DNA from: Selaginella tamariscina
Taxonomy: Eukaryota; Streptophyta; Lycopodiopsida; Selaginellales; Selaginellaceae
Direction: 5' to 3'
Length of the DNA stretch: 64,000 bases
Assembly (NCBI GenBank): GCA_003024785.1
Contig: PUQB01000463.1
Location: 62,001-126,000 of the forward strand
Shown here: in pieces, positions 1 through 64,000 of the stretch
Position numbering within the stretch: position 1 is the stretch's first letter
Layout: each line of letters begins with the position of its first letter
Translations under genes and position numbers: made by a program
Notes under the pieces: generated by a model
Databases searched by the model: none
The model's input: the letters and a program-made list of their open reading frames with translations, nothing else
Told to the model about the DNA's origin: nothing

Positions 1-51
1 TATATAAACTTTGATGTAATTCTTAAAAAATCTGCTTTGTATTGCTTATAG

Positions 52-1780
52 GAACGGTATGGACTGCCTCTGCTCATGTGGTAACGGCTGTGATCGGCTC
101 TGGAGTGCTCTCTCTTGCGTGGAGTATGGCTCAGATTGGTTGGATTGCTGGCCCGATTGTTCTGATGATATTCGCGTTCATAACGTATTTCACTTCCATC
201 CTTCTGGCCGACTGCTACCGTTCGCCGGACCCGGCTACCGGCAAGCGTAACTACCGGTACAAGGACGCGGTTAAAGCAAACCTGGGTAGGCATTCTTGTT
301 GTGGGGTTTTCGGATGTCTCCCTGTCTTACTTACTGTTGTTGTTGTCTTCAGGTGAAATCCAGCTGTGGTGTTGTGCACTGGTGCAGTACAGTAACTTGA
401 TGGGAACTGCCATTGGATACACTATTACAGCCTCTATAAGCATGGTGTAGTGTTTTAACATCTTAATTTTTTTTTTTTCTTATTTATTTATTAATTTTTT
501 TTTAATTTTTTTTTTACAGGGCAATAAACAGGTCGGACTGCTTTCATATTAAAGGACATAACGGGACTGTAACACCTCTAACAACTTATATATGGCACTG
601 TTTGGAGTTGTAGAAATACTTCTTTCACAAATACCAAACTTTCATAATCTATGGTGGCTGTCCATTGTAGCAGCGGTCATGTCCTTCTCGTACTCCGGTA
701 TAGGACTCGGACTCGGCATCAGTAAGGTTATCGGTAAGTTTAATATTAATTATTAATTGATTAAATAATTAATTATTAAATATATTTTTGCAGAAAATGG
801 GCATTTCTTGGGCAGCACAACTGGTATGCCAATAGGGACTGTCACAAAAGCTCGGAAGATCTGGAGAGTGTTCCAAGCACTTGGAAACATAGCGTTTGCA
901 TATTCTTTTTCGACAGTTCTTATAGAAATCCAGGTAAATTAATTAAAAAATAAATTAATTATATTAATATAATAAATATTTAATATTATTTTTTTATACA
1001 GGACACGATTAAATCACCACCGGCGGAGAATCAAACAATGAAGAAGGCCACATTCGTTGGGATAATTACTACTACTGCGTTCTACATGTCCGTCGGCTGC
1101 TTTGGATACGCTGCGTTCGGTAACAAGGCTCCGGGCAACCTCCTTACTGGATTTGGTAAGTTTTTTTAATATTAATATCATTTTTATTTATTATAAAATA
1201 ATTAATAATTTAATGTGCAGGGTTTTACGATCCTTTCTGGTTGGTTGACTTCGCAAACGCATGCATTGTTGTTCACCTCGTTGGAGCTTACCAGGTGTGT
1301 GCGTGCGTGCGCGTGTGTATATGTGTGTGTGAGAGATACTAATAGCTCTCGGTTCTTCAGGTATTCAGTCAGCCCATATTCGAGTTTGTAGAGTCCACAG
1401 CGGGAAACAGATGGCCAAAGTCGAGCCTCATACACCGGGAATATTCAATGGATATTCCGCTGCTGGGGAGGATGTCCGTTAACGTCTTCCGTCTGATATG
1501 GAGGACAATGTTCGTCATCTTCACCACGCTGGTCGCCATGTTGTTACCGTTTTTTAACGACATAGTCGGACTGATCGGAGCCATTGGATTCTGGCCGTTA
1601 ACTGTGTACTTCCCCATAGAGATGTTTATTAGACAGAGGAAGATACAGCCGTGGAGCGGTACGTGGTTAGCTCTTAAGGCGGTCAGCGCGCTATGCTTAA
1701 TGATCTCCATTGCCGCCGGGTTGGGCTCTATTGAGGGTGTTTTACACGACCTGCAGAACTACACACCGTTTAAAAACTAG
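52..1780 (+). CDS. AAP: Amino acid permease (AAP/AAAP family), 5' end outside window
   Basis: Proton-coupled amino acid importer of the plasma membrane. Seven exons are visible: 52-285, 353-446, 520-733, 794-933, 1002-1155, 1221-1294 and 1361-1780, all with GT-AG introns of 60-75 bases. The window opens in an intron, so the N-terminal tail is missing. The first exon reads TVWTASAHVVTAVIGSG, the first membrane helix of the family. Later exons carry SISMVAI, VVEILLSQIPNFHNLWWLSI, IWRVFQALGNIAFAYSFS, PFWLVDFANACIVVHLVGAYQ-like residues and GFWPLTVYFP, in the family order. The stop is TAG at 1778-1780. One oddity: in the third visible exon the frame changes by one base around 560-566, next to GGG, between FHIKGHN and CNTSNN, both of which match the family. 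That is either a sequencing slip or a real break. The rest of the gene looks functional. The family call is firm; the exact paralogue is not. Confidence 0.95.
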
Positions 1781-2573
1781 CTATTAGTTAAGTTAATCTT
1801 GTTAAGTACAGAAACTTAGGATTGTCTATGTACGTGTACCATATAGATTCAACAAAGCTATGCTTATCGTCTTTATGTGCTCCACACACACACACACGCA
1901 CGCACGCACGACCTTCAGAACTACACACCGTTTAAAACTTTATTAGTAAAGTTAATCTTGTTAAGTGCAGAAACTCAGGATTGTCTATGTACGTGTACCA
2001 TATAGATTCAACAAAGCTATGCTTATCGTCTTCATGTGCTCCACACACACACGCACGCACGCACGACCTTCAGAACTACACACCGTTTAAAACTAGTTAT
2101 TAGTTAAGTTAATCTTGTTAAGTGCAGAAACTCAGGATTGTCTATGTACGTGTACAATATAGATTCAACAAAGCTATGCTTATCGTCTTCATGTGCTCCA
2201 CACACACACGCACGCACGCACGCACGACCTTCAGAACTACACACCGTTTAAAACTAGTTATTAGTTAAGTTAATCTTGTTAAGTGCAGAAACTCAGGATT
2301 GTCTATGTACGTGTACCATATAGATTCAACAAAGCTATGCTTATCGTCTTCATGTGCTCCACACACACACACACAAACACAGACACACGACCTCCAGAAC
2401 CACACCGTTTAATTAAGTTAATCTTGTTACAAATGCTACCAGTACAGAAACTTAGGATTGTTTATGAATGTGTACCATATAGATTCAACAAAGCTATGCT
2501 TATCGTCTTCGTGTTCTCCACACACACACACACACATGCACACGCACACGCACACGCACACGCACATGTGTTT
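1749..2573 (+). repeat. Minisatellite made from the permease stop region and 3' UTR
   Basis: Five head-to-tail copies of a 154-163 base unit start at about 1749, 1911, 2065, 2227 and 2390. Copy one contains the real last codons of the permease (residues LQNYTPFKN and stop) plus the 3' UTR. The later copies repeat the same coding end and end in an AC/GCAC microsatellite. The fifth copy is the most diverged. The CA tract at each unit end may have helped the unequal exchange that built it. Confidence 0.9.
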
Positions 2574-2997
2574 GTATAACTGACTTCGACGGGGACATGA
2601 ATATAATGGTGGTCCTGATATTGGCGTATGCGGTAAGATGGAGAGCGTTTTCAAATAGAATATTAAGTGGTCCAATGTACTTGAAAATAATTATTATAAT
2701 ATATTCAGTTTCAAAAGTTTTAAACTTTTACATATATGTAAAACACCATGCAAGATATCAATGATGTTTTTTTGTATATAGAAAGTATTGGTATTACTCA
2801 TTATTTCCTATATGCTTTGACGCAAGCATAAAAATCATGATATGTAGAACGAATATGTGTGTATCCATGCGTGTGGTGTGAACATGTATAAATATTTGAT
2901 ACTGAATATTATTCATTAAAAGATATGATATTTGAGAAAGAAAATTTTGTACAGAAATATAATATATAAAGGATAAATATATAAAGTTTTTTCTTGC
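2574..2997. other. AT-rich intergenic stretch
   Basis: No coding sequence, RNA gene or element end is recognised here. It separates the permease minisatellite from a decayed ETF-QO exon fragment. Confidence 0.5.
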
Positions 2998-3335
2998 ATG
3001 ATAGAATATATGGACCACCACCATGGATCCTTAAATAGACCAAATGGTCACCACACTATATCATTGATTAACTTTACGTATGTAGCTACACAATGCATCT
3101 ATTTACATCATTTAGCTACGTACCTAGTACAAGTATGCATCTGTGTGTGTGCGTGGGTGTGCGTGTGCGCGTGGTGTGTCCTTATCCATAGCCTTTGCAG
3201 TGTACTAGCCAGAGGTATCTTGTAAAACTTCTTAATGAATTGATTAGGTATCAACATGTATAGTGATGTGAGAATATCAAAGATGATATTGTCCGGCTTA
3301 TAATCATAATGTACAACCTTACTTTTGTTTGACAT
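2998..3335 (-). pseudogene. Decayed duplicate of the 3' end of the ETF-QO gene
   Basis: On the minus strand about 3262-3335 encodes KPDNIIFDILTSLY, close to [15 protein letters not shown] of exon 15 in the neighbouring complete gene. Shorter matches to exon 16 (near 3217), exon 17 (TTTGCAGTGTA near 3193) and exon 18 (GGACCACCACCATGGATCC near 3012) follow in the correct order. The introns have shrunk and the reading frame is lost. This is a relic of a tandem duplication of the adjacent gene. I am surest of the exon 15 match and less sure of exons 16-18. Confidence 0.7.
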
Positions 3336-3508
3336 TAACTAATACTATAAAACATAATACTTAGTAAACCAGATCAACGTATACATACATATATACATTA
3401 ATCATATACATGTATGCACGGAATTTATATATAAATAAAAGTACAAGAGTTTATATACATAAATATACTACTTAACATGAATAATCTTACAGAAAATTCT
3501 TTTTATTC

Positions 3509-3713
3509 TCACATGAGGGAATATCCAGGACCACCACCGCCTTCAGGTGTTGTCCATTTTATGTTCTGTGTTGGATCCTTTATGTCACAAGCCTGTACAT
3601 ATATAAACACAATAAGATATCATAAAATTATATATAACATAATATTATGTTGTGTAGAGATATATAAAACATACTATGTGTGTGCGTGTGTATTTAGTTT
3701 CTCATGGGTTCCT

Positions 3714-3744
<31 letters not shown>

Positions 3745-3862
3745 GCACACACACACACACGCACACACACACAGAACCTTGCAGTGTAGGCAATTCTGTG
3801 CATTTATTTGCAGCTTTAGCTTGTCGTTTTCATCAGGTACGTATCTGAAAGGAAAAAGCCGT

Positions 3863-3913
<51 letters not shown>

Positions 3914-4065
3914 TTACTCGTAGACTTTGGGGACAGTAGCGAGATTCAGGTGCGGCGTATTCTCTCAAATTAACATTTTCAGGAACTGAAGTATCTTGTA
4001 GACGAAGATGTGATGGTTGATCATGCTCATGGTTTGTATTACTCCTAAAAATTAAATCATATATT

Positions 4066-4130
<65 letters not shown>

Positions 4131-5197
4131 TTTTCTATATATGTATTACGTATTACTATTTGTAAGTGTGTATACGTACATACCTGTGTAGCGAAGTCAA
4201 GATATCAAAGGTTATCACGTTGTCTGGCTTAGGATAGTTTATGGGATTGTGTTTAACTGCAGGCTATAAAACAGAAGTTAATCAACTATTACATCATTAA
4301 ATATATAAGCTACAATATTTCTAGTTACTTTTAAGTACCTCAGTAGCTTTATTATCTTGTTTGCCATGCTTAAGTGTGAAAGGAAGTTTGCCTTTAGTAA
4401 TATAACTGCAATAATAATAACAATAATAATTAAAATATAAATTTATGAAAATTTAATGTTTAACTGTTAAACTTACTGTTCTACAGCTGAAACTCCCAAT
4501 CCTGAGATGAAACCGTAATGAAATGCCTAAAACATATTACACATATATTTATATAAATACACATAATATATATTTATACACATATTATATACATTAGTAA
4601 ATAAACATTTAGCATATCTATTATACCGGTCTAACGTTTCGTGCTGCTTTCAACTCCTCCATAATCCACGAATTTTTTAAATTAGTCCAGTAGCTTTCTA
4701 TATTAACTTCTTTACTGTCTTTAGAAAGCTCTTCAAATGCAGCCTCAGCAGCCAGCATTCCTGATTTTAAATAAAGTATTAATATTAATATTTACAATAA
4801 CATAAATACTCAATATTATTAAAAAAATATTTAATTGAAATTTAAAAATACTAATTAAATCTCAAAGTTTGTCAAAACAGTTCAAATATCTTATACCGAA
4901 GTTTAAATATTGAAGTGACCGTCTTTTAAAGTCTTTCTATTTTAATTAAACTTTGTACTAAACAATATTTATTACTTAAATATAACTTAATTTTAATTTT
5001 AATTTAATTTAATTATTAAAAAAATTAGGTACCAGATTTCATTGCAGTATGTGAGCCTTTGATTTTCGGTACATTAAGAAAGCCCGCTGAACAACCAATC
5101 AGAGCACCACCAGGAAATACTGTTTTCGGAACGGACTACATATCCAGTAAAATATAAAAAGCAAAGAGTTAATAAAAGATAAACTTCATACTCCTGT

Positions 5198-5260
<63 letters not shown>

Positions 5261-6393
5261 GGAGGGGGAGGGAGGGAGGGAGGAGGAGAGAGAGAGGGAG
5301 AGAGTACATACCTGAAATCCACCTTCATTTAAGGACCGAGCTCCATATTGTATAACCTTTCCACCTTCAAGCATGGGCCTTATAGATGGATGCAGCTTGA
5401 ATCTCTAATAATAAGAGAAAAAATAAGTAACATAATTATTTAGTGATTATTATTATATAATGCTCTTATAGTGTATGATAAACAGCTAAACGCATAGTGT
5501 GTGTATGTATGCGTGATTGTATGTTTGTATACATAAATCAAACCTGATACTCTTCGTATGGAGAGAGGTAAGGATTTTTGTAATCCAATGCAACAACGAA
5601 ACCAACAGCAACCTGATAAATGAGCAGATTTTGACTCTTAATTAGTGTGTGTGACACACGTATGTATGGTATGTACATTTGAATACATAATATTATATAT
5701 CTGTATATGTGTATATAGGATATGTGTTTACTTGCAGTATATTGGTTTGAAACTTACTGGTAGATAAGTATAACGTGCATATAGTTGAAGTCACCTATAC
5801 ATAGATATTTATTTATTTATTTGTGAAACTTAATTATTTTGTACATCATTCAAACATTTATATGCCTATGTACACGTCATATATATTAGGTATATTCGAA
5901 GATATAAATAAACTAGTTAATTTGTATATAATATAGTTATCTTACTTGTTGATTTGCCATATGATATAAAAAGAGCCACCGTATGTCTTTGCATTGAGAG
6001 GCCAACCAATTGTGTGTAATACAAATCCAGGGCGATATTTAGACTCTTCAATCTCCCACACCTTCATTTTAATAAATAAATAATAATAAAGCTTTAACGT
6101 TTAAAACATTCATTCAAAAACGTTAATGATAGTTATAAGTAATATATTAATAATATAAGCTAACCTCTTTAATCCCAAGAGCATAAGTTTGATGCTGAGC
6201 ACCGGACTGTTGTCTAAGCCCGAATTTTCGTATTATTTCCTGTAAAAATTTGTGTGCGTTATAATGCACATATGCAGATACGTACACACACACACACACA
6301 CAAAAGCTATGTATGCATATCTAGAGGCAGAACACTTAAGAAAATGTACCTCAAGTAGGTAGTATATAGTAAACACAAGCACTTGCATGTTGT

Positions 6394-6424
<31 letters not shown>

Positions 6425-6878
6425 AGAGAGAAAGAGAGAGAGAGATGCTGCATACAGACACATACATACATAGTGTATATGTATAATACCTCCGATAAGT
6501 AGCCTCTACATCCTTCAGCCATAAACTAAGACGGCCTGAAAAAGTCCTGACAATTACAATACTGTAGGATATTATACATGTGTACATATATAATATAGCT
6601 GTGGATGCATATAGGTACATTTATATGTATATGCACAAAATAAATATATATTTATACCTCTTAGCTCCATGCCCCTTTGAAAGTTTGACTTTTTAGAACC
6701 ATTTTTTGCAATGCCCATGTCGTTAGTTGCAATCCCCAAAACTCTGCTTCCGCTATCATCATATAATACCTGTAATTTTGAATTTAACACGTATACACAT
6801 ACATACACATATAATGCGTGTCTGTGTATATCTGTACATGTATGTCTGTATTGTTATATATATATATACATATATATC

Positions 6879-6925
<47 letters not shown>

Positions 6926-7140
6926 CATACCTCACTTGCAGAAAACCCTGGGTATATTTCTACTCCAAGTTCTTCAGCCTTGGTTCCTAACCAGCGAACA
7001 AGCTGGCTTAAGCTGGTAATATATAAATAAAACAATTAAATGACATAAACGTGAAATATCACTTAATGTAAAAAAAAAGATATTAAAACATATGTAAAAT
7101 AGTTTAATTAGCATTATAAATACAAAAGAGGATGATTCGA

Positions 7141-7236
<96 letters not shown>

Positions 7237-7615
7237 ACACCACACACACCCCACACACCACAACCTAATCACGTAATTCCCGTGATTGTTAAATGGGGAA
7301 GGCAAAGGTACTGCATGCTTGTTCGTAAGAAGCCAGAATTTATCTCGTGTAACAGGTATTTCTAAAGGAGCCTGGAAAAGACATCAATAATTATAAAATA
7401 AATAACGATATAATGTTAATCAATACGTAATGCTACGTGTATACGATGTATTTATACATATGAACAAGGATCTTATACACATCTCAAATATACGTTACAT
7501 TAAACATTTGTGTGCCTACATGATATGTATTCTATATAAATTCCAATGAATATAATTGTGCTCATATCTGGTGATTAATCGGTACATACGAATGTGTGTG
7601 TGTGTGTGTGTTTAT

Positions 7616-7695
<80 letters not shown>

Positions 7696-8253
7696 ACAAA
7701 CACATGGAACGTACTCCTTGTTGCTTCCAATCTGGAATAAGTTCATTCAAACTCCGTGGCTCAAATACATTCCCAGACAAAATATGTGAACCTGAATTTA
7801 AAATAAATATTTACTATTAAAATTCAATTTAATCTATTTATTAAATTAACTTATGCAAAATAAATAAAATGTTAAAAAAACATTAAATAAATAAACGAAA
7901 AATGCTTTAGCCCACCAATGTTAGAAAAAATAATAAAATTAATAATTAATTAATATTATTATATATATATATATATTATATATTATATATAATAACTAAT
8001 GTGTTTAATTAATACTAATATTTTAATAAATTACCTACTTCAGCTCCTTTTCAACAACACAGACAGAAAATTCTCTATTTTTCGCATTACATAATTGCTT
8101 GAATTTAATCGCAGCCGATAATCCTGCAGGTCCTGCTCCAACAATTACAAGATCATAGTCTATGCTTTCCCTATGATTAGTACAATAATTTCTGCAATAA
8201 TTTCCATAATTACGAGACACTAATCTTAGAATTTGAATCCTGCTTCCAACCAT
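3509..8253 (-). CDS. ETFQO: Electron transfer flavoprotein:ubiquinone oxidoreductase, mitochondrial
   Basis: Inner-membrane enzyme that passes electrons from ETF to ubiquinone during breakdown of branched-chain amino acids, lysine and phytol. Eighteen exons, 5' to 3': 8253-8035, 7791-7715, 7371-7265, 7012-6931, 6769-6658, 6535-6490, 6239-6165, 6061-5946, 5612-5544, 5404-5312, 5135-5033, 4760-4627, 4526-4477, 4405-4339, 4263-4184, 4044-3918, 3844-3778, 3592-3509. All have GT-AG borders. The start gives an Arg-rich, acid-poor transit peptide. The FAD site [15 protein letters not shown] follows at about residue 33. Middle exons give [25 protein letters not shown] and [11 protein letters not shown]. 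The end carries the 4Fe-4S cysteines in NCLHCKACDIKDP and finishes [10 protein letters not shown]. Frame changes of one base occur near 8046, 6523, 5968 and 3929, each in or beside a homopolymer, so I read them as probable sequence errors in a live gene. Confidence 0.95.
3716..3913. repeat. Compound microsatellites in ETF-QO introns 16-17
   Basis: (TC)n runs straight into (AC)n at 3716-3772, and (GT)n into (GA)n at 3861-3913. They bracket exon 17 and are near mirror images on opposite strands. Confidence 0.9.
4066..4128. repeat. (TA)n(GA)n microsatellite in ETF-QO intron 15
   Basis: An AT run passes directly into more than 20 GA units just upstream (gene sense) of exon 16. Confidence 0.9.
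5196..5305. repeat. (GT)n(GA)n with poly-G/GGA tract in ETF-QO intron 10
   Basis: GT repeat, then GA repeat, then 12 or more G, then GGGA units. It is one long purine strand, a candidate for triplex or G-rich structure, lying within 10 bases of the exon 10 donor. Confidence 0.9.
7144..7233. repeat. Long uninterrupted (CT)n, about 45 units, in ETF-QO intron 3
   Basis: About 90 bases of pure CT on the plus strand, followed by CACACA. It is the longest simple repeat in the window and lies about 30 bases from exon 3. Nearby compound repeats also occur at 6394-6445, 6879-6925 and 7592-7692 in other introns of the same gene. Confidence 0.95.
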
Positions 8254-8974
8254 CCTCTACCATGAAACCCAGAAAATAACAGCATATTCTCCATGCTTTC
8301 AAAGCAATTCTTTGATATTACACGTGTCAGTGTTTTATATATTGAACATCTATTGCTATTACAATATTCACTTTTAATATCTCTTCACATTAGAATTTTA
8401 AATTAAAACTTAGAGTTTAAAAATAATATGCTTATACAAAAAATACATAATGATATTTAAATTAGAGTTTAAAAATAATATGCTTATACAACGAAATACA
8501 TAATGATTTCTAAAATTAAAAATATATATGATATATTATAAATTAAAAAAAAATACACGATTTTTTTTTTTAAATTTGAAATTATAAATGATAAGTGATT
8601 CGTAATATCATAGTATTAAAACATATCAGTTGTTGTTATTGCTTTTAATTCATAAAACACTCATAATGTATGTAGAGTAGCTAGATTGATACATTATACA
8701 TTACACTCGTAAATTTTAATTTAATACTTTTAAATATTAAATAAAAATATTTAGTGCTTAAATTCAACAGTTTGAACATCAAATATAAATACTTAAATTT
8801 AAAAAACTATATAAACAAGTACTTAACTTAACACAATAATATTACACTTCACTTTATTTTACTTTTAGATTAGAAACAATAGTTTACACTATGTGTTTAA
8901 AAAATTATTAATAAATGAAATATTAAGTAATAAAGTATAAAAAAAACTTTATATATATATATATATATAACAGT
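8254..8974. repeat. AT-rich spacer and probable ETF-QO promoter, with a tandem duplication
   Basis: No gene is seen. A segment of about 58 bases is duplicated head to tail at roughly 8400-8514 (shared core AATAATATGCTTATACAA). The first 200 bases must hold the ETF-QO promoter and 5' UTR, but I see no clear motif. Confidence 0.6.
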
Positions 8975-9290
8975 TTTAAAGAGGAGAGTTTTATAATCCA
9001 ACGCAACCACTAAACCAAACAGCAACCTGTAAAATCAAACATAATTTATCTTTAATTTATTTGTCTGTTTTATACTTAATTATAGTGTAGTATATTCTTT
9101 TTGCATTCATATATAAACATATATAATATGTACGTGTATAAAGATGTCTAAATATAAATATAATCTTGTATAAATTTGTATATGTACATGTGTATATAGT
9201 ATATATTTAGATATTTTTTTTTTTGTAATATAAAATAGAAATCATTATATGTAATACAAGTCCAACAGATTTTTTTCTCCTAATAAATAA
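8975..9290 (-). pseudogene. Decayed duplicate of ETF-QO exons 9 and 8
   Basis: Positions 8980-9030 resemble exon 9 of the complete gene (shared words TAATCCAA-GCAAC and CAACAGCAACCTG in plus-strand reading). Positions 9240-9290 resemble exon 8 (TGTAATACAA-TCCA). Their order and spacing match the minus-strand gene. No open frame remains. Together with the fragment at 2998-3335 this shows the ETF-QO locus was once duplicated on both sides. Confidence 0.6.
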
Positions 9291-9422
9291 AATATCCCTA
9301 GTTAAAAAGTAGTAATGTCATTTAAGTTTGATTATTTCTCTAAGAATTCCTTTATTACAATAACTTTAAAAAACATATGTTTTGTATACATTAAATTTAA
9401 TGTTTACAATTTTCTGTATATA

Positions 9423-10829
9423 TCATGAAGTCTTGTAGCTTATACAAATAGGAAGGTGCAGCTTGTGCCCACGATCACCATCCAACAAAACCTGCCCAAA
9501 CGTTGGACTCTTACTATTGGTAAAGCGCCCTAAGTGTAAATATCAACTTGACACTCTCCCCGGGTTTAGCTTCAAATTTATCGGGTGTAACCTTCAACGA
9601 TACACCCCAGGCTCAACCAAGCTCACTGTATACGTCTCTACTTCATCTCCCACGCTCGTTACGGATCTAACCACGGTTCTTGTACCGTCTAGGCTAGCGA
9701 TGCTAATATATGGCATGTTAAGGTCTGATCCAAATACCGCGGTGGCATTTCCGGCTGTGAAAGGAGCTCCACATGATGATCCTGTTGCTGCTGTAACAGT
9801 TGCATTGCTCAGGGTTGGTATAGAGCACAGAAATTGAATGTAATCCTCAAACCCTAAAAACCAAAATGTTAGAGGATCTCACGCACGCATGCACACCCAC
9901 CCACCTGCAGTAAAGACCAAACCGGATCAATGGCAGCTGCAGGGTTAAAAACCCGGAACCTAGATCAAATGCAGTAGCCGGTCCAACAACGGAATCAACA
10001 TCCCCAGAAGGATGTTGAGCAAGAAGAAGATTTCCATTTGTATCTCTGGTGACTGCAGTTGTGGACATAGCAGATGCAATCCCAGAGGGATCGAGCTTAG
10101 GGTAGCGTTGCTTCACAAGGGCGGCAATCCCTGCAATGTGGGGGGTTGCCATGCTAGTGCCAGATATCATTGCAAAGCTCTCGCCGATAAACTCGCGTTC
10201 ATCAGTTCCAATGGGGCGACCATTGCTGCCCATATGAGGTTACCTGGTGCGAGAATGTTCGGCTTTAAAACCTCGGCTACGTCCATGTTGTTGCTGTTTA
10301 CATCTGGACCTCTGGATGAGTAAGTGCGACTCGGGGTGCAGAATATGTGTACATCGCATCACGCCCTCCAGAGATTCTTGCTGTGGCTGATTTCCCTGAA
10401 ACGCTCGATGAATTGTAGTATTGAAGAAGAGCCTGACATATGATCACTGTTAGTTAATTAAAAACTCTAAACCAATACTTACCGTGGAATCGTTCAAGCT
10501 AGGGATGATAATGGCTGGGAAGCCAATGGGAGGTGGGAAATTGTGACCATCGAATCAGGAGTCGCTAAAAATGTATTCCTTCTGCTTTCAATGTTCTTGC
10601 TGCTGCAATTGCGTCTCTTATACTGGATACCCCAAAGAGGTATCTCACGCTGTAGCTGCAAATAAGTATCTTCCCTTGAACAAGTGAACTGTTGTAGTTT
10701 TTTGCATCTTGACATTCGTCATAGGCATATCTTGTGTTGCTTTTGTTCCCACTAAATGCGTCTGATGCAGTGATGAGGCTGAAGAACGTGTTGTTTGTTC
10801 CAGCTGTGAAATGTGTGTGAACATGTGCA

Positions 10830-10862
<33 letters not shown>

Positions 10863-12705
10863 CACACACACAATTCTTACATGCGGTCCAGTTCCAGTGA
10901 TGGTAACGTTAGTACCGAGTGTGATGCTATTAGGATACGTCCGATCATGTGTAGCAGCTGCAACTGAGAAGATCCAAGGGCTGAAAGACAAGCTCGTTCG
11001 TGGGTACGGTCCTCCGTTGCCCACAGCTTTGTAACAAATACACCGCCTTGACTGCGGATAGAAGTGCAAGATCAAATGTACTCATGAATGTCAATTTCTT
11101 CTTGGTAGTCCGTTGGGTCCAACTGAGAGGCTCAGTACAACCCCATCTGCAACTGCCTATAATACTGTATTAATATTGTAATACATATAATATAAATGAA
11201 ATAATATATATACAATACTTGATCAATTGCAGCAACTACATCAGCAAAAAAGCCACCAATATATCTGTAAAGTGCCTTGTACACTGCAATCCTGTGGGAG
11301 TTCCAGATAAGTTTCATACTTAAATGTAAACAACCATACATGGGTCAGTGTACGTATCCGCTCGTGGCAGACAATATATGTACGTACGCTGATACAGACA
11401 ACACGTATGCCTACATGGACATAGACATATGCACATGCGTATGCGCGCGTGCCCACACGCAACTGCAGCGTCTGGGCGGGCAGTATATATACGTAGACAG
11501 ATACAGATGTATATACGTACATGCACATGCATGAATGTACATGTGAGCATGCCCACGCATACGCACACACAATTACTGAGCCTTAGGTGCCATTCCACTG
11601 GAGCTGCCAAAGTTAAATCCATCAAGCATTACTGGTATTCCATTGTTTCCTGCCGCTGTTGCAGCTGTATGTCTGAACATGAAACGTCAACACATACACG
11701 TATCTACATCTCACACGCACGCACGCACGCTTCTGCACATGACTTACGTGCCGTGTCCATCTCCATCAAGTGGGGACGCAAAATGCACGCTGGCATTGAA
11801 CTCCCCAGACGCAACTGCAGCTTGTGCAAAGTGTCGAGCACCAACAATTTTACCATTACATGAACCCTTAGGAAACTCGTCTGCAACCTATACACACACA
11901 CCTATCATTAGAGGTGTAATATATGAACTATATATGTACCTCACAAGTGCCTGTGAACTTGGAAGATTTATACCCACTAGAGGATCCATTAGCAAAACTT
12001 GGATGGCTAGGATTTATCCCGTGTCCACTATCCGATCACCACACCCTGTCCTGCGTTTTCTGCTCCTCCAAGCTTTGGCCAGCACTTTGTTGGGAGTCCC
12101 ATATACTCCGGGGTGTGTGTAGTAAGTGTCTGTACTCTCTCATCCTCTTCAATATGTAAAACTTCAGGTAATTCCTTAAGTATCCCTGCCTAATAATAAT
12201 ATGAATTTAAACATAAAGAATATATTTGAGATACTGATAAATGAGTAAGTTGTTACATACATAATGGTGATAGTGCTTACATTACCAAACTGACTGTGAC
12301 TGAAACTCATGAATTAATTCTGTTATTTAAATCAAGGATTTAAAATAGTTAACAAGTTTACCTGTTCTTCAGTTATCTGCACAGCAAGCCATTGATCAAA
12401 TGGTGGTAACTATACAGTTTTCTGAAGCTTTCTTGCTCAAACACACTGTTAAGCAGCTATCATGCTGTTCAATCAGAAATGTAGCATAATTCCTCACTCT
12501 ATCACTGCTTAGAAGAGAAATTCCATATAAAACCTTAACTATTTACAATCTATATAGTAATGTACACACCTTAATGCATTTAATTTATGTCATTTGTTGC
12601 AGGATATCCATTTATCCCCCATTGTAATGCACAACTGGGCTTCCCTTCACTGTAACAATGTATATTTTCTTCTTTATGTCTCAGAAGCCTCAGAATTAAT
12701 CACTC
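9423..12705 (-). CDS. Subtilisin-like serine protease, SBT2 (SLP2/SLP3-like) class
   Basis: Secreted subtilase. Exons 5' to 3': 12705-12570, 12507-12362, 12189-11940, 11887-11748, 11672-11577, 11291-11219, 11156-10881, 10803-10483, 10432-9905, 9853-9423. Exon 1 holds YIVTVKG and VVHYNGG. Exon 2 gives KLYSYHHLINGLAV, the I9 prodomain core. Exon 3 has the catalytic Asp in VDTGINPSHPSF. Exon 4 ends with the catalytic His in LDGDGHGT. Exon 7 has AVGNGGPYP (oxyanion Asn region). Exon 9 has the catalytic Ser in ISGTSMATPHIAGIAALVKQ. The last exon is the fibronectin-III-like end, finishing LPICISYKTS. The many introns and motif order fit SBT2, not the mostly intronless SBT1 class. A signal-peptide exon upstream was not found. 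At least eight frame changes plus one in-frame TGA (exon 8, after SDS) are present, so this may be a pseudogene, or a gene in poor sequence. Confidence 0.88.
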
Positions 12706-13479
12706 CTATGATATAAGAAATATAAAGACTGTAACATGTATCAGCTTCATTGCAATAAATGTCTATCTATGCAAACTCTCTCTCTCTCTATTAGAGATGA
12801 AGAGAGACATATAGTACTAGGAAATTATATAATAAGAGATACTTATTAATATAAATATATATTATAGATATTATTAATTAAAAAAATGTATATATTTCTA
12901 TCCACTTGTGAAAGGTCCACTAGAGGATTACATAATGGTATCTCATTGTTTCTGGAATAACGTGTTGTCAATCAGAATCAGGTTGTTAAGTTTATTACAG
13001 GCAGTCGGACGACATCCTCGGTTTATTCAACACTTTAAATTTTTCATATTAATTAATTTAATTTATAAATCAAAATAATTTAAATTAATTAATAAGTGAC
13101 TAATAATATTCTATATATCCCCATCAATCAGCAGTATGCACAGCTTTTAAGGAGATTGTCGCTTTGGTTCGGACAAAGGATTCCACTCCAAAACACCCTC
13201 AGAATTGAACAAAAAAACCCGTGCAATATCATCAAAGCTGAAAGATTACGTTCAGAACAAACGTTTTCATATTATCATTAATGTAAAGGTAAATTAATTA
13301 ATAATATTAAACTTATTTAAATTATTAAGTAATAATTTTTTAATATTTTGATATTGGCTGGCATTTGTAAGCATTCATTTTCAGCCCGTGCTTGGCCGGT
13401 CCGGCCAAACTCCCTGCCATGACCAGACTTGCCGCTATCAACTAACTAGTATCTAATTAACTTAAAACAATTAAATGTT
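12706..13479. other. Spacer between subtilase and repeat array; possible unassigned exon
   Basis: Should contain the missing signal-peptide exon and promoter of the subtilase, but I could not place them. Positions 13110-13290 are less AT-rich and look weakly coding in the plus direction, but the peptide matches nothing I recognise. The rest is AT-rich with a short TC run near 12775. Confidence 0.4.
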
Positions 13480-14519
13480 TTTAATATAGAAAATATATAT
13501 TAATTTGTACTAATTAAATAAAGTAATCTAAAATGAAGAATCTCGAATTATTCTTCCCTCGTACAAAGATGTTGCAGTGAAATTCGGCAATTCACGCGTA
13601 ACCATGCAGCAGAGCAAAGAGAATAATGCAGTACCTGAAAAGGATATCTATGAGCAAACCAAGATTAATTTTTTTAATTTAATTATGTGGTTTATTTATT
13701 TTATTATTAGTTTATTTAATTTACTGTTTTAATATGCACATATATCCACACTTCATGTGCTCATGAAGAAACCTTCCTGATCGCTTTGTTGTTTGTCAAA
13801 CTGGTGCTACACTTTTGTAAGAGATTTACGACATGATTCTCACCTTTAGTTAAACAAGGTTTTAAAGTAAATAAATATAATATAATTTTCTCGTAAGAAT
13901 CAAATTGGAATAGTTTGAATTACGATAATCTTCCTTGAATATACAATGAATAAGTTTATAAAATAAGTAAACTTTTGTTTCCTGTTCTACTTCAATACGA
14001 CTGGTTTCCCGTGTATAATTATTACCTAGTTAAAAAAATTATAATCAAATTAATTGCATTTTACATTTTATATATTAAAAAAATTTCTTAAGCTTTTATA
14101 TGTCATATTCATTAAAAAAATTTACAAGCACCTCAGGCTTGCATGCATTTGCAAGCGCACACACATGGACACGGACACGCGCGCGCGCATACACACACAC
14201 ACACCACCACCACCAGCTCTTTAGCATGTGTTAGAACACCATATTTTAAAGCTTTGCTTGATTTTTCCACTTCAGTTTCAATCCTTTACAAGAAATATAT
14301 AAAGGAGAGTTTTAGGGTTTAGGGTTTATACGTTGGGAAACCATTGGAGAATTTTAGTTAATTGTAATAAGCTTCTTAAAGAAAAATTAAGTTAATAATT
14401 TATGAAAGCAACAGTTGTTTAAGTTTAATTAAAACCCTTCTTAACTTGGTAAAAATTGATTTATTTTAGATTATTATTATTTGTTTAATAAAATCTATGT
14501 TTTATGAATGATTAATTTA

Positions 14520-15279
14520 CTGCACTAGAAAAGATCCAACAAATAGTTTCATTCTCCCGTGATCCTCATAACCGATGAGCTAAGAGAAACGTCAGTCAAA
14601 AACAGTCTTTGTCAACGCATGCTTGGATATGGGGCGGCGTCCAAATGAGTACAGTACGAGGAGAAGACTATATATACATTATATATTTGAAAAATAATAA
14701 ATATGATAAATATGATTACATAAATAAATTTTTATAATTACGAGTTTATATATGCTGTAATGAATTAAATATTTTATGATATCACTGCTAACTCCATTTC
14801 AAATTTCTAATTTATACTCAAATACTTAAAAACAAATATATTATAAAGTCCTTAGAAAACAAACAAGAAAGAGAGAGGAGAAAACTAATAAACAGGAGCT
14901 TGACACGATAGCTCACACGAATTTAAATTTTGTAACTTTGTGAAGTTTTCGGAATAATTCTGTTTCATTTAATTATTCTTTAATGAAAAAGTTAGTGACA
15001 TTAACATTATTAATTAATTCAAAGTGCTCATATTAAATTTAATAATGTATAATTTTTTAAACTAGAATATTATGCTTCTGTACACACATATGTACATACG
15101 TAAATAAGGGTGGTGAATATGTTATTCAATTATTGAACTTCTTTATTTAATTAAACTAAGCTTTATCAAATGATTAATCTGCTGCACTTGAAAATACACG
15201 TGATCCTCACAACCGATGAGCCGTTCTATTCAACGTCGTTCAAGTTGATCACGCAGTAATGATTACAGTACTGAACAAT

Positions 15280-15310
<31 letters not shown>

Positions 15311-15877
15311 ATATATGTATATAGTATGGTTATACGTATGTTGATCACACTAACAATGAGAATGTTCAAAATTGTATAGAACACATGAAAATCAATAAAC
15401 ACATAGATAGGTCTAATAGCATTATCATTACTCATTATTAAATTTCATCTTCACTGAGCACTCATAGATATTGAATGTTAAATATACTGCTGTGTTTTAT
15501 TATATACTTAAACTAATACATTATGATTATGTACAATATGGAAGTTTTATGATATAACCTCTATTGCTATTTTAAAATATAAAAATTTAATGTAAATATG
15601 TAAAATCACAAATAATAGATATTTTAAATTATTATTTTCAATTTAAAATTGCATGTTTTATAATTGTACTTATTTAATTCGCTGTTAATGTAATTTAATA
15701 TTCTCTTTGTAAAACCCATATCTCTTTATTATAAATCACAAATCTCATTAGTAATATATAATTATCCTATCCTTATGGTAACATATTTTGGAGAAGAAAA
15801 TACATACACGTATATATATGTAAAATGTGTTTGAGTGTGTACTGTTTAAGTGTCTCTCTCTCTCTCTCTCGATCTAG

Positions 15878-15909
<32 letters not shown>

Positions 15910-17290
15910 CACACACACACATTATATGATGGTGCTGAAGAATATACTGTCGAATTTAAGATTCTGTTTATAAGATTTGAGTTAATACATGTTCAAATTT
16001 CAATCATAAATTTCATTGTATACATTGATTAAAATAAAATTAAGATTTAAATTTAAATTTAAATGTTTTAACTATATATAATTAAATTGTACTAATCTAG
16101 AATGAAGAATCACGAATTATTCTTGATCGTATAAAGGTGTTGCAGTGAAATTCCTCAATTCACGCATAACCATGCAGAGCAAAGAGAATAATGTAGTACC
16201 TGAACAGAATATCTATGAGCAAACCAAGATCTGTTTAATTTACTTATGTGTTTTTTATTTATTATATTTTTAATTTTTCGTTTTTATTTAATTTTACTAT
16301 GCACATATATTCACACTTCTTGTGTGCTCACGAGGAAGAAGTCAAAATAAGACCTTGGAGTTTGCTTTGATGAAAATCTTTGTTTGTCAAACTGTTCAAT
16401 GATTCTCATATTTAGTTAAAATATATTAAATTAAATAAATATAATATAATTTTTCGTAAATAGATGAACACTTGAAGATGACAACAGAGAATCTTATCTA
16501 TAAAATGCGTATATAAGATATACTATAGGCATACAAACTGGAGTTTAATTATCTCGTGATTACGCTAATTATGTCTACTTATACAAATTAATTTAGTTTT
16601 AATTTGATGTTACATATTATACTTTGACTTTCTTTACTTTTACATTATATATAATTAGTGTAAGCGAGGTGCTTCACACACATACCACGGCTTCACACAC
16701 ACACACACACGTTCTGCACCTACTTCTTTAATCATGTGTTACAACACTACCGTATTAAAACAAGCGCTTGCACTACCAGCTTACATTGTAAGTTGGAACC
16801 AGCAGTAATTAAAACCCTTCTGGTACTTAAAGCTATAGTTAGTATGAAATTTTATTTATTAATTCATTTGTTTAATAAAAAAATCTATGTCTTATGAAAC
16901 TCTGCTTTTTAAAATTCTTGAATGGTCAGATTTTGTATAAAATCAGGAATTTAAGTTTTTTGTCTAAAATTTAAAAGGAGGAGAAGAATTAACAAACAAA
17001 AACAAGGCGGTCCAGGAACAAATTATTATTATTCATTATTAAAAAAATGAAAAGCACTCATATTAAATTTAATTAAATTTCTAATATATCCCTAATAGGT
17101 TTATGTACACATACACTTTAGTTAAATGGTCAATACCAGGTTAATTATTTATGAAAATATGTTAAAGAAAAAACTCTTCTGATAACTACAAATAAGGTGT
17201 TTTTTACAAGAGCTATAGTTATTATAAGGATTTATTATTTTAGATTATTAAATCATTTGTTTAATAAAATCTATTTTTATGAAATGATTA
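14520..17290. repeat. Array monomer 1a
   Basis: Block A near 14530, block B near 15190-15275, a TC/GA palindrome at 15852-15909, block C near 16095-16235 (GTTGCAGTGAAATTC). No open frame of note. It lacks any inserted element, so it serves as a reference for type a. Confidence 0.88.
15852..15909. repeat. Palindromic dinucleotide repeat, (TC)n-CGATCTAGA-(GA)n
   Basis: About 10 TC units, a short CGATCTAGA centre, then about 14 GA units, able to fold into one hairpin. Specific to a-type monomers (also 29129-29184 and 61451-61504). Confidence 0.85.
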
Positions 17291-20010
17291 CTAGAAAAGA
17301 TCCAACAAATAGTTTCATTCTCCCGTGATCCTCATAACCGATGAGCTAAGAAAACGTCGGTAAAGACAGTCTATGTCAACGCATGCTTGGATATGGGGCG
17401 GCGCCTAAATGAGTACAGTACGAGGAGAAAACGTATGCATTATATATATGTGTGTGTGTATATATGGAAAAATAACCCTCGAATATGATAAATTTTAAAC
17501 CAATCGAATATTTTAAACACTACATCTCAATATAAAATAAATATGATTAAATTTGTATAATTACGAGAATTATGACCTACTTATTTATATGCTGTAATGA
17601 AATAAATAATTCATGGTAATCATTGCTAATTCCATTTAACATTAATACTTAAAACAAATTAAATCAATAGAAATACTTACCTGAACTAACATATATAGTT
17701 AAACAAAACAAACACACACAAAACAGAGAAATATATGTGCACATTACATAATCGAAAAAACAAAAGCACACTATTAATTTATTACTTATTTAGAATCAAA
17801 AAATTAATAAAATATATGTTATAACTAAAATGGGAATGTCTATAGTTTCATTTTTTAATAATTAATAATTTTAATTATTTAATTAATTTTTTTAATATAA
17901 AAATTTAATTTTTAGAATAATATATGTTTAAAGAAAGAACATTCTTTAAAATGTATGTTTAAAATATTAATAATTAATATGTAAATATTAATTTTTTTTT
18001 TTATATTCCCATTTTAGTTACAACATTCATTAAAGTCTTTTAACAAAAAAAAAATCCAAAAGAGGAAGAGATAAACAAGTTGCCTAAAGCTTACGGGAAT
18101 CAAAATTGGCAGCTTTGTGAAGTTTTAAAAATAATTTTGTTTCATTTAATTATTCTTTAATGAAAAAAAACTTAGTAACATTATCATTAATAAATTAAAA
18201 GTACTCATATTAAATTGAATAATGTATAATATTTTAATGTATTACACATATGTACATATATACTTAAAGCTTTCTACGCATATCATAAGCATATGGAGAA
18301 TATACTCCTGACGATATGTTATTGGTTCTAGAACTAGTTTAATTATTGAACTGCTTTATTTAATTAAACTATAAGCCGTTCTATTCAACGTCGTTCAAAG
18401 TTGATCACATAGTCAAACACAGTCCGTATCAGTGCCTAATCATTACAGTACTGAACAATAATATATCTATCTATCTATCTATATATATATATGGGTTTAT
18501 ATATAAATGTTGATCACACTAAAGATGAGAATGTTCAAAATTTGTATAGAACACATGAAAATCAATAAACACATAAATAGGTTTAATAGCATTATCATTA
18601 CTCATTATTAAACTGAGCATCATAGATTAAATATTAAATATACTGATGTGTTTTAGTATATACTTAAACTAATACATTATGTACATACATGCTTAAGGAT
18701 GGAACATTTTTTAGTTTTATGATATAACCTCTATTGCTATTTTAGAATATAAAGTTTAATTTAAATATTCTCCTTTTATAAATCACAAATAATAAAGATT
18801 ATAAATTCTTATTTTCAATTTATAAATTGTTACTGTAATTTGATATATCTATATGTAAAACCCATATCTCCTTATTATAAATCACAAATCTCATTAATAT
18901 ATAAAGTATTTTAAATAATTGGAAAATTTATACTTACAACTTTCCTATCCCCATGTGAACTCTTATGGTATACATACAGTAAAAAAGAAATAACATATAT
19001 TGGAGAAGAAAAATACACAGACGTATATATATATGTAAAATGTGTTTGTGAGTGTGTACTGTTTAAGTCTCTCTCTGTATATATATATATATAGACACAC
19101 ACACACATTTGATGATGGTGCTGAAGAATATACTCCTGAAATTACTATGAAAATATGTTAGAGAAACAGTGGTTCAAGTTTAATTGGTTCCTATAAATAA
19201 GTTTAAAACTTAAAGCTATAGTTAGTATGTATTTTAGATTATTAATTCATTTGTTTAAGGTTATTTATTAAATTTCCAGTTTATATATCATATTTTTTGA
19301 AACTCTTTTTTTTAAAATTGTTGTAGAATAAGAATGTTCAGAAATTTGTACAAGATCAAGAATTTTAAGCTTTTTCTTAAAAGAGGAGGAAAAGAATTAA
19401 CAAATAATAAGGCGGTCCGCTGGAAAAGTTAGTAACAATATTATTAATAAATCAAAAGCACTCATATTAAATTTAATAATGTAAAATTTCTAATATATTC
19501 ATAATAGGTTTATGTACACATATTGACATTACAAGCTGAACATAGTTAGATGGTCAATGCCTTTATAGTTTACAAGAACATATAAAGGGGACTCACATAT
19601 CCCTTTCTATATTAAATCCTTAGAAGAACTAGTGAGAATAAATAAATCCTTATAAATAAGCACCTGAGGTTCTTGTGGTAATCTGAATAACATCAAGATG
19701 AAACATACCGTATTATTACATGTAAATAATTATTTTAAAGTTTTAGAGTTTAAGATCTATATGAAATACCAGTTTACATAAATATTTAAGTAAAATTGGA
19801 AAACCATTAGAGAATTTTAGTTAAGTGTAGATGAGAAAATGCATTTAGTTACTCAAGCTTCTTAAACAAAAAGTTAAGTTATTATTTATGAAAATATGTT
19901 AAAGAAAGAACCCATAAATAGGTATTATCTACAAAGCTATAGTATTATTTTAGATTATTAAATCATTTGTTTAATAAAATCTATGTTTATGAAATGATTA
20001 ATCTGCTGCA
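17290..20010. repeat. Array monomer 1b
   Basis: Type-b block A near 17300 with the TG tract at about 17450, and block B near 18370-18455. The block C segment present in 2b is absent here, an internal deletion around 19130. Uninterrupted by mobile elements. Confidence 0.88.
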
Positions 20011-20878
20011 CTAGAAAAGATCCAACAAATAATTTCATTGTCCCGTCTAAAAAAACGCCGGTCAAAGACAGTCTATGTCAACGCATGGTTGGATATGACG
20101 GAGAAAACGAGAATTATTAAATATATGCATTATATATATATATATGGAAAAATAACCCTCGAATATAATAAATTCTTATACCAATCGAATATTTTAAACA
20201 CTACATCTCAATATAAATTAGATATGATTAAATTTGTATAATTACGAAAATTATGACCTACTTATTTATATGTTGTAATGAAATAAATATTTCATGGTAA
20301 TCATTGTTAATTCCATTTCACATCTCAAATACTTAAAAACAAATTAAATCAATATAAATACTTATCTGAACTCCAAACATATATAGTTAAACAAAACAAA
20401 CACACATTAAACAGAGAAATATATGTGCACATACATGATGAAAAAACAAAAACACACCATTAATTTATTACTTATTTAGAATCGAGAAAATTTATAAAGA
20501 GTTTAAAAAAAACAAAAAGAAAATTAAAAAGAAGAAGAGAAAAATTAATAAACACGGGATAAAAAGTGGCAAAACTTTTTTGTTTTAAAAATAATTTGTT
20601 TCATTTAATTATTCTTAAATGAAAAACTTAGTAACAATAGGGCCGTCCGCACCAGCCCGTAAATTTTACGGGCCCATAAAAATTTTATGTAAAGAAGTTT
20701 AAAGGTGTGTCCGCACAACCCGAAAAAGCTAATCATTAACATTAAGAATATACTTTTTTATGGTTGAGTTTATGGGAAAGAGTCCGCACCAAAGTCATTT
20801 TTTAAAAGAGTGTTCACACCTTCTTTTTCCCATAAAATTTACGTAAAATTTAAGTTTTTTAATTACCAAATTGAAATT

Positions 20879-22203
20879 CCTTTAAATACAAGTTCCTTTA
20901 TCATGTTCGAGCCCTTGGCCTTTTTGCATACAAACCCATTGGGCCACCGCTTCACGAACATCTCTTCTTGTTCGGTCACTGCTTTCACTCTTCATCCTGT
21001 AGCTTCCAGGTTTCCATGCATCCTTTGTCGCTCCGCTAGCAAGTGCAACCACATCTGTGTCCTTAATATCAATGAACAAGTTATGCAAGATGCAACACTT
21101 GCCCATATGTTCGACATCTTCTTCACAGGCATCCATTGCCTGTAGTCTAGAAACCTGAATTTCTGCTTCAGCAACCCAAATGCATTCTCCCAATCACTCT
21201 AGCCTTCTTGTGCTGGGCGTTGTATTCCTCGGTGATGGCATTTTGAACTTCACCATCTACAAAATAATTTTATCAAATGCAATGCAATATAGAAATAAAT
21301 AACTTGAAATGTACCCTTGTAAGGGGTTAATATGTGAGGAAGCAACTGGTACCCTTTATCACCAACTAGATAGGGCTTCACCTTCTGGCCCAGTATAAAA
21401 ATCTTTGGCTCCTGAAGTACTTCCCCCGTTCAATCTTCTCTTGTAGAGGGCTGTTCCTCCATACTCTCATGTGTGAACGCTTCCTGAAATAAAAACATTA
21501 AACTTCAATAAAAATAAACTTGAACTTACCTGGCCAACCGACATAAACGCTTATAAACCTTTTCCTCGCATCCACAATAGCCTGCATCACCACGGAGTAA
21601 TCTTGTTTCTTATTGAAGTAGTCAAACCCGCTTCCCTCTGGCTTCACAATCGAAAGGTGAGTGCAGTCAATGGCCCCCACAACATTTGAAGAGTAGTTTT
21701 GGTCAGAGTTTGAAACTCCTCTGTTGCTCGAGCAACCTCCTCTGCTGTTGATGGGAACTTCAACATGTACCCGAACACTTTCACAATGGCTGCACATGTG
21801 TCCACAAGAATCTCAAAAAAGGTGGACTTCCTGATCGCGTACAACTCGGTTGATGTCTTTGTGTCTGTGTTGTGGATGAGCTTGTGGAGGGTTGCTGCTA
21901 AGCGAACTCGGACCGGAATAGCATCTCTGTAGTGAGTGTTTTGACGTTGAATGACTGGGCCCAGCTGATGACAAAGGTAGTTGAAGCTCCTCTTTGACAT
22001 CATAAGTAGGTTGAACCACCGTGGGTCATCATAGTACTCGCACATGTAGATGTCAAACCAGGTGAGGTTCCTCGGCTTCACCCACCATGGCCCTGGTTCA
22101 CCATCATAACACTTGAAGTAGCTGTGAGTTGCATAAGATGCAAGTAGGACTGCTCAGCCACTTCCTCTTCCTCATCATGTAGGTCCTCCTTATCTTCGTC
22201 CAT
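20879..22203 (-). pseudogene. Harbinger-type DDE transposase (ORF1)
   Basis: Starts at ATG 22203 with an acidic N-terminus (MDEDKEDLHDEEEEV). Next come PRNLTWFDIYMCEYYDDPRW and a helix-turn-helix-like segment. The DDE nuclease follows: first Asp in VGAIDCTHLSI (near 21660), GWPG before an intron at about 21484-21529, second Asp in YLVGDKGYQLLPHILTPYK (near 21350), a second intron at about 21255-21315, and the catalytic Glu region before AFGLLKQKFRFLDYRQWMP (near 21160). The end has CCILHNLFID, the HN motif of the family, and stops at 20879-20881. At least four frame changes separate these pieces, two in or beside single-base runs. Assignment to PIF/Harbinger is firm; activity is doubtful. Confidence 0.85.
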
Positions 22204-22249
22204 GAGGTCGTGGAGCATTGTCACCACCTGACCTATTTAGCATTCACCT

Positions 22250-23935
22250 TTTTAATTGTTGAAGTAGGTGTATCCCTAGCACCAATAAGAGGATCAACAT
22301 CAGCTTCAAAGGTGACTGCTGTGAAAATAAATAAGAATTATAAGTTTCGAGATAAAATTTAAGCACAATAGAAACTAGTATGCAAGTTAATAAATGATCA
22401 CTCGTCTTCTTCTTCATCAAGAGCTGAAGCTGGCAAGGGAGGAGTGGATGTGGAGGTTGAAGTAGCTGGCCCAAGATGGTGGTGAGGTTGCCAAAAGACT
22501 GGGCCAGAGAGTAGCTGCATATGCGGAACTCTCAGCTGCATGTGCAGACCTCTCAGCGATGGTGAACGTTCGCTCAAACTGCTCTCTTCTCAACTCTCGA
22601 TCGTGCCATGTGCTCAAATTGTTGCTTCTTGAGCTCCATGTTGTGGCCATCTATCAGTCAATTTCTTGGTGCTGCTCTCCAATGCTGAGATCACCTATCC
22701 TTTGTCTTCCTCTTCTTGCGCTTGCTGGTGCTACCAGAAACACTATCGCCCCCATCACCTTCATCACTGTTGCTCTCCGTTGTATGTTGTCCGGTGGCTT
22801 GTGTCTCTACATGCTGGCTGTGTCTTCTGGATGTTGTCTATTGGCTGCTGGCTTGCTGGCTGGTACCATCCGAGCTATAGAGGTGCGACACATCACCGGT
22901 CTATCACAAGCCATGTGCTCATGGCGTCATACCAGTGATGTTCAAAGTGAGCAGGAACTTTCTTAGGGAGGTCCTTTTTCTCATCTCTGTCATCATCCAA
23001 TAGTTCCCCGCACTATGTGTTGTGGTAATCATTATTCCTTTATAGCCCTTGATCAATGTTTCCCAACGGCGGTGGACCTGCTTGTGATCTCGTGGGATCC
23101 CAGTGCTGCTTGAAAGTTTAACAGCAATCTGCTTCCACCGCTTAGTTAAGTTGCCACTGGTTTTGCCCGTAGCGGCTGCTCCATAAAAAGTTTGTCCTCC
23201 TCTTCCTTGAGCCGGATCAACTCCATTGTCTCATGGTCGTTGAAGTTGGAGTCTCGTGACCTCTTCACTCCATGTTCATCCTCTACCTCATCCTGCTATG
23301 CAATCTCAAAGCTAATGCATCTAACTAAGAATAAAAACTATGTATTTACCTCATCATCACCTTCATCTTCAACGTTGCATGTTGTAGATCCACGACCTGC
23401 AGCTGCAGCTCCACGACTTTGACCTGCTCCACGTCCTCTGCCTCCACCACGGCCTCGTCCTACACCACGTCCTCGACCTCCACCATGGGCCTGATTAAGT
23501 TGAACAACTACAAAAAAAGCTCCATGTGAGCTTCATACAATAGGGGAAAAAACAATAAAAAAACTCACATGGCTCTACAAAAGACTTCTTCCATGTCCTC
23601 AGCCCTAAACCACCTTCATCCATGGAGCTGCTTAAGCCATCAACAAATGCCAGGTTGCTTGGACCAGAATGTGTAGCAGATGCCTGAGCTACTTGGATGA
23701 GCACTTGTAGTAGATGCCGGGCTGGTTGGACGAGGACATACAGCAATGCCGGGTTGCTTGGATGAGAATATGCAACAGATGCAGGGTTGCTACCTGGCCA
23801 TGCAACAGATGACTTGCTACTTCCCCTTGACCTTGCAGCAGATGTCGAGCTACTACCCCTTGGCCTTGCAACAGATGCCAGGTGGCTGCCGCTTGGCCTT
23901 GCAGCAGATGCCGAGACACTAAGACCTGATGCCAT
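22250..23935 (-). pseudogene. Harbinger ORF2, Myb/SANT-like DNA-binding protein
   Basis: Partner protein that in this superfamily brings the transposase to the DNA. It begins at ATG 23935 with a low-complexity Ala/Ser/Arg region made of degenerate short tandem repeats (ASVARPRGSS-type units, 23700-23920). It then has an Arg/Gly-rich part near 23395-23490. The Myb/trihelix-like domain is at about 23190-22950: KTSGNLTKRWKQIAVKLSSS, then DHKQVHRRWETLIKGYKGI. A C-terminal helical, Ala-rich region includes WHDRELRREQFERTFTIAER near 22550-22600. Introns and frame breaks make the exact exon chain uncertain. Confidence 0.7.
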
Positions 23936-24710
23936 GGCCTAGCAGCTCCATGAATTAAGCCAGCTCCACATTAAAAGATGGTAAGCCACGGCCCTGCCTG
24001 CTCTTGCTCTTATCCCATGTTATTGCATGCCCTACCTTGCCCTATTTCCATGTTAATCCCTTCCCTTGCTTCCATGTGGATCTTTTGACTTCTAGAGACG
24101 GAAAACCCCTCAAATCCAATGGCATGTCCTCTTGCATCACCCTCTCAAAAGCCTCACCCTCGCCTTCTTCCTCCATGATTTCTTTCTTAAACTCTCTGGC
24201 ACCAAAACCCTAAAATCCTAAATCATATAGTGCCATGTCATCCTCCCGTAAATCTTATGGGTCTCTTGAGGACCCATAAGATTTATGTAAAAAATGGAGT
24301 ATATACCAAAAATATTCCCCGTAAGCCCCATACTTTACGGATGGTGCGGACTCACACTAAAAAATAAGATTCCAAAGTTTAAGGGCACCCGTAAATTTTA
24401 TGGAGTTTATTGGTTGGTGCGGACTCGTTTTAAACAAAAAAATTTTTATTTTATAGAGTTTATGGGTTGGTGCGGACAGCCTTAATATCATTGTTAATAA
24501 ATCAAAAACTTAGTAATATCATTATTAATAAATCAAAAGTACTCATATTAAATTAAATAATAAAGTATAATTCTTAATGTATAAACTAGGATATTTACAT
24601 ACATATGCTTTCTACGCGCATCATAAGCATACGGAGAATATACTCCTGACTATGGTGGTGGTGAATATGTTATTGATTCTAGAACTAGTTTAATTATTGA
24701 ACTGCTTTAT

Positions 24711-25015
24711 TATCGGCTCACCTACATAATACCGCCCCCTCCCTAATTAGTCACTAATTTGGGGCGCCGCCCAAATATGGCAGTGCCCTAATTACAGTGA
24801 AGATGAAATATTGCGATAATATACACATGGGCAATATACGTGTGCATGTGATATACAACACATTAGAGATTAATTATAAATTTTTAATTTTAAAAAATGA
24901 TTATACACACACATACACATACGGCTACATTGGGTAGAATTAGGGAACTGCCATATTTGGGCCGCGCCCCCCAAATTAGCGAATAATTAGGAGGGGGGTA
25001 TTATGCATTCTAGCC
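24711..25015. mobile_element. MITE with about 70-base inverted repeats
   Basis: Left arm CATAATACCGCCCCC... through GGCAGTGCCCTAATT; the right arm is its inverted copy, starting AATTAGGGAACTGCC and ending GGGGGTATTATG. Arms include a GC-rich GGGGCGCCGCCC segment. The insertion splits GCTTTAT from TTATTTAATT, which is continuous in the other c monomers (for example 39372). TTAT is the likely duplicated target. It has no coding capacity. The superfamily is uncertain. Confidence 0.85.
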
Positions 25016-25906
25016 TTATTTAATTAAACTAAGCTTTACCAAATGATTAATCTGCTGCACTTTCTATTCAACGTCGTTCAAGTTGATCACGCAGTAACTG
25101 AACAATTATATTATATGGTTTATACATATCATTTTCAAATGTTAATCACACTAACAATGAGAATGTTCAAAATTTGTATAGAACACATGAAAATCAATAA
25201 ACACATAAATAGGTTTAATAGCATTATCATTACTCATTATTAAATTTCATCTTCACTGAGCACGAGTGAATGTTATCTATAAAATGCGTGTGTAAGAATT
25301 ATGACGACGAATTTTCCTTGAATATACTATGAATAAGTTCATAAAATAAGTATTTCGTGGAAAGTGATATACATCTCACAACACAACGAATCCTTAAGCA
25401 TACAAATTTTAATTATCAATAAGCCTCGTGATTACGTTAATTATGTCTACATTATACATAGTTTAGTTCTTAAATATGTTGGTTTCCCATACTTTATTAC
25501 TACTGTTAATTAAAAGAAAAATAATTATGATAAATTAATTTAATTGCATTTAGTTTTGATTTTTTGTGGATGTTACATATTATATGTTCACTCTCTTAAA
25601 CTTTTACATTATAATTATTCATTATTAATAATCAAAAGCACTCATTTTTATTAATAAGGAATAAATTTCTAAGTTATTTATAATAGGTTTATGTTCACAT
25701 ATATACATCATAAATTTGACATTACAAGCTGAACGGTCATACCTTTAATATAAAGTAGTGAGAATAAATAAATCCTTATAAAACAAGCACCTTACTATTT
25801 AAGTTTTAAATTATACCAGATATTATACATATATATATACACACAACATACACATATATATTGTGGTGTGTGTGTATATGTATTATGTATGTATATGTGT
25901 CTGTAC

Positions 25907-26930
25907 CTTCTGAGCATCAAGTAGGTTACCGCAATTGGATACAAGTTGACAGGTGCTGGCCAGCTTCGAGTGAATATCCATTCCGTACTCGAGAGAGGCC
26001 AGCTTACCGGCCTCCTTCTCGGCCAGGGCAGTACACGCCTCCAGTGCGGCAACGGACTCCCGTACAGTCAGCTGGCAGCATCCGGGAGTATATTTGTAAG
26101 GCCTCTTGTGGTTGTGCGTTTTCCACGTATCCCAGAATAAGCGTATTCCATGCCACCACGTCTCTTTGCTCCATATGATCGAATACCTACGTAATACATA
26201 GATATGTAAATATACATGTCATATGTCTTAGGTGTGTGTGTGTGCGTGTGTATCCACAACTATACGACACATCCTTTACATCAGAACATGTACACATAAG
26301 ATATTATATGTGGTGTGTTTCCAATATCAACATGTGACATGCGACAATATAAATATTATAAATATGTCAAAATTTGTACAGTTATCTAATTAAATCTCTC
26401 TCTCTTTCACACACACACACACACGCATATCAATATTATCATTTCACAGTGATTCGTATGCTTTCACATATATATCTGTGTAGACAGTTATTTGTTTGTA
26501 TATACATGTATATCGAGCTTTTTTGTAAGTATATAGCGTGTATACTACATGTGCACAACATCGTTGTAGTGTATATATATATATATTAAAAGCATATAAA
26601 CATATGTATATCTACGGCGTGAACACACTAGTTCAGATACGCATTAGATCATTTATTTATGCCCATACATTGGCATAAACAGACACGGATATACTTACAT
26701 GCATACTTAATAAATCGAGACACACACGCACACCAGTATTATGATCTCTATTCAGGCATACGTACATATGTGATCGACGTACACAGACACACACGAACGA
26801 AAACCCTAAACCAGTCGCATTTTGCATAGATGTTGACAAGTGCACTTGCTAAATAAAGATCTGTGTGCTGACCAATGTCTATAGCTTGTGCGTGTATTCT
26901 TCCAGGTCGATAAGATGTAAACAGAATATA
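25907..26930 (-). pseudogene. PPR protein gene fragment, copy 1
   Basis: Two exons of a plant organellar RNA-binding PPR protein. The upstream exon (about 26930-26817) encodes RIHAQAIDIGQHTDLYLASA then LVNIYAKC. The downstream exon (26184-25907) starts VFDHMEQRDVVAWNTLILGY, continues VENAQPQEALQIYSRM, then CTALAEKEAGK, and ends CGNLLDAQK before a GT donor. These are PLS-type repeats as seen in lycophyte and moss PPR families. The downstream exon has phase 0 at both ends. Small length differences from copies 2 and 3 disturb the frame. Further short exon-like pieces conserved among the copies lie at 27140-27175 and 27255-27355. No start or complete protein was found. Confidence 0.8.
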
Positions 26931-27769
26931 CTTGTCTCTTTTAGCAATATTAAATGTATTTTATTTGCACTCTTGGTTTAATACATCACCTTGTGTGCAC
27001 ACACACGTCCCATCGTGCAGGTTGGGTTAGCTGACTTGCAAGCCTTACAGAAAAGTCAGTAACTCTCTCTCTATGTGTGTGTGTGTGTGGATATATTTTG
27101 ATGTATGCAGAAAGAAAGGACCTGTTCTCACCTTTCCAGCGTTGATTTCCACCTTTCTGCTTGGGGTCTTTGGGTATACAGCATTATATGAGACACAAAT
27201 ACAACACACAAGTTAATGTAAGTTGAAAATTTATTAGTGTGTCTGTGAGTGAACTATGTTACCTGAAGGGACTGAGATATACAACCCCTATTTTCGCTTC
27301 AGTCGTCATCCCAGTTTTTACCTTCATACTGACTCGCCCTTTTCAGGTTGTGTACGTGGCGCGCTCACGCGCGCGTGTGTGTGTGTGAGAGAGAGATTTG
27401 ATATAATATACAAATTTTTGCACACTTACAGACACACACACATGCATACACACATACATACAGGATGGAGAAAGTTGAGATAGATTGCAAAGCTGGTGGG
27501 TTCGATTCTTTTCATCTGCGGCTGGACGACACTATTAGCTTATAAAGGCCCGAACATCTTGCAACTCATTTCTTCCACATGGTTACACCACTCCTCCAGT
27601 GCAAAATCAGGTGCTAAGCAAGTCATTAACCAACAAGGAGTATATTCCTGATACGTATTACCGAGGTGAGCAGCCGTCGTTAATTAAGCTCTATTAAAAA
27701 TTGATTTATTTTAGATTATTAAATTATTTGTTTAATAAAATCTATGTTTTATGAAATGATTAATCTACT

Positions 27770-28548
27770 GCACTAGAAAAGATCCAACAAGTAATTTCAT
27801 TCTCCCGTGATCCTCATAACTGATGAGTTAAGAATAACGTCAGTCAAAGACAGTCTTTGTCAACGCATGCTTGGATACGGGGCGGCGTCCAAATGAGTAC
27901 AGTACGAGGAGAAGACGATATATATATTATATATTTGAAAAATAATAAATATGATAAAATATGATTACATAAATAAATTTGTATAATTACGAGTTTATAT
28001 ATGCTGTAATGAATTAAATATTTTATGATATCACTGCTAACTCCATTTCAAATCTCTAATTTTATACTCAAATACTTAAAAACAAATATTTATAAAGTCC
28101 TTAAAAAACAAACAAAGAAAGAAGAGGAGAAAACTAATAAACAGGAGCTCGACACGATAGCTCACACGAATTTAAATTTTGTAGCTTTGTGAAGTTTTCG
28201 GAATAATTCTGTTTCATTTAATTATTCTTTAATGAAAAAGTTAGTAGCATTATCATTATTAATTAATCAAAAATACTCATATTAAATTTAATATATTTTT
28301 TAAACTAGAATATTATGCTTCTGTACACACATATGTACATACTTAAATAAGCATACGGAGAATATACTCCTGACGATGGTGGTGGAGAATATGTTATTCA
28401 ATTATTGAACTTCTTTATTTAATTAAACTAAGCTTTATCAAATGATTAATCTGCTGCACTTGAAAATACACGTGATCCTCACAACCGATGAGCCGTTCTA
28501 TTCAACGTCGTTCAAGTTGATCACGCAGTAATGATTACAGTACTGAAC

Positions 28549-28626
<78 letters not shown>

Positions 28627-29149
28627 AGTATGGTTTATACGTATGTTGACCACACTAACAATGAGAATGTTCAAAATTGATATAGAACACATGAAAATCA
28701 ATAAACACATAGATATTATCATTACTCGTTATTAAATTTCATCTTCACTGAGCACTCATAGATATTGAATGTTAAATATACTGCTGTGTTTTATTATATA
28801 CTTAAACTAATACATTATGATTATGTACAATATGGAAGTTTTATGATATAACCTCTATTGCTATTTTAAAATATAAAAATTAATGTAAATATGTAAAATC
28901 ACAAATAATAGATATTTTAAATTGTTATTTTCAATTTATAAATTGCATGCTTTATAATTGTACTTATTTAATTCGCTGTTAATGTAATTTAATATTTCTC
29001 TTTATTATAAATCACAAATCTCATTAGTAATATATAATTATCCTATCCTTATGGTAACATATTTTGGAGAAGAAACATACATACACGTATATATATGTAA
29101 ATGTGTTTATGAGTGTGTACTGTTTAAGTCTCTCTCTCTTCTCTCGATC

Positions 29150-29185
<36 letters not shown>

Positions 29186-30735
29186 ACACACATTTGATGA
29201 TGGTGTTGAAGAATATACTGTCGAATTTAAGATTCTGTTTATAAGATTTGAGTTAATACATGTTCAAATTTCAATCATAAATTTCATTGTAAAATCACAA
29301 TACATTGATTAAAATAAAATTAAGATTTACATTTACATTTAAATGTTTTTAAACTATAATTAATATGAAAATATATATATATTAAATTGTACTAATCTAG
29401 AATGAAGAATCACGAATTATTCTTTCATCGTATAAAGGTGTTGCAGTGAAATTCCTCAATTCACGCATAACCATGCAGAGCAAAGAGAATAATGTAGTAC
29501 CTGAAAAGAATATCTATGAGCAAACCAAGATCTGTTTAATTTACTTATGTGTTTTTTATTTATTTATTTTTTTTATTTTTAATATATTTTTATTTTATTT
29601 TTAATATTTTTTCGTTTTTATTTTTTACTGTTTTAATCTAGTCTTATATGCACATATATTCACACTTCTTGTGTGCTCACGAGGAAGAAGTCAAAATAAG
29701 ACCTTGGAGTTTGCTTTGATGAAAATCTTTGTTTGTCAACTGTTCAATGATTCCATATTTAGTTAAAATATATTAAATTAAATAATATATTTCGTAAATA
29801 GATGAACACTTGAAGATGACAACAGAGAATCTTATCTATAAAATGCGTATATAAGATATACTATGCATAATAGTAAGTGATAGGAGTTTAATTATCTCGT
29901 GATTACGCTAATTATGTCTACATTATACAAATTAATTTAGTTTTAATTTGATGTTACATATTATACTGTCACTCTCTTTTACTTTTACATTATATATAAT
30001 TAGTGCAAGCGAGATGCTTCACACACACATACCACGGCTTCACACACACACGCACACGTTCTGCACCTACTTCTTTAATCATGTGTTACAACACTACCGT
30101 ATATAAAACAAGCGCTTGCATACATTGTAAGTTGGAACCAGCAGAGAATTTAATTAAGTGCAGATGAGAAAATGCATTTGTTCTTAAACAAAAATTCAAT
30201 TATCTATGAAAATATGCTAGAAAAACAGTGGTTCAAGTTTAATTAAAACCCTTCTGGTACTTAAAGCTATAGATTTTATTTATTAATTCATTTGTTTAAT
30301 AAAATCTATGTCTTATGAAACTCTGCTTTATAAAATTGTTGAATGGTCAGATTTTGTATAGAATCAGGAATTTAAGTTTAAAATTTAAAAGGAGGAGAAG
30401 AATTAGCAAACAACAAGGCGGTCCGCTGGAAAAGTTAATTAATAATAATATTATTATTATTCATTATTAAAAAATGAAAAGCACTCATATTAAATTTAAT
30501 TAAATTTCTAATTTATCCATAATAGGTTTATGTACATATATACATCATAAGCACTTTAGTTAAATGGTCAATACCTTTATGTTTTACAATAACATATAAA
30601 GAGGTTAGTTAATTATTTATGAAAATAACACCCTTCTGATAACTACAAATAAGCTATAGTTATTATAAGGATTTATTTATTTTAGATTATTAAATCATTT
30701 GTTTAATAAAATCTATGTTTTATAAATGATTACTA
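27770..30735. repeat. Array monomer 2a
   Basis: Near-identical in layout to 1a: block A 27780, block B 28465-28550, TC/GA palindrome 29129-29184, block C 29395-29535. No insertion. Confidence 0.88.
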
Positions 30736-31771
30736 GAAAAGAACCAACAAGTAATTTCATTCTCCCGTGATCCTCATAACCGATGAGCTAAGGAAAGCGT
30801 CGTCAAAGACAGTCTATGTCAACGCATGCTTGGATATGGGGCGGCGCCTAAATGAGTACAGTACGAGGAGAAAACGTATGCATTATATATATGTGTGTGT
30901 GTATGTATGTATATATGGAAAAATAACCCTTCGAATATGATAATTTTTAAACCAATCGAATATTTTAAACACTACATCTCAATATAAAATAAATATGATT
31001 AAATTTGTATAATTACGAGAATTATGACCTACTTATTTTATGCTGTAATGAAATAAATAATTCATGGTAATCATTGCTAATTCCATTTAATACTTAAAAA
31101 CAAATTAAATCAATAGAAATACTTACCTGAACTCCAAGCAATATATTAAACAAAACAAACACACACAAAACAGAGAAATATATGTGCAGATTACATAATA
31201 AAAAAACAAAAGCACACTATTAATTTATTACTTATTTAGAATCAAGAAATTTATAAAGTCTTTTAACAAAAGAAAAGAAAATCAGAAAGAGGAAGAGAAA
31301 ATCAATAAACTGGTTGTCTAGAGCTGACGCGAATCAAAATTGGCAACTTTGTGAAGTTTTAAAAATAATTTTGTTTCATTTAATTATTCTTTAATGAAAA
31401 ACTTGGTAACATTATCATTATTAATAAATTAAAAGTACTCATATTAAATTGAATAATGTATAATGTTTTAATGTATTCTTAAACTAGGATATTACACATA
31501 TGTACATATATACTTAAAGCTTTCTACACACATCATAAGCATATGGAGAATATACTCCTGACGATATGCTAGAACTAGTTTAATTATTGAACTGCTTTAT
31601 TTAATTAAACTAAGCTTTATCAAATGGTTAATTTGCTGCACTTAAAAACAGACCCAACATACACGTGATCCTCACAACCGATGAGCCGTTCTATTCAACG
31701 TCGTTCAAAGTTGATCACATAGTCAAACACAGTCCGTATCAGTGCCTAATCATTACAGTACTGAACAATAA

Positions 31772-31813
<42 letters not shown>

Positions 31814-33700
31814 GTTATATATAATGTTGATCACACTAAAGATGAGAATGTTCAAAATTTGTATAGAACACATGAAAATCAATAAACACATAAATAGGTT
31901 TAATAGCATTATCATTACTCATTATTAAATTCATCTTCACTGAGCAATCATAGATATTAAATATTAAATATACTGATGTGTTTTAGTATATACTTAAACT
32001 AATACATTATGTAAATACATGCTTAAGGATGGAACATTTTTTAGTTTTATGATATAACCTCTATTGCTATTTTAGAATATAAAGTTTAATTTAAATATTC
32101 TCCTTTCGAAAATCACAAGTAATAAAGATTATAAATTCTTATTTTCAATTTATAAATTGTTCCTGTAATTTAATTTATCTCTTTGTAAAACCCATATCTC
32201 CTTATTATAAATCACAAATCTCATTAGTAATATATAAGTATTTTAAATAATTGGAAAATTTATACTTACAACTTTCCTATCCCCATGTGAACTCTTATGG
32301 TATACTGTATACAAAAAAATAATATATTGGAGAAGAAAAATACACAGACGTATATATATATATATGTAAAATGTGTTTGTGAGTGTGTACTGTTTAAGTC
32401 TCTCTCTCTCTCTACATTTGATGATGGTGCTGAAGAATATACTCCTGTTGGTGCTGACTAAATTGTGGAATTTAAAATTCTGTTTGTAAGATTTAGAGTG
32501 GATAATACATGTTCAAATCTCAATCATAAAATTCATCATAAAATCACAATACATTGATTAAAATAAAATTAAGATTAAGATTTAAATTTATATGTTTTTA
32601 ACTATAAATAATATGGAAATATATATTAAATTGTACTAAATCTAGAATTAAGAATCACGAATTATTCTTGGTGGTGCAGTGAAATTCCTCAATTCACGCG
32701 TAACCATGCAGCAGAGCAAAGAGAATAATGTAGTACCTGAAAAGGATATCTATGAGCAAACCAAGATTTGTTTACTTATGTGTTTTTATTTATTTATTAT
32801 ATTTCTAAATTTTTGTTTCTAGTTAATTTTACTGTTTTAATCTAGTCTTATATGCATAAATAAGTTTTAAAACTTAAAGCTATAGTTAGTATGTTTATTT
32901 TAGATTATTAATTCATTTGTTTAAGGTTATTTATTAAATTTCCAGTTTATATATCATATTTTTTTTGAAACTCTGCTGCTTTTGTTAAAATTGTTGTAGA
33001 ATAAGAATGTTCAGAAATTTGTACAAGATCAAGAATTTTAAGTTTTTTCTTAAAAGAGGAGGAAAGAATTAACAAACAATAAGGCGGTCCGCTGGAAAAG
33101 TTAGTAACAATATTATTAATAAATCAAAAGCACTCATATTAAATTTAATAATGTATAAATTTCTAATATATTTATAATAGGTTTATGTACACGTATATAC
33201 CTCATAATCGAACCGGAATTTTGACATTACAAGCTGAACATAGTTAGATGGTCAATGCCTTTATATTTTACGAGAGACTCACTTTATTAAATCCTTAAAA
33301 GAACTAGTGAGAATAAATAAATCCTTGTAAATAAGCACCTGCTTGCAGATGAGGTTCTTGTGGTAATCTGTATAACATCAAGATGAAACATACCGTATTA
33401 TTACATGTAAATAATTATTTTAAAGTTTTAGAGTTTAAGATCTATACGAAATACCAGTTTACATAAATATTTAAGTAAAAATCCTTTAGAGAATTTTCGT
33501 TAAGTGTAGATGAGAAAATGCATTTAGTTACTCAAGCTTCTTAAACAAAAAGTTAAGTTGATTATTTATGAAAATATGTTAAAGCAAAAACCCTTCTGAT
33601 AACTATAAATAGGTATTATCTAAAAGAGTTATAGTTATTATAAAAAATTATTATTTTAGATTATTAAATCATTTGTTTAATAAAATCTATGTTATGAAAT

Positions 33701-33856
33701 TGTGAGAGCTCGGAATATAAAATGTGTATATCCATTAGTTCAGAAACCTAACTTATATACAAGCGAGTGGTCCGATTGAATCCAATCCGACGGCTATCAA
33801 AATCCACTACGCTAATAATAGTATGTGCACATGCAGCCGTACACGTGGATCTTACA
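33701..33856 (-). repeat. 3' LTR of the gypsy element (left copy)
   Basis: Matches the right LTR over its full length. Ends TGT and ACA in plus-strand reading. Confidence 0.9.
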
Positions 33857-34269
33857 TCATCCCCTCCTCTCGGAAAGGGTGTAAGTTGGTTAGGGTTCTC
33901 TTGTAGACGGGCCCGGATCTGGAGGAACATCAGGAGGAGGCACTGGTGGATCTGTAGGCGGCACAACTTGTTCCCGTTGCACAAAATGCTTCAACCGTTG
34001 TACATGTACAATCTCCGGAGGATCGGGTTGAATGTCGTGCCGAACCTCATAAACCTGTGGCCCTACTTGCCGTAGCACTCGATACGGTCCTTTCCACTGA
34101 GGAAGGAGACTCTTAGCTAAACCACGTACCGTAAGCTTGGGAAAACGAACCAACACCAGTTCATCAACCTTGTACTCCGCAGGAGGACGATGATGCGAGT
34201 TGTAGCGTTGTTGTTGTCCTACTTGTACGCGGCCCAAGTGTTCTGCTGACTCCGCACGAACCAATGGAA

Positions 34270-35130
34270 GAATGCTCTCAGATACCGATCCCATGACCTA
34301 GCATCAGCAGCTCGCGGTAACCGAGAAGGCAAACCCAACTCCGTTGGCAACACCGGGTCATGACCATACAAAGCTTATATGGGGAAGTACCAATGGAACT
34401 TTGAACTCCAGTGACATAAGCATATCGGAGAGACGGCAGATAACCATCCCAATCTGAATGTTGAAAGTTCACATACTTCGCGATCATCCCCTTGAAGGTT
34501 CTGACCCGTTCCACTAAACCATCTGTCTGAGGATGATAAGCACTTGTGAAAGTGTGGCGTATCCCTAGTCGAGATGTCAAAACATGAAATGCCTCAGCCA
34601 TAAATGCAGGACCATTATCCGAGAGAATTCGCTCCGGACAAGAATGCTGAAACACGACCCGATTCAGGAGAAACTGACCAACAGCAGAAGCAGTCGCACT
34701 AGCAAGAGCACCAACTTCTACCCAACGAGTTAGGTAATCAGAAGCAATAATAACGTACTCGTTACCAGCAGTTGACCGCGGAAAAGGTCCCATCAAATCA
34801 AATGCCACCAATTCAAACGGACGAGAAACTGCAATTGACTCCAACCGTCCTTCCGAAGCACATGGGGGAGTATTGCGAGCTTGGCACCACACACAGTACG
34901 CACATACCGAATCACATCTCCTCGCAACTCCGGCCAATAGAAAGATCTGCGCAGCTTCTCCATCACCCGACGATGTCCCATGTGCCCGCCAAGAATAGGA
35001 GAGTCATGGTAAGCATGGAGGAAGCGTGGAATGAAGATTGAAGGCACCACCAACCGCAAAGGATCATCTGGATCAGTCCCCACAAAATAAAGAAGGTCAT
35101 CCTGAAGGCGATACTGCGAATGTAAATGCC
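34270..35130 (-). pseudogene. Gypsy integrase region (fossil)
   Basis: Holds the HHCC zinc segment (HMGHRRVMEKLRRSFYWPEL) and the integrase core with VAFDLMGPFP, ILSDNGPAF and YHPQTDGLVERV. A C-terminal tail runs on to about 33890. Confidence 0.9.
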
Positions 35131-35399
35131 TGAAAGGCAAGTCATCAGCAAGTGATGCAGGATTCTCAAACCCATCACGAAGCCTTCGAATCCACGGCTC
35201 AACCTTTTGAGCTTCCCGAACCTCATCCAAAGACGGCAAATCTAACTCTGCATTCTGCGGACACTGAATCAAGCACAGCAACTGCTGATGGTACGGAATC
35301 TTCATCCAAAAAGTCCACTGAAGCTGGAACAACTGGTTCCTCTGGGGCAACAGAAGAGAGAGAAGGTGGAAGAGGAGCCCGAGAAAGAGCATCAGCATC

Positions 35400-36680
35400 A
35401 GCCATGGAACTTCCTGGGCGATGAACAACTTCAAAGTCGTAAATTTGAAGTTTCAAGGCCCACCGAGCAGTACGCCCAATCAAATTCTTCCGCTTCAACA
35501 ACGAAGTGACTGCTGCATGATCACCTTCCAACAACGTCCGCGAACCATGCAAGTAGGCATGGAGCTTCTCAAAACCCCAAACTGCTGCTAGACACTCCTT
35601 TTCTGTCGTGGAGTAATTCACCTTTGTTTGGCTGCAATGTACGGCTGATGTACGCAATGGGATGTCTTGGCCAGGAACACTACTCTCCTGCATCAATACC
35701 CCGAGGCCGATGTCAGAAGCATCTACACGCAAGATGAAAGGACGGTGTAATCCGGGTACGCCAAAACTGGAGGAGTCGTCAACAACTCTTTGAGATCTGC
35801 AAATGCCTGCTTGCAATCCTTAACCAAACAAAAGAAGTCATTGACGATTTCAACAACGCGCGCAACGGTGCAGTACGATCTGAAAGATGATCCACAAAAC
35901 GACCCAGATATTGTACCTTGCCAAGAAAGCATTGCACATCATTCACACACTTTGGCGTAGGGAATTTAAAACTGCAACTAGTTGTATCGACTTGCAAACC
36001 TTCACGTGAAATGCGATAACCCAGATAAGTGGTGTCCTTTGATCCAAACACACACTTAGATGGCTTCAACTTCAAACCAACTTCCCGCAAGTCGATCCAA
36101 AACCTTACGTACATCACCGACATCCTCCCACGTTCCATCCGAATGGATCAAAACATCATCGATGAAATCGGCAGTCACCTCCGGCATGTCGCAAAGAACC
36201 TCATCCATCATACGTTGGAAAGTTGCTGGAGCATTGCTCAAACCGAAAGGCATCAAGAACTCGTACAGGCCAAATGGTGTTCGAAAAGCAGTCTTGGGAA
36301 TGTCCATGTCAGCCATCGGAACTTGCCAATACCAGATGCGAGATCTAACTTGGTGAACCAACGGCTCGCCCCAGTCGATCCAAAAGGTCTGCAGTATGAG
36401 GAAGTGGGTACACATCTGAGACGGTTACCTCATTTAATGGGCGATATCAATGCAGAATCGAACGCTCCCATCAGGCTTCGTCACAAGGTGAGGTTCGCAC
36501 GCCCAAGGACTTCGAGACTTCGGATAACACCCTTCTCCAACATCTCTTTGACATTCGCTCGTAAGATCTTGAGCTCCTTTGGTGATCGACGCCGAACAGG
36601 TACCTTGATTGGCCTATCTCCAGTTGGAATAGGGTGGCGTGTCGCAATTTGGCCCCAGATGACAAGTCGAAGTTGAAAAG
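35400..36680 (-). pseudogene. Gypsy reverse transcriptase and RNase H region (fossil)
   Basis: Reverse transcriptase signatures include PFGLSNAPATFQRMM and the YxDD-position segment DFIDDVLIHS. RNase H has FILRVDASDIGLGVLMQES and a tail ending VVHRPGSSMADADALSRA. Confidence 0.9.
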
Positions 36681-36899
36681 ATCAGCATACTCCTTCTTGA
36701 GTTGATTAACAACTACAGCACGACGATCATCTGATGGATCCAGAGAAGAAAAGGAAGAGCATGAAGGAAAAATGGTTGGAAACAGGGTGAGACAAAAGTG
36801 ATGAAGCAGAGGTGGAAGCAGATGGACGAAGTGGAATAGAAGTAAGAGGAATGGAAGAAAGACGAGGGAGAGTCAAACAAGGGGAGACTTTTCAAAGTC

Positions 36900-38302
36900 A
36901 CACTTGGCATGATTGCGAGTTAACCAATCCATACCAAGAATAAGGTGAAAAGCTTGACTCGGCACCACCCGAAAGATTGAAGCTCGAGCTCAATCATCCA
37001 CACGAACAACAATGTCCACTTCATCCGCGAACAAGCATGAGTATGTCCGTTGCCGTACAGAATGAAGACTGGTTCTACCGCACGACGCAAATGAAGCTGC
37101 AACGTGTAGCAACAGATTGAGAAAAGAGGACAAACTTGAACCTGTATCCACCAACACTGAAAGGAAAACAGGACAGCGTGTGATTAACGAGCTTGAAAAG
37201 TGAAAAGGATGATTTGGTGCCGAGTGAACCCCTTGATGATACTCCCGAAAGAAAGATGGAGGGTCACTAATTTATTCGCACGAGGACCCTCCTCTACTCG
37301 TGCGATTCGTCGTTTCCCGGAAGATTCACCGCATCACAACCTTCCACTGCAGCAGCACCAACCGGACGTTGTTGACGCCATGGCCTCCATCCTGGAAATG
37401 GGGACGCCAATCGGGAAACCATTGACAGCACCGATACGTGTGTCCAACCTCATCACACACCAACAACGAACTGCACGTCCATGTCCTCATCCACGGGCCC
37501 CACCTTGTGTTGGTACACGAGCAGCAACAGCCTCAACCTCCATCGGAGCAGGTCCATCCCCAATATGAAATAGAACGAGAGCACGTGAAGGCGCAAGTGG
37601 GAAAGGTGATGACTCATATCGTTGTGCCACTCAAAGCATCGTCAAGAGTCAGTGGAGCTAGTGCATGCACAAGCCCCACAAGATCTTAACAAAGTGCTGG
37701 CCACAACATACCTAACTTGATGCGTTCCGACATGTTAGGTGGAGCTAGTGCATGCAAAGCCCCACAAATCTTGACGAAGTGCTGGCCACAACATACCTAA
37801 CTTGATGCGTTCCGACATATTAGGTTCTGCACGTAGCAAAAGGCTTCAAAAACGAACACCAAACTGCATCACTGACTTAGATGGTTCCTGACAAATACGA
37901 TGCAACTGTTGAAAAGCATCATCATAGTCGTTTGCATGCCCAAATGCACATTTGAAGATCTCTGAAAGAATTCCAATCTCCACGAGTCACAACGTCCAAA
38001 CCATTGTACCACTGCAACGCCGTCCCTTGAAGACAAGTAGGAAACTCGCGCAAACACTGAGCATCATTCCATGAATGATTGTGGCAACCACAAAAGTGGT
38101 CAAACCAATGGTACACATCATTTTCAGGATTTCCATGAAAGAAATCTGGCCAGACACAGGGGTTTGCAACATGAGTAGGAGTACTCTGGACCGTGAATGC
38201 TGCCATCAACTGAGAATGATTGTTCAATTGCATACGCATGGCATTCAACAACTGCATGAGTAATTGCTCCACATACAAGGGATTTACTTGTTGTGGATCC
38301 AT
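36900..38302 (-). pseudogene. Gypsy gag and protease region (fossil)
   Basis: Gag starts MDPQQVNPLYVEQLL and has the retrotransposon-gag core FFHGNPENDVYHWFDHF. A protease active-site motif VDTGSS is near 37140. A tandem duplication of about 88 bases lies at 37650-37826. Confidence 0.8.
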
Positions 38303-38447
38303 GGACGAAGAAAAGACAGAATCTACAAGAAAGGAATAGATTTAAACAATGGAAAAGCTAAACTTAAGAAAATAAAGAAAATTAATAAAAAGACACAAAT
38401 CCAAGCACTCCGTAGAGATAATTAGAAGTGCCCCTCACTTCCACCAA

Positions 38448-38607
38448 TGTAAAATTCAGAATATAAAAATGTGTATATCCATTAGTTCAGAAACTCTAAC
38501 TTATATACAAGAGCGAGTGGTCCAGATTAAATTCAATCTGACGGTTATTAAAATTCACTATGCTAATAATAGTATGTACACATGTAGCCATACACGTGGA
38601 TCTTACA
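38448..38607 (-). repeat. 5' LTR of the gypsy element (right copy)
   Basis: Full-length partner of the left LTR. It is more AT-rich at nearly every differing site. Confidence 0.9.
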
Positions 38608-38614
38608 AAATGAT

Positions 38615-41600
38615 TAATCTGCACTAGAAAAGATCCAACAAAATAATTTCATTCTCCCGTCTAAAAAAACAAAACGCCGGTCAAAGACAGTCTATGTCAA
38701 CGCATGCTTGGATATGGGGCGGCGCCTAAATGAGTACAATAAGGAGAATTATTAAATATATGCATTATATATATGGAAAAATAACCCAAATTATGACCTA
38801 CTTATTTATATGTTGTAATGAAATAAATATTTCATGTAATCATTGTTAATTCCATTTCACATCTCAAATACTTAAAAACAAACTAAATCAATATAAATAC
38901 TTATCTGAACTCCAAACGTATATAGTTAAACAAAACAAACACACACAAAACAGATAAATATATGTGCACATTACATGATAAAAAAAAAAAACAAAAACAC
39001 ACATTAATTTATTACTTATTTAGAATCGAGAAATTTATAAAGAGTTTAAAAAAACAAAAAGAAAATTAGAAAGAAAAAGAGAAAATTAATAAACAGGTGT
39101 ACACGGGATAAAAAGTGGCAACTTTGTGAAGTTTTAAAAATAATTTTGTTTTCATTTAATTATTCTTTAAATGAAAAATTTAACAATATCATTATTAATA
39201 AATCAAAAATACTCATATTAATTAAATAATAAAGTATAATTCTTAATGTATAACTAGGATATTTACATACATATGCTTTCTACGCGCATCATAAGCATAC
39301 GGAGAATATACTCCTGACTATGGTGGTGTTGAATATGTTATTGGTTCTAGAACTAGTTTAATTATTGAACTGCTTTATTTAATTAAACTAAGCTTTACCA
39401 AATGATTAATCTGCTGCACTTTCTATTCAACGTCGTTCAAGTTGATCACGCAGTAACTGAACAATTATATATATATATATATATATATATGGTTTATACA
39501 TATCATTTTCAAATGTTAATCACACTAACAATGAGAATGTTCAAAATTTGTATAGAACACATGAAAATCAATAAACACATAAATAGGTTTAATAGCATTA
39601 TCATTACTCATTATTAAATTTCATCTTCACTGAGCACCCGTAGATATACTTAAACTATACATTATGTACATACATGTTTAAGGATGAAACATTTTTTAGT
39701 TTTATGATATAACCTCTATTACTATTTTAAAATATAGAGCCTAATTGAAATATTCCCCTTTTGTAAAATCACAAATGATAAATATTATAAATACTCTTAT
39801 GGTATACATACAGTACATATATTGGAGAAGAAAAATACACAGACGTATATATATGTTAAATGTGTTTGTGAGTGTGTACTGTTTAAGTGTGTGTGTGTCT
39901 CTCTCTCTTTATATGCACACACGCACGCACACACACGCACACATATTTAAAGATCGTGGTTTTTATGACGACGAATTTTCCTTGAATATACTATGAATAA
40001 GTTCATAAAATAAGTATTTCGTGGAAAGTGATACTACATCTCACAACACAACGAATCCTTAAGCATACAAATTTTAATTATCAATAAGCCTCGTGATTAC
40101 GTTAATTATGTCTACATTATACATAGTTTAGTTCTTAAATATGTTGGTTTCCCATACTTTATTACTACTGTTAATTAAAAGAAAAATTAATTATGATAAA
40201 TTAATTTAATTGCATTTAGTTTTGATTTATTTGTGGATGTTACATATTATATCTCTTAAATTTTTACATTATAATTATTTCATTATTAATAAATCAAAAG
40301 CACTTATTTTTAATTAATAAGGTATAAATTTCTAATTTATTCATAATAGGTTTATGTACACATATATACATCATAAGCCAGCCGGAACTTTGACATTACA
40401 AGCTGAACGGTCATACCTTTAATATAAAGTAGTGAGAATAAATAAATCCTTATAAAACAAGCACCTCACTATTTAAAGTTTTAAATTATACCAGTTTACA
40501 TAAATGCTTAAGTAGAGATATTATACATTTATATATACACACACATACACATATATATTGGTGTGTGTGTATATTATTTATGTATGTATATGTGTCTGTA
40601 CCTTCTGAGCATCAAGTAGGTTACCGCATTTGGCATACAAGTTGACAGGTGCGCTGGCCAGCTTCGAGTGAATATCCATTCCGTACTCGAGAGAGGCCAG
40701 CTTACCGGCCTCCTTCTCGGCCAGGGCAGTACACGCCTCCAGTGCAGCAACGACTTCCGTACAGTCAGCTGGCAGTTATGTGACAGCATCCGGGAGTATA
40801 TTTGTAAGGCCTCTTGTGGTTGTGCGTTTTCCACGTATCCCAGAATAAGCGTATTCCATGCCACCACGTCTCTTTGCTCCATACGATCGAATACCTACGT
40901 AATACATAGATATGTAAATATACATGTCGTATGTCTTAGGTGTGTGTGTGCGTGTATATCCACAGCTATACGACACATCCTTTACATCAGAACATGTACA
41001 CATAAGATATATATATGTGGTGTGTTTCCAATATCAACATGTGACAGGCGACAATATAAATATTATAAATATGTTAAAATTTGTACAGTTATATAATTAA
41101 ATCTCTCTCTCTCTCTCTCTCTCTTTCACCACACACACACACATGCATATCAATTATATCTTTTCACAGTGATTCGTATGCTTATTCTGTGTAGACAGTT
41201 ATTTATTTGTATATACTGTATATCGAGCTTTTTTGTAAGTATATAGCGTGTATTACATGTGCACAACATCGTTGTAATATATATATATTAAAAGCATATA
41301 AACATATGTATATCTACGGCGTGAACACATACATATACCACACTAGTTCAGATACGCATTAGATCATTTATTTATGCCCATACATTGGCAAAACAGACAC
41401 GGATATACTTACATGCATACTTAATAAATCGAGACACACACGCACACCAGTATTATGATCTCTATTCAGGCATACATACATATGTGATCGACGTACACAG
41501 ACACACACGAACGAGAACCCACGAAAACCCTAAACCAGTCGCATTTTGCATACATGTTGACAAGTGCACTTGCTAAATAAAGATCTGTGTGCTGACCAAT

Positions 41601-42475
41601 GTCTATAGCTTGTGCGTGTATTCTTCCAGGTCGATAAGATGTAAACAGAATATACTTGTCTCTTTTAGCAATATTAAATGTATTTTATTTGCACTCTTGG
41701 TTAATACAGCACCTTGTGTGCACACACGTCCCATCGTGCAGGTTGGGTTAGCTGACTTGCAAGCCTTACAGAAAAGTCAGTAACTCTCTCTCTATGTGTG
41801 TGTGTGTGTGGATATATTTTGATGTATGCAGAAAGAAAGGACCTGTTCTCACCTTTCCAGCGTTGATTTCCACCTTTCTGCTTGGGTCTTTGGGTATACA
41901 GCATTATATGAGACAAATACAACACACAAGTTAAAAAATGTAAGTTGAAAATTTATTAGTGTGTCTGTGAGTGAACTATGTTACCTGAAGGGACTGAGAT
42001 ATACAACCCCTATTTTCGCTTCAGCCATGTAAAATGTCATCCCAATTTTTACCTTCATACTGACTCGCCCTTTTCGGGTTGTGTACGTGGCGCTTGGTGT
42101 GTGTGAGAGAGAGAGAGATTTGATTAAATATACAAATTTTTGCGCACTTACACACACACATATACATACACACATACATACAGGATGGAGAAAGTTGAGA
42201 TAGATAGCGGCGTTGCAAAGCTCGTGGTTCGATTCTTTTCATCTGCGGCTGGACGACACTATTAGCTTATAAAGTCCCGAACATCTTGCAACTCATTTCT
42301 TCCACATGGTTACACCACTCCAGTGCAAAATCAGCATGATTTGTTGCTAAGCAAGTCATTAACCAACAAGGAGTATATGCCTGATACGTATTACTTGAGA
42401 GGTCGTCCAGGTGAGCAGCCGTCGTTAGTTAAGCTCTATGTTTAATAAAATCTATGTTTTATGAATGATTAATCT
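38615..42475. repeat. Array monomer 2c, with PPR exons
   Basis: Uninterrupted type c: block A 38640, block B 39415-39470, PPR exons 40602-41646. Best reference for the c monomer (about 3.86 kb). Confidence 0.88.
40602..41646 (-). pseudogene. PPR protein gene fragment, copy 2
   Basis: Same two exons as copy 1 (40894-40602 and about 41646-41540). The downstream exon is 293 bases and reads MEQRDVVAWNTLILGYVENA near its start. The flanking exon-like pieces (41855-41880, 41985-42080, 42180-42260) are also kept. The frame changes once within the exon. Confidence 0.8.
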
Positions 42476-44495
42476 ACTGCACTAGAAAAGATCCAACAAA
42501 TAGTTTCATTCTCCCGTGATCCTCATAACCGATGAGCTAAGAAAAACGTCAGTCAAAAACAGTCTTTGTCAACGCATGCTTGGATACGGGGCGGCGTCCA
42601 ATGAGTACAGTACGAGATATATACATTATGTATTTGAAAAATAATAAATATGATAAAATACGATTACATAAATAATTTGTATAATTACGGATGACCTACT
42701 ATTTATATATGCTGTAATGAAATCCATTTCGAATCTCTAATTTTATACTCAAATACTTTAAAACAAATTAAATAGTTTCTCGTATATATAGTTAAACAAC
42801 AAACAACCACAAAAAAAAAATATATATGCACATTACAAAATTAAAAAACAAAAGCACTCTATTAATATATTACTTAGTTTGACAGTAGCTCACGAATTTA
42901 AATTTATAGCTTTGTGAAGTTTGTTTCATTTAATTATTCTCTAATGAAAAATCAAAAGTACTCATTTTAAATTTAAACTAGAATATTATGCTTCTGTACA
43001 CACATATGTACATATATACTTAGGTTTCTACACGTATCATAAGCATACGGAAAATATACTGGTGAATATGTTATTGGTTCTAGAACTAGTTCAATTATTG
43101 AACTGCTTTATTTAATTAAACTAAGCTTTATCAAATGATTAATCTGCTGCACTTGAAAACAGACCCAACATACACGTGATCCTCACAACCGATGAGCCGT
43201 TCTATTCAACGTCGTTCAAGTTGATCACGCAGTACTGAACAGTTATATGTATATATATATAGTGCTGAATATTTAAGATTCTGTTTATAAGATTTGAGTA
43301 GGATAATACATTTCAAATAAAATTCATTATAAGATCACAATACAAGATTTAAATTTAATTTAAATGGTTTAACTATAATTAATATGAAAATAATATTAAA
43401 TTGTACGAATTATTCTTTGATCGTATAAAGGTGTTGCAGTGAAATTCCTCAATTCACGCATAACCATGCAGAGCAAAGAGAATAATGTAGTACCTGAAAA
43501 GGATATCTATGAGCAAACCAAAATTTGTTTAATTTACTTTTATGTTTTTTTATTTTATATTTTTAATTTTTCGTTTTTATTTAATTTTACTGTTTTAATC
43601 TAGTCTTATATGCACAATATTCACATTCTTGTGTGCTCACCAGGAAGAAGTCAAATAAGACCTTGAGTTTGCTTTGATGAAAATCTTTGTTTGTCAAACT
43701 GTTATGATTCTCATATTTAGTTAAAATATATTAAATTAAAAATATAATATAATTTTTCGTAAATAGATGAACACTTGAAGATGACAACAGAGATCTTATC
43801 TATAAAATGCGTATATAAGATATACTATAGGAATCCTTAAGCATACAAACTGGAGTTTAATTATCTCGTGATTCGCTAATTATGTCTAATTATACAAATT
43901 ATTTAGTTTTAATTTGATGTTACAATATTATACTTTCACTTTTCTTTATCATGTGTTACAAACTACCGTATATAAACAAGCGCTTGCACTACCATTACAT
44001 TGTAAGTTGGAACCAGCAGTAATTAAAACCTTCTGGTACTTAAAGCTATATTAGTATGAAATTTTATTTATTAATTCATTTGTTTAATAAAAAAATCTAT
44101 GTCTTATGAACTCTGCTTTTTAAAATTCTTGAATGGTCAGATTTTGTATAAAATCAGGAATTTAAGTTTTTTGTCTAAAATTAAAAGGAGGAGAAGAATT
44201 AACAACAAAAACAAGGCGTCCAGGAACAATCATTATTTTATTCATTATTAAAAAAATGAAAAGCACTCATATTAAATTTAATTAAATTTCTAATATATCC
44301 CTAATAGGTTTATGTACACATACACTTTAGTTAAATGGTCAATACCAGGTTAATTATTTATGAAAATATGTTAAAGAAAAAACTCTTTCTGATAACTACA
44401 AATAAGGTGTTTTTACAAGAGCTATAGTTATTATAAGGATTTATTATTTTAGATTATTAAATCATTTGTTTAATAAAATCTATGTTTTATGAAAT
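42475..44495. repeat. Array monomer 3a, internally deleted
   Basis: Type a, but only about 2.0 kb. The region between block B (43155-43240) and block C (43400-43530), including the TC/GA palindrome, is missing, and several smaller losses follow. Confidence 0.87.
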
Positions 44496-45295
44496 GATTA
44501 CTAGAAAAGATCCAACAAGTAATTTCATTATCCCGTGATCCTCATAACCGATGAGCTAAGAAAAACGTCGGTTAAAGACAGTCTATGTCAACGCATGCTT
44601 GGATATGGGGCGGCGCCTAAATGAGTACAGTACGAGGAGAAAACGTATGCATTATATATATGTGTGTGTGTATGTATGTATATATATGGAAAAATAACCC
44701 TCGAATATGATAAATTTTTAAACCAATCGAATATTTTAAACACTACATCTCAATATCAAATAAATATGATTAAATTTGTATAATTACGAGAATTATGACC
44801 TACTTATTTATATGCTGTAATGAAATAAATAATTCATGGTAATCATTGCTAATTCCATTTAATACTTAAAAACAAATTAAATCAATAGAAATACTTACCT
44901 GAACTTTAAGCATATATAGTTAAACAAAATAAACACACACAAAACAGAGAAATATATGTGCACATTACGTAACCAAAAAAAACAAAAGCACACTATTAAT
45001 TTATTACTTATTGAGAATCAAGAAATTTATAAAGTCTCTTAACAAAAAAAAGAAAATCAGAAAGAGGAGAGAAAATCAATAAACTGGTTGTCTAGAGCGG
45101 ACGCGACTCAAAATTGGCAACTTTGTGAAGTTTTAAAAATAATTTTGTTTCATTTAATTATTCTTTAATGAAAAACTTGGTAACATTATCATTATTAATA
45201 AATTAAAAGTACTCATATTAAATTGAATAATGTATAATGTTTTAATGTATTCTTAAACTAGGATATTACACATATGTACATATACTTAAAGCTTT

Positions 45296-45430
45296 GGGTT
45301 TGACATTTCCTCGAGCGCAGTTTGCCGAGCGTACGGATTTCCATCGTATCAGAATATTCCATTCCGTAAGAATATTCGTTTTCGTATAAAGAATATTCTG
45401 GTGCGGCGGGTGGGCAATCATGGCGGCACG
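45296..45430. repeat. Left terminal region of the MULE-like element
   Basis: Contains TCGAGCGCAG (about 45311) shared in inverse with the right end, and three GAATATTC palindromes at 45352, 45370 and 45391, spaced about 20 bases. Also CGTACGGA and CCGTAAG words echoed at the right end. Confidence 0.75.
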
Positions 45431-45564
45431 GTAATGGTGTCAAAGTTTCACAAATTTGGGGGTTAATCTGACATATATATTTATATATTTTATTTATATT
45501 TATGTTTTTATTTTTTTAATATTTATATTTATAACTATAATTATATTTTTATATAAATACCGCA

Positions 45565-48500
45565 TCAAACTAAATAAAAATTACAATAAAAACATAACTC
45601 AATCATGAAGATCGTTTCCACTAGCCAGTGACTCGTCGTTAATGATGCATTGTTACGGTGTCGTGAACGTTTCTCCAAAATCTGTCTGTAGTAAACTTCG
45701 AACTCTTCAACCATTTTCTTTGCCATCTGATTAGCGTAGTCTGGTAGAACAATACTAAAAACATATTAAAGTTTAAAAACCAAAAGAAATGATAAAAAAT
45801 CTCACTCATCATTTGATGACTCGTATGATCTCTCTTCTGCTGACTCATCTGATGACTCGTCGTTGTGCCCACAGACTTCTCCGTAACAACATCCTCGTCG
45901 TTTCGAGAAGGCGGATCTTGGTCTCCATCGTTGTCGCTAGCCAAAGGCAAATCCTGTGCTTCTGTTTCCATGGTTCTCTTCCACTCATCAAAAGGAGTAA
46001 TCATAGAAACGACTTGATCATCCCACCACCTTCAGCTGCTGTAACACTTGGAATGACCTTCCTGAAGACATCTCTGGCTGCTAAAACCAGATCCTTGTTG
46101 ATGTCGATTCCATAACCATGTCTCCCTGTGTGAAAAGTTGCAAGAATACTAGCACCGATTCCCACTGTTAGATCCACGACAGTTCCACTAGGCTTTGTGA
46201 GCTTCTCCACTAGCATCACAAACAACTTGGGAGATTTCGGGCCAATTGAAATCCTAAAAGTTACATGAGAATAACAACAACATTATACCATGGGAGCTGG
46301 AAATCTTCTGGCTCATCAAAAAGAAGAGTGTAGCGAGTGTCCAAGATCTCCTTGTTCTTGACAACCCTAGAGTAGGGGGAACCAAAAATACACATGGCAA
46401 TGATGCTTTCCTGAAAAAAACAAACATTAAAAAATGACATTCTCAAAAAGAAGAATTACCTTTCTAGAGAACGGTATCCCATGACCTTGTTGTGTGCACA
46501 TAACTCATCTGTAGAAACTTTAGCTTGCAAGTTTCTGCAGTGTTCTTCAAAGCTGGAACATCATCCGGTAGCAAAACACTACCACATGGCCAGCTCTATC
46601 TAATATCCCGAAAGCAAGGTTCCCAAGTTCTCAGCAAAGAATCCGAGAACTTCGTGTATTGATCCCACCATCCCGCCTGCCTCAGCAACGCATCCGGTAG
46701 GCGGGTCGATGACAACGAGATCAACAGCTCCCTGGATGCATTTTGGTGGAGGCTTCGCACCAAACACATGAATAGTCCAACTTGACTTGTGACTCACGAT
46801 CCAATCCTCAAGCTCCTTCAATCCTGACGGAAAAGGCCTTCGGCTTTGAAGTACTGGACTGCAAGGTTCTCTGAATCTGCATGAATGATTTCCCAGCTTC
46901 CATTTCCCTTCTCAGGCATCACCATCCTCAACATATCATCTTCTTCCAATCCAGCCGAGATGAAGGATGGGGCTGAAGAAGAAGCTGTCCCTTGCTGACC
47001 TTGCTCGCCGATCTAGCATACCTGATATCCATCTTCACATGGAGCTTCCTTGCAGCACTGTCGTTCTTCCATAATAGCTCTCGCCGATCCTTGTGTATCT
47101 TATAGCTGGCCATCTCCCATTCGGGACAGTCACCAGGAAGGAAATCCAGCCAGAAAGGACAGTGTTCCACTTCGTAATCACTGATATCACGTAACAACCG
47201 GCTCCACATGCTAGAATCCTTGGTAACATCCATCCACTCTTTGAAATCTTCAGGGAGTGCATCGTTTTTCCATTTTAAAAACCTGTAAAAATAGATAAAA
47301 ATCTGTAAAGAAACAAAAAAAAAGACTTGCCTGAATGCCATTCTTTTTGCAGATTTTTCCAGCTCAAATAGTCGAGAAGGTGGAATTGTCGCACCGAACT
47401 CCTTGTTCTCGAGCATGTTCTGGTACATATCCAACTTAATTTCATTGTGCATCTTCGTATACCATGCCATGAACTCCTCTACATGCTCGACCAAAAGCTC
47501 TTTAGCTGCCTCGCGACCTGGCACGATAAAACGAATAAAAATGAAAAATATAAATATTAAATTACCTGGAACCAGTAAGTAAAGATGTGCAAAAACTTGA
47601 TGAAGTCCTTGTCAGGCCAGCCGGTGACACCTTCCTTCTTGTCTTTCTCCGTCATGTTCACCAGCTTCTCAAGAACGCCACGTTCTTGAATGTGCACAAG
47701 CTTCCCAAGGATATCAACCTTGACGTTGGAAGGAAGCTGGGACTTCGCGAGCATTTGAAGCTTCTCCAGAGTTATTTGCTTCGTTGATGGTTTGATAGTG
47801 ATATCTGTGATCGCCTTGAACCAATCTTCGCCGACCGCCGGATCAGCAATGGTGAGGAATTTGTTCATCCGAACTGTGAATGTCTTGTAAACGCTGGAGA
47901 GGATCTGAGATTCTGTCTGGTTTGGTTTTCTGTTCGCAAGTTTTGTAGCGATTTGTCGCTTCAGTTGATTCTGCAAAAGAAACCGAAAATCAAAAAACAA
48001 TCAAAAGAAGAAGAAAAGATTACCTCCCAAAAAATCTTCACCAATGTCGTCTTTGGATACTCGTACCAAACGTCTTCTTTTCTGTTCGATCTCCACACTT
48101 CCACAGCTTTTCTATCTTCCTCCGGCATCCCGCGAAGAACATGATCGGTAGAAAGATCTGCAGACTTCACACAACAATTCCGCAAGAACTGCAAGGTGTG
48201 AATGATTGTTGTAGGAACCACACGAGCAGTTGCTCTGCAAAACAAAACAACATTTATTTAGTATTTAAATAATGAAACAAACAAGTCACTTACTCATTCA
48301 ACCGATTGCAAGCAGCGATTAGTCTCTTCTCCTCTTGCACTGTGGATGCTATGAGTGTTGCACGTACACGCAAAGTCCATTTCAAACCTGGCTCTTCAGC
48401 AAGCAAAGTGTTCAAAGCAACCCGACGATGATTCCCATCCCACACCAGAAACTTTGCATCTTTCAGAAATCGATACCACGCAGAAAATGCTGGCTTATGC

Positions 48501-49210
48501 AAATCCGCTTCAAACTCTCTATCGACCTGTGCTTCTGACTCATTCCAGCTTCGGCGTTCGTCTGCACTCAGCTGTGGTCCGAAAGATAAGGTGAACACTG
48601 ACGTCTCCTGGTAAAATCCTTCAGCTCTAATCCATCCAACAAGGTCTTTCACGCCGTCCTTAGTGACATTCCTCAAACGTTGGTGTGGGAGCAACCTGTG
48701 AACCGGGATACGCGGAGGCTCACCAAGCTCAACTGGAACGTAGTGGTCTCGTCCTTGTAGCGATGTGTCAATATCCGTGTCATACCGAATAACAAGATCC
48801 CGAAGAAGCTTGGATGGAGCCTCAAGTGTCAGCCGCTCCGGAATTGCATATGATTCGGCAACATCCTCAGGAGCATCCAGTTTCCTCTTCTTATTGAACA
48901 TTTTACTACCAAGATCAATGTCCGGTACTTCCTCTGCATTACCGTGTTCTGCAGAGCTTCCTGCGATCTCCCTATTTCTAGGCATCCATTCACTCACCAC
49001 AGCATGTTCATCAATGACTTGCGAACTATCCACAGGTTCATTGTTCGTCGGCATCATCTCTTCGTGTTGCAGTTGTTGCTTGGCGCCTCGGCCTCCTTTC
49101 TTGCCACGAGGTTTTGGAGCCATATCTGCAAGAGCTTCTTGGACGATATGTTCCTGAAGTGTCAAAGTCTTGTATTTATCTCGCAGTCTCTTACTCTGCC
49201 TTTGCCTCAT
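45565..49210 (-). CDS. ParB-like domain fused to N6/N4-type DNA methyltransferase, transposon-borne
   Basis: Exons 5' to 3': 49210-48294, 48234-48024, 47970-47566, 47517-47331, 47282-46460, 46410-46289, 46253-45806, 45740-45565 (about 1,000 residues). Residues 33-44 and 107-110 are Lys/Arg-rich, probable nuclear signals. Residues 168-300 resemble a ParB/sulfiredoxin-like domain: PVHRLLPHQRLRNV and the hallmark DGNHRR at 258-263. A long helical linker follows. The methyltransferase has motif IV VDLVVIDPPTG (near 46700) before motif I VVDLTVGIGAS (near 46160) and GYGIDINKD, the permuted order of the N6_N4_Mtase family. PYSRVVKNKEI and KPSGTVVDL fit as well. Intron 4 appears GC-AG. Six or seven one-base frame changes, mostly short homopolymers, interrupt the exons and may be sequence errors. 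The target base is unknown. DPPT replaces the usual DPPY/F/W. Confidence 0.8.
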
Positions 49211-49535
49211 TCTGCAATTACAACAACTGATAAGAGTGTGTGTGTGAGTTGTTTTAATTTATGGACACACATTTACTATATATGTATACCTATCAATATA
49301 TATAGACACACACGCACACACACATATTTATACATGTGTAATGTTGTTTGTGTGTGTGCTCACTATATAATGTTCCTTGTGTATGTGTGTAATGTTGCTT
49401 ATGTGTGTGTGTGTGCAATGTTGTTTGTGTTTTGTGATGTGTCTGTGTGAGAGAATATGGGTATATTCATATCTCTTCACATGTATATACAGACGAAAAA
49501 GCATCATCTCATATATACAAGTCTTAATTCATATA

Positions 49536-49573
<38 letters not shown>

Positions 49574-50647
49574 TCTTTTTAAGTATGTATTTAAATATAT
49601 ATATTTATATATACACACACATGTATACAAGTCTAATGTTGTATAATCATAATGTGGTACGTGTGTAAAATGTTATTTATGTGTGTGCGCAACAAACAAA
49701 CAAAAACAACACACACACACACACACACGGATTTTCCTGCCCAATTGGGCAGGAAATCCTGCCGCCAGATGGTGCGGCCGCCGCACCATCCAGGCGGCAG
49801 AAATTCTGCCCAATTGGCAGGAAATGTGTGTGTGTGTGAGTGTGTTTGCCGAAATCGGCAATAACTCATGCGTCGGAGGTGTGTGTGTGTGCACACGCGC
49901 GTGCGTTTGTGAATAGAGAAATCCTACTGAATTTGCACATACATGCACAGAAATTACTATACACATATATAAGATTTTACCTGTAGCCATGTCGCCGTGA
50001 CGCTCACACTAGCCTCTTGTCGCCGCAAATGGAGAAAAGACAAAAAAAAGAACAAAAGTGCCCTCTCTCAACAATGGAGAATGGAGAAGAAGAATGGGCA
50101 GCCCTAAACCTTTACCCTAAAATCTAACACTTAACCCTTTGACCCTTAACTATAAAACTGTGTTTAATCAAACCATACAACAGTATATACAATACTTGCG
50201 ATAAATAACGTATATATAAAAGGATACAAATACAAACACATATTTAAGTAAAAATTTGTATGTTAAAAAAACATATTATTATATAATTAAATAAATATTC
50301 GTGTAAAAATATGTATTTATAATGTCTACATTAGATAAAATACTGGATCAAATAACTATATAATTATAATAAATAAATTAACAGAATATAAACAAGTCAT
50401 AAATAAATATGTCAGATGAATGTAGATTAGACACACATTTATTTAAAAGACAATAAAGATTGCTCTATCTCTACGTGAAGTGCTATACTATATTAGCATC
50501 TAAGATCTATACGTTTCCTTGAATTAAATATTCGCCCACGTTGAGTCATGATTGTGAATTTTTGAAATGGTAATATCCGATATTTACCAAAAGATGATTA
50601 AGTAATGCTGTTGTTTTTCTGTCACGTTTGTGGTAACTGCTTGCAAA
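49211..50647. promoter_or_regulatory. Divergent promoter region between methyltransferase and transposase genes
   Basis: The two start codons face away from each other across 1.4 kb. The side near 49211-49990 is rich in TG/CA and TA microsatellites and holds a large hairpin. A possible 5' exon of the methyltransferase lies near 49990-50040 on the minus strand. It ends ATGGCTACAG before a GT donor at about 49980 and would join the acceptor just before 49211. The spliced ATG would be a short upstream frame, so that exon is probably leader. No TATA box is asserted. Confidence 0.5.
49709..49845. repeat. Large inverted repeat (hairpin) between the two transposon genes
   Basis: (CA)n then TTTCCTGCCCAATTGGGCAG, and further CCTGCCGCCAGATGGTGCGG, meet the inverse sequence CCGCACCATCCAGGCGGCAG, TCTGCCCAATTGGCAGGAAA and (TG)n. 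Arms are about 65 bases with few mismatches, centred near 49779. The inner GCCCAATTGGGC is itself palindromic. Candidates are a nested foldback MITE, a cruciform regulator, or a small-RNA source. Confidence 0.85.
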
Positions 50648-53600
50648 ATGGCCAGGATTGTTTACGGCAATTTGGATCACGATGTTCCTGTGATAGATGG
50701 TGTTGGAATCATTCTTACTAATCAGATTAGAACGTTCTTTGGCATTTTTGATTGGCAAAGTGTTCGTCTTTTTAAACTTCTTCATGGGCAATCTGCTTTA
50801 GAGATCGAAATAAACGAGGACCAAGATGGAGGGAAGGATAATCCAGGATATGTTTTGTTACCGGATGAAGGACCATTGTTTAAGCTTGTCGTTGCTTCTG
50901 ACTCTGAATACTCAACGTTGAAGGACCTTTTCACTTCTAATACCTGCAAAAAGGGAAGAATTCTTATCGAGGGTTCCACGATCATTCATACAAATGAATT
51001 GCCTGTTGCGTATGATGGGGATGTCATTTTTGAGCTCCCTCCTTCCGAATACAAATACAAAGGAATGAATCGGAAAGAGGATGGACATACCTGGACAGCA
51101 GGAACGACCAGCAACTGGAATTTTCAAGCGAGGGTGTCCAGGAGCAAATGTGTTGGGAGCCTTTGCTGTATCAACCCGGACTGCCCTGCTTCTAAGGCAG
51201 GATTTCCGAACTGCACTAAATGGAAAGGATGTATTGTTTCCCCACCTTCAATCGACAAACTGGCAAAAGGATTGACATGTTTTTTCTGTAAAGAAAATCC
51301 ATTGTGCCTTGAAGTTTGTCATGCTGTGGCGTTTTGCGTTTTCCCAGACGACATAACCAAGACTAGATTGTTTATCCACCAGGGAAAACATTCACATCCA
51401 GTGGGTGATGGTGTTTCTGCATCGAACAAAGAAGAAATGCATATGGCGGTCCAGAATGCAACAGAAAGAACTCCCAGAGCTAGTCCAAGAGTCATCGAAA
51501 TGGCAGCATGTAAAGATGCTATCTTTGGTTTCCTATTAGATAATTCTGAGCCTGGAAGTTGGGATAAGCTCATGGATCATTTGCAGCCATTATCAAACAA
51601 TCGAAGGTACAATTAGAGTTTTACTTTGTGCTGAGCATTCTTTGATAATACCTTTGATGCAGAGTTCGTCAATGGGTAGCGTCCGCAAAGAGAACTGCTG
51701 CTGAAATGCCAGAGAATATTGATGGATTATTGGAGCTGAAACGAAGGTTGTCTATCCCATTCATCCACGTGATTCACTATCCTGGGATGAATTTCCGTGG
51801 TTCAGACGACCAGGCATTAGTTTTTAAGATGACGGTTTCAGGGCCAGGTTCTGGAATCGATTATGTAAGGATGTGCCAACCTCCTCTTGGCCCTTTGCAG
51901 AAGAGTTGGGTTCTACTTGATCACACACACCGTGTTGTTGATAAGTGGATCACTCTGGCATTGCATGTTTACGACCCAAAGTAAGATGTTATCTTTTTGT
52001 TGTTTGCTTAACTCTTTGATTATTTTATAGTGTGCGCCGATTATCCACCATTGCTTATGGTGACATGAAGAGACAAACGGCTGGAGCTGTGGAGAAGTTT
52101 TTTCGTGCTATGTTGGATGTCTGTTCCGAGAAGGGAATCTACAATGTGCAGTTCGCTGGGTTTATGTCCGATGAAGCAGGAGCGATCTGGCAAGCAATAG
52201 GAATGTGTTCTTTAATGGCCAAGAAATTCCTGGACGTGAACGGAGCTGTATCTTTCACTATGAACAAGCCATACAACGTGTGACAAGGAAGTGGGTCCCT
52301 CTTGAACATCAACAACAACATCTTCAACTTTTGAGATCATGGCCAACAGCCACATCAACAACTGATCGTGAAGAAATTGAAAATAATCTTTTCCGCTTTT
52401 GGAATGAAAATGTGAAGGATGTTGGAGTTATGCAGACGTGGTTTTCATGGTGGGAAAGACAGAAGAATCATATTTCAAATGTTGTTCTTGAAAGCATGCC
52501 GGAGAATGCTGCAAGGGTTGTGCCCATGACAAACCAGTCGGAGTCTGTTCACGGAAGATGGAGGAGGGCTAGAGATTCAAAATACATTTCATTGTACCAA
52601 GCTACAATCCACGACCTGACTGAATCAGTGCGACAATGTGCTCTTGTGAAGGCTTTTAGAGATGGAAGGTATAGTGGTTCCGGGCCGACTTCAGAGGAGC
52701 TCTCAGCAAGGTTCGAGAGAAGAATGTCAAATGCTAACTCAACAACACCTACAGCAAAGGTTATCATCGACTTAGTTGAAGATGTTGCTCCATCAAGCAT
52801 GCAGGATACTGCTTTTGTGGCTGCCACGAATGTTGAACATCGCACTGTGCAAAGAAATATGGGGTCAGAGGCTGAACGATCCCACCGACCGGACATCTTC
52901 TATAGTGAACAGGTTATTCCAACACAGTGTAGACGGAAGCGACGATTGGATTTTCAACTTGCAGAAGAACATGAAGAATATGTTCTGGTTGAAGAACAAG
53001 ATGTTACACCTGGACAATGGGCGATTAGAAGATGTGGTGAAAGAAGTTCTGTGAAATGTCTGGCAGGCTTTCCCTCTTCAGGAGGTCAGTGGAGTGCTTG
53101 TGACAAAAAGATCAGTCCTAGTGGTAATCGAGTGGCTGCTCCTTGTTTTTTTGGAAGGATCAATACAATGACAAAGAAACTGGTGAAGAATGCTTTCGCT
53201 CACAAATGATGTATTTTTGTCCAACAAACATGCTTTGCAGCAGACATCCAAGACCAACTATTGTTTCTCCGCCAGCTTCTACCTCGGTTTGGAAAGTTCA
53301 AGTGGGCACGAAGCTGATAGCAGTGGAGATCAATGATCTGGCAAGATCAGGTTTTATGCTAGCTGGGCTTCCTTCAGCTCATGCAGGAGTGCCAGGTTTT
53401 TCAACACCTCATGTTCCTTCAGTTCCTGTTGGAGTCACTGGATTTTCAACACCCCCTGCACAATTTCGTGGACCTCCTGTTCCTGCAAGTGGTCGTGCAA
53501 CAAGAACACCTTTAGGGATGTCTAAGAAACAACAGGTAAGTTTTGAAGCATGTTTGACGTTGGGAGCATATGTCGCAGAAGTTGACGTGGTTGATCCTCC

Positions 53601-53862
53601 AACATGCATTCGCTTCAGAGTATGTGACAACGACCATACATCTGCTTGGGTTGTCATTTGCAGCGCACCATCTTGTTCATGCTCGGAGTTCTGCAATGGT
53701 CGTCAGTGGGTGCCTTGCAAACATATGTATTTTGTTTACAAGCGTGTACTGGGAGCTGATCCTCGAGTTGTCAAGCATTTGCAACGTCGTACACTTGCAC
53801 CCCGTGAACTAAGTTCTTTATTGATGCTACCAAGGAACCTCCATCCTCCACCATCTATTTAG
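50648..53862 (+). CDS. MULE-type transposase with WRKY-GCM1-like zinc site and SWIM finger
   Basis: Moves the element by a DDE (RNase H-fold) reaction. Exons 50648-51606, 51663-51980, 52031-53862, GT-AG. ATG 50648 is the first usable start. Residues about 140-250: DGHTW, KCVGSLCCINPDCP and HQGKHSHP, resembling the WRKY-GCM1 zinc fold known in MULE transposases. DDE core: Asp in VLLDHTHRVVD (about 406), Asp in FMSDEAGAIWQAIG (about 469) followed by CIFHYEQA (the CxxH of MULEs, about 499), and Glu in MTNQSESVHGRW (about 592). The C-terminus has the SWIM finger CSCSEFCNG...PCKHMY (near 53665-53730). Two one-base frame changes, near 52200 (GG) and 53145 (T7), both in runs, interrupt an otherwise open gene. 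Family call is firm; Zisupton/KDZ elements, which also make 8-base duplications, are a less likely alternative. Confidence 0.87.
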
Positions 53863-54019
53863 TGTGTTTGGTTTTTTTCAAACAGCTTCGGTTTTATATT
53901 TGTTATAATTTTTAATATAAATTTTAATGGTAATTTTATGCTTAGCATATTTTTAAGTAATTTAACATATATTTCCTTTAAATACAAAAAAATACTACCA
54001 TATTTTGTATGCGGCCCCG

Positions 54020-54207
54020 CACTAGAATATTCTAGAATATTCTTGAAAATTTTGGAAGGTCCAATTGTGTGTACACAGTACGAAAAATTTCCGTACAGAA
54101 TATTCGAGGATATCTAGACGGAAATCGTACGGAAAAAAGAATATTCAAGAATATTCGCAAATCTTGGTCAAGCTCGTTGACCTGCGCTCGAATTTCGCCG
54201 TGCCCCT
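54020..54207. repeat. Right terminal region of the MULE-like element
   Basis: Five GAATATTC palindromes at 54025, 54035, 54098, 54139 and 54149. TGCGCTCGAA near 54183 mirrors TCGAGCGCAG of the left end. CCGTACAG and CGTACGGA repeat words of the left end. Together these look like transposase-binding arrays. Confidence 0.75.
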
Positions 54208-54452
54208 AAGCTTTCTACACATATCATAAGCATATGGAGAAATATACCTGACGATATGCTAGAACTAGTTTAATTATTGAACTGCTTTATTTAATTAAAC
54301 TAAGCTTTATCAAATGGTTAATTTGCTGCACTTAAAAACAGACCCAACATACACGTGATCATCACACCGATGAGCCGTTCTATTCAACGTCGTTCAAAGT
54401 TGATCACATAGTCAAACACAGTCCGTATCAGTGCCTAATCATTACAGTACTG

Positions 54453-54483
<31 letters not shown>

Positions 54484-56444
54484 TATATTATGGGTTTATA
54501 CACACTAACGATGAGAATGTTCAAAATTTGTATAGAACACATGAAAATCAATAAACACATAAATAGGTTTAATAGCATTATCATTACTCATTATTAAATT
54601 TCATCTTCACTGAGCACTCATAGATATTAAATGTTAAATATACTGATGTGTTTTAATATCTACTTAAACTAATACATTATGTACATACATGCTTAAGGAT
54701 GGAACATTTTTAGTTTTATGATATACCTCTATTGCTATTTTAGAATAATAAAGTTAAATTTAAATATTCTCCTTTTGAAAATCATAAATAATAAATATTA
54801 TAAATTCTTATTTTCAATTTATAAATTGCATGTGCTGTTAATGTAATTTAATATATCTCTTTGTAAAACCCATATCTCCTTATTATAAATCACAAATCTC
54901 ATTAGTAATATATAAAGTATTTTAAATATTTGGAAAAGTTTTTAGTTTTATACTTACAACTTTCCTATCCCCATGTGAACTCTTATGGTATACTGTATAC
55001 AAAAGAAATAACATATATTGGAGAAGAAAATACACAGACGTATATATATATGTAAAATGTGTTTGTGAGTGTGTACTTTTTTAAGTCTCTCTCTCTCTAT
55101 ATATATATACATATGGGCTGAAGAATATACTCCTGTTGGTGCTGACTAAACATCAATAAGCCTCGTGATTACGTTAATTATGTCTACATTATACATAGTT
55201 TGGTTTCCCATATTTTATTACAACTGTTAATTAAAAAAATTCAATTATGATAAGTTAATTTAATTGCATTTAGTTTTGATTTATTTGTGGATGCTACATA
55301 TTATACTTTCACTGTCTTAAACTTTACATGATATATAATAAAACTTTTAACCTTACACGGGTGCAAACGAGGTGCTTCACACACACATACCACGGCTTCT
55401 CACACACAAACACACACGTTCTGCCACCTACTTCTTTAATCATGTGTTACAACACTACCGTATATATAAAACAAGCGCTTGCACTACCAGCTTACATCAA
55501 TGTTTAACTGTAAGTTGGAACCAGCAGAGAATTTAATTAAGTGCAGATGAGAAAATGCATTTAGTTACTTAAACTTCTTAAACAAAATTCAATTACTATG
55601 AAAATATGTTAGAGAAACAGTGGTTCAAGTTTAATTGGTAACTATAAATAAGTTTTAAAACTTAAAGCTTAGTTAGTATGTTTATTTTAGATTATTAATT
55701 CATTTGTTTAAGGTTACTTATTAGATTCCAATTTATATATCATATATTTTTGAAACTCTACTTTTTTTTAAATTGTTGTAGAATAAGAATGTTCAGAAAT
55801 TTGTACAAGATCAAGAATTTTAAGTTTTTTCTTAAAAGAGGAGGAAAAGAATTAAAACAATAAGGCGGTCCGCTGGAAAAAATTAATAACAATACTATTA
55901 ATAAATCAAAAGTAAATCTAATAATGTATAAATTTCTAATATATTCATAATAGGTTTATGTACACATATTGACATTACAAGTTGAACATAGTTAGATGGT
56001 CAATGCCTTTATAGTTTACAAGAACACATAAAGGGGACTCACATATCCCTTTCTATATTAAATCCTTAGTGAGAATAAATAAATCCTTATAAATAAGCAC
56101 CTGCTTGCAGATGAGGTTCTTGTATAACATCAAAATGAAACATACCGTATTATTACATGTAAATAATTATTTTAAAGTTTTAGAGTTAAGATCTATACGA
56201 AATACCAGTTTACATAAATATTTAGAGAATTTTAGTTAAGTGTAGATGAGAAAATGCATTTAGTTACTCAAGCTTCTTAAACAAAAAGATAGTTGATTAT
56301 TTATGAAAATATGTTAAAGAAAAAACCCTTCTGATAACTATAAATATGTATTATCTACAAGAGCTATATATAGTTATTATAAAAATTATTATTTTAGATT
56401 ATTAAATCATTTGTTTAATAAAATCTATGTTTATGAAATGATTA

Positions 56445-59132
56445 ATCTGCTGCACTAGAAAAGATCCAAAAAATAATTTCATTCTCCGTCTAAAAAAATC
56501 GCCGGTCAAAGACAATCTATGTCAACGTGGATATGGGGCGGCGCCTAAATGAGTACAGTACGGGAGAAAACGAGAATTATTAAATATATGCATTATATAT
56601 ATATATATATGGAAAATAACCCTCGAATATAATAAATTCTTATACCAATCGAATATTTTAAACACTACATCTCAATATAAATTAGATATGATTAAATTTG
56701 TATAATTACGAAAATTATGACCTACTTATTTATATGTTGTAATTTATGGTAATCATTGTTAATTCCATTTCACATCTCAAATACTTAAAAACAAATTAAA
56801 TCAATATAAATACTTATCTGAACTCCAAACATATATAGTTAAACAAAATAAACACACATATTAAACAGCATTACATGATGAAAAAACAAAAACACACCAT
56901 TAATTTATTACTTATTTAGAATTGAGAAATTTATAAAGAGTTTAAAAAAAACAAAAAAAAAATTAGAAAGAAGAAGAGAAAATTAAAACAGGTTTACACG
57001 GGATAAAAAAGTAGCAACTTTGTGAAGTTTTAAAAATAATTTTGTTTCATTTTAATTATTCTTTAAATTGAAAATTAGTAACAATATATTATTAATAAAT
57101 CAAAAATACTCATATAAATTAAATAATAAAGTATAATTCTTAATGTATAAACTAGGATATTTACATACATATGCTTTCGACGCGCATCATAAGCATACGG
57201 AGAATATACTCCTGACTATGGTGGTGGTGAATATGTTATTGGTTCTAGAACTAGTTTAATTATTGAACTGCTTTATTTAATTAAACTAAGCTTTACCAAA
57301 TGATTAATCTGCTGCACTTTCTATTCAACGTCGTTCAAGTTGATCACGCAGTAACTGAACTATATATATTATATATATATTATGGTTTATACATATCATT
57401 TTCAAATGTTAATCACACTAATAATGAGAATGTTCAAAATTTGTATAGAACACATGAAAATCAATAAACACATAAATAGGTTTAATAGCATTATAATTAA
57501 TTATCATTACTCATTATTAAATTTCATCTTCACTGAGCACCCGTAGATATATACTTAAACTAATACATTATGTACATACATGTTTAAGGATGAAACATTT
57601 TTTAGTTTTATGATATAACCTCTATTACTATTTTAGAATATAGAATCTAATTGAAATATTCCCCTTTTGTAAAATCACAAATGATAAATATTATAAATAC
57701 TCTTATGGTATACATACAGTACATATATTGGAGAAGAAAAAACACAGACGTATATATATGTTAAATGTGTTTGTGAGTGTGTACTGTTTAAGTGTGTGTG
57801 TGTCTCTCTCTCTTTATATGCACACACGCACACACACACACGCACACACATATTTAAAGATCGTGGTTTTTTATGACGACGAATTTTCCTTGAATATACT
57901 ATGAATAAGTTCATAAAATAAGTATTTTGTGGAAAGTGATACTACATCTCACAACACAACAATCCTTAAGCATACAAATTTTAATTATCAATAAGCCTTG
58001 TGATTACGTTAATTATTCACATTATACATAGTTTAGTTCTTAAATATGTTGGTTTCCCATACTTTATTAATTAAAAGAAAAATTAATTATGATAATTAAT
58101 TTAATTGCATTTAGTTTTGATTTATTTGTGGATGTTGTTTACTATTTCATTCTTAATTTTATTTAATACATTATTCATTATTAATAAATCAAAAGCACTC
58201 CTTTTTAATTAATAAGGAATTTATTCATAATAGGTTTATGTTCACATACAAGCTGAACGGTCAATACCTTTAATATAAAGTAGTGAGAATAAATAAATCC
58301 TTATAAAACAAGCACCTCACTATTTAAATTTTTAAATTATACCAGTTTACATAAATGTTTAAGTAGAGATATTATACATTTATATATATACACACACATA
58401 CACATATATATTAGTGGTGTGTGTGTATATGTATTTATGTATGTATATGTGTCTGTACCTTCTGAGCATCAAGTAGGTTACCGCATTTGGCATACAAATT
58501 GACAGGTGCGCTGGCCAGCTTCGAGTGAATATCCATTCCGTACTCGAGAGAGGCCAGCTTACCGGCCTCCTTCTTGGCCAGGGCAGTACACGCCTCCAGT
58601 GCAGCAACGGACTTCCGTACAGTCAGCTGGCAGTTCTGTGACAGCACCCGGGAGTACATTTTTAAGGCCTCCTGTGGTTGTGCGTTTTCCACGTATCCAG
58701 AATAAGCGTATTCCATGCCACCACGTCTCTTTGCTCCATATGATCGAATACCTACGTAATACATAGATATGTAAATATACATGTGTCTTAGGTGTGTGTG
58801 CGTGTATATCCACAACTATACGACACATCCTTTACATCAGAACATGTACACATAAGGTATATATATGTGGTGTTTCCAATATATCAACATGTGACATGCG
58901 ACAATATAAATATTATAAATATGTCAAAATTTGTACAGTTATATAATTAAATCTCTCTCTCTCTTTCACACACACACACACACACACGCATATCAATATT
59001 ATCATTTCACAGTGATTCGTATGCTTTCACATATATATCTGTGTAGACAGTTATTTGTTTGTATATACATGTATATCGAGCTTTTTTGTAAGTATATAGC
59101 GTGTATACTACATGTGCACAACATCGTTGTAG

Positions 59133-59163
<31 letters not shown>

Positions 59164-60305
59164 CATATAAACATATGTATATCTACGGCGTGAACACACT
59201 AGTTCAGATACGCATTAGATCATTTATTTATGCCCATACATTGGCATAAACAGACACGGATATACTTACATGCATACTTAATAAATCGAGACACACACGC
59301 ACACCAGTATTATGATCTCTATTCAGGCATACGTACATATGTGATCGACGTACACAGATGTTGACAAGTGCACTTGCTAAATAAAGATCTGTGTGCTGAC
59401 CAATGTCTATAGCTTGTGCGTGTATTCTTCCAGGTCGATAAGATGTAAACAGAATATACTTGTCTCTTTTAGCAATATTAAATGTATTTTATTTGCACTC
59501 TTGGTTTAATACATCACCTTGTGTGCACACACACGTCCCATCGTGCAGGTTGGGTTAGCTGTGTTGTGTGACTACTTGCAAGCTTTACAGAAAAGTCAGT
59601 AACTCTCTCTCTATGTGTGTTGTGGATATATTTTGATGTATGCAGAAAGAAAGGACCTGTTCTCACCTTTCCAGCGTTGATTTCCACCTTTCTGCTTGGG
59701 GTCTTTGGGTATACAGCATTATATGAGACACAAATACAACACACAAGTTAATGTAAGTTGAAAATTTATTAGTGTGTCTGTGAGTGAACTATGTTACCTG
59801 AAGGGACTGAGATATACAACCCCTATTTTCGCTTCAGCCGTCATCCCAGTTTTTACCTTCATACTGACTCGCCCTTTTCAGGTTGTGTACGTGGCGCGCG
59901 CGCGTGTGTGTGTGAGAGAGAGATATTTGATATAATATACAAATTTTTGCACACTTACAGACACACACATATGCATACACACATACATACAGGATGGAGA
60001 AGTTGAGATAGATAGCGGCATTGCAAAGCTGGTGGGTTCGATTCTTTTCATCTGCGGCTGGACGACACTATTAGCTTATAAAGTCCCGAACATCTTGCAA
60101 CTCATTTCTTCCACATGGTTACACCACTCCAGTGCAAAATCAGCATGATTTGTTGCTAAGCAAGTCATTAACCAACAAGGAGTATATTCCTGATACGTAT
60201 TACCGAGGTGAGCAGCCGTCGTTAATTAAGCTCTATTAAAAATTGATTTATTTTAGATTATTAAATTGTTTGTTTAATAAAATCTATGTTTTATGAATGA
60301 TTAAT
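56445..60305. repeat. Array monomer 3c, with PPR exons
   Basis: Type c of about 3.86 kb, matching 2c nearly base for base. Block B is near 57315 and PPR exons lie at 58459-59450. The upstream PPR exon has lost about 40 bases near 59357 relative to 2c. Confidence 0.88.
58459..59450 (-). pseudogene. PPR protein gene fragment, copy 3
   Basis: The downstream exon (58751-58459) encodes GYVENAQPQEALKMYSRVLS, then LEACTALAKKEAGKLASLEY, and ends with NLYAKCGNLLDAQK before a GT donor; it is the most open of the three copies. A one-base loss near 58698 relative to the others changes the frame early in the exon. The upstream exon (about 59450-59358) is truncated by a deletion of about 40 bases. Confidence 0.8.
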
Positions 60306-62970
60306 CTACTGCACTAGAAAAGATCCAACAAATAGTTTCATTCTCCCGTGATCCTCATAACCGATGAGTTAAGAATAACGTCAGTCAAAGACAGTCTTTG
60401 TCAACGCATGCTTGGATACGGGGCGGCGTCCAAATGAGTACAGTACGAGGAGAAGACGATATATACATTATATATTTGAAAAATAATAAATATGATAAAA
60501 TATGATTACATAAATAAATTTGTATAATTACGAGTTTATATATGCTGTAATGAATTAAATATTTTATGGTATCACTGCTAACTCTCTAATTTATACTCAA
60601 ATACTTAAAAACAAATATATTAACAAAGAGAGAAGAGGAGAAAACTAATAAACAGGAGTTTGACGATAGCTCACACGAATTTAAATTTTGTAGCTTTGTG
60701 AAGTTTTCGGAGTAATTCTGTTTCATTTAATTATTCTTTAATGAAAAAGTTAGTAGCATTAACATTATTAATTGCTCATATTAAATTTAATAATGTATAA
60801 TTTTTTTAAACTAGAATATTATGCTTCTGTACACACATACGTACATATATACTTAAGCTTTCTACACGTAAATAAGCATACGGAGAATATACTCCTGACG
60901 ATGGTGGTGGTGAATATGTTATTCAATTATTGAACTTCTTTATTTAATTAAACTAAGCTTTATCAAATGATTAATCTGCTGCACTTGAAAATACACGTGA
61001 TCCTCACAACCGATGAGCCGTTCTATTCAACGTCGTTCAAGTTGATCACGCAGTAATGATTACAGTACTGAACAATTATATATATATATGTATGTATATA
61101 GTATGGTTTATACGTATGTTGATCACACTAACAATGAGAATGTTCAAAATTTGTATAGAACCAGTGATTAAATCCGTAATCAAAAATGCTATGTATATAT
61201 TAATTATTAATTTAATTACTAGTTTATTAATTATTAATCTAATTTAATTACTAATCCGCAGCATTTTTTTACTACGGCATATATCACTGTATAGAACACA
61301 TGAAATCAATAAACACAGATAGGTCTAATAGCATTACCATTACTCATTATTAACTTTCATCTTCACTGAGCACTCATAGATATTGAATGCTAAATATACT
61401 GCTGTGTTTTATTATATACTTAAACTAATACATTATGATTATGTACATATGTCTCTCTCTCTCTCTCTCTCGATCTAGAGAGAGAGAGAGAGAGAGAGAG
61501 AGAGCACACACACATTATATGATGGTGCTGAAGAATATACTGTCGAATTTAAGATTCTGTTTATAAGATTTGAGTTAATACATGCTCAAATTTCAGTCAT
61601 AAATTTCATTGTAAAATCACAATACATTGATTAAAATAAAGTTAAGATTTAAATTTAAATTTAAATGGTTTTAACTATAATTAATATGAAAATAAATATA
61701 TTAAATTGTACCAATCTAGAATCAAGAATCACGAATTATTCTTTCATCGTATAAAGGTGTTGCACGCATAACCATGCAGAGCAAAGAGAATAATGTAGTA
61801 CCTGAAAAGAATATCTATGAGCAAACCAAGATCTGTTTAATTTACTTATGTGTTTTTTTATTTATTATATTTTTAATTTTTCGTTTTTATTTAATTTTAC
61901 TGTTTTAATCTAGTCTTATATGCAATATATTCACACTTCTTGTGTGCTCACCAGGAAGAAGTCAAAATAAGACCTTGGAGTTTGCTTTGATGAAAATCTT
62001 TGTTTGTCAAACTGTTCAATGATTCTCATATTTAGTTAAAATATATTAAATTAAATTAATATAATATAATTTTTCGTAAATAGATGAACACTTGAAGATG
62101 ACACAGAGAATCTTATCTATAAAATGCGTATATAAGATATACTATAGGAATCCTTAAGCATACAAACTGAAGTTTAATTATCTCGTGATTACTCTAATTA
62201 TGTCTACATTATACAAATTAATTTAGTTTTAATTTGATGTTACATATTATACTTTCACTCTCTTTTACTTTTACATTATATATAATTAGTGCAAGCGAGG
62301 TGCTTCACACACACATACCACGGCTTCACACACACACACACGTTCTGCACATGTGTTACAACACTACCGTATATAAAACAAGCGCTTGCACTACCAGCTT
62401 ACATTGTAAGTTGGAACCAGCAGAGAATTTAATTAAGTGCAGATGAGAAAATGCATTTGTTCTTAAACAAAAATTCAATTATCTATGAAAATATGCTAAT
62501 TAAAACCTCTTTGTAAAACCCTTATTTGTTTAATAAAATCTATTGTCTTATGAAACTCTGCTTTATAAAATTGTTGAATGGTCAGATTTTGTATAGAATC
62601 AGGAATTTAAGTTTTTTGTCTAAAATTTAAAAGGAGGAGAAGAATTAACAAACAAACAACAAGGCGGTCCAGGAACAATATTATATTAAAAAATGAAAAT
62701 CACTCATATTAAATTTAATTAAATTTCTAATATATCCCTAATAGGTTTATGTACACATATACATCATAAGCACTTTAGTTAAATGGTCAATACCAAGAAC
62801 ATATAAAGAGGTTAGTTAATTATTTATGAAAATATGTTAAAGAAAAAACCCTTCTGATAACTACAAATAAGGTGTTTTTACAAGGGCTATAGTTATTATA
62901 AGGATTTATTTATTTTAGATTATTAAATCATTTGTTTAATAAAATCTATGTTTTATGAAATGATTACTAG
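60305..62970. repeat. Array monomer 4a, with small hAT MITE
   Basis: Type a with block A 60330, block B 60980-61075, TC/GA palindrome 61451-61504, block C 61720-61835. A 128-base hAT-type MITE sits at 61162-61289. Confidence 0.88.
61162..61289. mobile_element. hAT-type MITE, 128 bases
   Basis: Terminal inverted repeats CAGTGATTA-like at both ends (right end ATATCACTG). It is flanked by a perfect 8-base duplication TATAGAAC at 61154-61161 and 61290-61297. All other array copies read straight through TTGTATAGAACACATG. The interior is AT-rich and largely self-complementary. The 8-base duplication and CAGTG ends indicate the hAT superfamily. Confidence 0.9.
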
Positions 62971-64000
62971 AAAAGATCCAACAAATAGTTTCATTCTCCC
63001 GTGATCCTCGTAACCGATGAGCTAAGGAAAATGTCGGTCAAAGACAGTCTATGTCAACGCATGCTTGGATATGGGGCGGCGCCTAAATGAGTACAGTACG
63101 AGGAGAAAACGTATGCATTATATATATGTGTGTGTGTATATATGGAAAAATAACCCTTGAATATGATAAATGTTTAAACCAATCGAATATTTTAAACACT
63201 ACATCTCAATATAAAATAAATTGATTAAATTTGTATAATTACGAGAATTATGACCTACTTATTTATATGCTGTAATGAAATAAATAATTCATGGTAATCA
63301 TTGCTAATTCCATTTAACATCTCAAATACTAATTAAATCAATAGAAATACTTACCTGAACTCCAAGCATATATAGTTAAACAAAATAAACACACACAAAA
63401 CAGAATAAAAAAAAAACAAAAGCACACTATTAATTTATTACTTATTTAGAATCAAGAAATTTATAAAGTCATTTAATAAAAAAAGAAAATTAGAAAGAAG
63501 AAGAGAAATTAATAAACAGGTTGCCTGTAACTTAAGCGAATAAAAATTGGCAACTTTGTGAAGTTTTTTTGTTTCATTTAATTATTCTTTAATGAAAAAC
63601 TTAGTAACATTATCATTATTAATAAATTAAAAGTACTCATATTAAATTGAATAATGTATAATGTTTTAATGTATTCTTAAACTAACTAATTTAATTATTG
63701 AACTGCTTTATTTAATTAAACTAAGCTTTATCAAATGGTTAATTTGCTGCACTTAAAAACAGACCCAACATACACGTGATCCTCACAACCGATGAGCCGT
63801 TCTATTCAACGTCGTTCAAAGTTGATCACATAGTCAAACACAGTCCGTATCAGTGCCTAATCATTACAGTACTGAACAAAATATATATATATATATATAT
63901 ATATATTTTATATGGGTTTATATAAATGTTGATCACACTAACGATGAGAATGTTCAAAATTTGTATAGAACACATAAACACATAAATAGGTTTAATAGCA
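62970..64000. repeat. Array monomer 4b, cut by window end
   Basis: Type-b block A near 62990 and block B near 63755-63880. It continues beyond the window. Confidence 0.88.

Follow-up and report, generated by a model that had tools for sequence, protein, structure and literature searches.

A two-gene MULE-type transposon of a land plant with a putative ParB-methyltransferase accessory gene and palindrome clusters at both ends

Methyltransferases and accessory proteins of mobile elements

The closest described counterpart of the element analyzed here is Sola1-1_Ec32 of the brown alga Ectocarpus, which encodes a 1104-residue ParB-like/DNA-methyltransferase protein and for which green and red algal relatives are cited (PMC12477816). 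In the available passages of that source, a ParB-like part and an N4C/N6A methyltransferase are joined in one protein, encoded on the strand opposite to the transposase inside a DNA transposon, and a self-marking role is proposed for it, as it is considered below for our element. The element that we describe, from a 64-kb stretch of Selaginella tamariscina DNA (hereafter the window), has the same arrangement, with an accessory protein of similar size (~1100 residues) whose ParB half is assigned at superfamily level. The two differ in that Sola1-1_Ec32 has a Sola1 transposase, spans 21.5 kb and resides in a brown alga, whereas ours has a MULE-type transposase, spans 8.9 kb and resides in a land plant, the proteins being compared by description (PMC12477816). 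ParB-methyltransferase accessory proteins in algal transposons are, on this account, already known, and what is different here is the MULE-type element and its land-plant host. The original prediction, which knew the domain combination from bacteria and phages and not from plant transposons, had omitted these algal elements. Among the matches listed in a search of the open-licence literature, there was no land-plant MULE with such a gene, and the same type of protein appeared only in PMC12477816; the word methyltransferase appears a single time in the available text of a review of giant transposons, where it refers to an unrelated protein motif (PMC6431247).

Other described systems share single aspects of the element. 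The Arabidopsis MULE VANDAL21 likewise carries an extra protein, VANC21, and a dense short motif in its non-coding parts; VANC21 binds this 9-base motif, of which its element carries arrays, and reduces methylation at these parts (PMC5735166). That motif (YAGTATTAY) occurs in a single orientation in introns and upstream regions, whereas the motif found here is exactly palindromic and lies at both ends, and VANC21, unlike our accessory protein, is not described as a methyltransferase in the available passages (PMC5735166). DIRS and Symbiodinium retrotransposons are likewise mobile elements that encode their own DNA methyltransferase, Dam-like N6A in the case of DIRS; they differ in being retrotransposons with Dam-like or C5 enzymes, and a ParB-like part goes unmentioned in the passages available from that source (PMC5890265). 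The bdelloid rotifer N4CMT is, as ours would be, a bacterial-type N6_N4_Mtase of permuted order that functions in a eukaryote, but is a host gene with a chromodomain fusion and the motif SPPY that marks transposons for silencing (PMC8885841).

Insertion, termini and palindrome clusters

The flanks of the element match an uninterrupted paralogous repeat unit in the same window (Table 1), the left flank being 98.0% identical to positions 31322-31523 and the right flank 97.4% identical to positions 31517-31747, and the two matches overlap at the empty site by 7 bp (AAGCTTT). The target duplication that had been claimed from the sequence is thus borne out, as are the two divergent genes inside one set of ends, both being multi-exon and lying between 45296 and 54206. 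The duplication can be read as 7 bp exact, as 7/8 bp, or as 9 bp (TAAAGCTTT) if the A-run of the right copy is taken without one A; MULE target duplications are 8-11 bp (PMC6446971). Of the ends originally proposed, both have a 10-bp inverted match nearby; the right end is better put at 54206. The terminal inverted repeats are short and imperfect, with an exact 10-bp core, TCGAGCGCAG, at each end that within the window is confined to these two ends; a 10-bp match at similar offsets was obtained in 28 of 20,000 random pairs of 40-nt stretches drawn from the window. The terminal repeats of MULEs are typically long, and some MULEs have none (PMC6446971). No further copy of the element was found in the 64-kb window by tblastn (other matches, E of at least 0.14).

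Just inside the termini, the palindrome GAATATTC forms a cluster at each end, ~56-103 nt from the left terminus and 50-182 nt from the right one. Eight of its nine copies in the 64 kb lie within the two 300-bp ends of the element, which contain no one-mismatch variants of it, and simulated ends had a mean of 0.026 copies and a maximum of 2 (3000 simulations). At least three copies per 300-bp bin were reached by no other G/C-containing palindromic 8-mer in the window, A/T-only palindromes being excluded from this count. The palindrome, which is new in this analysis, offers a specific sequence that the accessory protein or the transposase may recognize. A structure of a different kind lies between the two genes, where a long imperfect palindrome (49710..49848, strand not assigned) has 69-nt arms of 71% identity flanked by AC/GT runs; the DNA fold of 49700-49860 has an energy of -72 kcal/mol (z -14, 200 shuffles).

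Table 1. Positions in the window of the element, its genes and its sequence features.
Feature	Position	Strand	Comment
Whole inserted element, ~8.9 kb	45296..54206	.	Flanks match uninterrupted paralogous site 31322-31747
Left target duplication AAGCTTT	45289..45295	+	7/7 identical to right copy
Right target duplication AAGCTTT	54208..54214	+	
Empty site in paralogous repeat unit, outside element	31517..31523	+	Overlap of left-flank and right-flank matches
Terminal inverted repeat core TCGAGCGCAG, left	45311..45320	+	Exact 10-bp inverted match
Terminal inverted repeat core TCGAGCGCAG, right	54182..54191	-	Inverted partner of left core
Left cluster of palindrome GAATATTC	45352..45398	.	Copies at 45352, 45370, 45391
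Right cluster of palindrome GAATATTC	54025..54156	.	Copies at 54025, 54035, 54098, 54139, 54149; two pairs 10 bp apart
Accessory gene, coding part, ~1100 aa	45595..49210	-	Exon model by eye, without transcript support
Accessory gene exons	49210-48294, 48234-48024, 47970-47566, 47517-47331, 47282-46460, 46410 to ~45806, last exon from 45754	-	
ParB/Srx-superfamily-like domain with FLVWDGNHRRVA	48294..48718	-	DndB matches fall here; limits approximate
Methyltransferase motif IV, reads DPPT	46696..46707	-	
AdoMet-binding motif I, DLTVGIGAS...GYGIDIN	46097..46174	-	N6_N4_Mtase and phage methyltransferase profiles
Transposase gene	50648..53862	+	Exons 50648-51606, 51663-51980, 52031-53862

The accessory and transposase genes

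The five clear introns of the accessory gene are 48-59 nt long, one of them with a GC-AG donor, and those of the transposase gene are 50-56 nt long; across both genes the introns are 66-79% A+T. A further intron of 35 nt (46282-46248) was assumed within the penultimate accessory exon. Because the whole insertion is bounded by comparison with the empty site, the accessory gene lies wholly inside it and both genes have the same small-intron style, we conclude that the accessory gene belongs to the element, and the earlier claim that it is cargo and not a neighbor is well supported.

Both genes are broken by frame changes, a point absent from the original prediction. When the final exon model was decoded at four frame-change costs, the accessory gene had 8-11 frame changes, starting at the end of exon 3, and the transposase gene had 2, with zero nonsense codons in either. 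An earlier exon model had two nonsense codons in the accessory gene at the highest cost, and with earlier exon edges the transposase gene had 5 or 4 frame changes and, at higher cost, one nonsense codon; some of the accessory frame breaks may be wrong exon edges. Elsewhere in the window, 6 frame changes occur in a nearby Gypsy pol stretch, along with a single stop at the extreme edge, and the amino-acid-permease gene at the window start has an apparent frame change, as judged by eye. We considered whether the breaks denote a dead element; since the pol stretch and the permease gene are broken as well, an indel-prone assembly would explain them at least as well as decay.

The predicted accessory protein probably comprises a ParB/Srx-superfamily domain (the DGNHRR domain) followed by an amino-methyltransferase of permuted type, one of the enzymes that act on adenine N6 or cytosine N4. 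The second half had been predicted as N6_N4-type, and profile searches agree: Pfam N6_N4_Mtase (PF01555) matched in two stretches with an E of 3.7e-5 (24.2 bits, under the curated cut-off of 26.7), a phage methyltransferase PHROG with an E of 8e-5 and a PADLOC orphan methyltransferase with an E of 6.4e-5. An hhalign comparison with six phage methyltransferases gave P 95.9% and E 6.2e-9 over 75 columns, covering only the part after motif IV (X and I). A DPP motif upstream of the AdoMet motif gives the permuted (beta) order, IV then X/I, as in the beta-type amino-methyltransferases of phages and bacteria represented by the six phage proteins, with which the protein also shares an AdoMet loop of G-x-G and then conserved R and G. 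It departs from these enzymes in having GPKSP for their HPT/HPC-type motif, PPT for their PPY or IPY, and ~700 additional N-terminal residues. A phmmer alignment placed DPPT against motif IV of MboIIA (1g60) with a negligible score (-1.4). In bacterial N6A enzymes motif IV is DPPY and in most N4C enzymes SPPY (PMC8885841). With DPPT, this copy departs from the catalytic pattern [D/S/N]PP[Y/F/W] and is therefore treated as a putative enzyme; the assignment to the N6_N4 amino-methyltransferase fold is unaffected and stands.

The ParB assignment of the accessory protein is weak. Of the ParB-like domain originally proposed, the profile searches matched only DndB, a member of the ParB superfamily (PMC10853773), with E-values of 0.0024 (Pfam, exon 1), 0.0051 (Pfam, whole protein), 0.039 (NCBIfam) and 0.0021 (PADLOC), while the ParB profile PF02195 had no match at an E limit of 10, a search in which the HMMER filters drop most matches above ~0.1. 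ParB of phage N15 gave no real alignment with the accessory protein. An AlphaFold model of the ParB-like exon from the single sequence reached a pLDDT of 37, too poor for a fold search; its order, at that low confidence, is strand-helix-strand...strand-helix-strand-helix, which is compatible with the order in ParB.

The transposase had been called an ordinary MULE transposase. This description draws on motifs read by eye (DHTH, SDEAGA, CIFH, TNQSES and a SWIM-like CSC...CKH), presumably the MULE-type signatures of DDE residues with CxxH and TNxxES and a SWIM zinc finger. When the read-through protein was searched with an E limit of 10, neither a MULE family nor any other transposase family of Pfam was listed, and we therefore do not claim MULE membership and name the element MULE-type. 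Two transposase pieces had no such match in NCBIfam or PHROGs, and a match to the LST1 profile (E 0.15) was rejected as meaningless.

In the protein collection, no homologue was detected with the read-through accessory protein (7344 word-sharing candidates) or the read-through transposase (4828), both searched to an E of 0.01; residues 160-350, the ParB-like part (664 candidates), were searched to an E of 10, also with a negative result. The first exon of the accessory gene gave three pattern matches in viral contigs, none of them confirmed, and by tblastn no match in phages at E up to 1 or in plasmids at E up to 10. Searched by sequence against the PDB, exon 1 matched one chain (E 0.78) and the methyltransferase part six (E 0.52-1.8), of which three are named methyltransferases and the best, 1ve3, is a hypothetical protein; a transposase piece matched none.

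Possible roles of the accessory protein

The explanation that we find best, although we hold it tentatively and somewhat short of probable, is that of a MULE-type two-gene transposon whose ParB-methyltransferase protein marks or occupies its GAATATTC ends. On this view, a cut-and-paste DNA transposon using a MULE-type transposase would have inserted rather recently into the land-plant genome, with the accessory gene as a resident part of it. The accessory protein would enter the nucleus and bind the GAATATTC clusters, through either the ParB-like part or a recognition part of the methyltransferase itself; the bound protein would then mark or occupy both ends, which would time their use by the transposase and could protect them from silencing by the host. 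The insertion, its ends, the gene content, the domain resemblances and the palindrome clusters are observed features, and the explanation draws support from the bounded insertion with the accessory gene inside it, the methyltransferase and DndB matches, the concentration of GAATATTC in the ends, and the parallels with the algal accessory proteins (PMC12477816) and VANC21 (PMC5735166). Weighing against it are the DPPT motif, the frame breaks in both genes, the weak ParB assignment and the negative searches of the protein collection, and the palindrome might be used by the transposase only.

It is possible, at a lower likelihood, that only the transposase binds the clusters and that the accessory protein has other sites of action, such as new DNA or host chromatin. 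The clusters lie where a transposase would act, comparable to the subterminal repeats of other transposons, and the two GAATATTC pairs spaced by 10 bp fit repeated binding on one helix face; however, the accessory protein and the transposase are equally compatible with these data, and a palindrome is a usual target of a bacterial-type methyltransferase, which counts against the transposase as sole reader. Rather doubtful is a reading in which the methyltransferase has lost catalytic activity and the accessory protein counters silencing as a sequence-specific binder, as VANC does for VANDAL elements. The departure of DPPT from DPPY and SPPY (PMC8885841) would fit it, and VANC is a precedent for a MULE-encoded binder of this type (PMC5735166), but the AdoMet-binding motif is recognized by several profiles, and the stretch that reads DPPT is flanked by frame breaks in an assembly that seems prone to indels.

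We consider it decidedly unlikely that the gene is a passenger with no role in transposition, captured as host genes are by Pack-MULEs. MULEs do acquire additional genes (PMC6446971) and the accessory gene has more frame breaks than the transposase gene, but the same architecture and size recur in an algal transposon of another superfamily (PMC12477816), and with the final exon model the accessory gene was decoded free of nonsense codons at all four costs. Less likely still, and highly improbable, is that the palindromes are heat-shock elements (GAAnnTTC) of a stress-responsive transposon. The perfect GAAnnTTCnnGAAnnTTC runs at 54025 and 54139, the only ones in the window, would favor this, but a central TA is kept in 8 of 8 end copies versus 1 of 34 other GAAnnTTC copies in the window, and the end copies lie downstream of both genes, with none in the shared promoter region (49211-50650).

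Within the preferred explanation, of a ParB-methyltransferase protein that acts at the GAATATTC ends, the boldest form is a self-marking land-plant transposon whose own protein reads the palindrome at both ends and methylates adenine there. Self-methylation is plausible because the palindromes cluster at both ends; an active enzyme in this copy is disfavored because of the DPPT motif and the frame breaks, and we regard this form as unlikely. If true, the ends would be labeled with a bacterial-type mark that the cytosine-based silencing of the host does not use, and the mark could couple transposition to replication, a role that Dam sites have in IS10. The presence of N6-methyladenine in plant DNA is debated, and self-marking would bear on this question, as a mark confined to the ends of one family would be easily detected or excluded with long reads. 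If the module acts on its own ends, this would be a eukaryotic transposon that controls itself by a bacterial-type DNA mark at an exact 8-bp target. It would also extend the algal observation (PMC12477816) to land plants and to another type of transposase, suggesting repeated recruitment, and together with the algal Sola1 element ParB-methyltransferase modules would then be a means of control that recurs in eukaryotic DNA transposons across superfamilies.

Insertion and setting of the element

The original prediction that two divergent genes lie within one set of ends with a target duplication was borne out by a paralogous, uninterrupted repeat unit. The left flank (45096-45295) matched 31322-31523 at 98.0% and the right flank (from 54208) matched 31517-31747 at 97.4%, both in the same window, and the two matches overlapped by exactly 7 bp, AAGCTTT, the duplicated target. 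Supposing that the right copy lost one A of an A-run, the duplicated stretch becomes 9 bp long (TAAAGCTTT); read as 8 bp, it contains one mismatch. More flank paralogues, uninterrupted or partly aligned, occur within the window (e.g., at 18.27 kb). The divergence between the filled unit and its closest empty counterpart is only 2-3%, so the element probably inserted after the two had separated, an age estimate that exchange between repeat units could blur.

The transposon, and probably a Gypsy element as well, sits inside an array of AT-rich repeat units, whose copies are spaced roughly 13-18 kb apart with related units ~2-3 kb apart, as seen in the 20 largest repeat families out of at least 60. 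Some copies are 95-99% identical (e.g., 31294-31510 and 45068-45284). By gene content the window appears to be land-plant DNA: reading its translations by eye, we recognised an amino-acid permease, a PPR fragment and a subtilase. Its short introns and the wording of the PPR sequence are reminiscent of a lycophyte such as Selaginella.

Features of the element and its surroundings
Feature	Position	Strand	Remarks
Inserted element	45296-54206		Flanks match uninterrupted paralogue
Transposase exons	50648-51606, 51663-51980, 52031-53862	plus	
Accessory gene		minus	Divergent from transposase; seven coding exons proposed, eight if 35-nt intron at 46282-46248 is real
Inverted 10-mer TCGAGCGCAG	45311 and 54182 (inverted)		Equal distance from each tip
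GAATATTC, left cluster	45352, 45370, 45391		3 copies in first 300 bp of element
GAATATTC, right cluster	54025, 54035, 54098, 54139, 54149		5 copies in last 300 bp
GAATATTC, ninth copy	1439		Permease region
Perfect GAAnnTTCnnGAAnnTTC runs	54025-54042, 54139-54156		Heat-shock-element pattern; element's right end, nowhere else in window
GC-rich long palindrome	49710-49848		Between the divergent genes; AC and GT runs on its flanks
Amino-acid-permease-like gene	1-1780		Short introns; apparent frame change in exon near 560 (by eye)
Five tandem copies of ~160-nt unit	1770-2575		Directly after permease gene
Repeat array	14000-64000		
ORF resembling Harbinger-type transposase	21644-22153	minus	By eye
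Gypsy-type LTR retrotransposon coding region	33890-38341	minus	Split into overlapping frames
PPR-protein-like fragment	58438-58815	minus	By eye

Transposase and accessory genes

The transposase gene (introns of 56 and 50 nt) encodes an N-terminal cysteine-containing part followed by DHTH, SDEAGA, CIFH and TNQSES, which we take to be the order in which MULE transposases carry their catalytic residues; towards the C-terminus lies a SWIM-like CSC...CKH. The whole protein matched no transposase profile in Pfam and two pieces of it matched no family in NCBIfam or PHROGs, so we label it MULE-type, by its motifs, rather than claim MULE membership; support for the "ordinary MULE-type transposase" first proposed comes from motifs read by eye.

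The accessory gene has five clear introns (59, 53, 48, 48 [GC-AG donor] and 49 nt) and a product of ~1100 aa. Exon 1 encodes lysine/arginine-rich stretches that by eye resemble nuclear localisation signals, then a domain with FLVWDGNHRRVA. The fusion had been expected to match ParB and N6_N4_Mtase profiles. The ParB profile PF02195 was not among the matches listed; the FLVWDGNHRRVA domain matched DndB instead (E 0.0024, 0.0051, 0.039 and 0.0021 in four profile searches), which an excerpt of PMC10853773 places in the ParB superfamily. A single-sequence structure model of this ParB-like part was too poor for use (pLDDT 37). In the C-terminal third a DPP motif precedes an AdoMet-binding motif, a permuted order, and this part did match N6_N4_Mtase, at E 3.7e-5 and 24.2 bits, below the cut-off of 26.7. 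It also matched the DNA methyltransferase PHROG 3008 (E 8e-5) and a PADLOC orphan methyltransferase (E 6.4e-5). Weak tblastn matches were found in 44 phage records, the best 20 of which (E 0.07-0.9) comprise 18 annotated as methyltransferase or methylase and two without annotation. A profile of six of these phage proteins aligned with the AdoMet motif over 75 columns (P 95.9%, E 6.2e-9); as the six were chosen among matches of the same query, this alignment adds support but is no independent test. The catalytic motif reads DPPT, which would count against methyltransferase activity; bacterial N6A enzymes have DPPY and most bacterial N4C enzymes SPPY (PMC8885841, excerpt). Neither the accessory protein nor the transposase found a homologue in the protein-collection search, which may reflect the content of that collection, as even the transposase matched nothing.

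To read this copy through, the accessory gene needed 8-11 frame changes, the number varying with the cost per change, and the transposase gene two; neither required a nonsense codon. Incorrect exon edges gave 8 or 6 and 5 or 4 frame changes, respectively, and at the higher cost two nonsense codons in the accessory gene and one in the transposase gene. The nearby Gypsy pol stretch has six frame changes, plus one stop right at its edge, and the apparent frame change in the permease gene may reflect assembly indel errors. Because these two sequences are also affected, assembly indels are as likely a cause as decay, and we call the element neither dead nor alive.

Terminal palindromes and a possible role of the accessory protein

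The TCGAGCGCAG core occurs only at the two element ends within the window; when 40-nt stretches were paired at random 20000 times, 28 pairs reached a 10-bp match at similar offsets. The palindrome GAATATTC, with 9 copies in 64 kb, is absent from the 8.3-kb element interior, and all eight end copies are preceded by A, with no one-mismatch variants in the ends. First-order Markov simulation of both ends gave a mean of 0.026 copies (maximum 2 in 3000 simulations), and no other palindromic 8-mer containing G or C reached three copies in any 300-bp bin of the window, a count from which purely A/T palindromes were excluded. The palindrome came from an open k-mer scan and is thus post hoc, though the contrast is very large. 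At the right end, the copies of two pairs lie 10 bp from each other; these pairs also match the heat-shock-element pattern perfectly, but the central TA is constant among the copies and the pairs sit downstream of both genes, which argues against that identity. Taken as single-stranded DNA, 49700-49860, the stretch around the palindrome between the genes, has a folding energy of -72 kcal/mol (z -14); this palindrome may be a promoter feature of the element or a small foldback insertion.

The original prediction had placed the domain combination in bacteria and phages, not in plant transposons. Among the open-licence papers listed in our searches, none described such a gene in a land-plant transposon, although one may nevertheless exist; a similar protein is, however, carried by an algal transposon, the Ectocarpus Sola1 element. 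As excerpted (PMC12477816), the algal ParB-methyltransferase agrees with the present case in architecture, orientation and size, whereas the elements differ in transposase type, element size and host lineage. Methyltransferases carried by retrotransposons are a further parallel (PMC5890265, excerpt).

DNA binding and methyl transfer are both plausible activities of the accessory protein. Palindromes are the kind of site recognised by bacterial-type methyltransferases and by ParB-like or transposase proteins. On the simplest reading, the GAATATTC palindromes at the ends would be used by the accessory protein or the transposase; we infer the binding protein, the occurrence of methylation and its effect. 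Among MULEs, an accessory protein guided by a motif has a precedent in VANC21 of VANDAL21 (PMC5735166, excerpt), and self-marking was likewise proposed by the authors who described the algal protein (PMC12477816, excerpt). By marking or occupying the ends, the accessory protein would control transposase access and host silencing.
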